From assembly GCF_024498175.1 (NCBI RefSeq), contig NZ_CP101823.1, positions 1,178,001-1,242,000 of the forward strand: a stretch of 64,000 nt of DNA, in the 5' to 3' direction. The DNA is from Haloplanus salinarum (GTDB taxonomy: Archaea > Halobacteriota > Halobacteria > Halobacteriales > Haloferacaceae). The position numbers were made by a program, and so were the translations under genes. A model generated the notes under the pieces. It made no database searches, was not told the DNA's origin, and worked only from the letters and a program-made list of their open reading frames with translations. This document shows, piece by piece, positions 1-64,000 of this stretch. The number at the start of each line of letters is the position of its first letter. Position 1 is the first letter of the stretch.

Positions 1-773
1 ACCGTATCGAGGACCGACCGGCTCACGTCGACGAGGACCAGTCCACGGACGGCGTCGGATCGTCGTGCCAGCCGTGGCACCTCCATCACCACGCCCCCGG
101 TGGCGTGTGTCCGTCGCATCGCCCGGCGCACGTCCGGTCGGCCGTCGGACGCCGACGCCCGTCGGCGGCCGGGCAGGCTGGCCAGCGCGTCGGTGAGCGC
201 CCGCACCGCCGGCGTCGGATCGGCGATGGCGCTCGCGCCCAGCGACTCGGTGTCGACGCGAGCCGACGATCCGGTCGGGCTGTACCGGGCGCGCGTCGCC
301 GCGTCGTCCTCCCGGACGGGTGCGTCCACGTCACCGAGCCGCCGGGACGCGACCGACTGCGGGCCGTCGCCCCCGGCCGCGTCGTCGGTCTCGCGGTCGA
401 CGGCGTCGTCGCCGGCCACGTCCGACGCGAACCCCCCGTCCAGCGACGCGGTGTCGACGCCGCCCGGCCGGTCGTCGGTCGCGTCCGTGACCCGGCGCCA
501 GAACCGATCGAAGAGGCGGTCGAACGTCGCCACGTCCCCGGGGCGGGAGACGAGCGCCGCACGGAGCGCCGTCCGCGCCCTGCTCCGGTCGTCGAGACCG
601 ACGGCGGCGAGCGCCTCGGCGGCGACGAGCGACCCGTCGGCCGGCACCTCGACGCCCTCGGTCCGGAGGGCGCCGACGAAGCGGACCAGCGCGGACCGGA
701 CGCGCACGGTGGGATCGGAGGGGGGAAGATCGTCGCCGGCGTCGGGGTCGGGATCCGGGGGCACGTCGATCAC
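1..773 (-). CDS. coxE: CoxE-like von Willebrand A domain protein (partial, runs off the left edge)
   Basis: Only the first ~257 codons are present. The N-terminal ~190 residues are acidic and low-complexity with helical stretches; near the window edge the frame reads LVLVDVSRSV, a DxSxS MIDAS metal-binding motif that opens a VWA domain. CoxE-type proteins work with the CoxD AAA+ ATPase to mature the active site of CO-dehydrogenase-family molybdenum hydroxylases. The GTG start overlaps the stop of the MoxR/CoxD gene by four bases (GTGA), which indicates translational coupling and fixes the start. It is the last visible gene of the cox-type operon. The MIDAS motif and position make the assignment good; the rest of the domain lies outside the window. 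Confidence 0.8.
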   Translation of the reverse strand, partial: MIDVPPDPDPDAGDDLPPSDPTVRVRSALVRFVGALRTEGVEVPADGSLVAAEALAAVGLDDRSRARTALRAALVSRPGDVATFDRLFDRFWRRVTDATDDRPGGVDTASLDGGFASDVAGDDAVDRETDDAAGGDGPQSVASRRLGDVDAPVREDDAATRARYSPTGSSARVDTESLGASAIADPTPAVRALTDALASLPGRRRASASDGRPDVRRAMRRTHATGGVVMEVPRLARRSDAVRGLVLVDVSRSVLDT

Positions 774-1717
774 TCGTGGGGCGTCTCGGCCGCGGCGAGG
801 AGGGCCGACATGGTTTCGTCGTCGATCCGTTCGACGTCCTCGGCCTCCTTCAGGAGACAGCCGAGGGTGGTCCGGACGTCGGTCTCCGTGAGAGGGCGGT
901 CGTCGTCAGCGGGGGCCTCACCGTCGTCGCCGTCGACCGCCACGCCGTCGAGCGCGGTGAGCGCCCGCGCCCAGTCGAGCGTCTCGGCGACGCCCGGGGG
1001 TTTCAGGAGCGACTCCTGCCGGAGGCGTTCGGTGACGCCACAGACCGCGGCGACGACGGCGTCGTCCAGTTCCGGCACCTTCCGCCGGACGATGGCCCGC
1101 TCTTTCTCGAACGACGGCGGTTCGACGTGGAGGTACAGACAGCGACGCTTGAGCGCGTCGCTCAGTCCACGCGTCCGGTTGGACGTGATGACGACGACGG
1201 GCGGCGTGTCGGCGGCGACCGTCCCCAGTTCGGGGATCGACACCTGGAAATCCGAGAGCACCTCCAGCAACAGCGCTTCGAACTCCTCGTCGGCCCGGTC
1301 GACCTCGTCGATCAACAGCACGGGCGGGCGCTCGCCGTCGTGGCGGAGGGCACGGAGGAGCGGCCGCTCCAGCAGGTACTCCTCGGTGAACACCGACCCC
1401 TCGTCGCCCTCCCGGCCGGACTGCACCGCGAGCAGTTGCTTGGTGTAGTTCCACTCGTACAGGGCGCTCTCGGCCGCCAGCCCCTCGTAACACTGGAGCC
1501 GAACGAGGTCGGTGTCGAAGCCCTCGGCCAGCACCTTGGCGAGTTCCGTCTTGCCGGCGCCGGGTTCCCCCTCGACGAGGAGCGGGCGACCGAGTTTCAG
1601 CGCGAGCAACACCGTCGTCGTGATCTCGTCCTCGGCGACGTAGTCGCTAGCGTCGAACAGCGACTGCAGTCGCTCGCTCGTCAGCGTCTCGAAGTCGTCG
1701 TGGATGGCGTCCGTCAT
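770..1717 (-). CDS. coxD: MoxR-family AAA+ ATPase, CoxD-like
   Basis: 315 residues, normal length for MoxR/CoxD. Walker A GEPGAGKTELA lies at about residues 52-62 and Walker B LLIDEVDRADEEFE at about 134-147; a sensor-1 type stretch VVITSNRTRGLSDALKRR follows. MoxR proteins pair with VWA proteins as metal or cofactor insertion chaperones, and in aerobic CO dehydrogenase clusters CoxD is needed for a functional active site. The gene lies 15 bp after coxM and overlaps the VWA gene by four bases, so the three are read from one transcript. The ATPase assignment is certain; the maturation role is inferred from context. Confidence 0.9.
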   Translation of the reverse strand: MTDAIHDDFETLTSERLQSLFDASDYVAEDEITTTVLLALKLGRPLLVEGEPGAGKTELAKVLAEGFDTDLVRLQCYEGLAAESALYEWNYTKQLLAVQSGREGDEGSVFTEEYLLERPLLRALRHDGERPPVLLIDEVDRADEEFEALLLEVLSDFQVSIPELGTVAADTPPVVVITSNRTRGLSDALKRRCLYLHVEPPSFEKERAIVRRKVPELDDAVVAAVCGVTERLRQESLLKPPGVAETLDWARALTALDGVAVDGDDGEAPADDDRPLTETDVRTTLGCLLKEAEDVERIDDETMSALLAAAETPHE

Positions 1718-1732
1718 GGGGGCGGCCCGGGG

Positions 1733-2617
1733 TTACGGCGGCCCGGCGACGAGGCCGGTCCCCGTCGCCGCGTCCTCGATCGCTCGTTCGACGTAGGTTT
1801 CGAGCAACTGCGCCCGGAACTCGGCCGACGCCTGGAGGTCGTCCATCATCATCATCTCCTCGAGGTCCTCGGTCGCGTTCGCGGCGGCCGCGGCGACCGT
1901 CTCCTCGTCCGGGTTCGTCCCCGCGAGGGCGTCCTCGACGGGATCGAGGCGGACGCCGTGGTCCATGATCCCGTTGGCGGCGACGCCGACGTCCTCGACG
2001 AGACCGGCGTCGACCGTCAGCGAGACGGCGACGCCGACCATGGCGTACCCCGATGACGGACTCGGCTTCTTCGCGTACGCGCCGGCCGCTTCGGGACGGG
2101 CCGGGAACTCGACGCGCGTGAGGAGTTCGTCCTCGCCGACGTCGGTGGCGTACATCCCGAGGAAGAAGTCGTCGGCATCGACCCGGCGTTCGCCGTCGGG
2201 ACCCTGCACGACCATCGTCGCGTCGGCCGCCAACGCCGCCGCCGGCAGGTCCGAGGCGGGGTCGGCGTGGGCGAGGTTCCCGCCGACGGTGCCACGGTTG
2301 CGCACCTGTACGTCGCCGACCGCGTGGGCCGCCTCCGCGAACACTTCGACGTTCTCCCGCACCGCGTCGGACTCGTCGATCGTCGCGTAGTTCGTGAGGC
2401 CGCCGATCGAGACGGTTCCGCCCCCGTGGTCGATCCCGCGCATGGCGTCGATGCGACCGATGTCGACGAGGAGGTCGGGACTCGCCAGCCCCGACTTCAT
2501 CGTCGGCAGGAGGCTGTGTCCGCCGGCGAGGATTTCCGCCTCGGGGTTCTCGGTCAGCAGGTCGATCGCTTCCTCGACCGTCTCCGGCCGTTCGTAGTCG
2601 AACTCGTCGGGGAACAT
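1733..2617 (-). CDS. coxM: Molybdenum hydroxylase FAD-binding medium subunit (CoxM/CutM type)
   Basis: 294 residues, typical for the FAD subunit of xanthine-oxidase/CO-dehydrogenase enzymes. The FAD-pyrophosphate motifs are visible: AGGHSLLP at about residues 36-43 and TVGGNLAHADPASDLPAAAL at about 111-130. It shuttles electrons from the 2Fe-2S subunit to FAD. The ATG shares its A with the stop of coxL (TGATG), so translation is coupled. The M-L-S order with maturation genes alongside matches aerobic CO-dehydrogenase-like operons. The oxidised substrate cannot be read from this subunit. Confidence 0.92.
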   Translation of the reverse strand: MFPDEFDYERPETVEEAIDLLTENPEAEILAGGHSLLPTMKSGLASPDLLVDIGRIDAMRGIDHGGGTVSIGGLTNYATIDESDAVRENVEVFAEAAHAVGDVQVRNRGTVGGNLAHADPASDLPAAALAADATMVVQGPDGERRVDADDFFLGMYATDVGEDELLTRVEFPARPEAAGAYAKKPSPSSGYAMVGVAVSLTVDAGLVEDVGVAANGIMDHGVRLDPVEDALAGTNPDEETVAAAAANATEDLEEMMMMDDLQASAEFRAQLLETYVERAIEDAATGTGLVAGPP

Positions 2618-5019
2618 CAGTTCTCACCCCCGTCGGTCGCGGCGTTGGCGGCGCGCCACACTTTCTCCGCTTTCAGCGGCATGTCGATGTGCTCGACGTC
2701 GAGCGCGTCACAGACGGCGTTGACGACCGCCTGCGGCGCGGCGATGGTGCCGGCCTCGCCGACGCCCTTGACGCCCAGTGGATTCACCGGGCTCGGCGTA
2801 CAGGTGGAGTCCGTCTCCATCTCGGGGACGTGTTCGGCCTTCGGGACGGTGTAATCCTGCATCGATCCCGTCACGAGTTGGCCGTTGTCGTCGTATTCGG
2901 CCCCCTCGTAGAGCGCCTGACCGATCCCCTGAGCGACGCCGCCGTGGATCTGTCCCTCGACGATCTTTGGGTTGATCTGGTTGCCCACGTCGTCGACGGC
3001 GACGTAGCGTTCGATCTCGATCTCCCCGGTGGCGGGATCCACCTCGACGACCGCGGCGTGGAGACCGAACGGGAACACGAAGTTGTCCGGATCGTAGAAC
3101 GAGGTCGCCTCCAGACCGGGCTCCATGTCGTCGGGCATGTCGTGGGCGAGATACGCCTGCGTGGCGATTTCGGTGATGTGCATGGAGCGGTCCGGTGCGC
3201 CGGCGACCTGGAAGTCGCCGCCCTCGAACTCGACGTCCTCGGGGGCGGCCTCGAGCTGGTGGGCCGCGATCCGTTTCGCCTTCTCGACGAGCTTCCGGGA
3301 GCTCTTCACGAGCGCGCTGCCGCCGACGGCGGCGCTCCGGCTTCCGTAGGTCCCCATCCCCTGTGGGATCTCGTCGGTGTCGCCCTCGACGACCTCCACG
3401 TCGTCGTAGTCGACGCCGAGTTCGTTGGCGACGATCTGGGCGTAGGTGGTGTCGTGTCCCTGACCGTGGCCGGAGGTGCCACAGTAGGCGGTCACCTTCC
3501 CGGACGGGTGGAACCGCACGAGCCCGCTCTCCCACAGGCCGGCCTGGGCGCCGAGTTGGCCGGCCAGTTCCGAGGGGGCCAGCCCGCAGGCCTCGATGTA
3601 CGCCGAGAGGCCGACACCGACGTACTTGCCGTCCTCGCGCGCCTCCCGCTGTCGCTCGCGGAGGGCGTCGTAGTCGAGGATGTCGAGGGCCCGGTCGAGG
3701 GTCTTCTCGTAGTCCCCGCTGTCGTACTCGACGGCGACTTCGGTCTGGTAGGGGAACTCCCCGACGAAGTTGCGTCGTCGGAACTCGGCGGGATCCATCC
3801 CCACCTCCTTGGCGGCGAGGTGGACCATCCGCTCGACGACGAAGGAGGCCTCGGGGCGACCGGCGCCACGGTAGGCGTCGACCGGCGGGACGTTCGTAAA
3901 GGCCCCGGTGACCGAGCAGTGAATCGCCGGGATGTCGTACTGCCCGGACAGGAGCGTGCCGTACAGGTAGGTCGGCACCGCGGGCGCGAACGTCGAGAGG
4001 TAGGCGCCGAGGTTGGCGTCCGTGTCGACCCGGAACCCGAGGATGTCGCCGTCCGCGGAGAGCGCCATCTCGGCGTGGGTGTCGTGGCCGCGCCCCTGGG
4101 CGTCGGTGAGGTACGTCTCGGTGCGGGTAGCCGTCCACTTCACCGGACGCTCGTGGCGCTTGGCCGCCAGCGCGACCAGCGCCTCGTCGGCGTAGTGGTG
4201 GATCTTGCTCCCGAAGCCGCCACCCACGTCGGGTGCACGGACCTGCAGTTTGTGTTCGGGGTGGTCGATGACCCCGGACATGAGCAGGCGGTGCAGGTGG
4301 GGATTCTGGGAGGTCATGTGGACCGCCAGTTCGTCGTTCGAGGGGTTGTACTCCGCCACGGCGGCCCGTGGCTCCATGGCGTTCGGGATCAGGAGCTGAT
4401 TCTCCAGATCGAGGTCGACGACGTGATCGGCGTCCGCGAAGGCGGCGTCGGTCTTTTCGGCGTCACCGATCTCCCAGTCGAAGGCGACGTTGTCGCCGGC
4501 GTCGTCGTGCACGACGGGCGCGTCGTCGTCGAGCGCCTCGTCCGGGTCGACCACCGCGCCGAGGCGGTCGTAATCCACGTCGATCCGGTCGACGGCGTCG
4601 TGGGCGACGTAGCGCTCCTCGGCGACGACGACCGCGAGGGCGTCGCCCTGATAGCGGACACGCTCCTCGGCGAGGATCGGGTGGTCGACCTGTTCGAGCG
4701 AGTCGAGCAGCCAGCCGGTCGGGAGGCTGCCGGGCACGTCGAGGTCGGCGGCGGTGAACACCTCGATGACGCCGTCCATCGCCTCGGCCTCGCTCGTGTC
4801 GATATCCTCGATGCGGGCGTGGGCGTGCTGGCTCCGCTTGATGGTCATGTGGACCATCCCCGGCAGTTCGATGTCGTCGGTGTACTCGGCGTCGCCGGTC
4901 AGGAGCGCCGGATCCTCGCGGCGTTCGATGGCGGAGCCGAGGATGTCCGCGGCGTCGACGTCGTCGGGGTCGATGGACTGGACGCCCGAACCGGATTCGG
5001 ATTCGGATTCGGCACCCAT
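2617..5019 (-). CDS. coxL: Molybdopterin-binding large subunit, form II CoxL-like hydroxylase
   Basis: 800 residues, full length for the large subunit. The molybdopterin-contact stretch VGGGFGSKIHHYADE and the active-site glutamate motif GVGEAGT (Glu about residue 755) are present. Residues 382-388 read AYRGAGR. This is the form II signature; true CO-oxidising form I enzymes have AYRCSFR, whose Cys holds the copper of the Mo-Cu site. The enzyme is therefore a molybdenum hydroxylase of the CoxL family, but CO may not be its substrate; an aldehyde, aromatic or purine-like substrate is equally possible. The N-terminus has an acidic ESESESGSG tract typical of halophilic adaptation. The gene starts 2 bp after coxS and overlaps coxM by 1 nt. 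Confidence 0.92.
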   Translation of the reverse strand: MGAESESESGSGVQSIDPDDVDAADILGSAIERREDPALLTGDAEYTDDIELPGMVHMTIKRSQHAHARIEDIDTSEAEAMDGVIEVFTAADLDVPGSLPTGWLLDSLEQVDHPILAEERVRYQGDALAVVVAEERYVAHDAVDRIDVDYDRLGAVVDPDEALDDDAPVVHDDAGDNVAFDWEIGDAEKTDAAFADADHVVDLDLENQLLIPNAMEPRAAVAEYNPSNDELAVHMTSQNPHLHRLLMSGVIDHPEHKLQVRAPDVGGGFGSKIHHYADEALVALAAKRHERPVKWTATRTETYLTDAQGRGHDTHAEMALSADGDILGFRVDTDANLGAYLSTFAPAVPTYLYGTLLSGQYDIPAIHCSVTGAFTNVPPVDAYRGAGRPEASFVVERMVHLAAKEVGMDPAEFRRRNFVGEFPYQTEVAVEYDSGDYEKTLDRALDILDYDALRERQREAREDGKYVGVGLSAYIEACGLAPSELAGQLGAQAGLWESGLVRFHPSGKVTAYCGTSGHGQGHDTTYAQIVANELGVDYDDVEVVEGDTDEIPQGMGTYGSRSAAVGGSALVKSSRKLVEKAKRIAAHQLEAAPEDVEFEGGDFQVAGAPDRSMHITEIATQAYLAHDMPDDMEPGLEATSFYDPDNFVFPFGLHAAVVEVDPATGEIEIERYVAVDDVGNQINPKIVEGQIHGGVAQGIGQALYEGAEYDDNGQLVTGSMQDYTVPKAEHVPEMETDSTCTPSPVNPLGVKGVGEAGTIAAPQAVVNAVCDALDVEHIDMPLKAEKVWRAANAATDGGEN

Positions 5020-5021
5020 CC

Positions 5022-5522
5022 TCAGTCACCCCCTCCGTCGGCCACCGCGGGCCGTTCCTGCATCTTCTCGGCCGCGTTCTCCACCGCGCGGACGATGTTC
5101 TGATACCCCGTACACCGACAGAGGTTGCCTTCGAGTGCCTCCCGGATCTCCTCCTCGCTCGGATCCGGATTCCGCTCCAACAGTTCGGTCGCGGTCATCA
5201 TCATCCCGGGCGTACAGTAGCCACACTGCAGGCCGTGTTCCTCCTGGAACCCCTGCTGGATGGGGTGGAACTCGGCGTCGTCGGCGAGGCCCTCGACGGT
5301 CGTCACCTCGGCGCCGTCGGCCTGGACCGCGAGGAGGGTACAGGACTTGACGGCCTCGCCGTCGAGGTGGACCGTACACGCCCCGCACATGCTGCTCTCA
5401 CAGCCCACGTTCGGGCCGGTGTAGTCGAGTTCGTCCCGAAGGACGTTGATCAGCAGGGTGCGTGGCTCGACGCTCAGTTCGTGTTCGGTGCCGTTTACCG
5501 TGAGTGAAATCTCGCGTGCCAT
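5022..5522 (-). CDS. coxS: 2Fe-2S small subunit of the molybdenum hydroxylase (CoxS type)
   Basis: 166 residues. The N-terminal plant-ferredoxin-like domain has [15 protein letters not shown] with a later CTLL cysteine for the first 2Fe-2S cluster. The C-terminal helical domain has CGYCTPGM and CRCTGY for the second. Both clusters are complete, so electron relay from Mo to FAD should work. The frame stays open upstream for about 180 more codons, but the ATG at 5522 opens a sequence beginning [11 protein letters not shown], exactly where family members start, 2 bp after the coxG stop. The upstream extension is an antisense-like shadow of coxG. Confidence 0.93.
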
Positions 5523-5524
5523 CG

Positions 5525-6124
5525 TCAGATGTAGTTGCTGATGCGGTCGCGGAGACCGGACGATTCGTCGCCGACGTCGCTCAACTCCTTCTGTACCTGT
5601 TTGAAGAACCGACCGACGACGCGGTTGGCGACCGGGTTGATGACGCGTTGGCCCATCTGGGCGACGCGGCCGAACACGTCGGCCTCGGTCCACCACTCCA
5701 CGTCGACGCCGTTCTCCGTCTCGACGAGTGTCATCCCCGAATCCATCTCGAACGAGGAGTCGCTCGCGCTCCCCTGTCCGGAGGCGTCCATCTCCGGGAA
5801 CTCCCGCCGGTCGATGGTCACCACCGTCTCGAATCGCGGCTTGACGCTCCCGACGCCGACCTGCACGAGGGCGGCGTAATGCCCCCCCTCGACGAGGCCC
5901 CGTTCGGCCACGTCCTCGGGGTCGGCCTCGGGGAGCGTCGGCGGGTTCTCCTCGTCGGCGGCCGCCTCCTCGAGGGCCTCGAAGTCCACGTCGTCGGGGT
6001 CGTCGACCTCGACGAGGAACTGACACCCCGGGAGCGCGTTCTCGATCATCACCGGATCCGACAGGGCGAGCCACACCTCCTCGGTCGTCACGTCGTCCAG
6101 ACCGAACGTCCCGTCGAACTCCAT
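5525..6124 (-). CDS. coxG: CoxG-like SRPBCC-fold protein
   Basis: 199 residues beginning MEFDGTFGL, with VWLALSDPVMIENALPGC, the conserved opening of the CoxG/SRPBCC (START-like) family. CoxG proteins accompany CO-dehydrogenase-type hydroxylases and are thought to anchor or assist assembly of the enzyme at the membrane; the family role is not firmly settled. Residues about 100-190 carry a variable acidic segment and a basic C-terminal helix (RVINPVANRVVGRFFKQVQK). It is the first gene of the minus-strand operon, followed after 2 bp by coxS. The promoter must lie in the 250-bp gap shared with moeA. Confidence 0.85.
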   Translation of the reverse strand: MEFDGTFGLDDVTTEEVWLALSDPVMIENALPGCQFLVEVDDPDDVDFEALEEAAADEENPPTLPEADPEDVAERGLVEGGHYAALVQVGVGSVKPRFETVVTIDRREFPEMDASGQGSASDSSFEMDSGMTLVETENGVDVEWWTEADVFGRVAQMGQRVINPVANRVVGRFFKQVQKELSDVGDESSGLRDRISNYI

Positions 6125-6375
6125 CTATCGGGTCACCCCGTTCGACGCATCGACGTTAAGTGATCGTGCCATCATTGGGAAACTACTGTGGAAGTAACCA
6201 TAACAACCAACATAATAAAGATTATGAGTGAAATAGAAACCGTATTCAGTTATCCCACGCTAGCGATTCAGGCTAGAGACGGGAAGATCGAGCGAACGAG
6301 CGAGCGATCGGACCGCAGCGAACCGAATTCGGTTTCTGTCGTTACCGAATTCGAAAACGGGCGGGGTGGAGGGAC
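6125..6375. promoter_or_regulatory. Divergent promoter region between coxG and moeA
   Basis: This 251-bp gap separates the hydroxylase operon (left) from the cofactor genes (right). An AT-rich patch at about 6195-6245 stands out against the GC-rich flanks and includes TATA-like stretches on both strands (for example AATAAAGATTAT at 6213-6224). A 63-codon open frame across it has no recognisable product and is taken as spurious. Shared control of the enzyme and its cofactor genes is likely from the layout, but no operator was identified. Confidence 0.45.
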
Positions 6376-7578
6376 GTGAGCGACGAACCCGACCGGGCGG
6401 CCGTGGCGGCCATCGCCGCGGGCCTCCGGGAAACGGTCGCGTGCGACACGGGGACGGTCCCGCTCGACGCGATCGACGGACGCAGGCTCGCGGAGCCGGT
6501 CGTCGCGTCGGCACCGCTCCCGGCCCACGACTACGCGACGATGGACGGGTTCGCCGTCGCCACGGGGGACGGACTCCCGCTGTCGATCCGTGGACGGGAT
6601 ATCGGGCCGGACGACGATCAGAGCGGCCACGAACCCGGAACGGCGACCCCGATAGCCACCGGCGCGCCGTTGCCCCGCGGTGCCGACGCCGTCGTTCCCG
6701 AGGAAGACGCACGCGTCGTCGACGGGACGCTCCGCGGGCCGCGTGCCGGGGCGGGGAGCCACGTGATCGGCCGCGGGAGCCACGTCGGTGCCGGCGAGAC
6801 GGTGCTCGCACGCGGAACCGTGCTGTCGGCGCGCAACGCGGCCCTCCTCCGTGATCTGGGACGGGAACGCGTCGTGGTCGAGCGGCCCCTTTCGGTCGGG
6901 GTCGTCGCGACCGGCGACGAGGTGGCGGCCGACGTCCAGCCGGACCGGGACTCGGAGGCGGTCGCCGGTCTCGTCCGTCGGTGGGGACACGAGGCGACGA
7001 TCGAACGTCCGATCCCCGACGATCCGGCGGTGCTTCGCGAGCGACTGGCCGCCCTCGCGGCCGACCACGACGTCCTCGTCACCTCCGGCGGGACGAGCGT
7101 CGGATCCGGGGATCACACCGTCGACGCACTGGCTGACCTCGGGACGGTCGTCCAGCGGGGGATCGCCCTCCGACCCGGTCGACCGGTGGCGTGCGTCCGC
7201 CTCGACGAGTACGACGCCGTCGGGGTCGCGCTCCCCGGCAAACCGGTCGCGGCCTACGTCGCCACCGTCGCCGTCGTGGCCCCCCTCGTCGGCGGGGAGC
7301 GCTCCCACGTCTGGCGAACCGCCACGGCCGCCTGCGATCTGGCGCTCCCCGAGGCCCCGATCGAGTACGCGCTGCCGGTCGTGGTCGAGGACGGAACCGC
7401 GATCCCCGTCGGCTCGCCGGCGTCGGACGTCTCCCTGTACGACGACCGCTATCGCCCCGGTCGGGTCGCCGCCTGCCCGCGCGTCCTCGGCGCGGACGGG
7501 ATCGTGTTCCGCACCGAACCGCTGGCCGCGGGCGAGCGACTCCGGTGGACGCCCTTCGCGGCGCTGGAGGCGCTGTGA
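6376..7578 (+). CDS. moeA: Molybdopterin molybdenumtransferase MoeA
   Basis: 400 residues, start GTG. The MoeA hallmarks are present in order: LPAHDYATMDGFAV near residue 50, GDEVAAD near 183, the MoCF-domain motif VTSGGTSVGSGDHT near 238, GIALRPGRPVA near 265 and GVALPGKPVAAYVA near 285. A C-terminal beta domain follows. MoeA inserts molybdate into adenylated molybdopterin. Its place opposite a molybdenum hydroxylase operon suggests a dedicated copy. It overlaps the next gene by four bases (GTGA), so the two form a translationally coupled pair. Confidence 0.93.
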   Translation: MSDEPDRAAVAAIAAGLRETVACDTGTVPLDAIDGRRLAEPVVASAPLPAHDYATMDGFAVATGDGLPLSIRGRDIGPDDDQSGHEPGTATPIATGAPLPRGADAVVPEEDARVVDGTLRGPRAGAGSHVIGRGSHVGAGETVLARGTVLSARNAALLRDLGRERVVVERPLSVGVVATGDEVAADVQPDRDSEAVAGLVRRWGHEATIERPIPDDPAVLRERLAALAADHDVLVTSGGTSVGSGDHTVDALADLGTVVQRGIALRPGRPVACVRLDEYDAVGVALPGKPVAAYVATVAVVAPLVGGERSHVWRTATAACDLALPEAPIEYALPVVVEDGTAIPVGSPASDVSLYDDRYRPGRVAACPRVLGADGIVFRTEPLAAGERLRWTPFAALEAL

Positions 7579-8198
7579 CCGGATCGTTGCCCGTCCGCTC
7601 GCCGCCCTTCCGGCCGACGCGGACGGCGAGTGTCGCCGGTGTCGTCCTCGCGGCGGGGACGAGCTCCCGGTACGGAACGGCGAACAAACTCCTCGCACGG
7701 ATCGACGGCGATCCGGTCGTCGCTCGCGCGCTCCGTCCCTACCTCGATGCCGGTTTCGACCCGGTGGTCGTCGTCGTCGGTTACGATCACGAACGCGTGC
7801 GCGACGCCCTCCCCGGCGGGGTCACCGTCGTCCACAACCCGGAGTACGCGGACGGCCAGGCGTCGTCGGTGCGGACGGGGATCGACGCCGTCACGGGGAC
7901 CGCCGACGCCGCCGTCGTCGGTCTCGGCGACATGCCGTTCCTCCGGACGGAGACGGTCCGACTCCTCGGTCGCGCGTTCCGTGCGGGCGCTGGCGATCCG
8001 CTCGCGGCGGCGGTCGACGGGGAGCGCGGCAACCCGGTCTGTTTCGGCGAGCGGTGGTTCGCCGATCTGCGTGCGGTGGATGGCGACGTCGGCGGTCGCG
8101 ACCTGTTGCTCTCGGCACCCGACGCCGCGCTCGTCGAGACCGGCGATCCCGGGGTCCGACGCGACGTCGATCGGCCGGAGGACCTACGGTCGCCGTGA
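7575..8198 (+). CDS. MobA/MocA-like molybdenum cofactor nucleotidyltransferase
   Basis: 207 residues. The GTG start overlaps the moeA stop; an in-frame extension upstream is only a shadow of moeA. VVLAAGTSSRYGTANKLL at about residues 20-37 is the nucleotide-binding loop of the MobA/MocA/GlmU-type fold, and GLGDMPFL near 116 supplies the metal-binding Asp. Family members add CMP or GMP to the cofactor; in xanthine-oxidase/CO-dehydrogenase enzymes the cofactor is the cytosine dinucleotide, made by MocA. The neighbouring hydroxylase therefore points to CTP:molybdopterin cytidylyltransferase, though the nucleotide cannot be proven from sequence. Confidence 0.85.
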   Translation: MTGSLPVRSPPFRPTRTASVAGVVLAAGTSSRYGTANKLLARIDGDPVVARALRPYLDAGFDPVVVVVGYDHERVRDALPGGVTVVHNPEYADGQASSVRTGIDAVTGTADAAVVGLGDMPFLRTETVRLLGRAFRAGAGDPLAAAVDGERGNPVCFGERWFADLRAVDGDVGGRDLLLSAPDAALVETGDPGVRRDVDRPEDLRSP

Positions 8199-8295
8199 GG
8201 AACCGGGCGGACGTCGGGACGCGGGGGAACCGCGGTGGAAGGAGGGCCGAAGATCCCGACGCGGACGCGCGGAACGCCCGCGCCCGGCGCCGTGA

Positions 8296-8664
8296 TCAGT
8301 CCCCGGCGACGGAGCCGTCGGCGGCCGCGTCGTCGGTGGTGACGGTCACGCCGATGCCGTCGCCGTCGAGGCCGACGGTGACGGCGTCGAGGGTCGCTTC
8401 GAAGACGGTTCGGTGGTGGCCGTCCGCGTCGTACGACAGCCACGAGTCCACCAGTCCGGCGTCCTCGAGGCGGTCCAGTCGGCGGTAGATCGTGGCCCGG
8501 GACGCATCACACGCCTCGACCAGGCCACGTGCGGGCCGGGGGTCGGCGTGGAGCGCTTCGAGGATGGCGCGACTGTAATCGTCCTCGAGCAGCGCCAACA
8601 CCTCGTCGGTTCGATCGGTGTCCTGTTGCTCGTCCGGGGTCGGGGGCGGCGTGTACGACGTCAT
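8296..8664 (-). CDS. Winged-helix (ArsR-like) transcriptional regulator
   Basis: 122 residues when started at the ATG at 8664 (MTSYTPPPTP); a longer frame starts 36 nt upstream but lacks conserved sequence. LLEDDYSRAILEALH followed by LVEACDASRATIYRRLDRLEDAGLVDS (positions within the central half) is a typical haloarchaeal winged helix, and the C-terminal part is a beta-rich domain. It probably binds DNA as a dimer. It is convergent with the moeA-mocA pair and lies between that pair and a large sensor protein; its target is unknown. A 97-bp gap to the mocA stop holds no recognisable gene. Confidence 0.85.
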   Translation of the reverse strand: MTSYTPPPTPDEQQDTDRTDEVLALLEDDYSRAILEALHADPRPARGLVEACDASRATIYRRLDRLEDAGLVDSWLSYDADGHHRTVFEATLDAVTVGLDGDGIGVTVTTDDAAADGSVAGD

Positions 8665-8754
8665 CGGTCTCGGTTCAACCCTCTCGTGCCACCCACCCAA
8701 TCCTGCTGTCTACGGACGTCGCCCCCGTCCACGACCGGGGCTATATGTATAGTG

Positions 8755-11700
8755 TCACGGCGCGTCGGCGTCGCCGAACAGCAGGGAGAACGTCTTCCGC
8801 TCGGCGAGACGCAGGTGTTTGTTGAACGTCGGCTGGGTGATGCCGAGCCGTTCGGCGACCGCGCTCCCGTCGCTCTCGCGGGGCCACTCGAAGTATCCCG
8901 CCGCGAGCGCCGTCGTCAGCGACTCCCGCTGGCGGTCGGTGAGTCGTTCGGTCACCCGGTCGCGGAGTTCCTCCGGCGTCCGGTCCTGGCGGCGGTGTTG
9001 CCGCTTCGCGGCCAGTTCGACCGCGGGGGCGAGTTCGCGGAGACGGTCGGCGAACGAGCGGAGGTCGGCCTGGGCCGACACCTCGACGGCGATGGTCGTG
9101 CCCTCGGGAGTCGCCACCGCCCGCCGGAGGACGGCGCCGTACTCCGCCAGCGGCGACCCGAACCAGGTGTCGGTGCGGGCCTCGACGAGCGTCGAGTCGG
9201 CGTCGTCGGTCACGACCGAGGTCGATCCCGGGAGGGTGCGGTCGGCCACCGGTCGGGCGGCGTCGGCGTCGGTCCCGAAGGTGTAAAAGACGCTCACACC
9301 GCCGTCGCGTGCGACGGTCCGTTCGTGTCGCACCCGGCAGTCGGCCGCACGGGCGGCCCGGGCGAACGGCAGGCTCACGGCGTCGCCGCCGTCGCCCCGG
9401 AAGACGAGTTCGACCGTCTCGTCGGACTCCAGTGCGCGCCGGCGCTGGATGGCGGCGAGGGCGTACCCGACGGAGGTCCCGAGTTGATCGAGGACGTTCC
9501 GCACCCGCTCGCCGAAGGCGTTCGGCGAGGACGCACCCACCACGAGGACGCCGTGCGTGATGCCGTCGTAGATCAACGGGACGGCACAGACCGACTGGAC
9601 GCCGTCGGCGAGCGCCGCCCGGCGCCAGTCGGCGCTCGGCCCGTCGGTGACCACCGAATCGGTGACCTGCACCGCGTCGGATCGCCAGGCGCGAACGGCG
9701 GGATGGGGGTCGGGGCCGGCGTCCGCCGTCGAGGGGGCCGTCCCGCCGGCCACGGCCGCCGGTTCGGCGCCGGCGGCGACCCGGGGCGTGAGTCGGTCGG
9801 CGCCGACCTCGACCCCGCCGATCCAGGTGCGCTCGTAGGGCCCAGTGTCGGCGAGGCGGTCACACACCGCGCGTTCGACCTCCGAGGCGCCCGAGGCGTC
9901 GGTGATCGCCGCCTCGACCTGCTGGGTGAGGGTGGCGATGCGGTCCAGCCGTTCGGCGCGTTCGGTCTGGGTGCGGAGCCGCTCCTCCTGTGCGGCGAGG
10001 CGACGCTTGCCCCGCAGGTGGTTGAGCGCGGCGTCGAGGGTCGCCGCCAGGACGTGTGCGGCCTGAATCGTGTCCGAGTCGAGCGAGCGGTCCGGGTTCC
10101 CGACCAGGAGGACGCCGTGGTTGCCGAGGGCGAGCGCCCGCCAGTCGGCGAGGCCGGCGACGTCGGGGGCGTCCGACGGCGTGACCACCGTCCCGGTGGC
10201 GAACGCGTCCCAGAGCGGCCCCCCGTCGGCGTCGACGACCCGTTCGCGGAGCCCCTCGGGGACGCGCCCCGCACACACTTCGGGCCGGAGGACACCCTCG
10301 TCGTCGTCGTAGAGGAAGGCACAGACGGCGGACAGATCGAGCGTCTCGGTCGCCGCCTCGACGGCCATCCGGGCGGCCTCCACCGGCCGGTCGGCGGTCG
10401 CGAGGTCCTCGGTCGCGGCGTTGAACGACGCCATCCGTCGCTCGCGGGCCTTCCGCTCGGTCACGTCGCGGCTGACGATCACGATTCTGGGCGGTTCGGC
10501 CGTCCAGTCGGTGGGGTAGAAATCGGAGTGGACCCACCGGATTTCGCCATCCGGCCGCTCGATCCGGTACTCGCGAGCGTAGCTGTCCGCGGCCGACCCC
10601 GAGGCGACGTCACGCTGGATCCGGTCGATGAACGCGCGATAGCCCGTCTCGTCGTCCTCGTGGAGCGTCCCGAAGAAGCCGTCCGGATACCGCTCGTGGA
10701 GGGTCGAGAGCGGCTGACCCCAGATCTCCTCGTAGCCGGAACTCAGGAAGTCGGGGTTCGGGGACGCGTGATCGAGTTCGTCGACCCGCCCGAGGTAGAC
10801 CGCCTCGTCGATGCGGTCGAGGATGGCCCGCAGTCGTCGCTCCGTGCGTCGGCGCTCGGTCACGTCACGCGAGATGGTGAGCAGTCGTTCCTCGCCGTTG
10901 ATGGCCGTCGGGGTGGCGGTGACGTCGAGCCAGCGGATCTCGTCGTCGGCCGTCTCGAGTGCCCACTCCAGTTCCCGCGTCTCGTCGGCGGCAGTGATCT
11001 CCCGGATCAGTTCGGCGGCCCGCTCGGCGGTGTACCCTTCGTCGTCCGCGGTGACCGTCTCCAAGCCGCTCCCGAGGATCGTCTCCCGGTCGTAGCCGGT
11101 CAGGTCGCACATCGCGTCGTTGGTCGCGACGATGGTCGCCGTCTCGGGGTCGTAGACGTTGATCACGTCGGTGACGCCGTTGAAGATCTGTTCGTACTCG
11201 CGTCGGCGTCGCTTGCGCTCGGTCACGTCGCGACCGATGGCCAGATATCGCGTCTCGCCACCGATCCGTGCGGTCGTCGCGTTGATCTCCAGCCACCGCC
11301 GCTCGCCGTCCCGGGTCTCGACTTGCCACTCGACTTGCCTCGACTCGCCGGACTCGACGACCGACTCGATGATCTCCTTGCCGCGCTCCTCGGTGAACCC
11401 CTCGCCTTCGACGCTGATCGCCGTCGCCCCCAGGTCGAGTAACTCCGTCTTCTCGTAGCCAAGGAGAGCACACAGGCTCTCGTTGGCGTCGATCATCTCG
11501 CCCGATTCGGGGTCGTGAACCGAGATGGTGTCGTTGACGCCGTCGAAGATCTGCTCGTACTCGCGTTCGCGGCGCCGGCGCTCGGTCACGTCCCGGAAGT
11601 TGACCATCGTCGCCGGCTCCCCGCCGTGCTGGATGCGGGAGACGACCAGTTCGAGCGTCCGCACGTCGCCGTCGGCGGTCTCCACCTGGACGTCGTACCG

Positions 11701-12309
11701 GTCGGGCGGCGATTCGCCGGCGACGCGGCGCCGGTACCGATCCCGGACCAGCTCCCGGCTCTCCGGGGTGAACACCTCGTGGAAGGGACCCTCGAGGAGC
11801 GTCTCCCGGTCGTAGCCGGTGATCTCCGCGAACCGCTCGTTGACGAACGTGAACTCCCCGTCCTGGACGACGACGACGCCGTCCGAACTCTGCTCGACCA
11901 GCGTCGAGTACTTCTCGCGTTCCTCGGCCGCGGCCCGCTCGTGTTCGCAGTCCACGAGCGCGGCGAGGCGAGTCGCCAGCAGGTCGGGGTCGTCGGTGAC
12001 GAGTCGGCGGGGGAGCGCGGCGGCGGCCCCGGCCGACAGCGCTGCCGTCGTCCGGTCGTACTCGTCGTCCACCAGCACGACCGTGGGGACGGTGGCAGCG
12101 GCGGCGGCGGCGCCGTCGACACCGGGTGCCCCGTCGTCCACGAGGAGGCAGTCGGCATCCGTGGCCGCGTCCGCACCGACGACCGCAGGAGGGAGGGTCT
12201 CGACGCGTATCGGAGACTCGGCGGCGTCGACTCCCGATCGGAACGCCGCGGCCGTGTCGTCGGTGCCGACGACGGCGACGGTGATCGATCCGGAGCGGAG
12301 CGATGACAT
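8755..12309 (-). CDS. Multi-PAS/GAF sensor with bacterio-opsin-activator type HTH (Bat/DmsR-like)
   Basis: 1184 residues. In order: a degenerate receiver-like N-terminus (about 1-125), four PAS domains (about 130-625; each of the first three ends in a DVTERRR/DVTERKR linker), two GAF domains (about 630-950), a bacterio-opsin activator domain (about 960-1110), and a C-terminal HTH_10 domain with LTDRQRESLTTALAAGYFEWPR and AERLGITQPTFNKHLRLAERK. There is no histidine-kinase domain, so signal input is coupled directly to DNA binding in one cytoplasmic protein. Such proteins respond to redox, oxygen or light in haloarchaea; the signal here is unknown. It diverges from the UspA gene at 12478. The PAS repeats 2 and 3 are similar to each other and probably arose by duplication. 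Confidence 0.9.
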   Translation of the reverse strand: MSSLRSGSITVAVVGTDDTAAAFRSGVDAAESPIRVETLPPAVVGADAATDADCLLVDDGAPGVDGAAAAAATVPTVVLVDDEYDRTTAALSAGAAAALPRRLVTDDPDLLATRLAALVDCEHERAAAEEREKYSTLVEQSSDGVVVVQDGEFTFVNERFAEITGYDRETLLEGPFHEVFTPESRELVRDRYRRRVAGESPPDRYDVQVETADGDVRTLELVVSRIQHGGEPATMVNFRDVTERRRREREYEQIFDGVNDTISVHDPESGEMIDANESLCALLGYEKTELLDLGATAISVEGEGFTEERGKEIIESVVESGESRQVEWQVETRDGERRWLEINATTARIGGETRYLAIGRDVTERKRRRREYEQIFNGVTDVINVYDPETATIVATNDAMCDLTGYDRETILGSGLETVTADDEGYTAERAAELIREITAADETRELEWALETADDEIRWLDVTATPTAINGEERLLTISRDVTERRRTERRLRAILDRIDEAVYLGRVDELDHASPNPDFLSSGYEEIWGQPLSTLHERYPDGFFGTLHEDDETGYRAFIDRIQRDVASGSAADSYAREYRIERPDGEIRWVHSDFYPTDWTAEPPRIVIVSRDVTERKARERRMASFNAATEDLATADRPVEAARMAVEAATETLDLSAVCAFLYDDDEGVLRPEVCAGRVPEGLRERVVDADGGPLWDAFATGTVVTPSDAPDVAGLADWRALALGNHGVLLVGNPDRSLDSDTIQAAHVLAATLDAALNHLRGKRRLAAQEERLRTQTERAERLDRIATLTQQVEAAITDASGASEVERAVCDRLADTGPYERTWIGGVEVGADRLTPRVAAGAEPAAVAGGTAPSTADAGPDPHPAVRAWRSDAVQVTDSVVTDGPSADWRRAALADGVQSVCAVPLIYDGITHGVLVVGASSPNAFGERVRNVLDQLGTSVGYALAAIQRRRALESDETVELVFRGDGGDAVSLPFARAARAADCRVRHERTVARDGGVSVFYTFGTDADAARPVADRTLPGSTSVVTDDADSTLVEARTDTWFGSPLAEYGAVLRRAVATPEGTTIAVEVSAQADLRSFADRLRELAPAVELAAKRQHRRQDRTPEELRDRVTERLTDRQRESLTTALAAGYFEWPRESDGSAVAERLGITQPTFNKHLRLAERKTFSLLFGDADAP

Positions 12310-12477
12310 GACTCACACACCCGGCCCGACGCCCAAAAACGTTCGTCCGATGGCCGTTCACGCCGTTCTCTCACGGGCTGAGACAGGGGGAGACCCCGAA
12401 CCGGCACGGTGGTTCGACGCCGACCCCGTCGCCCGGACGATCACCGCCGATATGTAGGAGCGGGTCCAAAGGCCTCC

Positions 12478-12909
12478 ATGGCGCCATCGCACGTCCTCGT
12501 TCCGCTGGACGGATCGCCGCTGGCGGACGAGGCACTCGAGCGGGCGCTCGAACTCTTCGACTGTCGGGTGACAGTCCTGAACGTGGTGACACCGATCGAC
12601 GAGTCGATGAGCGAGAGTGGGATTCTCGAGCCCGACGAGGACCGGCGCGAGGGCGCGCATGAGCGCGCCGAGCGGGTCGTCGAACGAGCGAGACGTCGAG
12701 CCGCCGACGCCGATCGGACGGTCGAGACGGCCGTGGTGACCGGGGACCCGGCGGAGACCATCCTCGAATACGTCGCGGACAACGACGTCGACCACGTCGT
12801 GATGGGCGGACACGGCGGTGAGCGAAGCGGTATCGCTCGCCGGTTGCTCGGAACCGTGTCGACGAGGGTCGTCGGCGAGGCCCCCGCGACCGTGACCGTC
12901 GTCCGCTGA
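12478..12909 (+). CDS. Universal stress protein UspA family
   Basis: 143 residues from the ATG at 12478 (MAPSHVLVPLDGSPLAD); 23 extra upstream codons carry no family signal. It is a single Usp domain: the opening VLVPLDGS and the C-terminal nucleotide-binding loop GGHGGERSGIARRLLGTVS (the GxxGx9GS/T type) are intact, so ATP binding is expected. A GRxEPDED-rich acidic loop lies at about residue 50. It ends 6 bp before the convergent PiT-permease gene. In haloarchaea Usp genes commonly sit next to permeases, where they may act as regulatory nucleotide-binding subunits; here this is inference. Confidence 0.9.
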   Translation: MAPSHVLVPLDGSPLADEALERALELFDCRVTVLNVVTPIDESMSESGILEPDEDRREGAHERAERVVERARRRAADADRTVETAVVTGDPAETILEYVADNDVDHVVMGGHGGERSGIARRLLGTVSTRVVGEAPATVTVVR

Positions 12910-12915
12910 CCGCGC

Positions 12916-14123
12916 TCACCCGCCGAGCATCGCGGCCAGGACCCGATAGAGCCCGAACCCGATAGCGATGGAGGCCGCGAGCGTGACGAGCCAGAATACG
13001 AGGGTCACGCCGATCTTCCGGCGGGAGACGCCCGCCGAGCCGCCGGCGAGTCCGCCGCCGATGACCCCGGAGATGATGATGTTGTTGAACGAGATGGGGA
13101 TCCCCAGTGCGATGGCCAGTTGGGCGATGATGAACCCGGGAACCAGCGCGGCGATGGAGCGTCTGCCCCCGAGCTGTGCGTACTCGCGGGACGTGGCTTG
13201 GAGCAGCTTCGGCGCACCCATCCACGCGCCGACGAGGATGCCGGTGGCGCCGAGCGACAGCAGGACGATGCCGGGCAACCCGAGCTCGGCGCCGTAGAGG
13301 TTCTCGAGCGGACCGGTCGCCAGTCCGACCTGGCTGCCGCCGCTGGAGAAGGCGACGACGCTCCCGAGGAGGACGAGGAACGTCCGGATGCCGTCCTCGA
13401 CGGACGCCCGGGTCCGCCGACGGACGAACCGGAACCCCGCCGCGGCGACCGCCAGCGTCACGAGGACCGCCAGGGTGTCGACCCCGAGGACCGTCGGCGT
13501 CTCGACCCGTCGCGCGAGGAACCCCGCGACGGAACTCTGGCCCGCGTCGGGCGGCGAGGGAACGACCCCGAGTTGGACGTTGGCGACGATGCCGCCGACG
13601 ACTGCCGCGAGCAACGGGACGCTCACGGTCTCCGGGATGTCGTCACGCCTGAGGAGGGTAGCGGAGAGGTAGGCGAGCCCCCCCGAGACGGGAGGAACGA
13701 GCGCCCAGAAGAGGCACGATGCGGCGGTAGGTGTCGACGGCGGGGTCGCCGCCGAGCGAGAGCCCGACACCGACCATCGCCCCGGTCGTCGCGAACGCCG
13801 CGGGGACCGGATACCCGGAGTAGACGCCGAAGGCCATGAACCCGGTCGCGGTCAACAGACCGGCCGTCGCCGCCAGCGACGTGATCTGCACGCCGTCGAT
13901 CAGCCCCGCCCCGACCGTCTCGGAGATCCCCCCCACCCTGAGTGAGCGCGCCGAGAGCGGCGAGGATGCCGATGAGGAAGGCCGCCCGCATCGTCGAGAT
14001 GGCGTTGGCACCGATCGCCGGGGCGAAGGGCGGCGAGTTGCTGTTGGCGCCGAGCGCCCACGCCGTGGCGAAGCTGGTGAGCGTCGCCAGCGCGACGAGC
14101 GCCCAGAAGAGGACTCCCGCCAC
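12916..14123 (-). pseudogene. PiT-family inorganic phosphate transporter, interrupted by two frameshifts
   Basis: Three frames joined end to end give one PiT permease. The first starts at GTG 14123 (MAGVLFWALVALATL, then ALGANSNSPPFAPAIGANAIS). The second continues from about 13935 (GGISETVGAGLIDGVQ to GVGLSLGGDPAVDTYRRI). The third runs from about 13720 to 12916 with the second half, including IPISFNNIIISGVIGGGLAG. The first shift is at a run of seven C on the plus strand (13928-13934) where six would restore the frame; the second is near 13718. The protein has ~10 membrane segments and the GANAIS and FNNIIISGVIGG repeats of the family. It could be a true pseudogene or uncorrected sequencing indels. 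Confidence 0.8.
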
Positions 14124-14214
14124 GCTCAGCGGCCTCCACGGACGGGAGTACGAGCCATGGTCGGGCGTTCGGCGGACGGGTGCATTAAACTTCGTCCGGC
14201 GGCGGGACCGGCGC

Positions 14215-14502
14215 TCACAGGACGAGGGCGAAGAGGAGATACGAGCCGACGACCGACAGCGACGGCGTGAGGATCCAGAGCACGACGATCCGGGTCGTCG
14301 CCGCCGGGTCGAACAGGCTCTCCTCGGTCAGTTCCTCGATATCCTCCTCGCCGATCGGCGTGACCGAGGGGGACGCGCCGTGGCGGCCCCCGGAGGGGGG
14401 TCCCTCGCCCGACGCGAGTTGTCCCACGGTCGGCCCCACCGGTTCCTCCCCCTGGGTCGACGGGGCGGCGAGGGCGTCGGTGGTGAGCTTCGACCTGTAC
14501 AC
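14215..14502 (-). CDS. Small protein with one C-terminal membrane segment
   Basis: 95 residues. The first ~65 residues are acidic and glycine/proline-rich; the last ~25 (RIVVLWILTPSLSVVGSYLLFALVL) form a single hydrophobic helix. This tail resembles the closing helix of PiT-type permeases, so the gene may be the remains of, or a partner for, the broken transporter downstream at 12916-14123. No family was recognised. It is the last gene in the very GC-rich block; the sequence after 14520 drops sharply in GC. Confidence 0.45.
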   Translation of the reverse strand: MYRSKLTTDALAAPSTQGEEPVGPTVGQLASGEGPPSGGRHGASPSVTPIGEEDIEELTEESLFDPAATTRIVVLWILTPSLSVVGSYLLFALVL

Positions 14503-14772
14503 CCGTTTCGGTTGGAGATATAATGGCTTGTTCTCGCCGTGAGAGTTCCGTTCCGACGTTCCACGACTCGCGGCAGCACCATTGGAAGTTGAGACTACAT
14601 CGGTGTTAGCGAGTCTGTGATGCGTGAATTTGACCGGTTCGATCTGTGGAAACTACCTCAGATGGCTCTCGAAGCGGCATTCTTGTCACACACCCAACTA
14701 TATGGGCAAATTTTTGAGACTTCCAGCAGCGTAGCCACTCAGACGGCGCGCTAACCATGACTGAGTGTCTCT
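14503..14772. other. Compositional boundary; short unexplained ORF of 44 codons inside
   Basis: Between the GC-rich block and the IS4-type transposase. A small open frame 14620-14754 (+) opens MREFDRFDLWKLPQMALEAA and is followed by the transposase gene on the other strand. No family is recognised; it could be the stump of a gene interrupted by the insertion. No clear terminal inverted repeats were found for the IS. Confidence 0.3.
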
Positions 14773-16449
14773 CTACCCGATCCCAGTTTCCTTCTTCAAC
14801 AGCGTCAGCGTGTTGTCCGCTGTAATCAGCGGTGAGTGCTCATACTCGCCGGTCAACTCAACCTGCACGAGCAGATCGACCGCTCGCCAGATAGAGTACA
14901 GCAGACACGCAAACGCGAAGTAGAAGAATCGAAGCCCGAAATCCTTCGACGTCGTCGCTGCCATGAACCGTTTGATCGACCTGTACCCACTCTCGATCTC
15001 CCAGCGATAGCCATACTCCGTGAGGTGCCCACTCCCGCAATTCGTCATGAACACCGAGTACTGCCGGTGATCGTCGTGCTCGGAGTCTTCATTCCGGCGG
15101 TAGACCAGCGTCGTTTCGTGCCACTCGTTCTTGCCCAGATGGAGCTTCCGGTCGGTTTCATACCGGTCTTGGTCCCGCTGGAGTAATCGCTTGGCTTGGG
15201 CTTTCTCGCTGGTCTGCATCCGCTTCGGCACGACATACGACAAGCCACGCTGGCTAAGCATCTCCAGGACGTGCTGACTATCGAACTCCCGGTCCATCAG
15301 CACGTTATCGACGTGGACGAGCTCTTCAGCCGAATCCAGCAAATCCCCGACGATCTCCTTACGTGACTCGCCTTTCCGTACCGGGCGGGCATCAAGCACG
15401 AGTGGGATAGCGTTGCCGACCAACTGGACTGTCGCCCATTGGTAGGCGTACTCGTCGGTCTTCTCCTTCGTCCCGATGATTTCGTCTTCGTGGCCCGTTC
15501 TATCACCGGTGAAGGGGTTGGCCTCGGTGATATCGATGGCGATGATTCCGGCTCGGAAGAACTCCTCTGTCTCCTCGACTTCGCTCAGGAGCGTGTTGAC
15601 GGCCTGTCGGTACATCTCGCGAGTCTCTGATACCGAGAGATTACGAATCTGCTCGCGATGGGCGTGACCTAACGGCGTCCGCTCTCGAGTTGACTCGTAG
15701 GTGAAGCTACGAGCACCTTCGTTCGCAGCCAGCCGCTCACGAAGTCCGAGATACGTCTGCAGGTCCCAGTACGCGTTCTCGTGGATCTCACAGCCCTCAC
15801 CTCGATCCAGCGAAAACGCCGGGAAAAGGACGCGACTGACGTGGTCGGTGACTTTCTCTGCCTGCTCCAACGTAGTTTGATCATCCGGGTCTGACTCACC
15901 AGACTCGTCCCCGTGGTATCGGAGCTTTCGTGTCGGTTCACGCGGAGTCTCGACACCCGCATTCTGGGCTTTGATGAGGATCGTTCGAGCGGCTGTCTCC
16001 ACTGTCTCTCGGAGGTCAGGGATGAACCGCTCGTGCCAGCTTCGCCACAGTGTCGACTGGTCCGGGATCGTCTCGAAACCCAGTTGCTCACAGAGTTCAG
16101 GACGGTTCTTTAGGTAGTCGACGAGTGCTGTTTCGTGCTCCCAGCTGTGGAGTTCTTTCAGTACGAACACCCGAAAGAGGGTGTCCATCTGGTAGCGGGT
16201 CGGCCCCGCATACCGGTCGTGGGCGCTGAACCGGAAGTAGGCCAAGGGGAGTGCACAGACGAACCCCTCGACGGAGTCGTGACTTTCATGTTCGAACCAC
16301 GTCTCTGAGACTGTCCGGATATCGGATTCCAGTCCGGCGAGTGACGTTCGATCGTACAGGGGTGTCGAATTATACGCCGGCCACTCACCGTATTGTCGTT
16401 GGGCGATCCGTCGAAAGACGGTTCGGCGAGACACAGGAGTCGAACACAC
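14773..16449 (-). CDS. IS4-family DDE transposase, intact
   Basis: 558 residues from GTG 16449. Catalytic residues are visible: first Asp in GIIAIDITEANPFTGD (about residue 297), second Asp in VLMDREFDS (about 374), and the IS4 signature YGYRWEIESGYRSIK, which fits Y-2-R-3-E-6-K exactly and carries the catalytic Glu. The N-terminal ~250 residues carry helical DNA-binding sequence. The gene is uninterrupted, so the element could be active. A second copy at 62817-64000, on the other strand, is closely similar over its first ~390 residues but not identical. Named ISH group not determined. Confidence 0.85.
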   Translation of the reverse strand: MCSTPVSRRTVFRRIAQRQYGEWPAYNSTPLYDRTSLAGLESDIRTVSETWFEHESHDSVEGFVCALPLAYFRFSAHDRYAGPTRYQMDTLFRVFVLKELHSWEHETALVDYLKNRPELCEQLGFETIPDQSTLWRSWHERFIPDLRETVETAARTILIKAQNAGVETPREPTRKLRYHGDESGESDPDDQTTLEQAEKVTDHVSRVLFPAFSLDRGEGCEIHENAYWDLQTYLGLRERLAANEGARSFTYESTRERTPLGHAHREQIRNLSVSETREMYRQAVNTLLSEVEETEEFFRAGIIAIDITEANPFTGDRTGHEDEIIGTKEKTDEYAYQWATVQLVGNAIPLVLDARPVRKGESRKEIVGDLLDSAEELVHVDNVLMDREFDSQHVLEMLSQRGLSYVVPKRMQTSEKAQAKRLLQRDQDRYETDRKLHLGKNEWHETTLVYRRNEDSEHDDHRQYSVFMTNCGSGHLTEYGYRWEIESGYRSIKRFMAATTSKDFGLRFFYFAFACLLYSIWRAVDLLVQVELTGEYEHSPLITADNTLTLLKKETGIG

Positions 16450-16740
16450 TACGAGATATTGGGCAACACGCGCTCAAGAATTCGTCCACATCGTCATGAG
16501 ATTCTGAAGACGACTATTACAAGGCATCCTCTGTGTCTGCGTTCGTCCCCCGATTCGATGTGCCGGATATCACATTGAAATAGGGTGGCTTGTCGCCTCA
16601 CGGCCCATGATCCGGTCAACTCGGTCCGACGATCGGTTTCTATAAAGAATAGCAGCGCGAGTACCCCGACCCACCGTGGTCGGGGGTGAAGCGCGTCACA
16701 ACGCGAACTTTTAACAAGTGAATAACCATATCTAAACCTA

Positions 16741-18078
16741 GTGCAGTCGTCCACACTCACCCAAATCTTGTCGTTCCGCTTAGACATCCACACGGGGAGT
16801 GGCGACGACCTGCAAACGGGCTGTCTTGAGGCCCGCCGCATCCGCAACGAAACCAACCGCCTCGACCGACAGGGCTGGAACTGGGATGACATCAAACCGG
16901 CCGTCGTTGACAACGCCGATCACGTCAACAACACTAGCCAACTCATCGTTGACAAGGCACTCGGTGAAATCGAGACCCACCACGACAACAAAGACGACGA
17001 CTGGGGCCGTCCATACCCATACATCGACGGGGTGTACCCGATGGTGATGAACCACGGCGAAGGCTACCGTCTGTTCCCCGAAGACCACGGGACGGTTCGA
17101 TTCCGTATCACTGCCACGAGAGGCACGCACGTCAAAGGCGAACTTCGTGGCAGTCCCGACCACTTCGACCGCCTCAGAACTGCGTTCACCGATGAGGAGT
17201 GGCGGGTTGGAACGGCTGAAGTCGTCCACAAGCACGATGAGTGGCGACTCCACCTCACAGTTACACACGAGACGCATCGAGTCGCCAGCAAGCACGATGC
17301 AGACACGATCGTCGGTGTGGATGTGAACGAGGACTGCATCGCACTCGCTGCGATGAGTCGGAGTGGTTCGATGAAAGACTCCGTGGTGTTCGAGTACCCG
17401 TCGGTGAAAGAACAGCGTCACGAGTTTTTCACCAAGCGCAAGCGGATGCAGAAAGCCAACCAGACCGCGTTTGAGACGGTCGTTCAGACTGAGGAACGCG
17501 ACTACGTGCATGACTGCCTGCACAAAGTCTCACGGAGAGTAGTCGAATGGGTCTCGCAATTCACCGACCCAGTGATCGTTTTTGAAGACCTCAAAGACAT
17601 GCGAGACTCCATCGACTACGGTACGCGAATGAACCGTCGCCTCCACTCGCTGCCGTTCGCTACACTCCAAGACATGGTGTCGTACAAGGCTGCGTGGGAG
17701 GGGATTCCGTCGGATGAGGTTGATCCTGAGTACACGAGTCAGCGATGCCCGCGAACGGAGTGCCAGCACACGGAACGGGCGAATCGCCAGAACAAGCGAT
17801 TCAAATGCCAGCAGTGTGGGTTCCAAGACCACGCTGATAGGAAGGCGGCGGTGTGCGTGGTGCAGAACTGGTTGGAACGAGAAACTGGAAATGTGCCGTC
17901 TCTCGAAACCCTTCCGCGCGTTCGGAAGGTGAGACGGGCGGCATCGGGCCGTGGTGGAGCGGCCGACTCTCACGGACCCATATCGGGTTCGGGTGTTACC
18001 GACGACGGTATGTCGGCGCGACCAGCGATGGGAGCGCGAGAGGAATTAAAGTCCGTTGCGTCAGCAATGCAGGACTAA
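16741..18078 (+). CDS. tnpB: TnpB RNA-guided nuclease of an IS200/IS605-type element
   Basis: 445 residues from GTG. The RuvC-like catalytic residues are present: Asp in IVGVDVNEDCIALAA (about residue 200), Glu in VIVFEDLKDMRD (about 282) and Asp in DHADRKAAVCV (about 365). A zinc ribbon (CPRTEC and CQQC) lies between the last two. The usual DxNAA reads DRKAA here, an uncommon substitution of Asn by Lys. A ~70-residue tail follows the nuclease core. TnpB uses a right-end-derived omega RNA as guide to cut DNA, which helps the element persist. An AT-rich TATA-like stretch ending near 16714 lies about 30 nt upstream of the start. Confidence 0.88.
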   Translation: MQSSTLTQILSFRLDIHTGSGDDLQTGCLEARRIRNETNRLDRQGWNWDDIKPAVVDNADHVNNTSQLIVDKALGEIETHHDNKDDDWGRPYPYIDGVYPMVMNHGEGYRLFPEDHGTVRFRITATRGTHVKGELRGSPDHFDRLRTAFTDEEWRVGTAEVVHKHDEWRLHLTVTHETHRVASKHDADTIVGVDVNEDCIALAAMSRSGSMKDSVVFEYPSVKEQRHEFFTKRKRMQKANQTAFETVVQTEERDYVHDCLHKVSRRVVEWVSQFTDPVIVFEDLKDMRDSIDYGTRMNRRLHSLPFATLQDMVSYKAAWEGIPSDEVDPEYTSQRCPRTECQHTERANRQNKRFKCQQCGFQDHADRKAAVCVVQNWLERETGNVPSLETLPRVRKVRRAASGRGGAADSHGPISGSGVTDDGMSARPAMGAREELKSVASAMQD

Positions 18079-18110
18079 ACACGGACGCCCCGCGCCCCGT
18101 GCGCGGGAGT
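18030..18110 (+). ncRNA. Probable omega RNA (reRNA) scaffold at the right end of the tnpB element
   Basis: In TnpB systems the guide RNA scaffold overlaps the 3' end of tnpB and ends at the element boundary. Here a GC hairpin (18090-18106) lies just after the tnpB stop. The guide would be read from the flank beyond the boundary. Position is inferred from family knowledge; the precise ends are unknown. Confidence 0.4.
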
Positions 18111-18258
18111 ACTTCACGATGTCCGGCGATGGCAGTCTTCAGCGGAATCTACCGCTCTGAGCCCACGCGTATAGCTGTCTCTCGACAATTTCGAGCCTTA
18201 ACTCTACGTCACAGTTTTGAGCGCCATGGTTAACACCCTGGCCCAATCAACTCAACGT

Positions 18259-18621
18259 ATGAGTACGACGGCCGAGGAGAGTGAACAACCTGAAATCGAA
18301 GTTTCAGAAGCTGCCTCGAATAAGGCTCTCGCTCTCTTAGAGGAAGAAAGCTTGGACACTGACACGGCAGGACTCCGGCTGTTCGTCCAGCAAGGAGGAT
18401 GCGCGGGTCTATCATATGGGATGCGGTTCGATACGAGTCCCGACGAAGATGATATGATCTACGAGCACCACGGCCTGCGAGTGTTCGTTGATCCCGCGAG
18501 TATCCAATATATTGGGGGGAGTGTTGTTGAGTATGAGACGGGTCTCCAAGGCGCAGGCTTTGATGTTGAAAATCCCAACGTCGTCTCGGAGTGTGGCTGT
18601 GGCGAATCTTTCCGCACCTGA
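18259..18621 (+). CDS. HesB/IscA/ErpA-type A-type Fe-S carrier
   Basis: 120 residues from ATG 18259 (MSTTAEE); 14 upstream in-frame codons are not conserved-looking. The three cluster-binding cysteines are present: one in QQGGCAGLSYG (about residue 54) and two in SECGCGESF near the C-terminus. A-type carriers accept Fe-S clusters from SUF/ISC scaffolds and pass them to apoproteins. It lies downstream of the tnpB element and is followed after 48 bp by an Lrp-type gene. Other Fe-S assembly genes of this window are far away (46.6-54.6 kb). Confidence 0.9.
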   Translation: MSTTAEESEQPEIEVSEAASNKALALLEEESLDTDTAGLRLFVQQGGCAGLSYGMRFDTSPDEDDMIYEHHGLRVFVDPASIQYIGGSVVEYETGLQGAGFDVENPNVVSECGCGESFRT

Positions 18622-18669
18622 ACACGACTGCCAGCACGATGATCACCGCTTCATATAACAGTAGACACA

Positions 18670-19098
18670 ATGGACGCTGAGGAGCTTGAGCATCGTCTGC
18701 TCTCTATTCTCAAAGAGGATCCGAAAGCTTCCCTCGGAGAGATCGCCGACCAAGCTGGCGTCGCGCGACCTACCGCTCGGAAGTATATCCAGAAACTCGA
18801 GGAGGAAGGCGCTATCGTCGGGTACACTGTCGAAATCGATCCAAAGAAAGTCAACCACCAGAGCATTGCGATGGTGGGAATTGACGTCGAGAGCGACCAG
18901 TACGTTGAGGCGACAAGTAAACTCAGTGATCTCGACTCGCTGACTGCGTTATATACCGCGACCGGGGACCACATGTTGATGGCCGAACTCGAGGCGACAG
19001 GAAGTACCGAGCTGAATGAAATCGTTAGCGATCAGATCCTCTCCATTCAGGGCGTGACCACGGCTTGCCCGACTGTTCTTCAAGAACGGCTCAAATAA
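18670..19098 (+). CDS. Lrp/AsnC family transcriptional regulator
   Basis: 142 residues. N-terminal winged helix (EELEHRLLSILKEDPKASLG, then QAGVARPTARKYIQKLEEEG) at about residues 3-48. The C-terminal RAM/ligand-binding domain carries ALYTATGDHMLMAELEA at about 92-108. Lrp proteins form octamers or dimers that respond to amino acids. Start and length are normal. It follows the IscA-like gene in the same direction and may share its transcript; targets are unknown. No terminator was recognised in the 86-bp gap after it. Confidence 0.9.
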   Translation: MDAEELEHRLLSILKEDPKASLGEIADQAGVARPTARKYIQKLEEEGAIVGYTVEIDPKKVNHQSIAMVGIDVESDQYVEATSKLSDLDSLTALYTATGDHMLMAELEATGSTELNEIVSDQILSIQGVTTACPTVLQERLK

Positions 19099-19184
19099 GA
19101 CGGGGCTCTTACCGAAGACAGCGAAACAAGAGTCTCGGACTTGGCAGTTATGATTGTGCAAGATACACAGCGCTATCTTACCAA

Positions 19185-20410
19185 TCACTCAAGCGAGGAA
19201 TCGACCGACGCCTGAGGGAGATGCAATACAACACGTGTTCCACGCGGCGAGTTGTTCTCGAGTGTGACTTCGCCCCCGAACAGCGACCCAGTCCAGTACA
19301 CAATCCACAGTCCGAGGCCAGTCCCATGTTGCATCGGGGTTTCCACCCCTGTTTCGATCGTTTTTTGCTCATGATCTGGGATGCTCGGTCCGTTATCCGC
19401 AATCTCGATGTCGATCCACTGGCCGGTTCGATCGCCAGTTGATTGCCTGGTCGTAACCGTCGCCTCGGGAGTGGGCTGGTCGTTGTGGGTGATCGCGTCT
19501 TCTAGGAGTTCTGTGAGCGCTATTTTCAACCGACTATCTGCTTTAGCGTGAACGGAATCCGATTCGCCGGTCGTGAGTGTGGCGTCAGGATACGTGTCGG
19601 AAAATTCGTCGACGACTTCGGTCAGAAGCTGAGTCACGTCGCAGGCAGTCTCGGTTGGTGATCCAGTGCCGAACAGTGAACGCACAGTCCCGGCTTGATC
19701 ACTCATACGGATTGCGCTAACTGTTTACCGCGACGACCGCCCGACTGCGGGCGGTCGACGCGGAAATGACCTAGCGCAATCCGTATCAGACTTGACAGTG
19801 CCGCTGCCAGTTCTTCGATCGCTCTCGCGTGCGGTCGGAGCTCTTCGTCGTCGAGCGCATCTCGGAGCATGGGCGCGTTGCCTTCGATGACGTTCATTCC
19901 GTTCCGGAGATTGTGGCGCAACACGCGATTGAGAACGTCGAGTTGTTGTTCGCGCAACTGCTGGTTCGTCACGTCGGATTCGATCGTGACGAAATGCGTG
20001 ATCTTTCCTGTGTCGTTCGGTATCGGCGTGATCGTCTGGTCGACATGATATAATTCCCCATTTTTCCGGCGATTCACGAGATGGGCATCCCACTGGTCGC
20101 CTGCGAGAATCGTTTCCCACATCCGGTCGTAGAACACTTCGTCCTGTTTGCCTGATTTAAGAATGCGGGGTGTTCGACCAACAGCTTCCGAACGTGTATA
20201 GCCAGACCGGGCTTCGAACATCGGATTCACGTACTCTATCGTGCCCTCTCTGTCGGTAATGAACACGGCATGTCCCGCGTTCTCGACAGCCTTCCTGAAC
20301 AGCTGCAAGTCCTGCTCGTGTTCTTTACGCTCAGAGATGTCTTCCTGAAACCCGACGTAATTCGTGACGGTTCCAGTGTCGTCTCTCACCGGGGCGATGC
20401 TGACTGTCGA
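19185..20410 (-). pseudogene. Sensor histidine kinase remnant, split by a palindromic element
   Basis: Reading from 20410 down: the end of a PAS domain (VSIAPVRDDTGTVTNYVGFQ), a second PAS domain with the LOV-like GRTPRILKSGKQDEVFYD, then an H box VLNRVLRHNLRNGMNVIEG. At 19789 an 88-bp palindromic element interrupts the frame. The ATPase domain resumes at 19701 with SDQAGTVRSLFGTG and later IADNGPSIPDHE and HGTGLGLWIV. Excising the element with one base joins the two halves in frame. The 5' end is also lost and replaced by unrelated sequence upstream of about 20410. The ATPase half can start at an ATG (19706) partly supplied by the element edge. Confidence 0.8.
19702..19789 (-). repeat. 88-bp palindromic element, copy 1 (inside a histidine kinase gene)
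   Basis: Read on the minus strand it runs CTG-ATACGGATTGCGCTA ... TAGCGCAATCCGTAT-GAG with 15-bp perfect terminal inverted repeats, a middle stem (TTTCCGCG / CGCGGTAAA) and a central GACCGCCC / GGGCGGTC hairpin. The core is 82 bp. Copies 2-4 share the architecture and the CTG/GAG edges but differ in stem sequence with compensating changes. Confidence 0.85.
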
Positions 20411-20678
20411 GTTTGTACCAGTTCTTCTCCAGCTTCCAGAACGGGAGGGTGTCGGTGACGAGGTCAAGCTCGCCAACGGCTTCGGCTGGATCGAAGCCCT
20501 GGTTCAGGTAGGCCTGAAGTTGCTCCGAGATGGATGCCATCGGCCACATCTTTGCGTGTAGCAGCTCGAAACCAAGTATCAGGAGTGCCTTCGAGTTATC
20601 AGGAAACTCTGCCGCCAGCTCGGGATTCGACGAAAAGTCGAGATCGATAGATCCAAACTCCTGTAGAGGATTCGGCAC
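20331..20678 (-). CDS. Unrecognised ORF, chimeric at its 3' end
   Basis: 115 codons from GTG 20678. A TATA box (TATTTATAA, 20706-20714) sits 28 nt upstream, as expected for a leaderless transcript. The first ~90 residues (MPNPLQEFGSIDLDFSS to LPFWKLEKNWYKL) are acidic, soluble and not recognised. The last ~25 residues are out-of-frame kinase sequence. An unknown gene therefore appears to have been joined to the truncated histidine kinase at about 20405. Confidence 0.35.
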   Translation of the reverse strand: MPNPLQEFGSIDLDFSSNPELAAEFPDNSKALLILGFELLHAKMWPMASISEQLQAYLNQGFDPAEAVGELDLVTDTLPFWKLEKNWYKLDSQHRPGERRHWNRHELRRVSGRHL

Positions 20679-20703
20679 GCTTCTGGGACGTTACTGCTGT
20701 ATA

Positions 20704-20715
20704 GGTTATAAATAG
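20704..20715 (-). promoter_or_regulatory. TATA box for the 20678 start
   Basis: TATTTATAA on the minus strand ends 28 nt before the GTG at 20678. Distance and sequence fit haloarchaeal leaderless promoters. Confidence 0.45.
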
Positions 20716-20721
20716 CAGGTG

Positions 20722-20838
20722 TCACTTATCATCCATCCCGACTTCACCCTCCGCACCGTAGTACCGCGATAGGCTCCGGTATTGGGCTTCTTCCTGGTCG
20801 TCGCTGGCATCGTACTCGTCGGCACAACCTATTCGTTA
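20722..20838 (-). pseudogene. C-terminal fragment of an acidic protein
   Basis: A 38-codon frame closes with CADEYDASDDQEEAQYRSLS then RYYGAEGEVGMDDK and a stop. The composition is that of a real haloarchaeal protein tail, but the frame has a stop just upstream and no start. It lies 18 bp after the CapB stop and may be what remains of a third capsule gene or of an unrelated neighbour. Confidence 0.3.
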
Positions 20839-20856
20839 ATGAGCGGTAATAGAGTT

Positions 20857-22053
20857 CTACGTCGGTTTGATAGATTCGGGCGCTTCCTGTTCCTGAGTAC
20901 GTACAACCTCCTCGAACTCACGCATGAACTCATCGACGGTGTTTCCCATGATGACGACAGGCTCGCCCTCTGCAAGAAGATCGGTCAGCACAGTCTCGGC
21001 GTCGCTTCCTTTGTCGTGTCGGATGACCGGCAGCTCGGTATTCTCAGCGAACGCACGCGTATTGGCCCCACCAACGTGGGCTTCATTGACGTGGCCTTGG
21101 TCGTAGAGGAGGTCAACGTACTCTGCGAACGAGGCGGTTCGACCCCGCCGGTCTCGGCGGAGATAGACGAACGGGAGTATCTGTTCATCTTCCGAAACGA
21201 GTGCCTGACGGACCATCTCCGTGCTCTCGACGTCGTTCACTTGTGCTGCGTTGAACACACGACCGTCAGGAAGTCGGGTCCACTCCGGCTGAATCGCGTC
21301 CAAAAACGCTTCGAGTTCACCGTCAGGGAGCGGCGATTCGTCGAGAAACGACAGAACCGCGTCGATCGCGTGCGCAGTCTCTGCCCCGATCATCCCCTCG
21401 TGCCGGTCGGGAATCACGACCTGCTCGATGGTGCCCCCTCGGCGTTCGATCTCCTCTCGCATGTAGTCGTGGAGAACAGGGTGTTGTTCCCCACTAATGA
21501 CGTGTGTCCCGGCGGAGACCGACCGCGCGAATGATCGGGCGATATTGGTCCGCGTCTTGCCAAGCGTGTCATTGTGATCCTGCCGGACGTTGGTGAGAAT
21601 GACGATGTCCGGATTGATCAGTTGCTGATTGATAAGCCGCGTCGTGTACTCGGTGATGCCCTGATTTTCGAAGATGCCGATATCCTCGGCGGCATAGGCA
21701 TCGAGTTCCGGAGCGAACTCCCCGATTACGCTGATGTTCTCGTACAGCGTCGTCCGAGGGCCCCGACGTTCGATGGGGTGAACCTCGCCGTTGTGGATGA
21801 GTGTCGGATGGTTCCCGGTGATCTTCGTCAGGGTATCGTAGCCGCGGCGATTGAACACGTCGTCGAGGCGGCGAGTCGTCGATGTCTTGCCACGGCTCCC
21901 CGCGACGGCAATGCGAGTGTCCAGGCGTCGGAGTGCCTTGCGGTGACGGAACCCTCGTGTTAACTCTTTAATGATACCGGTCAGACTCGGCTTCCCGACC
22001 TCGATAGACCGTGGTCCGTCCCGCCACTCGTATTCGGCACCGACCATGAACAT
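20857..22053 (-). CDS. capB: CapB/PgsB-type Mur-ligase fold enzyme (poly-gamma-glutamate synthase)
   Basis: 398 residues from ATG 22053 (MFMVGAEYEW); the frame is open further upstream but that part is not conserved-looking. The P-loop IAVAGSRGKTSTTRRL lies at about residues 47-62, followed by TKITGNHPTLIHNG, ENQGITEYTTRLINQQ and VILTNVRQDHNDTLGKT. These stretches match the CapB/PgsB group of ATP-dependent amide ligases, which polymerise glutamate at the membrane. The context is a CapC/PgsC membrane protein upstream. The overlap of about 70 nt with the preceding gene leaves the exact start open; GTG/ATG alternatives lie a few codons downstream. No CapA/PgsA is present. Confidence 0.8.
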   Translation of the reverse strand: MFMVGAEYEWRDGPRSIEVGKPSLTGIIKELTRGFRHRKALRRLDTRIAVAGSRGKTSTTRRLDDVFNRRGYDTLTKITGNHPTLIHNGEVHPIERRGPRTTLYENISVIGEFAPELDAYAAEDIGIFENQGITEYTTRLINQQLINPDIVILTNVRQDHNDTLGKTRTNIARSFARSVSAGTHVISGEQHPVLHDYMREEIERRGGTIEQVVIPDRHEGMIGAETAHAIDAVLSFLDESPLPDGELEAFLDAIQPEWTRLPDGRVFNAAQVNDVESTEMVRQALVSEDEQILPFVYLRRDRRGRTASFAEYVDLLYDQGHVNEAHVGGANTRAFAENTELPVIRHDKGSDAETVLTDLLAEGEPVVIMGNTVDEFMREFEEVVRTQEQEAPESIKPT

Positions 22054-22445
22054 GGGGAGGGCCCCGCGGCCCGCTCCAGGAACCGATCCAACGCATGCCT
22101 GGCATCGCTTTCGGTCGGGAACCGGTCTGCGCTGTTGGCGAGGGTGCGCTCGGGTGTCTGCAATTGCCACACCCAATTGTTCCGATCCTGTGGAAGGTCG
22201 CCAGTAGGCGTCGGGTCTTCTCTGACGATCGTTGCCGGGTCGCTGATATCCTCGCTTTCGAACGCCTCTTCATCACCGGTGAGCGAGGCAACTGCTCCTC
22301 GAACTTGGTCGACAGCCTGTCGGGCCTCTCGTGATGTATCGTAGTGATGGCCGCCGGTCGCTACCACGCGTTCCTGAACGCGAAGTCGCCATGACCACCC
22401 AAACCCACGTCCGTATATCTCGTAGGCAGTCGTGTACGTGCTCAT
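21981..22445 (-). CDS. Small repeat protein (YegP/DUF1508-like) inside the capsule cluster
   Basis: 154 residues. Two similar units are visible: GFGWSWRLRVQERVVATGGH ending in SREARQAVDQV, and NNWVWQLQTPERTLANSADR ending in ESDARHALDRF. Each has the W-x-L/W-R, A-x-S/G and (E/D)AR pattern of DUF1508/YegP beta-alpha repeats, whose function is unknown. Its ATG overlaps the capC stop by four bases (ATGA), so it belongs to the capC-capB operon. Its last ~30 codons overlap the start of capB and look non-conserved; the gene may in fact end or shift frame there. Confidence 0.6.
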   Translation of the reverse strand: MSTYTTAYEIYGRGFGWSWRLRVQERVVATGGHHYDTSREARQAVDQVRGAVASLTGDEEAFESEDISDPATIVREDPTPTGDLPQDRNNWVWQLQTPERTLANSADRFPTESDARHALDRFLERAAGPSPCSWSVPNTSGGTDHGLSRSGSRV

Positions 22446-23605
22446 GAGTCACCCTCCGAAAGAACGGACGCAGACAGTACCTCAGTCTCATCAGGTTGGG
22501 CGACCGCATACCGGCGTCCGAGTCCCAGACCTACCAACAGAAGGAGTATACCTGTCAGTATCACAGGCAGCGTGAGTTCTTGTGGGATACCCTTCGGTTC
22601 CGGTGTGGCGAACACCCGTGCGACGAGCAACACTGGAACGAACACAACGGCCTGGAGTGGTAGTACCAGCCGCCGCTCGAATGGCCCTGTCACGTGAGCG
22701 TTATATGCAATTATGCCACCGAGGAACGCGACAAAAAAGGCAGACAATCCACGATCAATCGGGAACAACAGTGTGAGTGGAACTGCCATGAGAACCGCAA
22801 ACGCGATAGTGGTTCCAAGGAGCACCCTGCCATACCGCAGTGTTGCGTGGTTCGCTGCCTGGACAAAGCCAAACGCAAGGACGAACAAAACCACGTACAT
22901 CACGATGAGCCAGTAGTTCGTGAGGGCGTAGACTGCCAACAGGACAGCCGCGATGATGCCGACCCGGACGCCGAATTGCGCTCTGATGCGCTCGGATATA
23001 ATCAGACCAATTATAAAGAGACCAGCCACGACTTCCCTCGATATGACGACCGCTTCTGTTGGGATATCAACGACTGCATTATTATACACCGCGACGTCAG
23101 CGCTCGCTGCGAACAACACCGGTGGCGTCACCGTCCCATATCGGGCAGCGATTCCGGGAGAGACCAGTACAAAACCGAGAGCGAACAATGCCGTGAACAG
23201 GCCGATAGTTGCGAGTAAATCGTTCCGTCGAAACTCCGGCTTGATACTATGAAAGTTGTACGCCGCTAACCCCGGAAGAATGCTGCCGAGTAAGACGATG
23301 AGATCTGCACCAAACCCAACCTCTATGAGCCCAAGAAGCGTTACCAACGGGACTGACGTTCCAATGATCAATGCGGCGACAAATTCGCCTCGACCGTAGA
23401 TCAGGGTCCGCTGTCGAAGATACCAGAGGCCGATGTACGCTGCGATAGTACTGAGGACGAACACAGGCAACATCAGGACGTTCTTGAGCGTGTACACCGC
23501 GAGTACCGGCACGGTGATTGATCCACCAAGACGGTACCCCGTAAACTGCGTGGTCAGTGCTACGCCGAGTATCCCAACAACGGCCAACAGCGTAGCAACC
23601 CACAT
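22442..23605 (-). CDS. capC: CapC/PgsC-type integral membrane protein, double length
   Basis: 387 residues, nearly all hydrophobic (about ten membrane segments). Bacterial PgsC/CapC is about 150 residues. Here the family signature appears twice: QFTGYRLGGSITVPVLAVYT with IYGRGEFVAALIIGTSVPL in the first half, and RAQFGVRVGIIAAVLLAVYA with RYGRVLLGTTIAFAVLMAVP in the second. The protein is therefore a tandem duplication. With CapB it forms the membrane synthase that makes and exports poly-gamma-glutamate. It is the first gene of the cluster. Start at ATG 23605 opens with a membrane helix. Confidence 0.75.
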   Translation of the reverse strand: MWVATLLAVVGILGVALTTQFTGYRLGGSITVPVLAVYTLKNVLMLPVFVLSTIAAYIGLWYLRQRTLIYGRGEFVAALIIGTSVPLVTLLGLIEVGFGADLIVLLGSILPGLAAYNFHSIKPEFRRNDLLATIGLFTALFALGFVLVSPGIAARYGTVTPPVLFAASADVAVYNNAVVDIPTEAVVISREVVAGLFIIGLIISERIRAQFGVRVGIIAAVLLAVYALTNYWLIVMYVVLFVLAFGFVQAANHATLRYGRVLLGTTIAFAVLMAVPLTLLFPIDRGLSAFFVAFLGGIIAYNAHVTGPFERRLVLPLQAVVFVPVLLVARVFATPEPKGIPQELTLPVILTGILLLLVGLGLGRRYAVAQPDETEVLSASVLSEGDS

Positions 23606-23666
23606 TACAAAAAGAAACGAGACTGATACCTAAAGGTCCACGCATATGAACGACTACTACTCGACA

Positions 23667-23751
23667 CTCATACTGTCGGCTGTAACATCTTGAAACTAAT
23701 TCGCCACCGGGGTGGCGAATAGTTTTAGGTACTTACAGCCGAGAGTATCAG
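23667..23751 (-). repeat. Palindromic element, copy 4 (85 bp)
   Basis: Minus-strand reading: CTG-ATACTCTCGGCTGTAA ... TTACAGCCGACAGTAT-GAG, with a central TTCGCCACC / GGTGGCGAA hairpin and the same three-stem plan as copies 1-3, but almost entirely different stem sequence. Its left edge supplies the TGA stop of the response regulator gene at 23748-24128. Confidence 0.75.
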
Positions 23752-24128
23752 ACTGCGTCGAGAACGACCTCGATTCGGCCCACAAGTTCGGCTTCGGAAA
23801 AGGGCTTTGCCACAAAATCGTCAGCACCGGCGTCGAGTGCTTGCACGATATCTTCCTCCCGGTTGCGGGACGTCAACATGACAACTGGCAGATCCACGAG
23901 TGCGTCGTGATCCCGGATACGTTCGAGGACGGAAAGGCCATCGAGTTCGGGCATCATTACGTCTAACACCACGAGATCTGGTGGATCGCTGGTCCGTGAT
24001 CCGAGATGCTCCCAACACGCATCACCATCTGTGAACGCCACCACGTCCCATCCGTTGTCAGTCAGGTTGAATTCGACGGCTTCCCGGGTCGTCTCATCGT
24101 CCTCCGCAATGACTATTTCGGCGGTCAT
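23748..24128 (-). CDS. Single-domain response regulator (receiver)
   Basis: 126 residues, one REC domain. The acidic pair (AEDDE, about residues 8-12), the phospho-acceptor Asp in LVVLDVMMPELDG (about 55), the Thr/Ser switch in VVMLTSRN and the Lys in VAKPFSEAE (about 109) are all present. There is no output domain, so it acts as a phospho-relay or on a protein partner. Its start is 48 bp after the histidine kinase stop, so the two are probably a cognate pair on one transcript. The stop codon is formed by the edge of a palindromic element, and a few native C-terminal residues may be missing. Confidence 0.9.
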   Translation of the reverse strand: MTAEIVIAEDDETTREAVEFNLTDNGWDVVAFTDGDACWEHLGSRTSDPPDLVVLDVMMPELDGLSVLERIRDHDALVDLPVVMLTSRNREEDIVQALDAGADDFVAKPFSEAELVGRIEVVLDAV

Positions 24129-24176
24129 GTGTGTCTCCTATCCACATGTTGTCGCGGCGACGCTTGGTTCCACGGG

Positions 24177-26210
24177 TCATTCGCTCCGTTCACCAGTTCG
24201 GATTTCGATGCGTGCTCCCTGATCTGTGGCGGGGACTAAGAGGTCCCACCCGTGTGCTTCCACGACATCGATAACGCTCATGAGTCCGATTCCAATCCCC
24301 GACATCTCGTCCGTGTCTCCGAGTGCTTCGATCTCCGTCCGTTGCTTCTCGGAAAACCCTGGCCCGTCATCGGCGACGTAGAACCCCCCCTCGTCAGCGA
24401 GGGGGCCAACTTCCACGGTAACGTCGTCGCCGCCGTGTTCGACGCTGTTGCGGAAGAGATTGCCGAACAGTTGCAGCAGTCGTGTCTCATCGGCCTGTAT
24501 CTCACCGAGCGGGTCGTCTGCGGACAAGGACGCTTTCGGGGCGTCGGTGTATGACCACGCCTCCTCCACGATTGGTTGTAATTGGTGGGTGCGTATGTTG
24601 ATTGCCTGGCGATCACCGCGGGCGATCATTAGCAACTCGTCGATGAGTTCCTCCATTCGGTCCAGGGACTGTTCGACGCGCTCGAAATGCTGTGACTCGT
24701 TCGTTTTGCGGGCGATTTCGAGAAAGCCGACCGCTCCCGTCATTGGGTTTCGGAGGTCGTGTGCCACGACGTCGGCAAACTCTTCGAGGCGGTCGTTCTG
24801 TCGCTGGAGTGCTTCACCACGCTCGGCTAGCTGTTCTTCGCGCTTGACTGCGGTTATAGCCTCCGTGACCAACGCTTCAAGCAGTCGGAGGCTTTCGATG
24901 TCAATCTCGTCGAACGCACGTGGCTCGGTCGCAGAACTCGTGATGATGCCCTGATTCCCGCAGGGAACGTGGACCTCTGACCGCAATGGCGTCTCCGGAT
25001 TGTAGGTTTCTGGTTGTTCGGTCAGGTCCTCGTAGTACCGGATTTTGCCACTATCGAAACTCTCCCAAATGAGTGCGTCACCTCGCTCGAACGTCGGGGC
25101 CTCCCCAACGACCCGTACTGCTTCGTCTGTTTCGGCCACCGCGCGTAACACGTCTTCGGTGGCATCGTACTCCCAAAACGCACTCACCGGGAGATTGAGC
25201 AACTCGACGACCATCTCCATCGTGATCTGTGCGACGTCCGTCGTCGTTTCAGCCGTCAGCAACCGCTGTGATACTTCGTGCAGACTTTCCAGGCGATCTT
25301 CGAACCGCTGCCGTTCGAGTTCGTACCCGGCCCACTGTCCAAGTAGCTTGATCACCTCCCGTTCGCCGGCGTTGAATTCCCGGTCACGGTCGTGTGGGGC
25401 CGCAAAGCAGAACGTCCCATAGAGGTTCTCTCCGACCATGACCTTCGTTCCGATATAGCAGCCTAAGTCGAACAGTTCGTACGCCGAGTCGTCTTCGCCC
25501 AACTCCGCTCGTGCGTCCTGCATACCAACTAGGTCGTCGCTTTGGATGGTTTTCCGGCAGTACGACTGTTCCAGCGGTGCGGTTTCGTCTGGCTGGAGCA
25601 GTGTATGATCGCCAACAGCGTGTACAATCTCTTGTGTGTCTTCCTCTATTTTCGACAGGAACCCAAAGGGCAGATCCAGGTACTTACACCCAATAGAGAG
25701 GATGCGCTCGGCTTTTTGTTCGAACGTGAGAGCGTCCTCTGCACCAACTTGATAGAGTTTGGCCAGCACCTCCTGTTTTTGTTCTGCCGCCCGGGCCCTT
25801 CGCTCGCGCTCTGTCACATCCCGGACCACGCCGACGATATCGTCAGTGCCGTCGTCCCGGATATGTTTCGAGACGCGAACGTCTACCATCTGTTCGGTTT
25901 CCTGACCAATTTCGAAGGTCAGGATTTCATCCTGGATTTCTCCGTCGGCAATGGAGTTGATGGTCGTAACGAATCGCTCAAACTCGGCGGATTCAACCAG
26001 TCCTGATTCAACCAGCGTGTCGAACGTGTTGCCAACCAGTTCGTTCCGCTCACGTCCAGTCAACGAGCAAAGCGAGTCGTTGACGTAGGTGATGGTACCG
26101 TCCAGATTGACGACGAACACACCGTCCCGCACCGCTTCGATGATGGATCTATAGGGTCTGGTGCTCTCTTCGTAATCCCCCGAAGCACCATTATGGGGGC
26201 CTGTGTCCAT
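24177..26210 (-). CDS. Soluble sensor histidine kinase (PAS-GAF-GAF-HisKA-HATPase)
   Basis: 677 residues. PAS at about 15-135 (IIEAVRDGVFVVNLDGTITY), GAF at about 165-305 (LYGTFCFAAPHDRDREF), a second GAF-like region at about 310-465, the H box FADVVAHDLRNPMTGAVGF at about 485-503, N box QLFGNLFRNSVEHGG at about 590-604 and G1 YVADDGPGFSEK at about 618-629. No membrane helix is seen, so it senses a cytoplasmic signal. The first GAF holds several Cys/His residues (KYLDLPFG, SYCRKT, LGCYIG). It is followed by a receiver protein on the same strand. Full length and apparently intact. Confidence 0.9.
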   Translation of the reverse strand: MDTGPHNGASGDYEESTRPYRSIIEAVRDGVFVVNLDGTITYVNDSLCSLTGRERNELVGNTFDTLVESGLVESAEFERFVTTINSIADGEIQDEILTFEIGQETEQMVDVRVSKHIRDDGTDDIVGVVRDVTERERRARAAEQKQEVLAKLYQVGAEDALTFEQKAERILSIGCKYLDLPFGFLSKIEEDTQEIVHAVGDHTLLQPDETAPLEQSYCRKTIQSDDLVGMQDARAELGEDDSAYELFDLGCYIGTKVMVGENLYGTFCFAAPHDRDREFNAGEREVIKLLGQWAGYELERQRFEDRLESLHEVSQRLLTAETTTDVAQITMEMVVELLNLPVSAFWEYDATEDVLRAVAETDEAVRVVGEAPTFERGDALIWESFDSGKIRYYEDLTEQPETYNPETPLRSEVHVPCGNQGIITSSATEPRAFDEIDIESLRLLEALVTEAITAVKREEQLAERGEALQRQNDRLEEFADVVAHDLRNPMTGAVGFLEIARKTNESQHFERVEQSLDRMEELIDELLMIARGDRQAINIRTHQLQPIVEEAWSYTDAPKASLSADDPLGEIQADETRLLQLFGNLFRNSVEHGGDDVTVEVGPLADEGGFYVADDGPGFSEKQRTEIEALGDTDEMSGIGIGLMSVIDVVEAHGWDLLVPATDQGARIEIRTGERSE

Positions 26211-26485
26211 GTTTACCTGTCACACTAATTCAGGATAGATGTTTTGTTCCACGGACCGCAACCTCGTGAAGAGGGATTGCTGAACAGAGCTTCACACGAT
26301 TATGCAGCAGTGGTCGGTGCCACCACTCTATTGATACCAGAGACAGCGTGGTGTCTTCAGAGTGTAGATTGTGCAGGAGCTATTCCGGCAACAAAAAGGC
26401 TCGAGGACGTACCAACTATTTAAACGAGGGGGCCTTCCCGCCCAAACGAAATTTCTGCTCAGAGCACTCTTACCGTCTTGATGAG

Positions 26486-26932
26486 TCAGTTAACGTTGAT
26501 AATCTCGATATCGAACTCAAGCGTCTCGCCTGCGAGTGGGCTGTTGAAATCCACTTCAACAACATCATCACCAACGTCCGTGACTTCGCCCTGGTTACCG
26601 TCCTGCGTCTCAAGGTACGCACCTTCCTCGGGGAGGTCGCCATCAAGCATCTGGCGAAGCTCTGCGGTTTCGAACTCTCGAACCTGCTTTTCGGCCCACT
26701 CGCCATAGCCCTTCTCTGGAGGAATCGCAACTGTGGGGGTAGCCCCTTGCTCTAACCCGCTTAGGGCCTCCTCCAATCCGCCAAGGATCCGACCTGCGCC
26801 GACTTCCACCGTTATTGACTGGTATTCCCGATCAGGCTGTGAATCAGCTAATCCTGTTTCTCTAGCTACTGATTCGCGCGTTGTATCGAAGACGACTCCA
26901 TCGTCGGTTCGTCCTGTGTACTCAATTTCCAC
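26486..26932 (-). CDS. FKBP/SlyD-type peptidyl-prolyl isomerase, trimmed at the N-terminus
   Basis: 148 residues from GTG 26932. VEIEYTGRTDDGVVFDTTRE, VGAGRILGGLEEALSGLEQG and PEKGYGEWAEKQVREFETAE are the FKBP core with an insert-in-flap domain, as in SlyD-like archaeal FKBPs. Family members normally have about eight residues before the EYTG strand; here the frame begins immediately at the edge of palindromic element copy 2, whose last base is the G of the GTG start. The insertion probably removed or replaced the native start and promoter. A folding helper in the cytoplasm if expressed. Confidence 0.85.
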   Translation of the reverse strand: MEIEYTGRTDDGVVFDTTRESVARETGLADSQPDREYQSITVEVGAGRILGGLEEALSGLEQGATPTVAIPPEKGYGEWAEKQVREFETAELRQMLDGDLPEEGAYLETQDGNQGEVTDVGDDVVEVDFNSPLAGETLEFDIEIINVN

Positions 26933-27019
26933 TGATACGGATTATTCCAAGACATTTCGGGATCGACCGCACGATTGCATGCGGTCGACCCGGTAAACGC
27001 TTGCAATAATCCGTATGAG
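26932..27019 (+). repeat. Palindromic element, copy 2 (88 bp, 5' of the FKBP gene)
   Basis: CTG-ATACGGATTATTCCAA ... AATAATCCGTAT-GAG. Terminal inverted repeat of 12 bp, middle stem TTTCGGG / CCCGGTAAA, central GACCGCA / TGCGGTC hairpin. 82-bp core, the same length as copies 1 and 3. Confidence 0.85.
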
Positions 27020-27128
27020 TCGCCAGTAGTGATTGTCGCGTGTGTATAATGTACGACAGGCGCAAAAGGCCTTGGATCGTGGGGATTGTGACCGAGTACG
27101 GATTCGCAGCGTCCAATCGGCGTCTTCC

Positions 27129-27216
27129 CTGATAGTGTTTATTGTAGCGATTTACCGGTACGACCGCACGAAAGCGTGCGGTCGATCCGGAACAGACCTA
27201 CAATAATCACTATGAG
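27129..27216 (+). repeat. Palindromic element, copy 3 (88 bp)
   Basis: CTG-ATAGTGTTTATTGTA ... TACAATAATCACTAT-GAG. The outer stem differs from copies 1 and 2 but stays largely paired. Middle stem ACCGG / CCGG; central GACCGCACG / CGTGCGGTC hairpin with an AAAG loop. Lies 109 bp from copy 2 in the same orientation. Confidence 0.85.
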
Positions 27217-27586
27217 GCATTTGGTATCGCTTGGGAAACCAACTCTACGTCATCCTAACTATCTCAGTATTGCACGTTAGCGCGAGAGAAGTCCGTGATC
27301 GGCATCATCCATCCTACCGCCTTCGTCACGCTATTATATCAACGTGCGAAGCTGAGTGATTTTTAGCTAAACATGAACGGTGTCGCAGAAGAGTTTCCTA
27401 CCTCTCTGCCGACGGTAACGGAGAAAACAAATACTGCTGTGACCAGGAACCTTCCCAATCTCTATCGGGAATCGAGTGCTGAATAGAGGGAGCGAGTCTT
27501 ATGATCTTTTTACTAACGTTCTCTGGGTATTCAGTGAATCAAATAAAACGGCTTTTGATAAATAAAAATCACTTATAAAAATCCTA
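27217..27586. other. Gene-free stretch with IS-end debris
   Basis: No gene is seen. At 27263-27280 and 27341-27358 lie imperfect inverted copies of the sequence CTCAG..TTGCACGTT, the same terminal motif as the element at 36551-36784; together they make a ~96-bp deleted MITE. The remainder becomes AT-rich towards selO. Confidence 0.5.
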
Positions 27587-28981
27587 TCACGTGTTGCAAT
27601 AAGTTGTGTACTCTGAATCAAATTTTTCTGAAGGCGGTTGTTGAAATTGTGAATTCGCATCTTTCGATTCATAAGGATTTTCCAAGACATTCAATAAATC
27701 CTTAAATTTAGAGAGATTTTCTTTTTCTAGATACTCATTCAGTGTCTCTTCTATCAAGTAGTTGCGGGGAATATAACGGGGATTAGTTTTCTTCATCATC
27801 TTCCCATCCAAGCCGATACCAGATAATTCATCCCGGATATGTTTGAAATCTTCAGATGAATAGACTGGGTCATCAAAGGAGCCAGGAGTTTCTAATTCTA
27901 TGAATGTATTCGTGTAGTCTGCTCTAGATTCACGAAGCCAGTCTAAGAATGCATCTACTATTGCTTCCTCTCCGTCTGATTTGATCCCTAGTTTCTTTCT
28001 CATCATACTATAGTATTTAGCATCAAATATTTCTTCAAAATTGTCTAGCTTGGCTTCTAGTTCATCAAAAGCGTGAGATGATTCTTGAAAAAGCTGTTGT
28101 AGGGATTCTGCGAAACGTCCAAGATTCCATTTCAAAATAGGTTTTTGATTCCCGAAAGAGTATCTACCTCTTTTGTCCACAGAGCTGAAGACAGCATCTT
28201 CGTCGTAATAATTCATGAATGTACATGGTCCGTAATCAAATGTTTCCCCATCTATACTCATGTTGTCTGTATTCATGACGCCGTGTATGAATCCTACACG
28301 CATCCAGTCAACTACCATATCTATAGAAGATCGCATAACTTCATCAAAAAAATCTGTGTATTTTTTATCCTTGTTATTCAAGTGAGGATAGTGCCTGTCG
28401 ATTACATAATCAGTGAATTCCTCAAGTTCTTCGGATGCTTGACTTGCCACATATTGGAAAGTGCCGTATCTAATGTGGCTTCTCATCACTCTTACAAGGA
28501 TGGCTCCGGGTTCTGTTCTACGTCTCTGAACTGATTCGTCGGTCTCGATTACTGCCAGACTCCTAGATGTTTTTATACCAAGATTTTTCATCGCGTATGA
28601 GTAAATATACTCTCTGAGCATGGAACTAACAGTTGCGTTCCCATCGCCTCTTCCTGAGTAAGGGGTTCTCCCAGAGCCTTTCAGTTGAATATCATATCTA
28701 CTACCGTCGTGCACATGTTCGCCTAGTATCATCGCTCTTCCGTCGCCAAGTACAGTATAATTTCCAAATTGATGTCCTGCATATGCTTGAGCAATCGGTT
28801 CTTCCAGAAGTTTTTGCCCTGAAAGAATCTGACTGTTCAAATCCTCTTTATTTAATCCAAGGCCATCACACAAATCTTCATTAAGAAGTAAAATCTCCGG
28901 ATTATTGATATCTTCAGGCGTCACTCTCGAATAGAGGTTGGAGTCCAAATCTTTGTACGTTGTGTCAAAGGAAAGGGACAT
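27587..28981 (-). CDS. selO: SelO/YdiU-family protein (pseudokinase-fold AMP transferase), AT-rich
   Basis: 464 residues. AQAYAGHQFGNYTVLGDGRA, YDIQLKGSGRTPYSGRGDGN (with the Lys of the nucleotide site) and GVMNTDNMSIDGETFDYGPC (metal-binding Asn and Asp) are SelO hallmarks. SelO transfers AMP from ATP to protein Ser/Thr/Tyr and is linked to redox stress. The C-terminus ends YTTYCNT with the family cysteine near the end. Codon use is strikingly AT-rich (many AAA, ATA, TTT, AGA) and unlike every neighbour, so recent transfer from a low-GC donor is likely. A TATA-like box lies about 30 nt upstream. The gene is intact. Confidence 0.92.
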   Translation of the reverse strand: MSLSFDTTYKDLDSNLYSRVTPEDINNPEILLLNEDLCDGLGLNKEDLNSQILSGQKLLEEPIAQAYAGHQFGNYTVLGDGRAMILGEHVHDGSRYDIQLKGSGRTPYSGRGDGNATVSSMLREYIYSYAMKNLGIKTSRSLAVIETDESVQRRRTEPGAILVRVMRSHIRYGTFQYVASQASEELEEFTDYVIDRHYPHLNNKDKKYTDFFDEVMRSSIDMVVDWMRVGFIHGVMNTDNMSIDGETFDYGPCTFMNYYDEDAVFSSVDKRGRYSFGNQKPILKWNLGRFAESLQQLFQESSHAFDELEAKLDNFEEIFDAKYYSMMRKKLGIKSDGEEAIVDAFLDWLRESRADYTNTFIELETPGSFDDPVYSSEDFKHIRDELSGIGLDGKMMKKTNPRYIPRNYLIEETLNEYLEKENLSKFKDLLNVLENPYESKDANSQFQQPPSEKFDSEYTTYCNT

Positions 28982-29007
28982 GTGTTATCTTTAGTGTCTA
29001 AGGTTTC

Positions 29008-29019
29008 CATTTTAATAAG
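29008..29019 (-). promoter_or_regulatory. TATA-like box of selO
   Basis: ACTTATTAAAA on the minus strand, about 30 nt before the ATG at 28981; fits an archaeal promoter with a very short leader. Confidence 0.4.
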
Positions 29020-29224
29020 TTGTTCCTTGTGAACTACCCTACCCTGCTCGCGCTGACGCGCTCGCTGAAATGAGTGGCTCGCGGTTGCGCCCCTCTGCAT
29101 CTTGTACCCCATTTGTGATAGAAACCATATGCGAAGCTGAGGACGTGCAAGATGGAGAGCATGAGTGACACGATAATATTGAGTCGAAAGGCCCTGCACT
29201 GTTGGTCAGATAAGCCGACTTGGT

Positions 29225-29445
29225 GATCGTATCAATCCTGTTTTTCCCTGCCGTTTTGCGGTCAGCGATGCTGCAACCAGCGCCACCGCCGAGAGAACAG
29301 CTTGACTCTCAACGTTGACGTTTGTTTTCCTTGCGTGCACGGACGCGGTCAAAACCGGTGAACGACTTCAGCCTCGAGAATACGCGTTTGACACCTGCCC
29401 GTGGGTGTCGATGCATCCGTTCTTTGATCGCTTGGGAAATATAGT
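29225..29445 (-). pseudogene. 3' end of an IS5-type transposase gene
   Basis: On the minus strand the frame reads SQAIKERMHRHPRAGVKRVF then SRLKSFTGFDRVRARKE; after a one-base shift in an A run near 29324 it continues TNVNVESQAVLSAVALVAAS. R-AGVKRVFSRLK-FTGFDRVRARK matches the C-terminal end of haloarchaeal IS5-family transposases. Only the tail remains. The surrounding 28982-29544 stretch holds no other gene. Confidence 0.55.
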
Positions 29446-29544
29446 CTCAGTAACACTCGAACGGATCAGACCGGGTACGCCAGCCGGTGGCGTGCAGCCA
29501 TCGATGAGGAAGGAGGTTTTATTCCTGACGGCCGATGCGAGGAT

Positions 29545-30687
29545 ATGAGCACCTGCGGGACCCTACGGCTGGCGACGAGGGGATCCGACCTCGCCCAGCG
29601 ACAGGCGGCAATCGTCAAGGAAGCCCTCGAGGATCGCCGATGCGAGGTCCAACTCGTCGAAGTCGAAACTCGCGGCGATCAACTCAGAGACGAACTCATC
29701 CATCGGCTCGGGAAGACCGGTGCCTTCGTCCGCGCGCTCGATGAGGAATTTCTTGAGGACGAACTCGACGGGGCGATTCATTCGATGAAGGACATGCCGA
29801 CCGAACAGCCCGAGGAGCTAACTGTCGCCGGCATCCCCAAACGGGCATCGCCCGAGGATGTCCTCATTTCTCCCGACGGTTACGACCTCGAGACACTCCC
29901 AGAAGGGGCACGCGTTGGGACCGCCAGCCTCCGACGGCGTGCCCAGTTGCTCGCCAGACGGTCGGATCTCGATGTCGAACCACTCCGGGGGAACATCGAT
30001 ACCCGCATCGAGAAACTCCTCGCGCCACACCTCCAGGCCGAACACCAGGCACGACTCGACGCCAAGGAGGACGAGGCCATCGAAAGCGAGGGCGAGAATA
30101 CGGACGGAACACAAACGGCGACCGCCGGCGCGATCGATGACAATCTCACCGTCGACGAGTGGTTCAACGATCTCGCCGAGATCGAACGGCGGGCGATGGA
30201 ACGGACCGTCGAGACCGAGTTCGACGCGATCGTTCTCGCGGCCGCCGGTATCGAACGGAGCGGGTTCGATCGACACCTCGAGTACGTCACACTGCCGCCG
30301 CGGACAGTCGCGCCGGCCCCCGGCCAGGGTGCCATCGCCGTCACGGCCCTCGATGACAGTGACGCCAGCGAGGCGATTCACGACGCTGTCGATCATCGCC
30401 GGACAAGAATCGAGACGACGACGGAACGCGTGATCCTCGGGACCCTCGGGGGTGGCTGTATCGCACCGATCGGGGTCTATGCGATCGTCGAGAGCAACTT
30501 CGTTCACGTCGTCGTGCAGGTGTATAGCCAGGACGGCGAGGAATCGGTAACGGCGAGCCGCGATCTCTCGACCAAACAGTACGTCAAGCAGGCCAGCGCG
30601 TTCGCCGATGATCTCGCAGACCGGGGTGCCGCCGAGCTTATCGACGCCGCCGACACGACACGCGACCGGGACGTCTACGATGAGTGA
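29545..30687 (+). CDS. hemC: Porphobilinogen deaminase (hydroxymethylbilane synthase) HemC
   Basis: 380 residues. LRLATRGSDLAQRQAAIVKE at the N-terminus, AIHSMKDMPTEQPE, VGTASLRRRAQLL and LRGNIDTRIEKL are the conserved substrate and cofactor sites. The Cys that carries the dipyrromethane cofactor is in LGGGCIAPIGVY (about residue 308). It condenses four porphobilinogens for heme and corrinoid synthesis. An acidic insert at about residues 165-200 is typical of haloarchaea. The next frame, a uroporphyrinogen methyltransferase, overlaps by 8 bp but is dead. Confidence 0.92.
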   Translation: MSTCGTLRLATRGSDLAQRQAAIVKEALEDRRCEVQLVEVETRGDQLRDELIHRLGKTGAFVRALDEEFLEDELDGAIHSMKDMPTEQPEELTVAGIPKRASPEDVLISPDGYDLETLPEGARVGTASLRRRAQLLARRSDLDVEPLRGNIDTRIEKLLAPHLQAEHQARLDAKEDEAIESEGENTDGTQTATAGAIDDNLTVDEWFNDLAEIERRAMERTVETEFDAIVLAAAGIERSGFDRHLEYVTLPPRTVAPAPGQGAIAVTALDDSDASEAIHDAVDHRRTRIETTTERVILGTLGGGCIAPIGVYAIVESNFVHVVVQVYSQDGEESVTASRDLSTKQYVKQASAFADDLADRGAAELIDAADTTRDRDVYDE

Positions 30688-30960
30688 GATGGATCAACCA
30701 GGGACGGTGTATCTCATCGGAAGCGGTCCCGGTGAGCCGGAGCTGCTGACGGTTAAGGCCAAACGGCTGCTCGAAACGGCGGATATCGTCCTGCACGATA
30801 ACCGGCCAGGCCCGGAAATCATCGAATAGATCCCCCGGAGAAACGCGAGTACATCGGTAAGCGGGCCGGCAGCGATCGAACCCCCAATCGGTGAACAACG
30901 ACCAGTTCGTCGCGCTGTCCCGTGCGGGCAAGACCGTCGTCGGATTCAGAGAGTGGCTTC
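30680..30960 (+). pseudogene. Uroporphyrinogen-III C-methyltransferase (SUMT) fragment
   Basis: MSEMDQPGTVYLIGSGPGEP, ELLTVKAKRLLETADIVLHD and GPEIIE form the start of SUMT/CobA. An in-frame TAG at 30827 interrupts it; the frame then continues IPPEKREYIGKRAGSDRTPN, and after a shift VNNDQFVALSRAGKTVV, all recognisable SUMT. The match ends just before the expected RLKGGDP motif and the rest of the gene is gone. The ATG lies inside hemC, so this was once a hemC-SUMT operon. Confidence 0.8.
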
Positions 30961-31214
30961 GACCGCGTGTACGAGTACTCCTCGTCCGGGGCTACAGTAG
31001 AGTTCACGACGGAGTTGGAACGTTCTGAATATCTGATTAGACTGCTCTCCTGTAGCGTAGCGGGACCAGATCAGGAGATCAGGGCATCCCCGTCGAGGTA
31101 AGGCCAAGTATGTCCGTGGAACTGCCCCGTCTTCAGTGGGGTGCACTACTGGTTCCGGCCACTTCCGCCAGCCTACCGAAGAACGAACACACAAGTATCG
31201 AGCGCGTCGAACGT

Positions 31215-31574
31215 ATGGGCATGGCATCATCACTTGCCGACGAAGCATGTGAGGCCTGTACATCAGAGGATGAACCGCTCACAGAGGCAGAGTACGCCGA
31301 GTACCTAACTGAAATCGACGATGATGTCTGGGAAGTCGTTAATGACCATCATCTTGAAGCGGAGTATCCGTTCGAAGATTTCCGCGATGCACTTGAGTTC
31401 ACGTACGAGATCGGGGAACTTGCTGAACAAGAGTGGCATCACCCAGATATCTCGCTTCAATGGGGCGAGGTGGGAGTCGAAATGTGGACGCACAAAATCG
31501 ACGGACTGCACAAGACCGACTTCGTAATGGCGGCGCGCATGGATCGGATTCACGAAGAATACGCTCCAGAGTAG
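31215..31574 (+). CDS. Pterin-4a-carbinolamine dehydratase (PCD/DCoH family)
   Basis: 119 residues from ATG 31215 ([15 protein letters not shown]); upstream in-frame sequence is not conserved. [40 protein letters not shown] and [11 protein letters not shown] contain the HHP-x-(W/Y)-TH active-site pattern of the family. It dehydrates 4a-hydroxytetrahydrobiopterin, or serves a related pterin; in archaea the physiological substrate is often unclear, and molybdopterin-linked roles have been proposed. No operon partner: the 250 bp upstream hold nothing recognisable, and the gene downstream is convergent. Confidence 0.85.
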
Positions 31575-31782
31575 CCTGCACCGATTACAAATACTCACTT
31601 TCGACGGCGAAGCCGTCGCGGGACCGACGGTGATGCTCCGGCGGGTGGGGGTCTACCGGACGAACGCGCGACCCCACAGCGCCGCGGGCCTCGGCGAGGC
31701 CGGATCGGGGACCAGACCCGGCCGGGGGCCGCGTTGCTGTTCCACCCGAACATGCTCTTCGCACGGGGCGGCGTGGGCCTGA
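31575..31782. other. GC-rich stretch without a recognised gene
   Basis: About 200 bp of high GC between the PCD gene and the ABCE1 pseudogene. A plus-strand frame contains GAALLFHPNMLFARGGVGLI, which looks like real protein, but it has no start, stops soon after and matches no family that was recognised; probably a gene fragment. Confidence 0.3.
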
Positions 31783-33576
31783 TCAACGACGCCGATCATA
31801 GTAGTATTCTCCATTGGCTTTTTGTTCTCGGTCAAGTTGGCTGCCAGGCTTGTTGACTCGGGGACGTCCCGTGCGCTCATCGCGACGGAACGTAATCTCA
31901 AGCGACGAGAGAAACGTGTTCATCCCATCTCGTATCGATTGTGGTGCCTTCGCGTGCCCACGTTCTCCTGGGGTTCCTTCGAACACGACTAAGCGATCGG
32001 CGAATCGATCAATTACGAAGAGATCGTGATCAACAACAAAAATCGGTTGATCAATTCGTTTGCTAAATTGATGAATCTGGTCAGCGAGGGACACACGCCG
32101 GTCAACGTCCAAAAACGCAGACGGTTCGTCGATGAGATACAGATCGGCATCGCGAGCGAGGCACAGTGCGACACCGACTCGCTGTAGTTCGCCGCCGGAG
32201 AGGGAATCGAGATGTCGGTCGTACAGCACCTCGAGATCGAACGGGTCTCGGATCCATGTTTTGAAGCGCCGGGAGTGGATGTCAGTAACCGCTGCGAACT
32301 GTTCGCGCACTGTCGCCTGGCTATCCGGCGCTATGTACTGTGGTTTGTACGAGACAGAAAGAGTACCCGGAACAGCTCCGCTATCAGGTTCAATACCCCC
32401 TGCGAGTAGTTTCACGAACGTCGTCTTTCCGAGAGCGTTCTCTCCGACGATACCGATCGATTCACTCGCGTAAATCTGGCCTGAATCGACTGACAACGCG
32501 AATCCGGTGAATTCCTTCTGTAGTTCCGGGTATTCGAAGACTGGGTCCTTGTTGGGTACCCCACGCTCGCTGGCTGAAGGGAACTCGATAGCATCGCCGC
32601 GGATCTGAACGTTCTCTTCGGCCAGGTATCCATCCAGAAACTGATTGATACCTGCACGAACCGAGAGTCGCTGGGAGGCGACTCCGAAGCCACCCGGGGC
32701 CCCATACAGGATATGGACCCCGTCCGAGAGCAGGTCAAGCATCGCCAGATCGTGTTCGATGACGATCGCTGACGCATCGGTATCCTGAATACGTTCGTGG
32801 ATTACGTGCGAAACAGTCGACCGCTGTTTGGCGTCTAGGAAGGACGACGGTTCGTCGAACAAGTAGAGGTCTGCATCGCTCAACAGCGTCGTTGCGATGG
32901 CGACACGCTGTCGTTCACCACCGGAGAGGTCACCTAGCGACCGGCCACTGATTGATTAGAGGCCAAGTGTATCGATGAGGTCATCGGAGTCGGTCGACCG
33001 CGAGAGCAGTCGTTGTCGAACCGTCTCGTCGTCCGTATCGGACAGTGAGTCGACTCGCTGGCTTTTGTAGGCCGTTGTAACCGTTCCGTCACGGAGCCGT
33101 TCGAGATGCGTCTGGAGAGTTGTCCCCCGAAACGATTCGACCGCCCTGTCCCAGTCGATCCGGTCTTGTGTTCCGAAGTTCGGAACCAACTCACCGGCCA
33201 AGATACGCAAGGCCGTGGTCTTCCCGATTCCGTTCCGGCCGAGGAGGCCGATAACCGCTCCATCGTCCGGAGCCGGGAGGTTATACAGTCGAAATCCGTT
33301 TTCGGCGTACTGGTGAACGAGCTGGCCTGTTTCGGACGGAAGCGGGACGATTCGAATCGCGTCGTTGGGAATTTTCTTTTCGATGAGCTTGTGCTCTCGC
33401 ATCACCTTGCTCTCGTCGATGTGGAGTTCGCCATCATCGGTGATGTGAAAGCCCTCGTGTCCGGACCGATTCAACGGATCGTACTTGACTGCGATGTTCC
33501 GTACTTCGTCGGTGACTTCGTCTTGATCGATGATTGCGACGTATTCTTCGCTCTGTGAATCGGTGGGGGTGTTCAT
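31783..33576 (-). pseudogene. ABCE1/RLI-like twin ABC ATPase lacking all Fe-S cysteines, with one in-frame stop
   Basis: From ATG 33576: an N-terminal ~75 residues aligned to the ABCE1 Fe-S domain but without any cysteine (canonical RLI has eight), then IPNDAIRIVPLP, YAENGFRLYNLPAPDDGAV and Walker A GRNGIGKTTALRILAGE. After DTLGL a TAA (33 codons before the second ORF start) interrupts; reading on gives SISGRSLGDLSGGERQRVAI and then LYLFDEPSSFLDAKQR. The second half has Walker A GENALGKTTFVKLLAGG, LSGGELQRVGVALCLARDAD and LYLIDEPSAFLDVDRR. Everything but the TAA at 32956-32958 is in frame. RLI splits ribosomes for recycling; this Cys-free paralogue overlaps the upstream TPP-enzyme gene by four bases. 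Loss may be recent. Confidence 0.85.
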
Positions 33577-35153
33577 TCGACGGGAACTTCGATGAGTGCC
33601 ATGTCATCGCCGACTGCAGACCTAAGCACCTCCTGGAGGTCGGGTCCCGATTCGGGCCGGTACCCGTCGATACCGAAGCTCTCGGCGAAGGCCACGAGAT
33701 CTGGATTGGTTAGCTGATTTCCAAACGACTCACCTGTGTGGTCGCGCTGTTTCTCCGAAATGAGTCCGTAATTGTCGTCGTTGAATACGATGATGGTGTA
33801 GCCACAACCGGACCGGGTCGCCGTCTCGATCTCGGCGGCATTCATTAGGAACCCCCCGTCTCCAGTTGCTGCGACGACGTTCGCATCGACCGCCAGGTCG
33901 GCTGCGAGACCCCCCGGAACCGCGATCCCCATTGATGCGAGACCGTTCGAGATGATGCAAGTGTTCGGCTCGTACGTCGGGAAGCTCTGTGCGATCGCCA
34001 TCTTGTGACTGCCAACGTCCGAGATGAGCACGTCCTCGGGAGCCATCGCGTCCCGGAGTACTGGCAACACGTCTCGAACAGTGAAAGGAGGATCCGACCC
34101 TGGTTCACGGTCGACATCAGTGACTATTCGTTCCCGGTAATCGGTGTACCAGTCAGTGTCGAAGGAGAGTCCAGCTTCCCGACACCAGTCGACCAGTTCC
34201 TGGAGCGTCTGTCCGATGTCGGCGACGACTTCAACCTCAGGCGAGTAGGCTTCGTACACCTCGGCCGGTTCGCTGTCGACGTGAACGATATCGGCGTTCC
34301 CGTGTCCCCAGTCAGCCGGGTCGTGTTCGGCAATATCGTACCCGACGGTGAGCACCAGGTCGGCCTCGTCGATAGCGCACGTCCCTTCCTTCTGTGCACC
34401 GGAGCCGAGCGTCATCAACGAGTGCCGTTCGGCGTCCGATACCGCACCCTTGCCCATGTACGTCGAGACGACCGGCAGGTCCGTCACGGAGACGAGTTCG
34501 CGAAGTTGTTCCGCTGCCTGGGTCCGCACGGCTCCGTTGCCCGTGATGATGATCGGACGCTGTGCATTCTTGAGTAACTCCTTCATCCGGTCGAGAGCGT
34601 GCGCGTTGGGTGCGGCGGACTCGACTCTCTCGCGGACAGCGAGCGGCTCCATTAGTGTCTCCTCGGCTGCGACGTTCTCGGGGAGTTCGAGGTGAGTCGC
34701 GCCCGGTTTCTCGTGCTCGGCTAGCTTGAACGCCTTCCGGACCGACTCATGGATGATGTCTGGGGCATCGATCTGGGTGTTCCATTTCGTGACCGGCTCG
34801 AACATATCGACGACGTCTATCGCCTGGTGACTCTCCTGATGGAGCCGCTCAAGACCACCCTGCGCGGTGATGGCCACTAGCGGACTCTTGTCCAGATGCG
34901 CGTCGGCGACGCCGGTCAGCAGGTTCGTCGCACCGGGTCCAAGCGTCGAGAGACAGACCCCGGCCTCGCCGGTCAGCCGTCCGTAGACATCGGCCATAAA
35001 GGCCGCGCCCTGCTCGTGGCGCACCGGCACGAAAGTCACCTCCGAGTCTCGCAGCGAGAACAGCAGGTCCTCCATCTCCTCGCCAGGCAGGCCGAAGACG
35101 TGCTCGACACCCTCGCGTTCCAGTGCCGCGACCAACAGGTCCGATGCCTTCAT
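33573..35153 (-). CDS. Acetolactate-synthase-like thiamine-pyrophosphate enzyme
   Basis: 526 residues. The catalytic Glu is in VPVRHEQGAAFMADVYGRLT (about residue 47); the TPP-binding motif GDGGFLMNAAEIETA followed by FNDDNYG (about 436-470) is intact. Its closest family is the acetolactate synthase catalytic subunit / benzoylformate decarboxylase group; no regulatory subunit is nearby, so a catabolic or other alpha-keto-acid role is likely rather than valine synthesis. It begins directly after the aldehyde dehydrogenase stop and its own stop overlaps the ABCE1-like ATG (ATGA). A decarboxylase plus aldehyde dehydrogenase would turn a 2-oxo acid into a shorter carboxylic acid (inference). Confidence 0.88.
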   Translation of the reverse strand: MKASDLLVAALEREGVEHVFGLPGEEMEDLLFSLRDSEVTFVPVRHEQGAAFMADVYGRLTGEAGVCLSTLGPGATNLLTGVADAHLDKSPLVAITAQGGLERLHQESHQAIDVVDMFEPVTKWNTQIDAPDIIHESVRKAFKLAEHEKPGATHLELPENVAAEETLMEPLAVRERVESAAPNAHALDRMKELLKNAQRPIIITGNGAVRTQAAEQLRELVSVTDLPVVSTYMGKGAVSDAERHSLMTLGSGAQKEGTCAIDEADLVLTVGYDIAEHDPADWGHGNADIVHVDSEPAEVYEAYSPEVEVVADIGQTLQELVDWCREAGLSFDTDWYTDYRERIVTDVDREPGSDPPFTVRDVLPVLRDAMAPEDVLISDVGSHKMAIAQSFPTYEPNTCIISNGLASMGIAVPGGLAADLAVDANVVAATGDGGFLMNAAEIETATRSGCGYTIIVFNDDNYGLISEKQRDHTGESFGNQLTNPDLVAFAESFGIDGYRPESGPDLQEVLRSAVGDDMALIEVPVE

Positions 35154-36515
35154 TTATTCCACCCAGATCGTCTTCCTGTTGACGAACTCCCTGATACCGT
35201 CACCGGAGAGTTCACGGCCGTATCCGGACTCCTTGATGCCGCCGAAGGGCACGCGGGGGTCTGATTTGACGAGTTGGTTTACATAGACACAACCGGCGTT
35301 GATTTCCCGGCCGACGCGCTCGCCGCGGTCGCGGTCCTCGGTCCAGATGCTTGCACCCAGTCCGAAGTCGGTGTCGTTGGCCTTCGCAATCGCCCGCTCC
35401 TCGTCGGCCACCTCATATACAGCGGCCACTGGACCGAATGTCTCTTCGGCATCAGCAGGACAGCCTTCGGGCACGTCAGTCAGGACGGTCGGCAGGTAGT
35501 AGGTCCCCTCCCGATCAAGCGGTTCACCGCCGGTCGCGATTTCCGCGCCGGCGTCGACGCTCTGCTGGACCTGCTCGTGGAGTTCCTCCATGAGATCTTG
35601 GCGGGCCTGGGGACCGATGTCCGTGTCTTCGTCCATCGGATCGCCGACCGTGTAGGACTTGATTTCCGAGACGAGTTCGTCGACGAACGTGTCGTAAACG
35701 TCCGTGTGGACGATGAAGCGCTTGGCGGCGATGCAAGACTGGCCGCCGTTCTGGTTGCGAGCCCAGGCACCCATCTCGGCGGCCTCAGCGACGTCGGCGT
35801 CGTCAAGAACGACGAATGGATCGCTCCCACCGAGTTCGAGGACGGTTTTTTTGAGGTGCTCACCGGCTGTCGATGCGACGGCCCGACCAGCCGGACCGCT
35901 TCCCGTGAGCGTCACGGCTCGCAGACGGTCGTCGGCGATGATGTCGTCAACGAGATCGGAGGGAATCAGCAGCGACTGGAAGACACCGTCGGGGTAGCCG
36001 GCTTCGTTAAAAACATCCTCGATGGCTTTGGCACAGCCGGGGACATTCGAGGCGTGTTTCAGGAGGCCGACATTGCCCACAGTCAGGTACGGCGCGGCGA
36101 ACCGGAAGACCTGCCAGAAGGGAAAGTTCCATGGCATGACTGCGAGAACCGGGCCGAGCGGTTCGTAGACGGTCTTGACGCTCGAGCCGGGCGGACTGGA
36201 GTGGCCTTCTGGCTGGAGATACTCGCTGGCCGACTTGGCGTAGTGGTCACAGACCCACGCGCACTTCTCGACTTCGGAGACGGCCTGAGTGATGGGTTTA
36301 CCCATCTCTCGGGTCATCGTCTCGGCGTACTCCTGTTTGTTCTCGCGGAGGACTTCAGCTGCGCTCTCGAGCAGCTCTTCGCGTTCCCTGAGCGGACGAT
36401 TTCGCCACTCCTCGAAGGCCGTCGTGGCTTGATCAAGAGAACCGTCAATGTCGTCTTTCGTATGAGTTTCGTACGATTCGATCCGTTCACCGGTCGAAGG
36501 ATTGACGACGTCCAT
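35154..36515 (-). CDS. NAD(P)-dependent aldehyde dehydrogenase (succinate-semialdehyde DH-like)
   Basis: 453 residues. PWNFPFWQVFRFAAPYLTVG, the cofactor-site TGSGPAGRAV, the general base Glu in VLELGGSDPFVVL (about residue 233) and the nucleophile Cys in NQNGGQSCIAAKRFI (about 267) are all in place, as is ETFGPVAAVYEV. The short N-terminus and GGSDPFVV are as in succinate-semialdehyde dehydrogenase GabD-like enzymes. It is the first gene of the ALDH-TPP enzyme-ABCE1-like operon. Substrate not determined. Confidence 0.9.
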   Translation of the reverse strand: MDVVNPSTGERIESYETHTKDDIDGSLDQATTAFEEWRNRPLREREELLESAAEVLRENKQEYAETMTREMGKPITQAVSEVEKCAWVCDHYAKSASEYLQPEGHSSPPGSSVKTVYEPLGPVLAVMPWNFPFWQVFRFAAPYLTVGNVGLLKHASNVPGCAKAIEDVFNEAGYPDGVFQSLLIPSDLVDDIIADDRLRAVTLTGSGPAGRAVASTAGEHLKKTVLELGGSDPFVVLDDADVAEAAEMGAWARNQNGGQSCIAAKRFIVHTDVYDTFVDELVSEIKSYTVGDPMDEDTDIGPQARQDLMEELHEQVQQSVDAGAEIATGGEPLDREGTYYLPTVLTDVPEGCPADAEETFGPVAAVYEVADEERAIAKANDTDFGLGASIWTEDRDRGERVGREINAGCVYVNQLVKSDPRVPFGGIKESGYGRELSGDGIREFVNRKTIWVE

Positions 36516-36550
36516 GCAGTCGAGTTATGCCTCAAGCGGGTTAACCTCGT

Positions 36551-36784
36551 CACTCAGCTTTGCACATTAGACAGATTATATGAATCGCGATACAGCGACC
36601 CTCCGCAGGCGAATACCGATGATATCGACAGCGCAGTATCAGCCACGATTTGGGGAAATGCGACAGACCGATATAATCAGGCACAGATCGTCACACGGTC
36701 GCACCCATACAATCCACCAGCAGATAGGTTTTTACGCTCATTCATCCCGAATTTATCATTTAGACAACGTACAAAGCTGAGTTA
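36551..36784. repeat. ~234-bp MITE-like element with CTCAGCTTTGCAC ends
   Basis: The left end ACTCAGCTTTGCACATT and right end AACGTACAAAGCTGAGT form a 17-bp inverted repeat with two mismatches. The interior has no coding frame. Related single or paired ends occur at 27263-27358, 41525-41782 and 41790-41805. This is the pattern of non-autonomous derivatives of one IS whose transposase is not in the window. Confidence 0.6.
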
Positions 36785-36873
36785 GAGCTAATTAGAATTT
36801 ACGATATAACTGGAAATCTAGTTTGCTCTCAACCGCGCCGTCTGGCGATGTTTTTCAGACAGGCTCCTAAGCG

Positions 36874-37074
36874 ATGTCAAACACGGAATTTGGCGTGTCC
36901 ATTTCGGATGAATTCGTCGAGGAACTGGACGAGCTAACCGAGCAGTGCGTTGATCTCCAAGCAAGCCGTTCAGAGGTTGTTGAGGCGATTCTGACCGCGT
37001 ACTTCCATGGCGATATTGACCATGAAGCACGAGTCCGCGAGCTGATCATCCGTCGTCGAAAGGGAACGCTCTAA
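36874..37074 (+). CDS. Ribbon-helix-helix (CopG-like) DNA-binding protein
   Basis: 66 residues. EFGVSISDEFVEELDELTEQ then ASRSEVVEAILTAYFHG is a beta-strand followed by two helices, the RHH fold that binds DNA as a dimer; the tail RVRELIIRRRKGTL is basic. Such small proteins regulate plasmid copy, toxin or neighbouring genes. No toxin-like partner follows; downstream is transposase debris. The ATG start gives a protein that begins right at the RHH strand, as is usual. Confidence 0.75.
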   Translation: MSNTEFGVSISDEFVEELDELTEQCVDLQASRSEVVEAILTAYFHGDIDHEARVRELIIRRRKGTL

Positions 37075-37159
37075 CTCGTTTTCTTCTTGTTGCAGTCGCT
37101 GCAACCGCTTTTGAATACGTCTCTCAACTGTACCCGGTAGAACTCACCGCCGGGTTTTA

Positions 37160-37314
37160 AATACTCGAAACGGGACAGCTTCGCAACTGGTTGCGAAGGT
37201 TCCGAGGCGTCTCAAAACACCACTTACAGGGCTATCTGAATTTCTTGGGCTGGATTCTCAACACCGACAACTGGTTCGAACAAATTCTAAGTACTGACTT
37301 CTACAGATGAGCGC
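37160..37314 (+). pseudogene. 3' remnant of an IS1595-like transposase, with its terminal repeat
   Basis: The frame LRNWLRRFRGVSKHHLQGYL then NFLGWILNTDNWFEQILSTD ends in FYR and a stop; F-RGVSKHHL-YL resembles the end of ISXO2-like (IS1595) transposases. The last codons overlap CTTCTACAGATGAGCG (37298-37313), the same sequence as the ends of the MITE at 41304-41424. Only the tail of the transposase is left. Confidence 0.55.
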
Positions 37315-37329
37315 TCTCGAAAAGAAGCC

Positions 37330-37860
37330 TCGATAGACCGTGCTGTCCGGCGGTTCTTCAGTTAGCTAAAGACGCATGGTTCCACGTCGGGGTGATGGCA
37401 TCGTGGATTGTAGCGAAGGCTATGGTCCACCGGTCGACTGCTTGTGGCCGGTGGGGATCTCCGCTGCTGTGCCGTTGTAATCCCTTCCGGGAGGTCAAGC
37501 ACGGATACGTCGAACGTTTCGCGCCCATCGGCGCGTACCCTCCGGCCGAGCGGCCCTGACTGTGAAGCTTGTACCTCGAACCCGCAATGTAGTTCGCTGG
37601 GCAGCGTAGCATCATACGGCTGGAATCGGCCGTCCACGATGATCGTGCCTTCCTCGTGTACATCAGGAGCTTGCACAGCAAGTTCTCGCACAGCACCGTT
37701 GTAGCCGTACGTGGTGCGGATTTCGGGCCACTGAGGCGGTCGCACGAACGCTCGGAGCCCCGCTGCCCCATCATAGGTGCGCGGGACCCCGATATGAAAC
37801 CGGAACGAGTCTGCCTGATATCCCCGGGCATTTGGATCTCGTCGTAGCGGTGAGGGTCGC
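37330..37860 (-). pseudogene. Unrecognised coding remnant
   Basis: A minus-strand frame without a clear start reads SFRFHIGVPRTYDGAAGLRA, then PPQWPEIRTTYGYNGAVREL and GTIIVDGRFQPYDATLPSEL before ending near 37362. It looks like genuine protein sequence rather than chance, but no family is recognised. No promoter or partner is visible and both flanks are IS or gene debris. Confidence 0.3.
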
Positions 37861-37887
37861 GAAACCGGACAGTGTTATATCCCCGAA

Positions 37888-38073
37888 TTATGGACTGTAT
37901 TCCGGCGATTGAAACTCGATCGCTCCCGAGACCTCCTCGAGCTGCTCGCCGATGACGGCGACGAGATCATCAAGCGAGACGATACCGGTCAGGTTACCAG
38001 CTTCGTTGACGACAGGGATGCGAGAAAATCCAGCGATTAGCGACCGATGTCGAAATTCTTGACGAACACCATC
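37888..38073 (-). pseudogene. CBS-domain fragment
   Basis: The minus frame reads LIAGFSRIPVVNEAGNLTGI, VSLDDLVAVIGEQLEEVSGA and ends at a stop. IPVVNEAGNLTGIVSLDDL is the second half of a CBS domain, a nucleotide-sensing module. The first half is missing; immediately upstream another frame (ITYFLREVGMVFVKNFDIGR then stop) looks like the tail of a different membrane-associated protein. Both are truncated. Confidence 0.55.
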
Positions 38074-38163
38074 CCGACCTCGCGGAGGAAGTACGTGATG
38101 CTGTTTGATAGTGGCGGTGATTGAATGACGGTCGCGGTCGCTCGACTCGGGCGACCCCGGTGT

Positions 38164-41100
38164 TCACACCGACGCAACCCGCGCGAGCACCTCGACCGGC
38201 GTCGGCGGCTCTTCGCTGCGGCCGTCGCGGTCGCCGAGCTGGGTGCGACAGGACGTGCCGGGCGCGACGACGCGGGCGGCGGGCGAGTCGTCGATTTGGT
38301 CGTAGAGGATCGCGGCGATGGCGTCGCTCATGGACTTGTGCTCGGCCTCGTAGCCGAACGAGCCGGCCATGCCGCAACACCCCGAGTCGAGTGGATCGAT
38401 ATCGTAGCCCGCGCGTCGGAGCACGCCGACCGCGTGGTGGTCCTTCTTGGTCGCCTTCTGGTGGCAGTGGCCGTGGTAGGCGAACGAGGCGTCCGGGGTG
38501 TCCCAGTCGACGTTCTCATCGAGACGGAAGGTGTCGAGGTACTCGCAGACGCCGTAGGCGTTCCCGGCGAGCGTCTTCGCCGCCTCGCTGTCGAGGAGGT
38601 CGAGGTAGTCCGACTGGAACATCACCGCGTCCGAGGGCTCGACCAGCACGACCTCCTTGCCGTCTTCGACTTTCGGCGCGAGTTCGCGGACGTTCGCCTT
38701 CGCGGTCTTGCGGGACTTCTCGAGGAAACCCTTCGAGTGGGCGGGGCGACCGCTGTCCGTGCGCTCGGCGACCGCCACGTGGACGCCGGCCGCCTCAAGC
38801 ACACGGACCGCGGCTTCCCCCACCTCGGGGTCGCTGTAGTTCGTGTAGGTGTCCGCGAAGAAGACGACCTCGCGCTCGGCTTCGGACTTCGAGACCTGGG
38901 CGCCGCCGCGGTCCTCCCACCAGTCTTGGAACGTCTCCGACCTGAAGGTGGGGAGCGTCCGGTCGGCCGCGATGCCGACCGTCTCCTCCAGCAGTTCGCG
39001 GGCACCCGATATCTTTGTCGCCCAGTTGGAGATCGGGGCGGTGCGACTGCCGATCTCCGCCAGCGTGTCGACGTTCGCAAAGAGTCTATCGCGCAGCGAG
39101 GCGCCCTCGCGCTGGTGGTGCTCGTGGGTGATCTCGGCCTTCATCTTCGCCATGTCGACCTCGCTCGGGCAGTCGTTCGCACAGCCCTTGCAGCCGATAC
39201 AGAGGTCCATCACCTCGTGCATGAACTCGACGTCGAACTGCTCGTCCTCGGGGAGATCGCCGCTCATCGCCTGCCGGAGCAGGTTCGCGCGCCCGCGAGT
39301 GCTCGTGATTTCCTCCTTGGAGGCGCGGTAGGTCGGGCACATCACGTCGCCCGTCGTCTCCTGCTCGCCGCGGCATCCCCCACAACCGTGGCAGAGCTCG
39401 GCCATCCCCTGGAATCCGTTGTCGTTGCGCCACTCGAGTTCGGGCTCGAAGTCTGCCTCGAAGTCGTACTCCGAACCGTACCGGAGATTCTCGGTCGTCG
39501 AAACAGTCGCCGCGCGCTGAGGCGGGCCGTCACCGCCGGTCTCGGACGGGTCGACCCCACAGACCTGCCCGGGGTTGAGAAGCCAGCCTGGGTCGAAGGC
39601 GGTCTTCAGCGCACGGAACGTCCCCCAGAGCTCCTCACCGTAGAGCTTCTCGTTCCACTGCGAGCGGGCGCGGCCGTCGCCGTGCTCGCCCGAGACACTG
39701 CCGCCGAGTTCGACGACGAGGTCGGTGACGCGGTCGGCGATGTCCTCCATCGCTTCGACATCCGCCCCGTCCTTGAGATTGAGGAGCGGACGGACGTGGA
39801 GGACGCCCGGTCCGGCGTGTGCGTAGAACGACGCGAAGGTGTCGTGGTCGTCGAGGATGTCGCGAAAGCCCTCGACGTATTCGGGGAGACGCACCGGCGG
39901 GACTGCACAGTCTTCGATGAACGAGACGTGTTTTCGGTCGGTCGTCCGGCTCTTCAGGATCGGGAGCCCGGACTTCCGGAGCTTCCAGAGTTGCGCCCGC
40001 GTCTCCTCGTCGTGGGCCTCGAGCGCGTCGAAGGCGTACCGGTCGACATCGGCGTCGATGACGGTGTCGGCGTCCCCACCCTCCGAGGGGACGCGGTCGG
40101 CGAGCAGGTCCGCGACCTGTTTCCGCCCGTCATCATCGTCCTCGGCGTAGAACTCGACGAGGAGCGCCGATCGGGTTCCCCCGGGAAGTTTCTCGACGAC
40201 ATCCTCGAACTCGGAGGTGTCGGACGCGAGGTCGATGAGTGTGTCGTCGACGAGTTCGACGGCGGCTGGGTCGTGGTTCTCGACGATCGGCGCGACGTCC
40301 GAAACGGCGTCGACGAGCCCTTCGTAGGTGAGCAGCGCGACCGACTTCGTGTTCGGGATGGGTTCGAGCGAGACGGTCGCCTCGGTGACGATCGCGAGCG
40401 TCCCCTCCGAGCCGGCGAGCAGGCGGGCGAGGTTGACCGTGTCGCCGTCGCGGGCTTCCCCGACGAGCACGTCGAGGTTGTAGCCCGAGACGTTGCGCTT
40501 CAGGTCGGGGTACTCTTTCTCGATCTCGCCGGCCTCCCCGTCGAGGATACGGACGACCTCGGCGTAGATGCGCGCGAGGAGATCGTCCGCGTCGGGGTCG
40601 GCCGCATCGTGGAGGTCGTCGACGGCAATCTCGCCGAACGTCGTCACGGTGCCGTCCGCGAGGATGGCTTCGATCTCCTCGACATAGGCGTCGGTCTTCC
40701 CGTACTTCAGCGAGTGTGCGCCCGTCGAGTTGTTCCCAATGGCGCCCCCGAGCGCGCTCTTATCGCCCCACGCGGGGTCCGGCGCGAACTTCAGGTCGTA
40801 CTCCTTGAGTTCGGCGTCGAGTTCGCCGAGGAGGACGCCGGGCTCCGCGGTCGCCGTACGCCCTTCCGGATCGATCGACGTCACCCCGTTCATGTGCCGG
40901 GTGAAGTCGAGAACGACAGCCTCGTTGACGGCCTGTCCGGCGAGGCTCGTCCCGCCGCCCCGCGGGAGGACCGGAATCTCGCGGTCGGCGCAGTAGTCGA
41001 CGACGGCCGCGACGTCGTCGGTCGAAGTAGGGAAGACCACGCCGATCGGCGTCACCTCGTAGGCACTCGCGTCCGTCGCGTACATCTGCCGCGAGTACTC

Positions 41101-41232
41101 GTCGAAGCGAACGTCGCCCGCGAGGTCCTTGAGATCGTCGACGAGCCCCGGCCGTTCGACCCGCTGGCCCTGGTAGTCGTAGTCGGCCCGTTCGTCGGCC
41201 GCTGGATCGTGGGAGAAGTGCTCTGTTGCCAT
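38164..41232 (-). CDS. Fused FAD-linked oxidase / Fe-S protein (GlcD-GlcF-like, D-lactate dehydrogenase type)
   Basis: 1022 residues. N-terminal FAD-binding PCMH domain with VLPRGGGTSLAGQAVNEAVV (about 90-109) and ALGGAIGNNSTGAHSLKYGK; the FAD-oxidase C domain ends near 560 with HGDGRARSQW and LLNPGQVCG. Then two 4Fe-4S motifs: CHGCGGCRGE with a later CP, and CIGCKGCANDCPSEVDM (about 678-694). The C-terminal part has CCG-type cysteine-rich domains (HGHCHQKAT, DSGCCGMAGSFGYE). This architecture oxidises D-lactate or glycolate-like 2-hydroxy acids and feeds electrons to the quinone pool at the membrane. High GC compared with adjacent debris. No operon partner. Confidence 0.9.
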   Translation of the reverse strand: MATEHFSHDPAADERADYDYQGQRVERPGLVDDLKDLAGDVRFDEYSRQMYATDASAYEVTPIGVVFPTSTDDVAAVVDYCADREIPVLPRGGGTSLAGQAVNEAVVLDFTRHMNGVTSIDPEGRTATAEPGVLLGELDAELKEYDLKFAPDPAWGDKSALGGAIGNNSTGAHSLKYGKTDAYVEEIEAILADGTVTTFGEIAVDDLHDAADPDADDLLARIYAEVVRILDGEAGEIEKEYPDLKRNVSGYNLDVLVGEARDGDTVNLARLLAGSEGTLAIVTEATVSLEPIPNTKSVALLTYEGLVDAVSDVAPIVENHDPAAVELVDDTLIDLASDTSEFEDVVEKLPGGTRSALLVEFYAEDDDDGRKQVADLLADRVPSEGGDADTVIDADVDRYAFDALEAHDEETRAQLWKLRKSGLPILKSRTTDRKHVSFIEDCAVPPVRLPEYVEGFRDILDDHDTFASFYAHAGPGVLHVRPLLNLKDGADVEAMEDIADRVTDLVVELGGSVSGEHGDGRARSQWNEKLYGEELWGTFRALKTAFDPGWLLNPGQVCGVDPSETGGDGPPQRAATVSTTENLRYGSEYDFEADFEPELEWRNDNGFQGMAELCHGCGGCRGEQETTGDVMCPTYRASKEEITSTRGRANLLRQAMSGDLPEDEQFDVEFMHEVMDLCIGCKGCANDCPSEVDMAKMKAEITHEHHQREGASLRDRLFANVDTLAEIGSRTAPISNWATKISGARELLEETVGIAADRTLPTFRSETFQDWWEDRGGAQVSKSEAEREVVFFADTYTNYSDPEVGEAAVRVLEAAGVHVAVAERTDSGRPAHSKGFLEKSRKTAKANVRELAPKVEDGKEVVLVEPSDAVMFQSDYLDLLDSEAAKTLAGNAYGVCEYLDTFRLDENVDWDTPDASFAYHGHCHQKATKKDHHAVGVLRRAGYDIDPLDSGCCGMAGSFGYEAEHKSMSDAIAAILYDQIDDSPAARVVAPGTSCRTQLGDRDGRSEEPPTPVEVLARVASV

Positions 41233-41303
41233 AGAGTGAGTATCACGAGGTTGGGAGTGGGGAACAATGAACGCTGTCCATTCGCATTCAGTTAATACTA
41301 CGA

Positions 41304-41424
41304 ACGCTCATCTGAAGAAGTCGGTACCTGCGGAAAACCGGTGGTCTGATCGCACCTGTGAGCTTCCGAGACACTCCAGATAACGGATCGGCAAGTACAG
41401 GTATACGCTTCTACAGATGAGCGT
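41304..41424. repeat. 121-bp MITE with ACGCTCATCTGAAGAAG ends
   Basis: The left end (41304-41320) and the right end (41408-41424) are 17-bp inverted repeats with one mismatch. The right end equals the sequence closing the transposase remnant at 37298-37313, so it is a non-autonomous derivative of that IS. No coding frame inside. Confidence 0.65.
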
Positions 41425-41894
41425 ACAGGCATAACGAGTACGAAGGTCACGAATTCGGTCGATTTGGGTGTATATTACGTTCGTACGGTTTGTCGTGTTC
41501 GTCACGGACGGTGGCATATTTTCTCTTTCCTGAAACTCAGCTTGGCAAATTGAATATCTCACATTGAAGTATCCGAAAATGGTACACAGAGCGGCCTTCT
41601 CATAGGATTGCAAGAGTCTATCGCACGCTGGCTCCCTCTGCAAGAGCCACGATCTACGCGAAGCCCAGTCCAGTGAAGACCGATTCACTGGTCCACCGAT
41701 TTTTGTGATCCACCACAAGACTACCTCTCGTGTGTATTTCTACGAAATGAATGTAAATCACTCAACGTGCAAACCTGAGCCCGTCACTTAGCTTTGCACG
41801 CCTAAGTATGACACGAGGCAGATGGGGTAGGAGGAGCGTCACAGGAACGATCCCGGACGGGGAGGCTTTTGGCCATGGATCACGCTCTATCGGT
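41425..41894. other. Gene-free stretch with MITE ends
   Basis: No gene is supported. Sequences at 41525-41542 and 41763-41782 resemble the two ends of the 36551-36784 element and may bound a ~255-bp decayed copy. A third end (CACTTAGCTTTGCACG, 41791-41806) follows in the opposite sense. A 136-codon minus-strand frame here has no protein-like pattern. Confidence 0.4.
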
Positions 41895-42284
41895 ATGCCC
41901 GAACGAAACGTCGTCGGCGAGGAACTTGCCACCTGTAGCACTGATCCGAGGACTGGCTTCGATCGCGATGGCTGCTGTGGAACCCATCCCAACGATCGAG
42001 GCAGACACGAGCTCTGTGCGGTCATGACCGACGAATTTCTGTCGTTCAGCAAAGCGCAGGGCAACGACCTTGTGACGCCGCGTCCGGAGTTAGAGTTTCC
42101 CGGGCTTTCCCCTGGCGATCGCTGGTGTCTCTGTCTCGGACGGTGGATCGAAGCGCTTGAAGCCACGCGAGCCGAAGGCCTCCCGGAGACGACCGTCCCA
42201 CCCGTTGTTCTCGAAGCGACCAACGAGGCAGTGCTGGATTCCGTGGATCTGGAGACGCTCGAAAGCCACGCCTACGACGCGTGA
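41895..42284 (+). CDS. DUF2237 family protein
   Basis: 129 residues from ATG 41895 (MPERNVVGEELATCSTDPRT); 29 upstream codons in frame are not conserved. TGFDRDGCCGTHPNDRGRHE, LCAVMTDEFLSFSKAQGNDL and PGDRWCLCLGRWIEAL contain the conserved Cys, His and Trp pattern of DUF2237, a small family of unknown function found in bacteria and haloarchaea. It lies apart from neighbours; a 190-bp gap precedes prpD. Confidence 0.85.
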   Translation: MPERNVVGEELATCSTDPRTGFDRDGCCGTHPNDRGRHELCAVMTDEFLSFSKAQGNDLVTPRPELEFPGLSPGDRWCLCLGRWIEALEATRAEGLPETTVPPVVLEATNEAVLDSVDLETLESHAYDA

Positions 42285-42475
42285 GCAGCCGACGGGCGTG
42301 ATATCGCGCGATCATGCACGACGGCGTCGGCGGCTCCCGCTTCGGTTTTCATCCTCCGTAGCGTGATGACCGTTGTATGACACAGGGAGGGGTAAGAGCT
42401 ACTGATGCCGACTACGGACGTCCGTTAACAAGGACGGCCAAGCGATTTCCGTTTGGGATTCGTACTCACACGTCC

Positions 42476-43825
42476 ATGACAACTACCGAAGAACTCGCCG
42501 CGTTCGTCGACGCCGTCTCCCACGAGGACTTCTCGGAGAACACACGCGAAGAGCTAAAGAAACGCACACTGGATTCCCTCGGAATCGGCATCGCCGCGCT
42601 GGGTCATGAACCGGTCGAAGACGTCTACGACATCTGCCGCCGGGCGAATCCAGGCACCAGCTGTACGTTATGGGGGCGCAGCGAGTCAGCTTCGCCGGTC
42701 GGTGCCGCGATGCATAACACTGCTCTCACCCGGTACCTCGACTTCATGGACTCGTTTCTGGCGCCTGGAGAGACGCCCCACCCCAGCGACAACATCGGTG
42801 CCATCGTCGCCGCTGGAGAGGAGGCCGGCGCCACAGGGGAGGAACTGCTGGAAGGCATCGGCGTGGCCTACGAGGTCCAAGGGGAACTCGCTTGGAATGC
42901 GCCGGTCCGGGATGAAGGATTCGACCACGTGACCCACACCGTCATCTCGGCCGCCTGCGGCGTCGCGAAGATGCTGAACCTCGACGTTGAGGCGACGAGG
43001 AACGCCATTGGCATCGCGGGTACCGCCCACAACGCTCTCCGGGTCACCCGAACCGGCGGTATCAACGAGTGGAAAGGCATCGCGTCTGCAAACGCCGCAC
43101 GCAATGCGACGTACGCCTGCCTACTCGCGCAGGAGGGCATGGAAGGGCCGAAGAACCTCTTCGAGGGCCAGAAGGGCTGGAAGCAGGTCATCAGCGGCGA
43201 TTTCACGGTCGATCTCGACCCCGCTTGCTCGCGGGTCCACGACGTAATGACCAAGCGATACGTCGCCGAGACCTACGCGCAGTCGGCCGTCGAGGGCATC
43301 ATCGAACTCGCCGAGGCCGAGGACATCGACCACGGGCGGGTCGACTCTATCCACCTGGACACGTTCGGGGGCGCGGCTCTCATTATCGGCGGTGGCGAGG
43401 GCGACCGATACGCAGTCGAGACGAAGGCCCAAGCCGACCACTCGCTGCCCTACATGCTCGCGGCCGCGCTCATCGACCGGGAGATGGGCAACGAGCAGTA
43501 CGAGGCTGAGCGCATCCGGGCCGACGATGTCCAGCGGCTGCTACGGACGGTCGAAGTCGAGGAGGACAGCACGTTCACCGAACAGTTCGAGGGCGGCGAG
43601 ATGCCTGCGCGCATCGAGATCACGATGACCGACGGCACCACGCACGTCGTCGAAAAGAATGCCTTCCAGGGCCATCCCACGCAGCCGATGGACTGGGACC
43701 AGGTCGAGGCGAAGTTCCATGCTACGGCGAGCCAGTTCGACGAGCGCCGTCGCACGGAGGTCGTCGAAACGGTGCGAGATCTCGAATCGACCGACCTCGA
43801 CGACCTCGTAGGATTGCTGGCATAG
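42476..43825 (+). CDS. MmgE/PrpD family dehydratase/hydrolase
   Basis: 449 residues from ATG 42476 (MTTTEELAAFVDAVSHEDFS); the in-frame extension upstream is ignored because the family begins here. GTSCTLWGRSESASPVGAAM, TALTRYLDFMDSFLAPGETP (with H-P-S-D-N after it), GIGVAYEVQGELAWNAP and KAQADHSLPYMLAAALIDRE are typical. PrpD dehydrates 2-methylcitrate; other members act on cis-aconitate or bile-acid-like substrates. No methylcitrate synthase or lyase is nearby. A ComA homologue follows 84 bp downstream in the same direction and may be functionally linked. Confidence 0.88.
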   Translation: MTTTEELAAFVDAVSHEDFSENTREELKKRTLDSLGIGIAALGHEPVEDVYDICRRANPGTSCTLWGRSESASPVGAAMHNTALTRYLDFMDSFLAPGETPHPSDNIGAIVAAGEEAGATGEELLEGIGVAYEVQGELAWNAPVRDEGFDHVTHTVISAACGVAKMLNLDVEATRNAIGIAGTAHNALRVTRTGGINEWKGIASANAARNATYACLLAQEGMEGPKNLFEGQKGWKQVISGDFTVDLDPACSRVHDVMTKRYVAETYAQSAVEGIIELAEAEDIDHGRVDSIHLDTFGGAALIIGGGEGDRYAVETKAQADHSLPYMLAAALIDREMGNEQYEAERIRADDVQRLLRTVEVEEDSTFTEQFEGGEMPARIEITMTDGTTHVVEKNAFQGHPTQPMDWDQVEAKFHATASQFDERRRTEVVETVRDLESTDLDDLVGLLA

Positions 43826-43909
43826 GTCCTGGCCATACGTGGCAACGGCAGTCCGCTTCCCTTCTGACGCTGTCTCTAAGTGCCAAGCGGACGAATGTCC
43901 GTATGAACG

Positions 43910-44743
43910 ATGGTTGAGCGCACCTTCGAGTTCCTGCACCACAACGAGAGGGAGGAGAAGCCACGCGAGAGGGGCATCACGGAGATTCGGGGGCCCTACT
44001 ACGATCCGATGGGCCCTCGGGAGCTACGGGATATCCTAGAGACGATGGGCCAGTACGTCGACATCTACAAGTTCTCCGGCGGGTCGTTCGCGCTGATGCC
44101 CGAGGACGCCGTCACAGACCTCATCGACATCTGCCACGAACACGACGTGAAGGTCTCCACTGGAGGGTACATCGAGAACGTCCTCGTGCGGGACAACGAC
44201 AAGATCCACGAGTACTTTGAGGAAGCCGAGCGCCTTGGGTTCGACGTCGTCGAGATCTCCAGTGGATTCCTCGCAATGGGTAGCGACGACATCGTCCGCC
44301 TGACCGAGGTGGCAGATGAGGAGTACGATATCGAACCGAAACCCGAAATCAATGTCCAGTTCGGCGCGGGCGGTGCCTCTGATCCCGAGGAACTGGAGCG
44401 TCAAGGCCAGCAGGACCCCGAACAGGCAATCGAGGAGGGGCGAAAGCACCTCGACGCAGGCGCGGACTTGCTGATGGTCGAGGCTGAAGGGATTACCGAA
44501 GAGGTCGAAGAGTGGCGCACCGACGTCGCCTACCGGATCGCCAACGAACTCGGCACGGAGAATCTGGTGTTCGAGGCTCCAGGACCGGAGATGTTCGAGT
44601 GGTACATCAAGAACTTCGGCCCCGAGGTGAACCTGTTCGTCGACAACAGCCAGATCGTCGAGCTGGAGTGTATGCGCTCGGGCCTGTGGGGCAAGGCGAC
44701 GACGTGGGGGCGCACTGTCACTTGGAAAGATAAACGCGAGTAA
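43910..44743 (+). CDS. comA: Phosphosulfolactate synthase (ComA) homologue
   Basis: 277 residues. KPRERGITEIRGPYYDPMGP, KFSGGSFALMPEDAVTDLID, STGGYIENVLVRDNDKIHEY, GFDVVEISSGFLAM and NLFVDNSQIVELECMRSGLW are the TIM-barrel landmarks of ComA. ComA adds sulfite to phosphoenolpyruvate, the first step of coenzyme M synthesis in methanogens. Haloarchaea do not make coenzyme M, so here it probably acts in sulfolactate or another C3-sulfonate pathway. ComB/ComC are not in the window. It follows the PrpD-like gene. Confidence 0.87.
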   Translation: MVERTFEFLHHNEREEKPRERGITEIRGPYYDPMGPRELRDILETMGQYVDIYKFSGGSFALMPEDAVTDLIDICHEHDVKVSTGGYIENVLVRDNDKIHEYFEEAERLGFDVVEISSGFLAMGSDDIVRLTEVADEEYDIEPKPEINVQFGAGGASDPEELERQGQQDPEQAIEEGRKHLDAGADLLMVEAEGITEEVEEWRTDVAYRIANELGTENLVFEAPGPEMFEWYIKNFGPEVNLFVDNSQIVELECMRSGLWGKATTWGRTVTWKDKRE

Positions 44744-44993
44744 CGAGCACGACGTTTGACCGCACTCGTCCGGACGGGACTCGCACTGAGACTCACATAC
44801 CGTCTGCAATTAGTGGTCAGCGATCAGTAATTCTTGTTCGGAGTGTTTGCTGCATACACTCTCTGGGTCTTGTTTAGATGCCTGATTTCATCGGATAAAG
44901 CCCTTGATCCCGGTGGGTTCCACTTGATCGGCGGAGTCACGAGCGTTCGTTTGAGTCAACTGGCTATGATGTACTGTTCAGAATAATGAACGA
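44744..44993. other. Gap with no recognised gene
   Basis: 250 bp of moderate GC between comA and the convergent zinc-ribbon gene. No open frame looks protein-like; no strong hairpin was seen. Confidence 0.3.
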
Positions 44994-45137
44994 TTAGTCA
45001 TGCGGGACAGCTGTGTTTCGCATTGGGCCACCACAATCGGGACACTTGTTTCCCTGCCCCGCGTTTTTAACACCGGTTCCACACTCTCGGCACACATACA
45101 CCGTTCCTTCAGAGTGATCCGGATCGGTTTCTCTCAT
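44994..45137 (-). CDS. Tiny rubrerythrin-like zinc-ribbon protein
   Basis: 47 residues starting MRETDPDHSEGTVYVCRECG and ending KCPDCGGPMRNTAVPHD. Two CxxC knuckles (CREC, CPDC) bind one metal ion. Haloarchaeal genomes carry many such one-knuckle-pair proteins; they are short, acidic and of unknown role. Lies 57 bp after the DUF8106-like gene, in the same direction, so it may belong to the TFB transcript. Confidence 0.7.
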   Translation of the reverse strand: MRETDPDHSEGTVYVCRECGTGVKNAGQGNKCPDCGGPMRNTAVPHD

Positions 45138-45193
45138 TATCTACCAGTAGAGGCTCAAGACTGTTAAGATACAGGCTGCACCCTCACAGTACT

Positions 45194-45343
45194 TTAGCTA
45201 ACGGCGAATAGTCGAGCTCCACAGTCTGGGCATTCGAGCCGGTACTGGCCACCATCAGAAGGAACGTTCCAATCGCCTTCAATGGGGCTTTCGTGCCCAC
45301 ATGACGAACAGAAGAGGACTGCTTTCCGCTTAGATCTATTCAC
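45194..45343 (-). CDS. Small zinc-finger protein (DUF8106-like), overlapping TFB
   Basis: 49 residues from GTG 45343: VNRSKRKAVLFCSSCGHESP, a middle GDWNVPSDGGQYRLECPDCG and a short tail. CSSC and CPDC form a zinc ribbon; the pattern KA-LFCSSCGH..GDW matches a haloarchaeal family I know as DUF8106. The GTG overlaps the TFB stop by four bases (GTGA), so it is co-translated with a general transcription factor. Function unknown. Confidence 0.7.
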   Translation of the reverse strand: MNRSKRKAVLFCSSCGHESPIEGDWNVPSDGGQYRLECPDCGARLFAVS

Positions 45344-46332
45344 CCACTTGACACCTCGTCTGCCGCTTCAAGAATTTCCGTGTACCGGTTCCGAATCGTG
45401 ACCTTGCTCACGTTAGCGATTTCGGCCAGATCGTCCTGGATGACGTCTTGATTTGTGAGTTTGGCAGCTGCATATAGCGCTGATGCTGCAATCCCGACTG
45501 GGTTTCGCCCACTGTGAACACCCGCTTCGACTGCAGCTTGAGTCAGTTCCCGACTTCGACGTTCCGTTTCATCGGGACACTCCAGCTGGGAAGCGAACCG
45601 GGCAATGTATGCTTCGGGATCCGTCGGGGCCATTTCGAGCTCCAGTTCATCTGCCAGATAGCGATAGGTGCGCTCGATCTCGATTTTATCGACACGACTC
45701 ACGGCAGTAACTTCATCGAGTGTCCGGGGCGCATTCTCCAGACGTGACCCGGCGTAGAGGGCTGCTGTTGCCATTCCCTCGATCGACCGGCCCCGGAGCA
45801 TGTCCTTTTCCAGTGCCTGCCGATACAACACACTCGTCGTTTCCCTGATCGGATCGGGACATCCAAGCGCGGAGGCCATCCGGTTGATCTCCCCCAGCGC
45901 CTGCTTTAGATTCCGTTCCCGATTGTTTTTCGTCCGAAACCTCTCGTCCCATTTCCGAAGACGTCGCATTTTCTTTCGCTGACGAGACGAGAGCGACCGT
46001 CCATACGCGTCTTCGTCTCGCCAGTCGATAACCGTCGACAGGCCGCCATCGTGTAATTGCTGGGTTTGGGGGGCTCCGACCCGCGACTTGTCATTCTTTT
46101 CGCGCGAATCGAACGCACGCCATTCAGGTCCGCGGTCAATCTGATCTGATTCGAGTACGCGACCACAGTCTTGACAGTGGGTTTCGGCTTGTGCCTCGTC
46201 GTGGACGATGCGTCCACTGCACTCCGGGCACGTTTTGGCCGACAGGTCATTCTGCTCTTCTTCGGCCGTCTCACCGTGTTCCTCGGGAGAGCCCTCTTCG
46301 CGAACCCTTGGCGTAGTAAATGACCCAGTCAC
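45340..46332 (-). CDS. tfb: Transcription initiation factor TFB
   Basis: 330 residues from GTG 46332, preceded by a purine-rich GGGGGAG; the frame is open further but without conserved sequence. Zinc ribbon CPECSGRIV/HCQDCGRV at about residues 34-57, B-reader/linker (GPEWRAFDSREKNDKSR), then two cyclin-like repeats with a recognition helix at the end (DDLAEIANVSKVTIRNRYTEI). TFB bridges TBP at the TATA/BRE to RNA polymerase. Haloarchaea have many TFB paralogues that set different gene programmes; this looks like an accessory copy on a mosaic region. It is co-translated with a small zinc-finger protein. Confidence 0.92.
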   Translation of the reverse strand: MTGSFTTPRVREEGSPEEHGETAEEEQNDLSAKTCPECSGRIVHDEAQAETHCQDCGRVLESDQIDRGPEWRAFDSREKNDKSRVGAPQTQQLHDGGLSTVIDWRDEDAYGRSLSSRQRKKMRRLRKWDERFRTKNNRERNLKQALGEINRMASALGCPDPIRETTSVLYRQALEKDMLRGRSIEGMATAALYAGSRLENAPRTLDEVTAVSRVDKIEIERTYRYLADELELEMAPTDPEAYIARFASQLECPDETERRSRELTQAAVEAGVHSGRNPVGIAASALYAAAKLTNQDVIQDDLAEIANVSKVTIRNRYTEILEAADEVSSG

Positions 46333-46661
46333 GTTCAGCTCCCCCCGATAACAGAGCGGGAGCGTCGCTGCCGGCGGGACAAGCGGATATCCCAAGCCCG
46401 GCAACTCCGGAAAGTAGCAGACGAACTGGGTATACCGGCTCTGAGCAGAGGTCGGCTATCAGACTGCTTCCTGGACTGACGAGCGGTGAATAATGATACC
46501 ATATGCCGCTTTTGAGCCTGTGCGATAGTAAGTTTTTATATAGCAAAAATCGATTACCAATTTGAATACTCAGAATTAGAGATTGGGAGATTATTCGTAA
46601 AGATGGCTATCAAAGATAGTTATGAATCAAACTTATGGGCCCAGAGTCTCAACGTAAGTTC
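46333..46661. promoter_or_regulatory. Divergent promoter region of TFB and sufB
   Basis: 329 bp with no gene. The right half is AT-rich; TTTTTATATA at 46533-46542 is a good TATA candidate for sufB (leader of about 95 nt) or for an unannotated transcript. No operator palindrome was recognised. Confidence 0.4.
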
Positions 46662-48092
46662 ATGAGTTCAGAACAAGACCATCTTCAGGACACCGATACC
46701 GAAGCTCGCTTCGAGTTCAAGAAGGAGGAGAAGTCGGCCTTCGAGGCTGAGAAAGGGCTCACCGAGGAGACCATCCGCCTGATCTCGGAAGACAAAGACG
46801 AGCCCGAGTGGATGCTCCAGCGCCGGCTGCGAGCGTTGAAGCAGTTCCAGGAGATGCCGATGCCAACCGACTGGCCCGGTCAGCCTGACCTGAGCGAGGT
46901 CGACATCGACGAAATCGTCCCCTACATTCGCCCGGACATCGAGACGCGCGGCGGCGCCGAGAACTGGGAAGACCTTCCCGAGGAGATTCAGGACACCTTC
47001 GACAAACTGGGCATTCCCGAGGCGGAGAAGAACGCCCTCTCGGGCGTCGGCGCCCAGTACGAGTCCGAGATCGTCTACCAGAACATGCAAGAGCGCTGGG
47101 AGGACAAGGGCGTCATCTTCTGTGACATGGACAAGGCCGTCCAAGAGCATGAAGACATTGTCAAGGAGTACTTCATGACCAAGGCCGTCCCGCCCAGCGA
47201 CAACAAGTTCGCGGCGCTACACGGTGCGATCTGGTCGGGCGGCTCGTTCGTCTACGTCCCCGAGGACACGAACGTCGACATGCCCGTGCAGGCGTACTTC
47301 CGGATGAACTCCGAGGGGATGGGTCAGTTCGAGCACACCCTCATCGTCGCCGAGGAGAACTCCGAAGTTCACTACATCGAGGGCTGTTCCGCGCCGAAGT
47401 ACTCGGCGTTCAATCTGCACAGCGGTGGCGTCGAAGTGTTCGTCAAGGAGAACGCCCACGTCCAGTACTCGACGGTCCAAAACTGGTCGAAGAACACCTA
47501 CAACCTCAACACCAAACGCGCCCTCGCCGAAAAGGACGCCACAATGGAGTGGGTGTCGGGGTCGATGGGCTCGAAAGCCACGATGCTGTACCCGTCGACC
47601 ATCCTCAAGGGCCCCGGCGCGACGGACAACCACATCACCATCGCCATGGCTGGCGAAGGACAGAACATCGACACCGGCGCGAAGGTCTACCACAACGCGC
47701 CTGACACGAAGTCGACTATCGAGTCCAAGTCCATCTCGAAAGACGGCGGCCGCACCAACTACCGCGGGCTGGTCCACATGGCCGACGGCGCCGAGAACTC
47801 CTCGACCAGCGTGGAGTGTGACGCCCTGATGTTCGACAACGAGTCGACATCGGACACGATGCCGTACATGGAGATCCAGGAGAACAAGGTCGACGTCGCC
47901 CACGAGGCGACGGTCGGGAAGATCGGCGACGAGGACGTCTTCTACCTCGAATCACGTGGGCTGGACGACGACGACGCCAAGCAGATGATTGTCGCTGGCT
48001 TCATCGAACCGCTCACGGAGGAACTGCCCATCGAGTACGCGGTCGAAATGAACCGGCTCATCGAACTCGAGATGGAGGGATCGCTCGGGTAG
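46662..48092 (+). CDS. sufB: Fe-S cluster assembly protein SufB
   Basis: 476 residues from ATG 46662 (MSSEQDHLQDTD); nine upstream codons are less likely. KNALSGVGAQYESEIVYQNM, GVIFCDMDKAVQEHEDIVKE, SGGSFVYVPEDTNVDMPVQA and HYIEGCSAPKYSAFNLHSGG, with VQNWSKNTYNLNTKRALAEK, define SufB. It normally works in the SufBC2D scaffold. Neither SufC nor SufD is in the window, so this is an orphan or second copy that must borrow them. A ferredoxin follows after 46 bp in the same direction. Confidence 0.92.
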   Translation: MSSEQDHLQDTDTEARFEFKKEEKSAFEAEKGLTEETIRLISEDKDEPEWMLQRRLRALKQFQEMPMPTDWPGQPDLSEVDIDEIVPYIRPDIETRGGAENWEDLPEEIQDTFDKLGIPEAEKNALSGVGAQYESEIVYQNMQERWEDKGVIFCDMDKAVQEHEDIVKEYFMTKAVPPSDNKFAALHGAIWSGGSFVYVPEDTNVDMPVQAYFRMNSEGMGQFEHTLIVAEENSEVHYIEGCSAPKYSAFNLHSGGVEVFVKENAHVQYSTVQNWSKNTYNLNTKRALAEKDATMEWVSGSMGSKATMLYPSTILKGPGATDNHITIAMAGEGQNIDTGAKVYHNAPDTKSTIESKSISKDGGRTNYRGLVHMADGAENSSTSVECDALMFDNESTSDTMPYMEIQENKVDVAHEATVGKIGDEDVFYLESRGLDDDDAKQMIVAGFIEPLTEELPIEYAVEMNRLIELEMEGSLG

Positions 48093-48138
48093 TGACCAGG
48101 TCGGCTGAACGCTACACAACGTACGAGAGGATATCTCG

Positions 48139-48492
48139 ATGGCTATCGATCCGAATTTCGAGAACTCCCACGAGGAAGTTGACCGGCACGAGGACCACCG
48201 GGTATGGACGACAGATGGCGAGGAACCAAGGGAGGACGAACAGGGCATCCACGGAACCCACGTCGCAGTGGATTTCGACATCTGTATCGCGGACGGGGCC
48301 TGTCTGGAGGACTGCCCCGTCGACGTGTTCGAGTGGACCGATACCCCTGGCCACCCCGAGTCCGAAATCAAGGCCGATCCCACCTACGAGGACCAGTGCA
48401 TCGACTGTATGCTCTGTGTCGATGTCTGCCCTGTCGACGCCATCGACGTTGACCCGGGACGTGCTGGGAGGCTCCGAACTCGGGGTGGATGA
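48139..48492 (+). CDS. Two-cluster (7Fe/8Fe) ferredoxin
   Basis: 117 residues. The C-terminal half has CIADGACLEDCPVDVFEW and CIDCMLCVDVCPVDAIDV, giving two cluster sites; the first uses CxxxxxCxxxCP, the spacing of a 3Fe-4S/4Fe-4S site. The N-terminal 40 residues are acidic and histidine-rich (EVDRHEDHRVWTTDGEE), an extension common in haloarchaea and thermophile zinc ferredoxins. It probably supplies electrons for Fe-S assembly or another oxidoreductase. It lies between sufB and a zinc-ribbon protein, all in one direction. Confidence 0.87.
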   Translation: MAIDPNFENSHEEVDRHEDHRVWTTDGEEPREDEQGIHGTHVAVDFDICIADGACLEDCPVDVFEWTDTPGHPESEIKADPTYEDQCIDCMLCVDVCPVDAIDVDPGRAGRLRTRGG

Positions 48493-48501
48493 GCGCTGAC
48501 G

Positions 48502-48888
48502 ATGATTCTGACATTACAGTGTTACCGGTGTGGAACCGACTACGAGTACGTTGGCACCTCGCCACATCCCGGCCAGTGCCAGGCGTGTGGCTCGCCGTGT
48601 GTTCCCCCTGCAGGGAGTCTCAGCGTCCTCAACAGCGCTCACTGGGAGAGCGCAAACGGCCTCTCGAAAGTCTGGGTGTATGCGCTCGACGAACGAGATC
48701 GCCCGTTCGAATTCGAGGTCGCCGCACAGGGCAATCGTGGAAAGTTAGTGGCACTGAGAGTCGACGGTATATCAGTTGCTCCACAAGTAGACGAGACACT
48801 CGAAACGCTTCCCCCGGCAGTGGAAACCGAACTCGCTGAGGCAGGAATCGAACGAGTAGATCCCAATACACCCAAACAATCGAAGTGA
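48502..48888 (+). CDS. Zinc-ribbon protein of unknown function
   Basis: 128 residues. N-terminal zinc ribbon CYRCGTDYEYVG/CQACGSPCVPP at about residues 7-36, then a compact domain (SKVWVYALDERDRPFEFEVA, AQGNRGKLVALRVDGISVAP) with alternating strands. It starts 9 bp after the ferredoxin stop, so it belongs to the sufB-ferredoxin transcript. No family recognised. Could be a metal-handling accessory or a regulator. Confidence 0.65.
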   Translation: MILTLQCYRCGTDYEYVGTSPHPGQCQACGSPCVPPAGSLSVLNSAHWESANGLSKVWVYALDERDRPFEFEVAAQGNRGKLVALRVDGISVAPQVDETLETLPPAVETELAEAGIERVDPNTPKQSK

Positions 48889-49333
48889 TGACAAGCAGTC
48901 ATTTGAGCGACTGGTGACCCGGAATGAGAAATAATGCGACAGAGACTCCAGCTGTCAGTATCGAGTGGCGGAGAGGATAGCAACACGATCTCAGATGTCA
49001 GATTCACATACTTCAAATCCGACAAGGAGTAGCAGGGCATCATTTACCGAGACGAGAACTCCACCCCCTGGGAACAGCGCGAAGGACTCACCGAGAACAT
49101 GGCCGACATCCCCGACGGCGCCCCGGACGACGCGATTGACCTCGTCCGGGAGTTCCACTGAGCGATGACAGATACTGACACGTCGGTTCACCGTTCACCC
49201 GCTGTCCCAACCGGTGTCGTGTCGAACTATCGTGGGTACGCAGACGCTCTGATCAGCATTGCGGGTGTTCTGAATCACGTAGACGACGACACTCCCAGGT
49301 CCAGCATTGGACGCCTTCCGTATTGATAACACC
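48889..49333. other. Stretch with gene remnants and a possible 53-residue protein
   Basis: A frame with an in-frame TAG at about 49032 reads QGIIYRDENSTPWEQREGLT then ENMADIPDGAPDDAIDLVRE and stops at 49161; it looks like a decayed acidic protein. The frame 49165-49326 (ATG; MTDTDTSVHRSPAVPTGVVS) encodes 53 residues without a recognised family. Neither is assigned. Confidence 0.3.
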
Positions 49334-49483
49334 ATGCCAGAATGCAGCACCTGCGGAGAGCACGTTTCGGATCGGTTCAGACGAGTGTTTGGCGATGAGA
49401 CAGGCGTAGTGTATGCGTGTCCTGCTTGTTCAGCGAATGCTGCCATCGGAGAAGCGACACGCAAGCGGAGCGATCAGATATAA
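49334..49483 (+). CDS. Small zinc-finger protein (DUF7563-like)
   Basis: 49 residues: MPECSTCGEHVSDRFRRVFG then VVYACPACSANAAIGEATRK. CSTC and CPAC make a treble-clef/ribbon site; MPEC-xC--V-x-x-x-RVF matches a family of tiny haloarchaeal zinc proteins I know as DUF7563. Function unknown. Stands alone between remnants and a convergent gene. Confidence 0.65.
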   Translation: MPECSTCGEHVSDRFRRVFGDETGVVYACPACSANAAIGEATRKRSDQI

Positions 49484-49590
49484 CGCAACTCAGTAGCGCA
49501 GAGGGCGAGAGCGCAACGATATCACTACCGCTGTATTCGTGGCGACTATTTTTTGATCCACCCTCCAGATCAAGGGATCCCGCCCCGCGC

Positions 49591-49911
49591 TTACTCTTCA
49601 AATCCGAAGATCTGGCGCAATTCAGTTTCGATCCGGTCGACAAACTCCGTGAGAAGGGAATCAAAGGTCTCCTCGTCGCCGGGCAAGGTCTGTTTCCGCT
49701 CTTCAATATCGTCAGGTAAGGTGATGCGGAATTGTCCATCGCCCTCGTAGACCGGTTCACTCTCGTTGAGCACTTGTCGGTCGATGGCGCGAAGAACCTC
49801 TGAGTCGGCCTGTCCGTGGAGTTGCTGGTACGCATTCGAGTATGCCGTCTCCAGTTCTTCGAAGTAATGGACGTATTTGTCTTCGAATTTCTCCGGGTCG
49901 AATTCGGTCAT
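49591..49911 (-). CDS. DUF5783-like acidic protein
   Basis: 106 residues from ATG 49911 (a GTG one codon earlier is possible). MTEFDPEKFEDKYVHYFEEL, ETAYSNAYQQLHGQADSEVL, RAIDRQVLNESEPVYEGDGQ and EFVDRIETELRQIFGFEE match a haloarchaeal family I know as DUF5783, usually single-copy and of unknown role. All helical and acidic, no metal site. A second copy in an accessory region would fit the paralogue pattern around it. Confidence 0.7.
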   Translation of the reverse strand: MTEFDPEKFEDKYVHYFEELETAYSNAYQQLHGQADSEVLRAIDRQVLNESEPVYEGDGQFRITLPDDIEERKQTLPGDEETFDSLLTEFVDRIETELRQIFGFEE

Positions 49912-50091
49912 CACTGGATCGACGGGCGGAAGAATAAAAGATTCAATGCCCGGACCTGGCAGGGATTACACCTCCTCCCCTGGCCACTCGAGAGTCAGGG
50001 CACCCAATTATACCGCTGCTGATGTCACTTTGGAATAACTCAAAAATCATGTTAATTCAGAGTTATACGGCCAGAGTCGAAACAGAGGGGT

Positions 50092-50457
50092 ATGAGTTCC
50101 GAAGCGAAAAGTGAGGAGGACCTGCGCGAGGAAATCGTGACTTTCCTACAGAAGAACTTCCCACAAATCGAAATGCACGGGGGATCGGCAGCGATCCAGA
50201 ACCTTGACCGGGAAAGCGGCGAGGTGTCCATCCAGCTGGGGGGTGCGTGCAGCGGGTGCGGTATCTCTCCGATGACGATCCAGGCAATCAAGAAACGGAT
50301 GGTGAACGAGATTGCCGAAATAGAGACCGTTCACGCTAATACCGGCGGTGGTGGCGGGAGTGGCCACGACGGCAAGAGCCCGTCATTCCCTGGAGAAACA
50401 ACCGACACCGGGGAAAGCGGCGGAGAAGACGATGGAGCCCCGGCCGCGCCCTTCTAG
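50092..50457 (+). CDS. NifU C-terminal domain Fe-S scaffold/carrier
   Basis: 121 residues. FLQKNFPQIEMHGGSAAIQN, GEVSIQLGGACSGCGISPMT and IQAIKKRMVNEIAEIETV form a complete NifU C-terminal (Nfu) domain with the cluster-binding CSGC. A glycine-rich acidic tail of ~45 residues (TGGGGGSGHDGKSPSFPG) follows. Nfu proteins deliver 4Fe-4S clusters. It is the third Fe-S assembly gene in this 8-kb segment; start at ATG 50092 is clear. Confidence 0.9.
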   Translation: MSSEAKSEEDLREEIVTFLQKNFPQIEMHGGSAAIQNLDRESGEVSIQLGGACSGCGISPMTIQAIKKRMVNEIAEIETVHANTGGGGGSGHDGKSPSFPGETTDTGESGGEDDGAPAAPF

Positions 50458-50661
50458 AGGTTCTTTTTCAGGATATCAACACCCGTGCTCAAATCCGAGG
50501 GGCGGGTCAACAGCCTAGTCAATGATTGGTTGAAGATACGCTGTATATGATAGCGAACGCGATTCACCGTATCAGGGATTGCGTCGTCAGATTGTAACCT
50601 GCGTCAACAACAGAGACGGTCGGAAAGGCTTGGATGTGATCGCGAGAAACGCATCCCAGGT
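50458..50661. other. Gap without a recognised gene
   Basis: About 200 bp between convergent genes. A short minus- and plus-strand frame pair shows no protein-like pattern. No strong terminator hairpin was recognised. Confidence 0.3.
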
Positions 50662-50922
50662 CTATGACTGGGACGTGTGACCGCCGTGTTTCCGGTACCA
50701 GACACGCTCGCCGACGGGTGACTCCTCCTCGTCGATATCCAGCCGACTCACGAACAGGTCGCGAACGGCGAGCGTGACGACGAGGTCTATCGTCTTGCCC
50801 TCCTCGGGGGTGACCGTGACGACACAGTGGCCGTCTCGCTCTGCGACCGACGCGATCGTCCCGACCGACCACCGATCACGGTGGTGAGCGGGCTCCCGTG
50901 CGTGAATACGGTCGTGACTCAT
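50662..50922 (-). CDS. Small haloarchaeal protein ending VWYRKHGGH
   Basis: 86 residues from ATG 50922 (MSHDRIHAREPAHHRDRWSV); the upstream frame is a shadow of the SDR gene. VTVTPEEGKTIDLVVTLAVR then DLFVSRLDIDEEESPVGERV is a beta-rich domain ending in VWYRKHGGHTSQS. It resembles small haloarchaeal DUF7861-like proteins of unknown function. It starts 10 bp after the SDR stop, so the two are co-transcribed. A second, truncated copy of its C-terminus is at 54002-54106. Confidence 0.6.
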   Translation of the reverse strand: MSHDRIHAREPAHHRDRWSVGTIASVAERDGHCVVTVTPEEGKTIDLVVTLAVRDLFVSRLDIDEEESPVGERVWYRKHGGHTSQS

Positions 50923-50932
50923 GCTGGGGGAG

Positions 50933-51886
50933 TCAGACGTCACCCGGGGTCGTCCCATCGCCGGCCGCGACGGGCTGTCGGTCGCGTTCCGCCAGTGGCT
51001 CGTCGATGCCGAGTAGCGTTGCACTCTCCGACCAGAGCCGCCGGGAAGCCTCGCTATCCCGGGCGGCCTCGGAGGGGGTGCGCGGCTTCTGGTTCGTGAA
51101 GTACCGCCCGGATACCTCCGCAGCGCGTGGCGAGACGGCGACGAACAGGATTTCTGCGGCCCCGTCGACGACAGACGTCACCCCGGGGACCGCTTCAAGT
51201 CGCTGGAACAGGCCTGGGAGCGGTCCAGGGAGGAACCGACTGAACCCACTCCCCGGAATCGCGCCCGGATGGATACTGTTGGAGGTGACCCTGCGATCGG
51301 TTGCGTCGAGTCTTCTGGCGAGTTCCGTGGCGAAGAGGATGTTCGCGAGTTTCGAGTGGCTGTATGTTTTGAATCCGGTGTATCGATCGGCGCCCCGGAC
51401 CCGGTCCAGATCCAGCGAGACCCCCTTGTGAGCGTCGGAGGCAGTCGTGACGATCCGGGCGCCCTCGCGGAGGTGATCAAGCAGGTCAGCCGTCAGCAGG
51501 TATGGTGACAGGTGGTTGATGTGGAAGGTGTACTCGACGCCAGCGTCGGTCAGCCCCCCGTTCCGGAACAGCCCGCCGGCGTTGTTGACGAGGAGGTCGA
51601 TCCCCTCGGTCTCTTCGCGCACAGCGCTCGCGAGATCTTGGACCGCCTCAAGATTCGCGAAGTCTGCCTGGACAAACGTCGCGTCGGCGCCAGTCCGGGA
51701 GAGTTCCTCGACCACTTCCGCGCCGGCCTGTGGGTCCCGGCCGTGGACGACGACGTCCGCGCCGAGTCGGCCGAGCGACAGCGCGGCGGCGCGACCGATT
51801 CCGCTCGTCGATCCCGTGACCAGGGCCTGGAGTCCGGTACAGTCGACGTCGGACACGCCCGCCAGGGTTTCTGGGAGTTCACTCAT
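50933..51886 (-). CDS. Short-chain dehydrogenase/reductase (SDR)
   Basis: 317 residues. Rossmann motif ALVTGSTSGIGRAAALSLGR (about residues 21-40), LLVNNAGGLFRNGG (about 101-114), catalytic Ser in ARIVTTASDAHKG and Tyr/Lys in KTYSHSKLANILFA (about 174-187). It resembles retinol-dehydrogenase-like and protochlorophyllide-reductase-like SDRs with a longer C-terminus; substrate unknown. The HGRD after strand 2 suggests NADP(H). Followed by a small protein on the same strand. Confidence 0.88.
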   Translation of the reverse strand: MSELPETLAGVSDVDCTGLQALVTGSTSGIGRAAALSLGRLGADVVVHGRDPQAGAEVVEELSRTGADATFVQADFANLEAVQDLASAVREETEGIDLLVNNAGGLFRNGGLTDAGVEYTFHINHLSPYLLTADLLDHLREGARIVTTASDAHKGVSLDLDRVRGADRYTGFKTYSHSKLANILFATELARRLDATDRRVTSNSIHPGAIPGSGFSRFLPGPLPGLFQRLEAVPGVTSVVDGAAEILFVAVSPRAAEVSGRYFTNQKPRTPSEAARDSEASRRLWSESATLLGIDEPLAERDRQPVAAGDGTTPGDV

Positions 51887-51965
51887 TACGTGTTACAGGA
51901 GGTCGACAGCCAAAACACCATCACCTCGGCCCGAAGCACTGTGGGTCGCCAGAGGCACCTCGCCC

Positions 51966-52202
51966 TCAGTTCCCGGTGTCTTGTAACATCTGTTTCATCT
52001 GGTCCAGCTTGAGGTAGACGGCGAGACCAAGTATCGTCGCCGGCCACAGCCCGACGAACTGCCCTCGCTGTTTTTCACCACGGACGTAGTAGTAGTACAG
52101 AGCGAGCGCAACGGAGCCCATTGCTGCCATCGCCCCGGGGCCGAGGCCGCTCTCGTCCAGTTCTCGTGCTACTCCTGTCGGTTCGTCAGTTGATTCACTC
52201 AT
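51966..52202 (-). CDS. Small two-segment membrane protein
   Basis: 78 residues from ATG 52202 (MSESTDEPTGVARELDESGL). Two hydrophobic stretches, AMAAMGSVALALYYYYV and VGLWPATILGLAVYLKL, separated by a charged loop, suggest two membrane helices. The run of four Tyr in the first is unusual. No family recognised. It precedes the SDR gene with a 79-bp gap. Confidence 0.55.
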   Translation of the reverse strand: MSESTDEPTGVARELDESGLGPGAMAAMGSVALALYYYYVRGEKQRGQFVGLWPATILGLAVYLKLDQMKQMLQDTGN

Positions 52203-52375
52203 AGGTGAGCTAGCACTCGGAAGTGGATTAATGGTCGGTATTTTGATATCCGGGCGGTTTTTGATTACATGGGTAACTCTTCCTAGCGGTGGTCGAGAGG
52301 GACGCCCGCTCGGCACGACGAAGCCGTCCCCGTGTGAGAACAAACGCGTAAGGCCATAACACCACAACGGGGTGC

Positions 52376-52702
52376 ATGCGAACGACAGTCACCGAACACG
52401 CCGGTCTCCTGCTCGCCCGAATCGAAGACGACGAGTTCGTGTTCGAGGTGAACTTCGAGACGATCGAACCCACTGACGTGACACTCCGCTTCCGTCGCGA
52501 CGGCGAGAAAGTCGGCAGCATCTACAACGATGATGGGACCGAGAAGACGATGGCACGGCTGACGACGGCCCGGGAAGGGGACGACTTCATCGGCGTTCGC
52601 GTGCCGAAGGAGTTCGTCTCGGAGGTCCTGACAGCAGCCGTCGAGACGGGGCGCGTCACCGACGAGTCGGCCGCCGAGGGCTACCGGCTGCGCGTCCTCT
52701 GA
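52376..52702 (+). CDS. Small acidic protein, unknown function
   Basis: 108 residues. LLLARIEDDEFVFEVNFETI, EPTDVTLRFRRDGEKVGSIY and a helical end (VPKEFVSEVLTAAVETGRVT). A single alpha/beta domain with no metal or catalytic motif. GC-rich and regular codon use, ATG start, convergent with the UspA pseudogene. Family not recognised. Confidence 0.55.
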   Translation: MRTTVTEHAGLLLARIEDDEFVFEVNFETIEPTDVTLRFRRDGEKVGSIYNDDGTEKTMARLTTAREGDDFIGVRVPKEFVSEVLTAAVETGRVTDESAAEGYRLRVL

Positions 52703-52806
52703 TCGCGAGTCTCGTAGGAACTAAGAGTGTCTCCTCGTGAAATCGAGCCTCCGTAGCCGGTCAGGGAGCGTCCAGTTCCCGGCCGGTTACAATACTCCAA
52801 GTGGCG

Positions 52807-53224
52807 TCAGCGCTGGACCGCCAGGACGGGTGTATCGCCGGCCTGGATGACTTGCTCGGTGACACTGCCGAAGATGACTCGCCCGGCGCCACCCCGGGCG
52901 CGGGTGCTCATGACCGCGAGGTCGGCCCCGATCTCTGTCGCGTACTCCGTGATGACCCGGGTGGGGCTTCCGAACTCGACGGCGACGGTCGCGTCCACGC
53001 CCTCGGGGGCGTGCTCCTTGACGAGCTGTTCGGCTGTTGCCGCCCGCTCGCGCTTCCGGCGGTCGAGTTTCTCTTCGTCGCGCCCGGCGGTTCCGAGCCC
53101 GCTGGAGAGTTCGACGACTGAGAGGACGTGTATCGTGGCGTCGTACCGTTCGGCATGGCTGAACGCGTGCGGCGTCGGTCGTCGCCTCGCTGCCGTCTGT
53201 CGGGAGTAGGATGGTGTCGTACAT
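52807..53224 (-). pseudogene. UspA-family gene with one frameshift
   Basis: Starts MYDTILLPTDGSEATTDAA at ATG 53224. Just after, near 53167, the frame shifts by one base; the other frame continues HAFSHAERYDATIHVLSVVE, then VDATVAVEFGSPTRVITEYA and ends with ARGGAGRVIFGSVTEQ, AGDTPVLAVQR. Without the shift it would be a normal ~140-residue single Usp domain. True mutation or a sequence error. Confidence 0.8.
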
Positions 53225-53281
53225 TAGTGGATTCGTGGATCGGTCGGCCCGGGTATCATTCTTCGATCATTCCTTGGAACG

Positions 53282-53420
53282 CTACTGCTGGCGGGCAATG
53301 AGCACTGCGTCAGCAATCACGTCGTGGCCGATCGGGACGAGTTGCAACACCCCGCCCAGCACGAAGATGTTGGCAATCACGAACCCCGTCAGCGGTCCCA
53401 GACTCGCAGCCAGCACCCCC
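53282..53420 (-). pseudogene. C-terminal fragment of a membrane protein
   Basis: LAASLGPLTGFVIANIFVLG then GVLQLVPIGHDVIADAVLIA and a stop: one or two hydrophobic segments at the end of a lost gene. Its upstream part is replaced by transposase sequence at about 53420. Family not recognised. Confidence 0.35.
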
Positions 53421-53918
53421 AGTGTCACCGGCTTCTCGTTGGAGACGACATAGGTTGTACAGTAGCGGTGGCAAGTCGTCGTACCGTCTTTGGGAACCAT
53501 CGAGCAGAGTTCGCCTTCCTCGGCGTAGTGATCGCCGTGATGGGGTATGTCGATGAAGTCGATAGAGACGATTCTCGACCGGCGGGTCGAGAATCGTCAT
53601 GGTGAGGCGTCCAAGCAGAAGGTTGGCAAAGACTTCGAGCCAGTCACGGTCAAGAGTGTGAAGATACGTGAGAGTCGTGTCGTCACAGGGTGTTCCGTCG
53701 GTGTCTTTGCACGTTTCCCAGATTGAGGTCTGGTTAACACAGGCCAAGATGACGACGAGCCAGATGTCGCCGGGGACGAGGGGGCCCTCCTTGACCTCCG
53801 GCAAGGGGAGCGGAGCAATGACTTCTTCCGCTACGTCTTTGACGTCCGAGGCCGAAAGGTACCCGTCTGGATCGGGGATCTTGAACACATCCAGATCCAG
53901 ACACTTTCCCGTGATCAC
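53421..53918 (-). pseudogene. 5' half of an ISH3/IS4-like transposase
   Basis: Reads ITGKCLDLDVFKIPDPDGYL, ILACVNQTSIWETCKDTDGT and LTYLHTLDRDWLEVFANLLL; after a one-base shift at about 53572 it continues VSIDFIDIPHHGDHYAEEGE (first catalytic Asp) and PKDGTTTCHRYCTTYVVSNE. The pattern is that of ISH3-type haloarchaeal transposases. It is then truncated and joined to an unrelated membrane-protein tail. Confidence 0.6.
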
Positions 53919-54001
53919 ATCGGCGATTCAATTCAGTTGATTACGCCGGTTGGGAAGTACCGATATCTGGGCTTGTTGGCTCTGAGTCAAAGAGTTGAGG
54001 A

Positions 54002-54106
54002 TCATAGATGGTCACTAGTATTACCGCCGTGTTTGCGGAACCAGACACGCTCACGGTCTGGAGACGCACCTTCCTCAAGTTCCAACCGGCGACCGAAGAA
54101 ATCTCG
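54002..54106 (-). pseudogene. Truncated second copy of the VWYRKHGGH protein
   Basis: The minus frame RDFFGRRLELEEGASPDRER then VWFRKHGGNTSDHL and stop is clearly homologous to the C-terminal third of the protein at 50662-50922 (DLFVSRLDIDEEESPVGERV, WYRKHGG). The 5' two-thirds is missing. Lies between the ISH3 remnant and sufU. Confidence 0.7.
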
Positions 54107-54169
54107 TTAGGCACTCAACCGATAACAATTTCCCGAGCAATCTTGATCTTGTAGATCTTGCAGAGAGAC

Positions 54170-54568
54170 ATGGACGACAAACTCGTTCAAGAGATGCTCG
54201 GGGATCACTCACGGAATCCACGGAATTACGGTGAACTCCAATCACCTGATATCGAAGCCGAAATGACGAACCCGCAGTGTATCGGCCCAACTCATCCCGA
54301 TGGCGACCGTGTCTCCCTTCAGGTCGCTCTTAGCGACGAAGGAAACATTGTCGAGGCCGTTCGCTTTACAGGAGATGGATGTACATTATCTCAAGCTGGT
54401 GCTTCGTTGTTGTCCGAACAGATGGTTGGTACCGCTGTTTCTGAGATCATCGAGTGGGATAACGAATACATCGAAGAACGTGTTAGAATGGAGTTGACAC
54501 CCAGCAGGCTCCAGTGTGCAGAATTAGTCCTCACGGCTTTTCGGCAAGCGGTTGAAGACCACGATTAG
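54170..54568 (+). CDS. sufU: SufU/IscU-type Fe-S scaffold
   Basis: 132 residues from ATG 54170 (MDDKLVQEMLGDHSRNPRNY). The three ligand cysteines are in MTNPQCIGPTHPDGDRVSLQ, FTGDGCTLSQAGASLLSEQM and SRLQCAELVLTAFRQA, in the usual order. In SufU/IscU the first site is normally NPxCGD; here CIGPTHPDGD has an insertion that places the Asp further away, which may change zinc or cluster binding. Moderately low GC compared with flanks. The fourth Fe-S assembly gene in the segment, not in an operon with the others. Confidence 0.85.
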   Translation: MDDKLVQEMLGDHSRNPRNYGELQSPDIEAEMTNPQCIGPTHPDGDRVSLQVALSDEGNIVEAVRFTGDGCTLSQAGASLLSEQMVGTAVSEIIEWDNEYIEERVRMELTPSRLQCAELVLTAFRQAVEDHD

Positions 54569-54598
54569 CTCCCGAGAGTCATCGCCATGATGTGTTGC

Positions 54599-55852
54599 TC
54601 ATTGCCACGCACCAGCGGTCACGGTGAAGCCAACATCCCGAAGTCGATCACCGAGTGGATCACCAATCCCCGAAGCGGGCGTCAGAATGCCACCGTCTAG
54701 CGGTGATTCCGTCTCACCTCGCAGCAAGCACATCCCAGCCTCTCCGAGCATCCGGGCGGTTGCGCCATAGCCAGGATCCAGTTCGGCTCTGATCTCACTT
54801 ACGACAGTGAACGGCCCATCGGTCGTTGTCCCTCGGCCGATGACACGAATCAAGAAGTGACCTGATTTAATCTCCGCTTCCGAGGGCCCTGTGCCCGGCT
54901 CAGGGAACACGAACCGACGCAATCCACGCCGAAGCAGCCGACTCTTCATCGCAGCGGTTCCGACACCCAAGCCGAGTGCGATCCCGCCAGCTGCTGCGGC
55001 ACCGCCGATCCCAGAACTGGTTGGGATAACCTCTGTACACCGAAACTCTCGGCCCCACGGATACTCCAAGAGGGCATTGCTCCGTCGGATTACCCGTTCG
55101 TTGACGGCTGCCATCGGCGAGGGAGCCGTCCATATCGAGCGGATGGAATCTCGCTGTGGTCGTCGTTGTTCGCCTGTATCGACACCGTAGCGTTCGCCCG
55201 GTGGAGCCAACGAGTACGGATTCGATAATGTTTCTCGGGCAATCGGATCAGTTGCGGCGGCTTCGAATAATTCGGCCGCACTGGCTAAGGTGCCGCCACT
55301 CACCCCACCCTCTCCATCTTCGAGATAGATACGAACGAACTCACAAGAGTCTCCAAACTCCTCGGTAGCGTACGATTGCAGCAGTTTGACTCCGAGGTCG
55401 GATGGGATCGAATCGAACCCACAGCTGTGGACGATTTTCACGTCGGCAGCCACAGCATCGTCGTGATAGCGGTCGATCATTTCTCGAACCCAGTTAATCT
55501 CCCCGGTGAGATCACAGTAGTCGGTTCCAGCCTCAATGCAGGCTTCGACGAGTGGTGTCCCGTATGTTGTGTAGGGCCCGACTGTCGTACAGACGACCTT
55601 TGTTTGGCCGGCCATCTCACGGAGGCTCGCCGGTTTGGTGGCATCACCCACGACAATGGCGATCTCCTCTCGATCAGACTCATTTGCAAGCCCTTCTGCG
55701 AGTCGGCGGAGCTTGGATGCATTTCGACCACCAAGAGCAACAGACAGTTCAGCAGCGGGGTAGTGACTGGTGAGATGTTCGGCGACGAGTTGGCCAGCGA
55801 ATCCTGTGGCTCCCCAGACCACGATATCGTAGTTGTTTGTTGTAGATGACAC
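54599..55852 (-). CDS. Saccharopine-dehydrogenase-like NAD(P)-binding protein (trans-acting enoyl reductase type)
   Basis: 417 residues. NYDIVVWGATGFAGQLVAEH (Rossmann, about 7-26), CTTVGPYTTYGTPLVEACIE, GTDYCDLTGEINWVREMI and VHSCGFDSIPSDLGVKLLQS match the saccharopine-dehydrogenase NADP-binding group that includes mycobacterial trans-acting enoyl reductase. In haloarchaea these may act on isoprenoid or fatty-acyl substrates; role not known. A hydrophobic glycine/alanine-rich helix (GGAAAAGGIALGLGVG) near residue 285 could contact membrane. Convergent with sufU. Confidence 0.85.
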   Translation of the reverse strand: MSSTTNNYDIVVWGATGFAGQLVAEHLTSHYPAAELSVALGGRNASKLRRLAEGLANESDREEIAIVVGDATKPASLREMAGQTKVVCTTVGPYTTYGTPLVEACIEAGTDYCDLTGEINWVREMIDRYHDDAVAADVKIVHSCGFDSIPSDLGVKLLQSYATEEFGDSCEFVRIYLEDGEGGVSGGTLASAAELFEAAATDPIARETLSNPYSLAPPGERYGVDTGEQRRPQRDSIRSIWTAPSPMAAVNERVIRRSNALLEYPWGREFRCTEVIPTSSGIGGAAAAGGIALGLGVGTAAMKSRLLRRGLRRFVFPEPGTGPSEAEIKSGHFLIRVIGRGTTTDGPFTVVSEIRAELDPGYGATARMLGEAGMCLLRGETESPLDGGILTPASGIGDPLGDRLRDVGFTVTAGAWQ

Positions 55853-56082
55853 GGGTTTCTACTACCAATAGGACGCGAAGAACCTCAACTGTTCGGGCAA
55901 GGCTCTGACCGGTGATAGGGAACCATCTCATCCGGTTTCTATCAGGAACTGCTGTGCCAGATGTAGAGGATCTAGTCAGCAAAATCCGATTGGATATTCC
56001 GACTACGATGACCGAAACAGGCGTTAAGAGGGGATGAACAGATCGATCGATACCCAACGACGGGAAGTTCCGGGCCAGAAGG

Positions 56083-56247
56083 TCACTCTACTGGTTCAAC
56101 CGTCTCTTCGCCGCAGTGGGGACAGTACTCATAGTTGTCAGCTACTGGCTCCTCACAGGATCGGCAGACGTACTCGGCCTCCTCCCCCTCTACGAACGTC
56201 TGTTTCGCTTCCTCGAACGTCTTTCCGGCTTTCTTGAATAGACTCAT
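56083..56247 (-). CDS. Small protein with C-terminal zinc ribbon
   Basis: 54 residues from ATG 56247: MSLFKKAGKTFEEAKQTFVE, then EYVCRSCEEPVADNYEYCPH and CGEETVEPVE. CRSC and CPHC bind one zinc. The N-terminal amphipathic helix (FKKAGKTFEEAKQTFV) is typical of a haloarchaeal family of small zinc proteins. Unknown function. Stands alone upstream of the 7TM histidine kinase, divergent from it. Confidence 0.7.
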   Translation of the reverse strand: MSLFKKAGKTFEEAKQTFVEGEEAEYVCRSCEEPVADNYEYCPHCGEETVEPVE

Positions 56248-56409
56248 TGTTTGAAGGAGGTGGGGAAACCGAATAAGCATTTGGCAGAATATCGAATAGG
56301 TACCGATCTCCCCAGAGTACAGTAGACTTGCTGAATATGTGCTCTCTATTCAGCACGGAATCAACAAACTGCCCGATAGCTGTCAGTAAGAGCGTGACCG
56401 ATACAGAGG

Positions 56410-58212
56410 GTGAAGTCAGCACGTCTCGACTCACTGGCGTTGGATCTGACTTTCACAGATGATATTCCAACCGTAACAGACTATGCTAATGCAATTGTCC
56501 GGGCTATTATGCCAGTGCCGTGGCTGACTGCGTATCGCGCTTTGCTCTTACTCTCCTTCGTAGTCGGTCTGTTTTTACTGTATCAGGCTGCCATGCACCG
56601 AGATAGGCCGGGCGCGAAGCCGCTTTTCGTTCTCGTTACAGGTGCCCTACTCTATGTGTCAGTAAAGCTTACAGTCTCAATTGTCCGTGGAACGCCAACT
56701 GTCTTTGTTGTCACTCGGTTCAACCCGCTCGGTGCAGGACTTGCGACTGTTGGGTTCTTTTTGCTCGTGATCGAATACACTGGCATTGAAAATCCGGTCT
56801 CAAAGCGAACCTCTACCGGAGTCGTACTCGTCCCAGCGGTTGTCAGCGCTCTCGCGGTGATCGATCTGGAGTATCTCTGGGTGCCAGTCGGCCCAGATTC
56901 GAGTACTCTTTCGGGCTATGCGTGGGAGTTCACCAGCGTTGCTCTGGCGAACCAACTGTACATGAATCTGTTACTGTTTGCCGGAATCGGTCTTCTGGTT
57001 CGGCGGGGGATTCAGTCACCCACTGTGTTCAGAGTGCAGGTGGGAGCGCTCATTCTCTCCGCTTTGGGGCCCTTGGTCGGGAACCTCGCCTTCCAGTTCG
57101 GGTATGTCCAATTCAATCTGACGCCGGTCATGTTCATGAGCTCTGGAGTCCTGATCGCGTGGGCGATACTTCGAACTGGATTCCTCGATCTGATACCCAT
57201 CGGGCGGGAGACAGTTCTCGACCAGTTCGACGCGAGTGTGGTGACGCTTGACAAGGATCATCGAGTGATCGATCTCAACAAGCGGGGTCGTCAGCTATTC
57301 GATGTGGACGACGCTGACACCGTTGTCGGCGACCACATCGACGAACTGTTTGCGGACCACCCCACGTTCAGAGAGCGATACTGGACAGTTACTGCCAGTG
57401 ATTCCAGACATGAGCCACCTGTTGAATTCGACGGAAGCTACTACACCGTCGAAGTGATCCCTCTTGGCCCACCCGAGGAGACAACACTGGGACGCTCGAT
57501 CATCATCCGTGACATTACCGAACAGAAGCGCCGAGAACAGGAACTCGAAGAAACCAAACGAACGCTCGAACGGTCCAACGAGAAACTCGACCAGTTTGCC
57601 GGCATGGTGAGTCACGACCTGCGGAACCCACTGAATGTGATCAAGGGTCGGGCGGAACTCCTTCGAGGGGAGGCACCTGACGAGCACGTCGAGACAATCG
57701 AGAACACCGCTGACCGGATGGAGACGATGATCGACGACTTGCTGACCCTGTCACGAGCGGGCGAAAGCGTGGATGACCCCAAACCGATCTCACTGGCGAC
57801 AGTAGTCTCCGACAGTTGGGTGGCCGTCAGTAGTGACGACATCGAACTTGAAGTGGACCTTTCGGACGACGGGAAAGTGGAGGCGGATGGTGACCGCCTC
57901 CGACACGTCTTCGAGAACCTCTTCCGCAATGCCAGCGAACACAATGAGCCACCAGTCACAATTCGTGTGGGTACGCTCTCTGACGAGACGGGATCTGTTT
58001 CGGGATTCTTCGTTGCGGACGACGGTGCTGGTATCCCGGAGCCAGATCGTAAAGAAGTGTTCGAACACGGCTATACGACGAACACAGTCGGAACGGGGTT
58101 CGGTCTCTCGATTGTCGAAGAAATCGTCGAGGGGCACGGGTGGACTATCTCGGTTGGCGAGAGTGACGCGGGCGGTGCTCGCTTCGACGTTTACACGACT
58201 GGCAAGAGCTGA
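56410..58212 (+). CDS. Membrane sensor histidine kinase (7TM-PAS-HisKA-HATPase)
   Basis: 600 residues from GTG 56410. Seven hydrophobic segments fill about residues 35-270 (for example YRALLLLSFVVGLFLLYQAA and NQLYMNLLLFAGIGLLV), as in the HisKA_7TM input domain. A PAS domain (about 275-375, DASVVTLDKDHRVIDLNKRG) follows, then coiled linker, H box FAGMVSHDLRNPLNVIKGRA (about 397-416), N box HVFENLFRNASEHNEPP and G boxes VADDGAGIPEPDR and GTGFGLSIVEEIV. No response regulator is adjacent. All catalytic boxes intact. Confidence 0.9.
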   Translation: MKSARLDSLALDLTFTDDIPTVTDYANAIVRAIMPVPWLTAYRALLLLSFVVGLFLLYQAAMHRDRPGAKPLFVLVTGALLYVSVKLTVSIVRGTPTVFVVTRFNPLGAGLATVGFFLLVIEYTGIENPVSKRTSTGVVLVPAVVSALAVIDLEYLWVPVGPDSSTLSGYAWEFTSVALANQLYMNLLLFAGIGLLVRRGIQSPTVFRVQVGALILSALGPLVGNLAFQFGYVQFNLTPVMFMSSGVLIAWAILRTGFLDLIPIGRETVLDQFDASVVTLDKDHRVIDLNKRGRQLFDVDDADTVVGDHIDELFADHPTFRERYWTVTASDSRHEPPVEFDGSYYTVEVIPLGPPEETTLGRSIIIRDITEQKRREQELEETKRTLERSNEKLDQFAGMVSHDLRNPLNVIKGRAELLRGEAPDEHVETIENTADRMETMIDDLLTLSRAGESVDDPKPISLATVVSDSWVAVSSDDIELEVDLSDDGKVEADGDRLRHVFENLFRNASEHNEPPVTIRVGTLSDETGSVSGFFVADDGAGIPEPDRKEVFEHGYTTNTVGTGFGLSIVEEIVEGHGWTISVGESDAGGARFDVYTTGKS

Positions 58213-58483
58213 ATCTGGTTTCCCCGCCATCGTCGTTTTCGCACTTGAACGTCGATCTGGGTTTCGTGCAAGACTCGCGCGCTGTATCTTGCACAGCTTC
58301 AGGAAGATGACCTGAATTTGTTATTTTGATTGCTCGCAAGTCCACGGTTGAAGCTACACTCAACCCGGCTGTGTTCCTCGTTCGCTGGCGCGCACTGCGG
58401 TGCTCTGTGAGCACGAGGGCTCACGCCTGAAATCAGCTACGTACGCACAGGGGTCGATAGACACGAGCCATCTCACAGAATCG
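58213..58483. other. Gap with no recognised gene
   Basis: 271 bp between the histidine kinase and the UspA gene, both ends convergent. GTGCAAGACTCGCGCGCTGT/CTTGCAC forms a short imperfect inverted repeat at about 58265-58297, possibly a terminator or IS end. No protein-like frame. Confidence 0.3.
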
Positions 58484-59353
58484 CTACTCCCCTTGTCCAA
58501 CCGTGATGACGGGGACTGGTGCAGAGCGGACGGTCTTCTCGGCGACGCTCCCGAGAAGGATTCGATCACTCCCGCGTCCCCCTGTCGTTCCCATCACGAC
58601 GGCGTGGATACCGTTCGAGTCGATGGTATCGAGTATCACCTCGATCGGGGACCCGTGTTCGACGTGCCGGACACTATTCGAAACGCCGTGTGTCTCTGCC
58701 TCCGACACGAGGTCGTCAACGGCGTCGGTCGCTGCCTGTTCACGTTCCCCTCCCGAAATCGTTGAGCGAACGTCCAGACCTAGCGACGTCTCGTCGACGA
58801 CAGACAGGACGTGAACAGTCGCATCGAGCGCCGCTGCAAGGGAGAGGCCATGCTCGGCAGCATGGGACGCACCAGCACTTCCGTCGGTCGGTATGAGGAT
58901 GTTCTCGTAGGGGAACACCAATTGTTCGTCTGGCTGCATCCGCGCTGTGAGGACCGGGATCGAAGACAGACGGACGACCTTCTCCGTGACGCTCCCGAGA
59001 AGGTATCGTGACACTCCCTCCCGACCGTGGGTTGGCATCACGATCACGTCGTACTCGTATTGCTCGGCGTACTCGACGATTGTCGGCGCTGGATGTCCCT
59101 GGACGACGTCGGAATCGTAGTCGACACCGAGTGTGGTCAGTGTCTTTTCTGCTTCCTCAACGATGTCCTCACCTTCTTGGACGAGGGCGTCAACAACCTC
59201 GGTTTCGACGACCGTGACACTATCGCGTCTCGTATCCGCGACGAACAGAACGTGGATCGTGGCGTCGGCCCAGTGTGCGATCTCAGCCGCGTGATGTAAT
59301 GCCTCCGCAGCCCCATCGCTTCCATCGAACGGGAGCAGAATGTCCTCGTACAT
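58484..59353 (-). CDS. Tandem universal stress protein (two UspA domains)
   Basis: 289 residues, two Usp domains. The first starts MYEDILLPFDGSDGAAEAL and closes MPTHGREGVSRYLLGSVTEK; the second starts YENILIPTDGSAGASHAAEH and closes MGTTGGRGSDRILLGSVAEK. Both ATP-binding loops (GxxGx9G-S/T) are intact. It follows another tandem Usp gene on the same strand with a 63-bp gap, and the two are ~40% similar by eye. Two-domain Usp proteins dimerise within one chain. Confidence 0.92.
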   Translation of the reverse strand: MYEDILLPFDGSDGAAEALHHAAEIAHWADATIHVLFVADTRRDSVTVVETEVVDALVQEGEDIVEEAEKTLTTLGVDYDSDVVQGHPAPTIVEYAEQYEYDVIVMPTHGREGVSRYLLGSVTEKVVRLSSIPVLTARMQPDEQLVFPYENILIPTDGSAGASHAAEHGLSLAAALDATVHVLSVVDETSLGLDVRSTISGGEREQAATDAVDDLVSEAETHGVSNSVRHVEHGSPIEVILDTIDSNGIHAVVMGTTGGRGSDRILLGSVAEKTVRSAPVPVITVGQGE

Positions 59354-59416
59354 GTGTACTGTATGTCCCTACGTGCATCCCTCTCAAGTGGTTTGTCACC
59401 CACCAGCAGAGGCGTT

Positions 59417-60295
59417 TCACCCACCACTCGAGTCCGGCTCTCGAACCCACATCACCGGAACTGGCGACGTTCGGACGATTTTCGCACTTACCCCGCCCAT
59501 CATGTATCGGCTGAAATCAGTCTTACCGTGTGTGCCGAGGATCGCAAAGTCGATATCGTGGGCATCGATGTAGTTCCGGATTTCTTTCGACGGGACACCG
59601 AATTCGATTTCACTCTCGACGCTATCGACCGTCGCCGCCTCTGCGGTCTCGATGGCGGCTGCGATGATCTCATCCGCTCGGGTGGTGAGTTCCTCATCTT
59701 TCACCAGAGAGCGAGCATCCGGACCGAGGCTTCCAGTCTCGACAACGTGGAGTATGTGAAGCGTGGCACCAGTTGCGTTTGCGAGGGCGACCCCTTCGGA
59801 TACTGCGAGTTCCGAACCACGGCTGCCGTCCGTCGGAACCAGAAGCTCCTGGCACGGATAGGTGAGCGGTTGGGTCCCGGGGTTGACTGCAATTACGGGG
59901 ATGTCTGCGGTGTTGATAACGCGCTCTGTAACGCTTCCCAGCAGAAACCGCTGCAATCCACGCCGTCCGTGGGTCGGCATCACGATCAACTCGATGGCTG
60001 ACTGCGTACTATACTCGACAATCGCCTCGTAGGGGTCACCGTGGAGTACCTCCGAGACCACGTCGATACCGTATTCTGTCGCGCGCTGTGCTGCTTCGTT
60101 CACGATCTCAGTTCCGTCCTGCTCCAGAGCGTCACTCACACCCTCTTGTACTCTGGGAGGGCTGTCTTGGCTGGTGTCTACGACATTGAGGACGTGGGTC
60201 GTTGCCTCGTGCTCGGAGGCTATCTGGAGGGCGTACTCGAGGACCGATTCTGCTGGCTCGCTCCCATCTGTGGGAAAGAGAATCTGGTCGTACAT
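59417..60295 (-). CDS. Tandem universal stress protein (two UspA domains)
   Basis: 292 residues. Domain 1 starts MYDQILFPTDGSEPAESVLE and closes MPTHGRRGLQRFLLGSVTER; domain 2 starts CQELLVPTDGSRGSELAVSE and closes LGTHGKTDFSRYMMGGVSAK. Domain 2 has G-G-V instead of G-S-V in the last loop, so nucleotide binding may be weaker there. It precedes the other tandem Usp and follows the amphi-Trp gene, all on the minus strand, and is likely co-expressed with them. Confidence 0.92.
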   Translation of the reverse strand: MYDQILFPTDGSEPAESVLEYALQIASEHEATTHVLNVVDTSQDSPPRVQEGVSDALEQDGTEIVNEAAQRATEYGIDVVSEVLHGDPYEAIVEYSTQSAIELIVMPTHGRRGLQRFLLGSVTERVINTADIPVIAVNPGTQPLTYPCQELLVPTDGSRGSELAVSEGVALANATGATLHILHVVETGSLGPDARSLVKDEELTTRADEIIAAAIETAEAATVDSVESEIEFGVPSKEIRNYIDAHDIDFAILGTHGKTDFSRYMMGGVSAKIVRTSPVPVMWVREPDSSGG

Positions 60296-60321
60296 AGGAT
60301 GGACTGAGGGAAGAATGGGTG

Positions 60322-60609
60322 TTACTGACCCTCGGTAGTGATATCCAACGCCCCTTCTTCTGCCGTCTGGGCCTCACGCCACCAGACGAGCTCGAACTCG
60401 ATGCTCTGTTTTGCCTCGGTGTCCCCTTCGGACCAGTCCGACTCGCCTTCCAGTTTGAACGTCACCGGGTTCGTCGGGTCCAACTGGACCTGCTGCCCAC
60501 CGAGTTCGAGCGTCACAGCGTCGTCGCCGTCGAGTTGCTCGGCGAGTTCGCGGAGGTACGATGCAATTTCGGACCGCGTTTTCTCGGCTTCAGTTTCGAG
60601 TTCTCCCAT
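60322..60609 (-). CDS. Amphi-Trp domain protein
   Basis: 95 residues from ATG 60609 (MGELETEAEKTRSEIASYLR). LAEQLDGDDAVTLELGGQQV, PTNPVTFKLEGESDWSEGDT and SIEFELVWWREAQTAEEG match the amphi-Trp family, an amphipathic beta domain ending in Trp residues, common next to Usp genes in haloarchaea. Function unknown. The upstream 21 in-frame codons are not family sequence. 26 bp before the tandem Usp gene, so it is probably the first gene of a stress operon. Confidence 0.8.
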   Translation of the reverse strand: MGELETEAEKTRSEIASYLRELAEQLDGDDAVTLELGGQQVQLDPTNPVTFKLEGESDWSEGDTEAKQSIEFELVWWREAQTAEEGALDITTEGQ

Positions 60610-60998
60610 ACGTACGAGTACGTGAGAAGTCACGATAAACGAAGGGGGAGATTCTCTACCCGGAGGAATCACTCACCGTTGCTAGGTCAGAAATGCGCTG
60701 CATGAGACCGGTTGATGAGTCATTTCAGTTTTCTTCCGAGCAACAATTCCAACGCGTATGCATTGAGAGCCCCAGTCTCAACTTCTGATGGTGCCCAGAA
60801 GTTGAGACCGGCCGTCTCAATGCATAGCTGGTAGTGAGTGAACGAATCGGTTGTGTGAATACTGTTCTCTGCCGAGCGAAAGCGTAGCTACAACCACGTG
60901 ACTGAGAAACCGGCACAACCGCTTAATGCGCGTCGTATGACGACACCAAGAGTCTGATAATAACAGTCCTTATCTCCTATCCCGAACGATATAGTATT
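60610..60998. other. Gene-free region with a long nested hairpin
   Basis: 389 bp without a supported gene. It contains a 70-bp nested palindrome (60757-60826, listed separately). The part before 60999 is AT-rich and probably holds the promoter of the membrane protein gene. A 63-codon minus-strand frame through the hairpin is discarded. Confidence 0.5.
60757..60826. repeat. 70-bp nested palindrome (two 12-bp stems)
   Basis: Outer stem TATGCATTGAGA (60757-60768) pairs perfectly with TCTCAATGCATA (60815-60826). Inner stem GTCTCAACTTCT (60775-60786) pairs perfectly with AGAAGTTGAGAC (60797-60808) around a 10-nt loop. GAGA/TCTC recurs in both stems. Too long and well paired for a terminator; resembles a MITE or a structured RNA. 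Confidence 0.75.
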
Positions 60999-61385
60999 GT
61001 GATTAACGCACAAAATAGTTCCACGAGTCGGATCGGATCGCTCACCCAACTCCAGTGGCTAGCAGTTGCGTTAGTCGTGGTCACTGGCGTTCTCCACGTG
61101 TATGCTGGTATCGTCGAGGGACGGATTCCCGTTGCACTCGCAGGTGTCGGCTACGCCGGTGCACTTGTGCTGTTCTTCTTCGACTATCGGCGGCGACTGC
61201 TCTACCTGACCGGGATTCCGTATACGGCCGTGCAATTCCCCCTCTGGATCGTAGCCAAGTCAGAATACGGAATGGTCGACTACGTTGACAAGGCGGTTCA
61301 GGTCGCCTTGATCCTCGTGTTGATCTACCTCTATCTGAACACGCCGTCCGATTCAGCCGGAGACACGGCAACGGCAGCGGACTGA
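60999..61385 (+). CDS. Small four-segment membrane protein (DUF7475-like)
   Basis: 128 residues from GTG 60999. Four hydrophobic segments (QWLAVALVVVTGVLHVYAGI; PVALAGVGYAGALVLFFFDY; LLYLTGIPYTAVQFPLWIVA; AVQVALILVLIYLYL) with a short acidic tail. VLHVYAGI and YTAVQFPLWIV fit a haloarchaeal membrane family I know as DUF7475. Unknown function. Convergent with nikR; no operon. Confidence 0.7.
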   Translation: MINAQNSSTSRIGSLTQLQWLAVALVVVTGVLHVYAGIVEGRIPVALAGVGYAGALVLFFFDYRRRLLYLTGIPYTAVQFPLWIVAKSEYGMVDYVDKAVQVALILVLIYLYLNTPSDSAGDTATAAD

Positions 61386-61415
61386 GCGTGCGAATTCACG
61401 GGACGTCTATCTCGC

Positions 61416-61805
61416 TCAGTTATCTCGAATCACCATAATTTTCACCCGATTCACGCCGTCGAAGTCACGAAGGCGGTAGGTCAGTTCCCGAACGCGTTCG
61501 CCGGTTCCCTGGCAGAATAAGGACTCAAGACACCACTCCCCCTGATGTGTGTGACTCGTGTTGAGAATCACGTCCTGATAGTCGTGCTGGACACCGTGGA
61601 GTTCCCCAATCACCTCGTGATGGCGGTAGTCAAAGGCGACGAGCGCGATAACGTCCTCGCTGAGGTCTTCGAGTCGGGAATGCGACTCGATGTACTCTTG
61701 CATCGCTTCACGGACGGCCCGGGATCGGTTGTCCAATCCCTCATCCTGCCAGACCTGATCGAACTCGTCGACCACTGTATCGGGGATATTGAAACTCGTT
61801 CGCAT
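61416..61805 (-). CDS. nikR: Nickel-responsive regulator NikR
   Basis: 129 residues from ATG 61805 (MRTSFNIPDTVVDEF). The ribbon-helix-helix DNA-binding domain (residues 1-50, NRSRAVREAMQEYIES) is followed by an ACT-like metal domain with VQHDYQ, TSHTHQGEWCLESL, which give the His-His-His-Cys set for square-planar nickel. NikR represses nickel uptake when Ni(II) is abundant. It diverges from a His-rich nickel/cobalt transporter gene 100 bp away, its likely target. Upstream frame extension is not family-like. Confidence 0.9.
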   Translation of the reverse strand: MRTSFNIPDTVVDEFDQVWQDEGLDNRSRAVREAMQEYIESHSRLEDLSEDVIALVAFDYRHHEVIGELHGVQHDYQDVILNTSHTHQGEWCLESLFCQGTGERVRELTYRLRDFDGVNRVKIMVIRDN

Positions 61806-61905
61806 ACGACCATATTCGATGCCCGGACACAAGAGTCCCGAGTATGATGGTTCCCCCAATCAGGTATTAACAACCGTTATTCGGTGCTCTTCCCGAGTTC
61901 AGGGT
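61806..61905. promoter_or_regulatory. Intergenic region between nikR and the nickel transporter; likely NikR operator
   Basis: 100 bp shared by the two divergent genes. A GTATGA half-site, as in the known NikR box, appears at about 61841; a clear palindromic partner was not found. Assignment rests on layout. Confidence 0.35.
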
Positions 61906-62751
61906 ATGACGATGGTGTCTGGCGACACGTTTGGACTACTGCTCGGTGCGGTCGCACTTGGGGCTGTCCACGGGGTCGAGCCCGGTCATGGATGGCCCGT
62001 CGCCGCCTCGTACGCGTTGGATCAGACGAACAAGTGGCTCTACGGCCTTGCGGCGGGGCTCATCATTGGTATCGGCCACCTCATCAGTAGTCTCGCGATG
62101 GTTGGCGTGTTCTTCTACGCGAAATCCTATTTTAGTCTCACCCAGATCAACGAGCCAGTCACGATTCTCAATAGTATCCAGGTCGGTGGCCCGGTCAGTC
62201 TGGTTGCGGGCGTACTGCTGATCGGTCTTGGGATCCGAGAGTACCACCACGACCACTCGCATGACAGTCCCGATGGCGACCACTCTCACTCGCACGAGAG
62301 TCACAATCACGAGTCGACGAACCACTCCGGACCCGACGACAGCCACGGTGATATTCACGAGCATCCGGATTTACAGGACGATGAGGGGCTTATTCCTCGC
62401 CTGAAACACGCCGTTCCGTTCATCGGGGGCCACTCACATACGGACGAGGGTTCCGATGATGTTGCCGAGAGGGGATTGCTCGGAATTGCTTGGTTTGCCT
62501 TCGTGCTCGGGTTCGCTCACGAGGAGGAGTTCGAGATTATCGCTTTCTGTGCCGGGTCAAACTACTGTCTCGAACTGATGAGTGCATACGCAATTACTGT
62601 TGTTATCGGCATCGTGGGACTAACAATGCTACTGGTCGCGGGCTATCAGCACCACGAGGAAACCGTTAAACAGTACACACCGTACTTACCAGTCTTTTCG
62701 GCTGCGATACTTATTCTCATGGGTATTGGATTCATCATCGGCGTATTCTGA
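61906..62751 (+). CDS. NicO/RcnA-like nickel/cobalt transporter with His-rich loop
   Basis: 281 residues from ATG 61906 (MTMVSGDTFGLLLGAVALGA). Six or so membrane segments. The metal-path motif HGVEPGHGWPVAASYALDQ lies at about residues 22-40; the central cytoplasmic loop (about 107-170) is packed with His, Asp and Ser (HHDHSHDSPDGDHSHSHE); FAHEEEFEIIAFCAG lies near 205-219. The family imports or exports Ni2+/Co2+. With NikR next door, nickel is the probable substrate. Direction of transport cannot be read from sequence. No nickel enzyme (urease, hydrogenase) is in the window. Confidence 0.85.
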   Translation: MTMVSGDTFGLLLGAVALGAVHGVEPGHGWPVAASYALDQTNKWLYGLAAGLIIGIGHLISSLAMVGVFFYAKSYFSLTQINEPVTILNSIQVGGPVSLVAGVLLIGLGIREYHHDHSHDSPDGDHSHSHESHNHESTNHSGPDDSHGDIHEHPDLQDDEGLIPRLKHAVPFIGGHSHTDEGSDDVAERGLLGIAWFAFVLGFAHEEEFEIIAFCAGSNYCLELMSAYAITVVIGIVGLTMLLVAGYQHHEETVKQYTPYLPVFSAAILILMGIGFIIGVF

Positions 62752-62816
62752 ATATATTTTTATCATTTCTATGAATTGTCCGTTATAGGGGTCTAAACTC
62801 ACGATTTAGTAAAACT

Positions 62817-64000
62817 ATGTCTCCAACGCTTGCTTCACGTGGTAATGTTTTTCGACAGATGGCCCAGCGCTCGCACGTTACCTGGCCAGCATATGATTCG
62901 ACACCGCTGTACGATCGAACGTCGCTGGCGGGACTGGAATCAGATATCCGGACAGTCTCAGAAACGTGGTTCGCCCACGGGATGCATGATTCAGTTGAGG
63001 AGTTCGTCTGTGCACTCCCCTTGGCCTACTTCCGGTTCAGCATCCACGACCGGTATGCGGGGTCAACACGCTACCGGATGGACATCCTCTTTCGGGTGTT
63101 CGTACTGAAAGAACTCCACGGATGGGAGCACGAAACCGCACTCGTCGGCTACTTCGGGACTCGTCCTGAACTCTGCGAGCAATTAGGTTTCGAGACGATC
63201 CCGGACCAGTCAACACTGTGGCGAAGCTGGCACGAGCGGTTCACCACTGACCTCAGGGAGACAGTCGTGACGGCGGCTCGAACGATCCTCGTCAAAGCCC
63301 AGAATGCGGGTGTCGAGACTCCGCGTGAACCGGCACGAACGCTCCGATACCCCGGGAGCGAGTCTGGTGAGTCAAACCCGGACGATCAGACTACTTTGGA
63401 GCAGGCAGAGAAGATTACCGACCACGTCAGCCGCGTCGTCTTCCCGGCATTTTCGCTGGATCGTGGGGACGGCTGCGAGATCCACGAGAACGCCTACTGG
63501 GACTTACAGACGTACCTGGGGCTTCGCGAGAGATTGGCCGCTAATGAAGGGGCTCGCAGTTTCGTCTACGAATCGACTCGGGGTCGGACGCCGTTGGGCC
63601 ACGCCCACCGAGAGCATATTCGTGATCTTTCAGTATCAGGGATCCGCAAGATGTACCGACAGGCCGTCAACAGGCTCCTGAACGAAGTCGCGGAGACGGA
63701 GCAATTCTTTCGAGCTGGCATCGTCGCTATTGACATCACCGAAGCTGACCCGTTCACCGGTGATAGAACGGGCTATGAAGACGAGATCATTGGCACGAAA
63801 GAGAAGACCGACGAGTACGCCTACCAGTGGGCTACCATCCAGTTAGTTGGTAATGCAGTTCCGATTGTACTGGACGTGCGGCCAGTTCAGAAGGGAGAGT
63901 CCCGCCTAGAAATCGTCAAGGACCTCTTGGATTCTGCTGAGGAGATGGTACACGTCGATAACGTGCTGATGGATCGGGAGTTCGACAGTCAACACGTCCT
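62817..64000 (+). CDS. IS4-family transposase, second copy (partial, runs off the right edge)
   Basis: 394 codons visible from ATG 62817 (MSPTLASRGNVFRQMAQRSH). Aligned by eye with the transposase at 14773-16449: WPAYDSTPLYDRTSLAGLES, FRFSIHDRYAGSTRYRMDIL and GIVAIDITEADPFTGDRTGY with many substitutions throughout, so it is a diverged relative and not a recent duplicate. The frame is open to the window end, past the second catalytic Asp (VLMDREFDS). Opposite orientation to the first copy. Confidence 0.85.
   Translation, partial: MSPTLASRGNVFRQMAQRSHVTWPAYDSTPLYDRTSLAGLESDIRTVSETWFAHGMHDSVEEFVCALPLAYFRFSIHDRYAGSTRYRMDILFRVFVLKELHGWEHETALVGYFGTRPELCEQLGFETIPDQSTLWRSWHERFTTDLRETVVTAARTILVKAQNAGVETPREPARTLRYPGSESGESNPDDQTTLEQAEKITDHVSRVVFPAFSLDRGDGCEIHENAYWDLQTYLGLRERLAANEGARSFVYESTRGRTPLGHAHREHIRDLSVSGIRKMYRQAVNRLLNEVAETEQFFRAGIVAIDITEADPFTGDRTGYEDEIIGTKEKTDEYAYQWATIQLVGNAVPIVLDVRPVQKGESRLEIVKDLLDSAEEMVHVDNVLMDREFDSQHV

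Follow-up and report, generated by a model that had tools for sequence, protein, structure and literature searches.

An apparently undescribed family of gene-less mobile hairpins of about 80 bases in haloarchaea

The small mobile repeats (SMRs) of Haloquadratum walsbyi (HqIRS40-43 and 55) are gene-less elements of 80 to ~110 bp with inverted repeats, present in up to 54 copies, whose insertions are strain-specific and whose mobiliser has been called "enigmatic" (PMC3119063). They have been reported without target duplication, and SMR-A is reported to insert into palindromes of IS605-type elements (PMC3119063). The palindrome-associated elements of IS605-type transposons (PATEs) are also haloarchaeal, gene-less and palindromic; their palindromes are near-terminal, and they have neither terminal inverted repeats nor a target duplication (PMC3119063). 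REPINs, which belong to the REP-RAYT system, consist of inverted conserved arms around a variable, hairpin-forming spacer, show compensatory changes, and are extragenic and parentless (PMC3116915), and GTAG REPs often supply a stop codon (PMC3733652). Bacterial MITEs such as RUP, Correia/NEMIS and ERIC are dispersed elements of ~80-150 bp with TA-ended terminal inverted repeats, a target duplication and stable hairpins (PMC2229807, PMC10969869).

Here we describe a family of mobile hairpins in haloarchaea of which we found no description in the open-licence papers searched, and we give the anatomy, target and distribution of what is a very abundant repeat of a whole archaeal order. Compared by description rather than by sequence, the SMRs come closest to it in host group and in size, being haloarchaeal and gene-less with prominent inverted repeats and a size range (80-110 bp) close to the 77-78-bp and 107-108-bp cores of a sister family. 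The palindrome family differs from them in having a 3-bp duplication and empty sites, and in inserting into CTSAG, mostly at gene stops (PMC3119063). REPINs and bacterial MITEs are its best functional analogues (PMC3116915, PMC2229807, PMC10969869). It shares the above traits of REPINs, and with some REPs the supply of stop codons (PMC3733652), but it has a 3-bp target duplication, lacks a RAYT/Y1 association, carries an arm motif unrelated to the GTAG/CGTC tags of REPs and is seen in Halobacteriales only. From bacterial MITEs, which it resembles in size, ends, duplication, hairpins and dispersal, it is set apart by a parent IS that was not found, a fixed 80-bp length, a TGA/TCA duplication, and covarying stems with an obligatory mismatch bubble. 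Unlike those of PATE/IS605 elements, its inverted repeats reach the ends, and it occurs in both orientations (12:11).

The window, a stretch of 64,000 nucleotides from Haloplanus salinarum that was analysed as a whole, contains four copies. An earlier reading of the sequence alone had proposed four structured palindromes here, and they were found where it had placed them: the pattern CTGATA-N62..92-TATGAG has exactly four matches in the window, against 0.06 expected from shuffles, and these are the four copies. They coincide with I1, I2, I3 and I5, four of the window's five longest close inverted repeats. A tRNA search found none. In window positions, the features are as follows:

19185-20476, reverse strand: histidine-kinase gene, split by copy 1
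19703-20476 and 19185-19706, reverse strand: parts of the broken kinase gene (PAS/HisKA and HATPase, respectively)
19706-19785, reverse strand: copy 1 core, 80 bp, TACGG...CCGTA
19703-19705 and 19786-19788: 3-bp direct repeats of copy 1, TCA and TCA (TGA on the element strand)
23671-23747, reverse strand: copy 2 core, 77 bp, sister family TACTNTCGGCTGTAAGT
23668-23670 and 23748-23750: direct repeats of copy 2, TCA and TCA
26936-27015, forward strand: copy 3 core, 80 bp, intergenic
26933-26935 and 27016-27018: direct repeats of copy 3, TGA and TGA
27133-27212, forward strand: copy 4 core, 80 bp, TAGTG...CACTA
27130-27132 and 27213-27215: direct repeats of copy 4, TGA and TGA

At the place equivalent to copy 1, a related intact kinase gene (locus L034) runs uninterrupted across CTGAGTGA. 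The copy 2 repeat at 23748-23750 is the stop codon of a response-regulator gene (23748-24128, reverse strand). Copy 3 lies upstream of an FKBP-type isomerase gene (26486-26932, reverse strand), and copy 4 is intergenic, with the FKBP gene on one side and a SelO gene (27587-28981, reverse strand) on the other.

All copies can be read on one strand as C-TGA-[TA...TA]-TGA-G, that is, as a core of 80 bp (77 bp in copy 2) with TA at both ends, flanked by 3-bp TGA/TCA direct repeats. The positions given by the sequence-only reading thus hold, while its cores of 82 and 79 bp shrink to 80 and 77 bp, and its CTG...GAG edges are the target CT(G/C)AG around the duplication, outside the inverted repeat. 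For copy 2, the empty site is preserved as CTCGACACTCAGACTGCG in a Halorientalis marina plasmid (L031) and as CTCAAACTGCG in a Halobellus sp. DFY28 plasmid (L032), both of which share these genes but lack the element; at this site the window has CTCGACACTCA[77 bp]TCAGACTGCG. Comparison of the L031 empty site with the window defines an element of 77-80 bp that is accompanied by a 3-bp (TCA/TGA) duplication of CTCAG/CTGAG. A second case is chromosomal copy 2740160, which is filled in the host, whereas the closest congener has just one TCAG at the orthologous site. Among the 12 homologous loci compared, which vary in alignable flank length and of which several were taken in reversed orientation, only that of the host has the element. 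The target was also recovered from 70 copies found without use of their flanks: C precedes 56 of them, the left TGA is present in 65, and G follows 43. TGA stands on both sides in 61/84 copies. The core occurs in both orientations relative to TGA (12 vs 11), which is what a symmetric DDE reaction would give.

On the host chromosome (3.45 Mb), a covariance model that uses only the core finds the family at ~95 places, a count of distinct places, the model matching both strands of a palindrome. Eight host cores are identical and stand in different flanks, so that movement is recent. Palindromes arising by chance, or ordinary terminators that do not move, retain virtually no probability as an explanation: hairpins behind stop codons do resemble terminators, but the empty sites, the target duplication, the identical dispersed copies, the two orientations and the copy within the kinase gene already refute such an origin.

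All 11 Haloplanus congeners examined have copies, with 2 to at least 78 model matches each, and model matches are usually fewer in other families of the Halobacteriales. A phylum-wide draw of 247 genomes, analysed with stricter filters, gave 14 positives, every one in the same order. A pattern scan of named genomes added Halomicrobium, Haloarcula, Halorhabdus, Halosimplex, Halobellus and several MAGs, and plasmid matches occur in Natrialba, Natrinema, Halostella, Halapricum, Halococcus and Halocatena as well. No copies were found in phage records, and the ten pattern matches in IMG/VR include no family member by the covariance model; a virus origin was rejected on these grounds.

The four window copies had been taken for one family, which is right for three of them. 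Copy 2 represents a sister family with TACTGYCGGCTGTAAGT arms that the main-family covariance model misses, and it was treated separately after a MAFFT alignment of the four copies misplaced it. The sister family has cores of 77-78 bp and 107-108 bp and the TGA/TCA repeats of the main family; it and further subfamilies are found across Halobacteriales. At five loci (L373, L374, L387, L390 and L391), cores of 107-108 bp stand beside those of 77-78 bp, a length step of 30 bp; their ends are unchanged, and the interior does not form a simple palindrome. In Halomicrobium katesii (L213, 4049-4211), two elements of different subfamilies directly adjoin with one TCA in common, as would result if one had gone into the other's duplication.

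As single-stranded DNA, the four window cores fold with z scores of -12.1, -7.1, -6.6 and -8.7, and no shuffle folds as well. Each element has two 26-bp arms with the common plan TA-SKGW-TTATTGTA-N5-TTACCGG (commonest bases in 152 elements). The 5-nt spacers of the two arms are equal in 0/152 elements; columns 16-22 form a conserved unpaired bubble, the first half of which is hardly paired, and its spacer pairs are subfamily-specific. The stems vary together. Across 23 diverse copies, 90.1% of cells are paired, against 70.4% in shuffles; the covariation score is 0.517 against 0.175 shuffled, slid controls reaching at most 0.167; and 23 of the 29 stem pairs have changed on both sides, with covariation in both the outer and inner stems. 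Within the host genome alone (61 copies), we counted 30 double changes in stems where 8.5 are expected, 28 of them Watson-Crick. The proposal that structure is kept over sequence is borne out by this significant covariation and by the bubble that is always unpaired.

Stems could also come to covary through replication. A polymerase that switches template would copy one arm onto the other, so that the stems would match without any selection on the fold. The apical loop bears a mark of such strand switching, since it is found both ways round on the same arms for four loop types in the host (GAGACGGTCC in five copies and GGACCGTCTC in two, plus three more pairs) and for one in Halomicrobium (TACTCCGTGGC and GCCACGGAGTA); the loop thus inverts independently of the arms. 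Wholesale copying would erase the bubble, however, and this is unpaired in 152/152 elements and has subfamily-specific spacer pairs, which leaves a replication artefact as an unlikely source of the matching stems.

The left TGA ends an open frame with a coding signature in 65 of the 79 copies in which it is intact (82%), while empty CTGAG sites within these stretches, taken as controls, fall 26 times at a stop, 35 times between genes and 74 times inside them; the excess is significant even against the non-coding control sites alone (Fisher p = 2e-6), counts and controls resting on heuristic gene calls. On Haloarcula hispanica and Natrialba magadii plasmids, stop codons annotated independently coincide with the TGA of the element. 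Among copies with unlike triplets, decay is seen in the right triplet of 18 and in the left triplet of 1 (p = 8e-5), as would be expected if the left triplet were a stop codon under selection. Stop-codon use is 4/8 in the eight youngest copies and 61/71 in the older ones (p = 0.03), and this lower excess in the youngest copies, although the numbers are small, favours selective retention over targeting. We infer that selection causes the stop-codon excess, which offers a reason for such repeats sitting at gene ends.

The position of copies directly after stop codons makes selection on an RNA fold possible, in which case a mobile element would have had its fold selected as a portable 3' end, be it a terminator, a processing signal or a stability hairpin. 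We regard this as unlikely. The proportion of copies that begin exactly at a stop codon goes beyond what gene avoidance predicts, it is higher among older copies, and the copies of one genome covary, all of which would suit such a role; an insertion preference or plain loss of harmful copies could nevertheless yield the same excess, the controls rest on heuristic gene calls, either strand yields the same hairpin, and Rfam covariance models gave no match at gathering score within the window. Should the elements act as portable 3'-end modules, a domesticated, host-encoded enzyme needing the arm-specific bubble would move them, they would land on TGA stops without breaking the gene, and dozens of genes per genome would gain a new structured 3' end; we consider this improbable.

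We searched for a mobiliser by scans for unpaired arms, by looking for long pairs with equal TSA repeats, by single-arm BLAST against plasmids and among genes near copies. The family has the attributes of a MITE in that it is short, non-coding and multi-copy, with terminal inverted repeats, a target duplication and empty sites, but no autonomous element sharing its ends was found in the host genome or in the loci compared elsewhere. In the host there are no unpaired arms at up to one mismatch, all such arms being parts of copies; those outside the host look like copies that are truncated or that an unrelated IS has broken (L197), and candidate autonomous parents were rejected as such. None of the 17 DDE_Tnp_1 genes of the host has family-type ends, and PF13586 gave no match. 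Integron attC-like recombination, considered because structure is kept over sequence, was left aside in view of the duplicated target triplet, no cassettes or integrase having been noticed. At the Halomicrobium katesii locus (L197, 1478-5741), an IS with GAGGGTGTCATAGAAC ends appears to lie inside a palindrome arm, flanked by TTTATTGT and TTTATTAT, and the region also has a 2.15-kb tandem partial duplication.

The inverted pair of conserved arms, the hairpin and the compensatory changes, together with an extragenic and parentless occurrence, are the architecture of REPINs (PMC3116915), and raise the question of whether a host HUH/Y1 (RAYT-like) transposase moves the folded single strand, with bubble and hairpin as recognition marks. 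Covariation, unpaired bubble and loop inversion would all fit a single-stranded stage, and the use of copies as stop codons recalls GTAG REPs (PMC3733652). We nonetheless hold such movement to be decidedly improbable. Y1_Tnp genes are absent from two congeners that have 49 and 15 model matches; none of the 30 Y1 genes in the genus has a copy within 1.5 kb, so that the Y1 gene flanked by copies that marks a RAYT is lacking; and a target-derived 3-bp duplication and insertion in both orientations are unexpected of Y1 enzymes. A Y1/RAYT mobiliser was rejected for its absence from the two congeners and for want of linkage.

The family is real, widespread and non-autonomous, and we think it likely that it consists of MITE/REPIN-like elements moved in trans by a putative transposase, probably of the DDE type. 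Two inverted arms of ~26 bp joined by a short variable hairpin, ~80 bp in total, make up one mobile element; the transposase would bind both arms and insert it either way round into CT(G/C)AG with a 3-bp stagger, leaving TGA/TCA at both ends. At a TGA stop the gene would keep its stop, and such copies would persist, with a strong hairpin now immediately following the coding sequence, while most copies that land within genes would be lost. The sequence-only reading had suggested, as an alternative to selection on a fold, a MITE family whose transposase recognises hairpins. The first part stands on the empty sites, the 3-bp duplication, ~95 dispersed copies, the identical recent copies and the lineage-specific insertion; the second gained no support, as the transposase was not found and both orientations plus duplication fit an ordinary DDE enzyme acting on duplex ends. 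Model search and empty sites, which the reading had named as its tests, gave the ~95 host copies and the unfilled targets in plasmids and the closest congener; instead of four copies with covariation at random level, covariation is far above random, and the comparisons made here showed no match to a known IS.

Several points count against movement by a DDE transposase in trans. An autonomous element with these ends was not found in the host genome or the loci compared, and the eight identical recent copies imply that a mobiliser ought to be present. The similar SMRs of Haloquadratum were reported without target duplication (PMC3119063), and the bubble and fixed length (77-80 bp, or 107-108 bp in the sister family) exceed the constraint needed for two transposase-binding ends. 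A bubble that is always mismatched, a loop that inverts freely and a position exactly on stop codons are unusual for a MITE. What moves parentless archaeal mini-elements, and whether the 3' ends of genes are rewritten, become testable questions.

The region at 20.4-26.3 kb of the window is ~90% identical to Halorientalis, Halobellus and (partly) Salinigranum plasmids. Its genes are Mur-ligase-like, PgsC/CapC-like (poly-gamma-glutamate), response-regulator and GAF/PAS kinase genes. Copy 4 has its nearest relatives, 83-92% identical, on Halapricum and Haloarcula plasmids, and resident copies elsewhere on the host chromosome are much alike. Judged from these similarities, the window copies were most likely brought in by an island of plasmid origin, and their diversity is probably due to their location on it.

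The window has further mobile-element genes. A gene for an ISH3/IS4-like DDE transposase of 558 aa (14773-16449) lies in an element at ~14.58-16.45 kb, which has nine relatives in the genome (L314-L322); their homology borders are clear (GGAAGTTGAGACTACAG), but a search of them for an ordinary terminal inverted repeat found none. A TnpB gene (RNA-guided endonuclease family) follows at 16741-18078. At 60757-60826, an unrelated palindrome of ~70 bp has AGTCTCAACTTC arms that match the end of the genome's ISH3-like IS family, and by this match it can be read as a mini-element with an identifiable parent.

Follow-up and report, generated by a model that had tools for sequence, protein, structure and literature searches.

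A one-base deletion severs a YegP-like domain from the CapB ligase at a probable gamma-polyglutamate type synthetase locus of Haloplanus salinarum

Introduction

The closest described systems are the PgsBCA/CapBCA synthetases of Bacillus, in which a Mur-ligase/FolC-type CapB stands beside the CapC membrane protein. PMC6029982 reports that PgsBC alone of B. subtilis produced L-rich poly-gamma-glutamate (PGA); the discussion there cites earlier work finding pgsA essential. In haloarchaea, capC and capB lie together in Haloquadratum walsbyi (PMC1544339), and the excerpt consulted mentions neither a gene fusion nor a doubling.

Here we describe a capCB locus in a 64-kb stretch of the Haloplanus salinarum genome (hereafter the window). 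It shares with the Bacillus systems the CapB-type ligase and its CapC partner, and CapA occurs at some archaeal loci. Unlike in Bacillus, the archaeal CapC is doubled, the gene order is C-B rather than B-C, CapA is often absent, and CapB has no N-terminal hydrophobic helix; one archaeal subtype carries a tandem YegP-like module (YegP2) in that place. We consider it likely, at roughly 80%, that an archaeal synthetase of the gamma-polyglutamate type is encoded here in a copy with its ligase gene split by a one-base deletion, and that this type of enzyme works by the mechanism proposed below.

Results

All three open reading frames that a sequence-only reading had reported are present, on the reverse strand. 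The capC gene encodes 387 aa (22442..23605) and the small ORF that follows 154 aa (21981..22445), with a 4-nt overlap between the capC stop and the ATG of the small ORF. The CapB ligase core, of Mur-ligase/FolC type, has 398 aa when counted from the first in-frame ATG (20857..22053). Upstream of capC on the same strand lie a single-domain response regulator (23748..24128; PF00072, E 3.5e-29) and, beyond it, a PAS/GAF histidine kinase recognised by profile matches (24177..26210), which is syntenic in loci L032, L033, L034 and L102. A second histidine kinase near the locus (19185-20476) also appears frame-split, and transposase genes are found nearby.

The sequence-only reading took the small ORF for a free-standing gene coupled between capC and capB. 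Aligning the DNA with ten relatives, we find that the window lacks one base that all of them have. The site falls in a short G/C run at about 22,051-22,067 (22051..22067, reverse strand), where YegP2 meets the ligase core. What reads as a small ORF is the N-terminal domain of CapB, which this deletion has cut off. The truly homologous part of the ORF is the 128-aa YegP2 domain (22062..22445, reverse strand), which forms the N-terminus of CapB in relatives; the last ~26 residues, past residue ~128, are read out of frame across the CapB start. Orthologues with the fused frame are 91-92% identical in the CapB core. We also considered programmed frameshifting and rejected it, as none of the ten relatives shares the out-of-frame arrangement.

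Family-level profile matches and a match of the YegP2 profile to PDB 6q2z (E 1.4e-4; also to 3bid) bear out the two YegP/DUF1508-like repeats proposed for the small ORF. On its own, the window ORF scores below both family thresholds (14.1 bits against a gathering score of 22 for DUF1508, PF07411; 23 bits, E 5.9e-5, against a cut-off of 90 for the HVO_2922 model). Among the 23 members of the domain family, 20 match HVO_2922 and 15 match DUF1508 at E 0.01 or better, the best values being 1.4e-10 and 3.7e-8. The AF2 model of the intact relative L033 shows YegP2 as beta-beta-beta-alpha twice, which is the DUF1508/YegP fold; this placement comes from sequence profiles and secondary structure, the structural alignment rows covering mainly residues 142-520. 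In the model, the last YegP2 helix stops at residue 124 and a short strand (128-132) comes next, with pLDDT below 50 at residues 133-143 and 149-160. Proteins of the HVO_2922/YegP/UPF0339 (DUF1508) group share with YegP2 the beta-beta-beta-alpha repeat and a W.WRL...A type signature. The solved ones are small and stand-alone (60 and 64 residues), whereas YegP2 consists of two repeats fused to an amide ligase.

The domain occurs in 25 of 60 haloarchaeal CapB neighbourhoods, and in all 25 it belongs to CapB, fused in frame to its N-terminus; the CapB of the other 35 loci lacks it. Within the 60 neighbourhoods no YegP2 match was found away from a capB, the distant match in L048 belonging to a second capB. 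CapC precedes the fused CapB in every one of the 25 loci, with the CapB start overlapping the capC stop. Searching the window's phylum as a whole, we found the fused YegP2-CapB also in all seven methanogen loci with full-length CapC. The YegP-like element is a conserved archaeal part, as the sequence-only reading supposed, and what had looked like a small coupled accessory gene is a conserved domain fusion. The three-gene order expected at other haloarchaeal capBC loci did not appear: no other split copy was seen among the loci examined. Among the matches listed from the open-licence PMC literature, none reports a YegP2-CapB fusion, a doubled archaeal CapC or experimental work on a fused protein, and the combination of fused YegP2-CapB with doubled CapC is apparently an undescribed variant of the CapBC synthetase.

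A response regulator lies directly upstream of capC in 13/25 fused and 0/35 unfused loci. We rejected it as the reason for YegP2, as 12 of the 25 fused loci have none in that position. In the fused methanogen loci, a receiver-domain match appears only ~6 kb upstream in 4/7 and is absent in 3/7.

The suggestion that CapC is a tandem duplication proved correct. PF14102 matches the window protein in two stretches (E 3.8e-24), with 85.8 bits against a gathering score of 27, which places it in the CapC/PgsC family. Its halves align to each other with 99.7% probability (E 5e-26; column-reversed control, 13%), and the AF2 model (pLDDT 87.6) repeats the helix pattern, the two tandem CapC units being followed by one additional C-terminal helix. 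All 42 aligned CapC proteins, the window's included, match PF14102. Against the PgsC equivalog TIGR04011 the window protein reaches 16.2 bits, below the cut-off of 96.45. A structure search with CapC found nothing in the PDB with an E-value of 0.001 or lower, which we do not take as a sign of a new fold.

Doubling of CapC is not restricted to archaea. Plasmids of Corynebacterium glyciniphilum and Chroococcidiopsis thermalis encode doubled CapC of 333-334 aa, both halves of which match the archaeal N-half profile, and no CapA is annotated within the plasmid stretch compared. Unlike the archaeal proteins, they pair with a bacterial-type PgsB that has the N-terminal hydrophobic segment. In the phylum of one Bacteroidales genome, all 12 CapC frames over the cut-off are of single length; three further matches, below it, come from frames 415-434 aa long.

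CapB was assigned with similar gradation. The window protein passes Mur_ligase_M (PF08245; 31.4 bits, gathering score 24) and carries the P-loop GSRGKTST, as expected of the superfamily, and the CapB of an intact relative aligns with FolC structures at Z 21.6. Against the PgsB equivalog TIGR04012 it scores 89.6 bits (E 1.7e-25), below the cut-off of 222.7. All 20 fused members compared match TIGR04012, with the best E-value in the table of families. Together with PF14102, the PgsB and Mur-ligase matches uphold the earlier assignment to a poly-gamma-glutamate type CapC/CapB pair. An N-terminal hydrophobic segment was detected in 4/4 sampled bacterial CapB (scores 1.69-3.05) and in 0/58 archaeal CapB scored (highest 1.36), a narrow gap (1.36 vs 1.69) in which the start codons of unfused proteins come from our own gene calls.

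CapA is indeed missing: PF09587 has no match with an E-value of 0.001 or lower anywhere in the 3.45-Mb genome, so that the PgsBCA complex lacks an encoded CapA subunit here. This is ordinary, being true of 25 of the 68 genomes with a CapB match. From this absence the sequence-only reading proposed that the small protein replaces CapA. Seven more genomes with an intact fusion (G040, G061, G112, G159, G189, G205 and G244) likewise have no PF09587 match, but a free-standing YegP-like substitute for CapA in haloarchaeal synthetases is very improbable. YegP2 is always part of CapB; CapA lies beside it in six of the 25 fused loci, including L054 (Halorubrum lacusprofundi pHLAC01), and 31 of the 35 unfused loci have neither within 6 kb. 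CapA also occurs without a YegP-like gene in the PF09587-positive loci L076, L080, L084 and L085 and, judging by annotated gene lengths, in Haloarcula hispanica pHH126. The premise that bacteria strictly need CapA is contradicted by the PgsBC-only synthesis described in PMC6029982. As for the orphan C-terminal fragment said to follow CapB, it is probably the open stretch at 20725..20835 (reverse strand), which has no start codon. Four close relatives (L032, L102, L103 and L104) have this stretch open in the same frame, and a comparison with 292 genomes gave matches in G279, weakly in G021 (E 0.01), and otherwise in the source genome alone. Ten CapA-like proteins compared with the whole window gave nothing better than E 0.1, and we dropped the idea of a CapA remnant downstream of CapB.

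In 20 of the 60 loci a PGA-hydrolase-like family is represented no more than 5 kb from CapB, which supports gamma-PGA as the product of the wider CapBC family; the five members tested score 15.8-20.1 bits against PF05908, under its threshold of 22. The evidence is weakest for the fused subtype, with such a gene near 1/25 fused and 19/35 unfused loci, a contrast confounded by descent; L075, counted among the 19, is a short remnant. Since CapB and CapC fall below the PgsB/PgsC equivalog cut-offs, the product may differ from gamma-PGA. Synthesis by the fused clade of a different gamma- or alpha-linked peptide, or of a conjugate, in place of PGA would fit these scores and the scarcity of hydrolase-like genes, but we regard it as unlikely given the TIGR04012 matches of all 20 fused members, the constant CapC-CapB order and the presence of CapA at some fused loci.

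The state of the window copy allows several readings. Six of nine close loci are intact (L032, L033, L034, L102, L108 and L109), and three are broken in different ways: the window; L103, in which a transposase gene of the IS1595 family separates capC from capB and a frameshift is present as well; and L104, with two frameshifts. For window pairs dN/dS is about 0.08-0.13 on both sides of the break (0.084 and 0.077 against L102). These low values on both sides and the position of the break at a domain boundary are compatible with recent inactivation, a working fission and a sequencing error alike. A sequencing or assembly error, leaving the fusion intact in the living strain, is possible though doubtful. 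It would account for a single base lost in a short G/C run with the remainder of both frames intact and conserved, but the neighbouring histidine kinase at 19185-20476 appears frame-split too, and this, like the independent lesions in two close relatives and the nearby transposase genes, fits real decay. Natural fission of the enzyme, with YegP2 and a CapB of unfused length re-initiated at the ATG at 22053 each working as a separate protein, seems less probable still. In its favour, the break follows the last predicted YegP2 helix (124) and precedes the low-confidence stretch 133-160 of the model, the leftover 398 aa match natural unfused CapB (31/35 are 379-451 aa), and dN/dS is low on both sides. 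However, low dN/dS chiefly records the time before the break, the break falls at the boundary and not within the linker, and it separates the predicted short strand 128-132 from YegP2. The 73-nt overlap would further demand re-initiation upstream of the stop, where no strong Shine-Dalgarno is evident by eye, and the loci examined include no further split copy of this kind.

Discussion

We prefer to read the locus as a split copy of a synthetase of gamma-polyglutamate type, the intact archaeal form of which comprises a doubled CapC followed by one gene, in which YegP2 is fused to the CapB amide ligase. By analogy with PgsB, FolC and Mur ligases, the CapB core would activate the gamma-carboxyl with ATP and add glutamate. 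As a pseudo-dimer, the doubled CapC may receive the chain or export it. YegP2 sits at the end of CapB where the sampled bacterial PgsB have their hydrophobic helix, and it could dock the soluble ligase on CapC or regulate it. In the window strain, the enzyme would be recently inactivated, or work as two chains, or lack the base in the sequence only.

Two haloarchaeal loci place the window copy in context. Halorubrum lacusprofundi pHLAC01 has the same fused CapB together with CapA, whereas the window copy is frameshifted and without CapA. The unfused CapCB of Natronorubrum bangense (L136) shares the doubled CapC and the CapB core with the window; unlike the window, it has no YegP2 and a hydrolase-like gene adjoins it. 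Tentatively, and with less than even confidence, we propose that archaea possess a synthetase class of their own, independent of CapA, with a CapC-doubled membrane pseudo-dimer, a soluble, helix-less CapB and, in lineages of Halobacteria and Methanosarcinaceae, a YegP tether or gate; on this view, YegP/DUF1508 would serve peptide-polymer synthesis as a module for docking or sensing.

Our comparison points to an archaeal CapBC synthetase that differs in build from the Bacillus model, with a doubled CapC, no N-terminal ligase helix and often no CapA. Halorubrum lacusprofundi and other haloarchaea that can be cultivated would allow tests of both the fusion and this archaeal build. The conserved fusion gives a testable working context to the YegP-like domain, which Pfam continues to list as a 'domain of unknown function'.

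The small YegP-like ORF is the front half of a broken capB gene

On the minus strand of the window, capC (22442-23605, 387 aa) matched PF14102, the CapC family, in two stretches. It is followed on the same strand by a small ORF (21981-22445, 154 aa), with a 4-nt overlap between its ATG and the capC stop, and by capB (398 aa, from an in-frame ATG at 22053 down to 20857), which matches PgsB/Mur-ligase models. This is the single CapB match in the whole genome, one 3.45-Mb contig, and no CapA-family match was found in those 3.45 Mb. The sequence-only reading was thus right in part: CapC is doubled (PF14102 twice, with homologous N and C halves), CapA is missing from the genome, and the coupling geometry is as described. 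Its interpretation has to be corrected, as it took the small YegP-like protein for a separate gene between capC and capB. The small ORF is half of the capB gene, and the domain is in frame with CapB in all 25 neighbourhoods that bear it.

Performing DNA alignments, we find that the window lacks one base at about 22,051-22,067 that is present in all ten relatives compared. Therefore, the last ~26 residues of the small ORF are CapB sequence read out of frame, which separate tblastn pieces had already hinted at. Three orthologues, 91-92% identical, are unbroken genes of 526-527 aa. In the AF2 model of the intact relative L033, a YegP2 helix stops at residue 124 and the break comes directly behind it, at a short strand predicted for residues 128-132; further on, pLDDT drops below 50 at residues 133-143 and 149-160. 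The dN/dS values were 0.08-0.13 in window pairs on both sides of the break and 0.08-0.18 in other pairs. Judged by these substitutions, either side of the break looks like a constrained gene, which points to a break that happened recently, is tolerated or does not exist.

The nine close loci comprise six intact copies (L032, L033, L034, L102, L108 and L109) and three broken ones, a proportion that is no rate because the searches favour intact copies. Each is broken differently. The window copy has one frameshift. In the Salinigranum marinum plasmid copy, capC and capB are separated by an IS1595-family transposase gene, and the frame also shifts at about residue 420; in the Halobellus sp. DFY28 plasmid copy it shifts twice, around residues 24 and 257. 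Between the intact loci L102 and L033, dS was 0.105 in capC vs 0.25-0.39 in CapB and YegP2; this contrast suggests a separate history of the capC segment by recombination.

The window cap locus appears, from the ORFs named by sequence, close to mobile elements. The ORF at 14773-16434 clusters with transposase-like genes beside capB in four other cap loci (L037-L040), and 16741-18078 holds a putative IS200/IS605 TnpB-like ORF. Near the broken capB, on the minus strand, a PAS-PAS-HisKA ORF at 19703-20476 shares 4 nt, in another frame, with a HATPase_c ORF at 19185-19706; the pair looks like a single histidine kinase divided by a frameshift. A 115-aa ORF (20331-20678, minus) has no Pfam match; its first ~90 residues are 94-96% identical downstream of capB on the Halorientalis marina and Halobellus sp. 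DFY28 plasmids. The DNA homology to both plasmids ends at about 20404, pointing to a border left by recombination or insertion. Elsewhere in the window, an ORF at 31783-32883 (minus), starting inside a putative ABC ATPase (RLI/ABCE-like by eye), is possibly truncated.

YegP2 is fused to CapB in Halobacteria and in methanogens

Of the 292 genomes searched in the class, 68 have a CapB match, and eight of these, by reading of the listing, hold fragments or partial matches only. Sixty neighbourhoods were taken from the CapB places, leaving out fragments and several near-copies, and 25 of them carry the tandem YegP-like domain (YegP2), in the CapB frame throughout. The fused CapB measures 516-562 aa in 23 of these; L057 (683 aa) and L049 (817 aa) are YegP2-CapB proteins with long additional C-terminal regions. 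Between the capC stop and the fused start codon the overlap is 4 nt in 24 loci and 1 nt in L054, a placement partly by construction, since our script picked the start nearest the capC stop. RefSeq likewise annotates a 4-nt overlap for Salarchaeum and Halobaculum and a 1-nt one for H. lacusprofundi, whereas in Halorientalis marina the annotated CapB start lies 69 nt beyond the end of capC.

At E 0.01 or better, the YegP-type families HVO_2922 and DUF1508 match 20 and 15 of 23 YegP2 sequences, respectively. Among solved structures, the YegP2 profile hits the UPF0339 proteins 6q2z (E 1.4e-4) and 3bid (E 0.006). Its two repeats align mutually (97.4%, E 1.4e-11), and the AF2 model of an intact relative predicts beta-beta-beta-alpha twice (whole-model mean pLDDT 71.7, pTM 0.58).

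Seven methanogen loci also have the fusion next to a complete doubled CapC: L131, from Methanohalophilus, and L170-L175, whose genomes belong to family f13, as does the matching genome G730. Other methanogen loci are partial or have the domain undetected (L134, L145, L146), combine a shorter CapC with an unfused CapB (L176), or hold a broken CapC without CapB (L177). In the CapB tree (85 rows, with 21 duplicates and the short rows L104, L144, L145 and L147 dropped; outgroup L150 on a very long branch), the fused label needs six changes, at least four by supported branches, where "fused" covers the broken window and L103 and "unfused" takes in incomplete rows, for example L122, L134 and L146. 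Thus, YegP2 was lost or gained several times.

CapC is doubled in nearly all of the haloarchaeal loci

In the AF2 model of CapC (pLDDT 87.6), the helix pattern repeats, with one additional C-terminal helix. In 58 of 60 loci the CapC match covers 360 or more of the 391 profile positions, in L075 split over two frames; the exceptions are L077, at a contig end, and L070, whose 396-aa CapC was seen beyond the distance filter. Of the 21 genomes with an over-cut-off CapC in the phylum of the window, 19 have it in frames of 382-483 aa, the other two being G747 (201 aa) and G782 (137 aa, one stop). In the phylum to which a Bacteroidales genome belongs, all 12 over-cut-off CapC have reading frames 144-185 aa long. 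Three sub-threshold PF14102 matches of that phylum (G308:C14, G329:C65, G426:C104) sit in 415-434 aa frames, possible diverged long relatives of CapC.

Two bacterial plasmid CapC of 333-334 aa are each matched twice by the archaeal N-half profile. A pgsB and a doubled capC, with no CapA annotated nearby, occupy 3468-7290 of a Corynebacterium glyciniphilum plasmid locus (L154), where a gamma-glutamyltransferase adjoins them, and 3447-5691 of a Chroococcidiopsis one (L155).

CapA and a hydrolase-like neighbour

The CapA family, PF09587, matched in 43 of the 68 CapB-bearing genomes (42 over cut-off), so 25 CapB genomes are without CapA. CapA lies within 6 kb in six fused loci (L033, L048, L050, L054, L057, L058) and four unfused ones (L076, L080, L084, L085), all ten coinciding with PF09587 places of the genome search. 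On H. lacusprofundi pHLAC01, the record of L054, the order is capA-capC-capB(fused)-histidine kinase. PMC6029982 gives 26 g/L of L-rich PGA for B. subtilis pgsBC without pgsA, and its discussion acknowledges conflicting earlier reports. A table in PMC5751247 lists Natrialba aegyptiaca PGA as all-L.

The gamma-PGA hydrolase-like family PF05908 matched in 24 of 68 CapB genomes. Using a profile built from genes adjoining capB, we found a hydrolase-related family within 5 kb in 19 of 35 unfused loci (L062-L070, L072-L078, L080-L082; L075 a remnant only) vs 1 of 25 fused loci (L049). By coordinates, a PF05908 match of the genome search falls inside 15 of these 20 neighbourhoods. For five members tested singly, PF05908 was the best Pfam match each time, at sub-cut-off scores (15.8-20.1 vs 22 bits); therefore, only some of the family can firmly be called hydrolases.

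A possible role for YegP2

H. walsbyi CapBCA is already published (PMC1544339), and for archaea PMC4497714 reports PgsB, not PgsC. Among the matches listed from open-licence PMC literature, none reported that YegP and CapB are fused or that archaeal CapC is doubled. The intact YegP2-CapB with doubled CapC is the interesting part of the case.

PgsB, FolC and the Mur ligases are established to catalyse ATP-dependent addition. By analogy, the CapB core would add glutamate in an ATP-dependent manner, in a system whose family membership, fusion, CapC doubling and break we observe directly. A hydrophobic N-terminal segment is present in all four bacterial CapB sampled (best 19-residue hydropathy 1.69-3.05), and most PgsB compared in PMC6029982 have a predicted N-terminal transmembrane helix. 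None of the 58 archaeal CapB scored (L084 and L085 lay outside the scoring) has such a segment: the median was 0.87 (highest 1.36) for 25 fused and 0.09 (highest 0.87) for 33 unfused proteins. YegP2 occupies the end of CapB where the bacterial proteins have their hydrophobic segment. Because of this N-terminal position, docking on CapC or regulation is our leading guess for YegP2, held at somewhat less than even odds. Immediately upstream of capC, the window and 13 of 25 fused loci encode a single-domain response regulator; 0 of 35 unfused loci do so. Therefore, part of the fused clade may be under direct two-component control.
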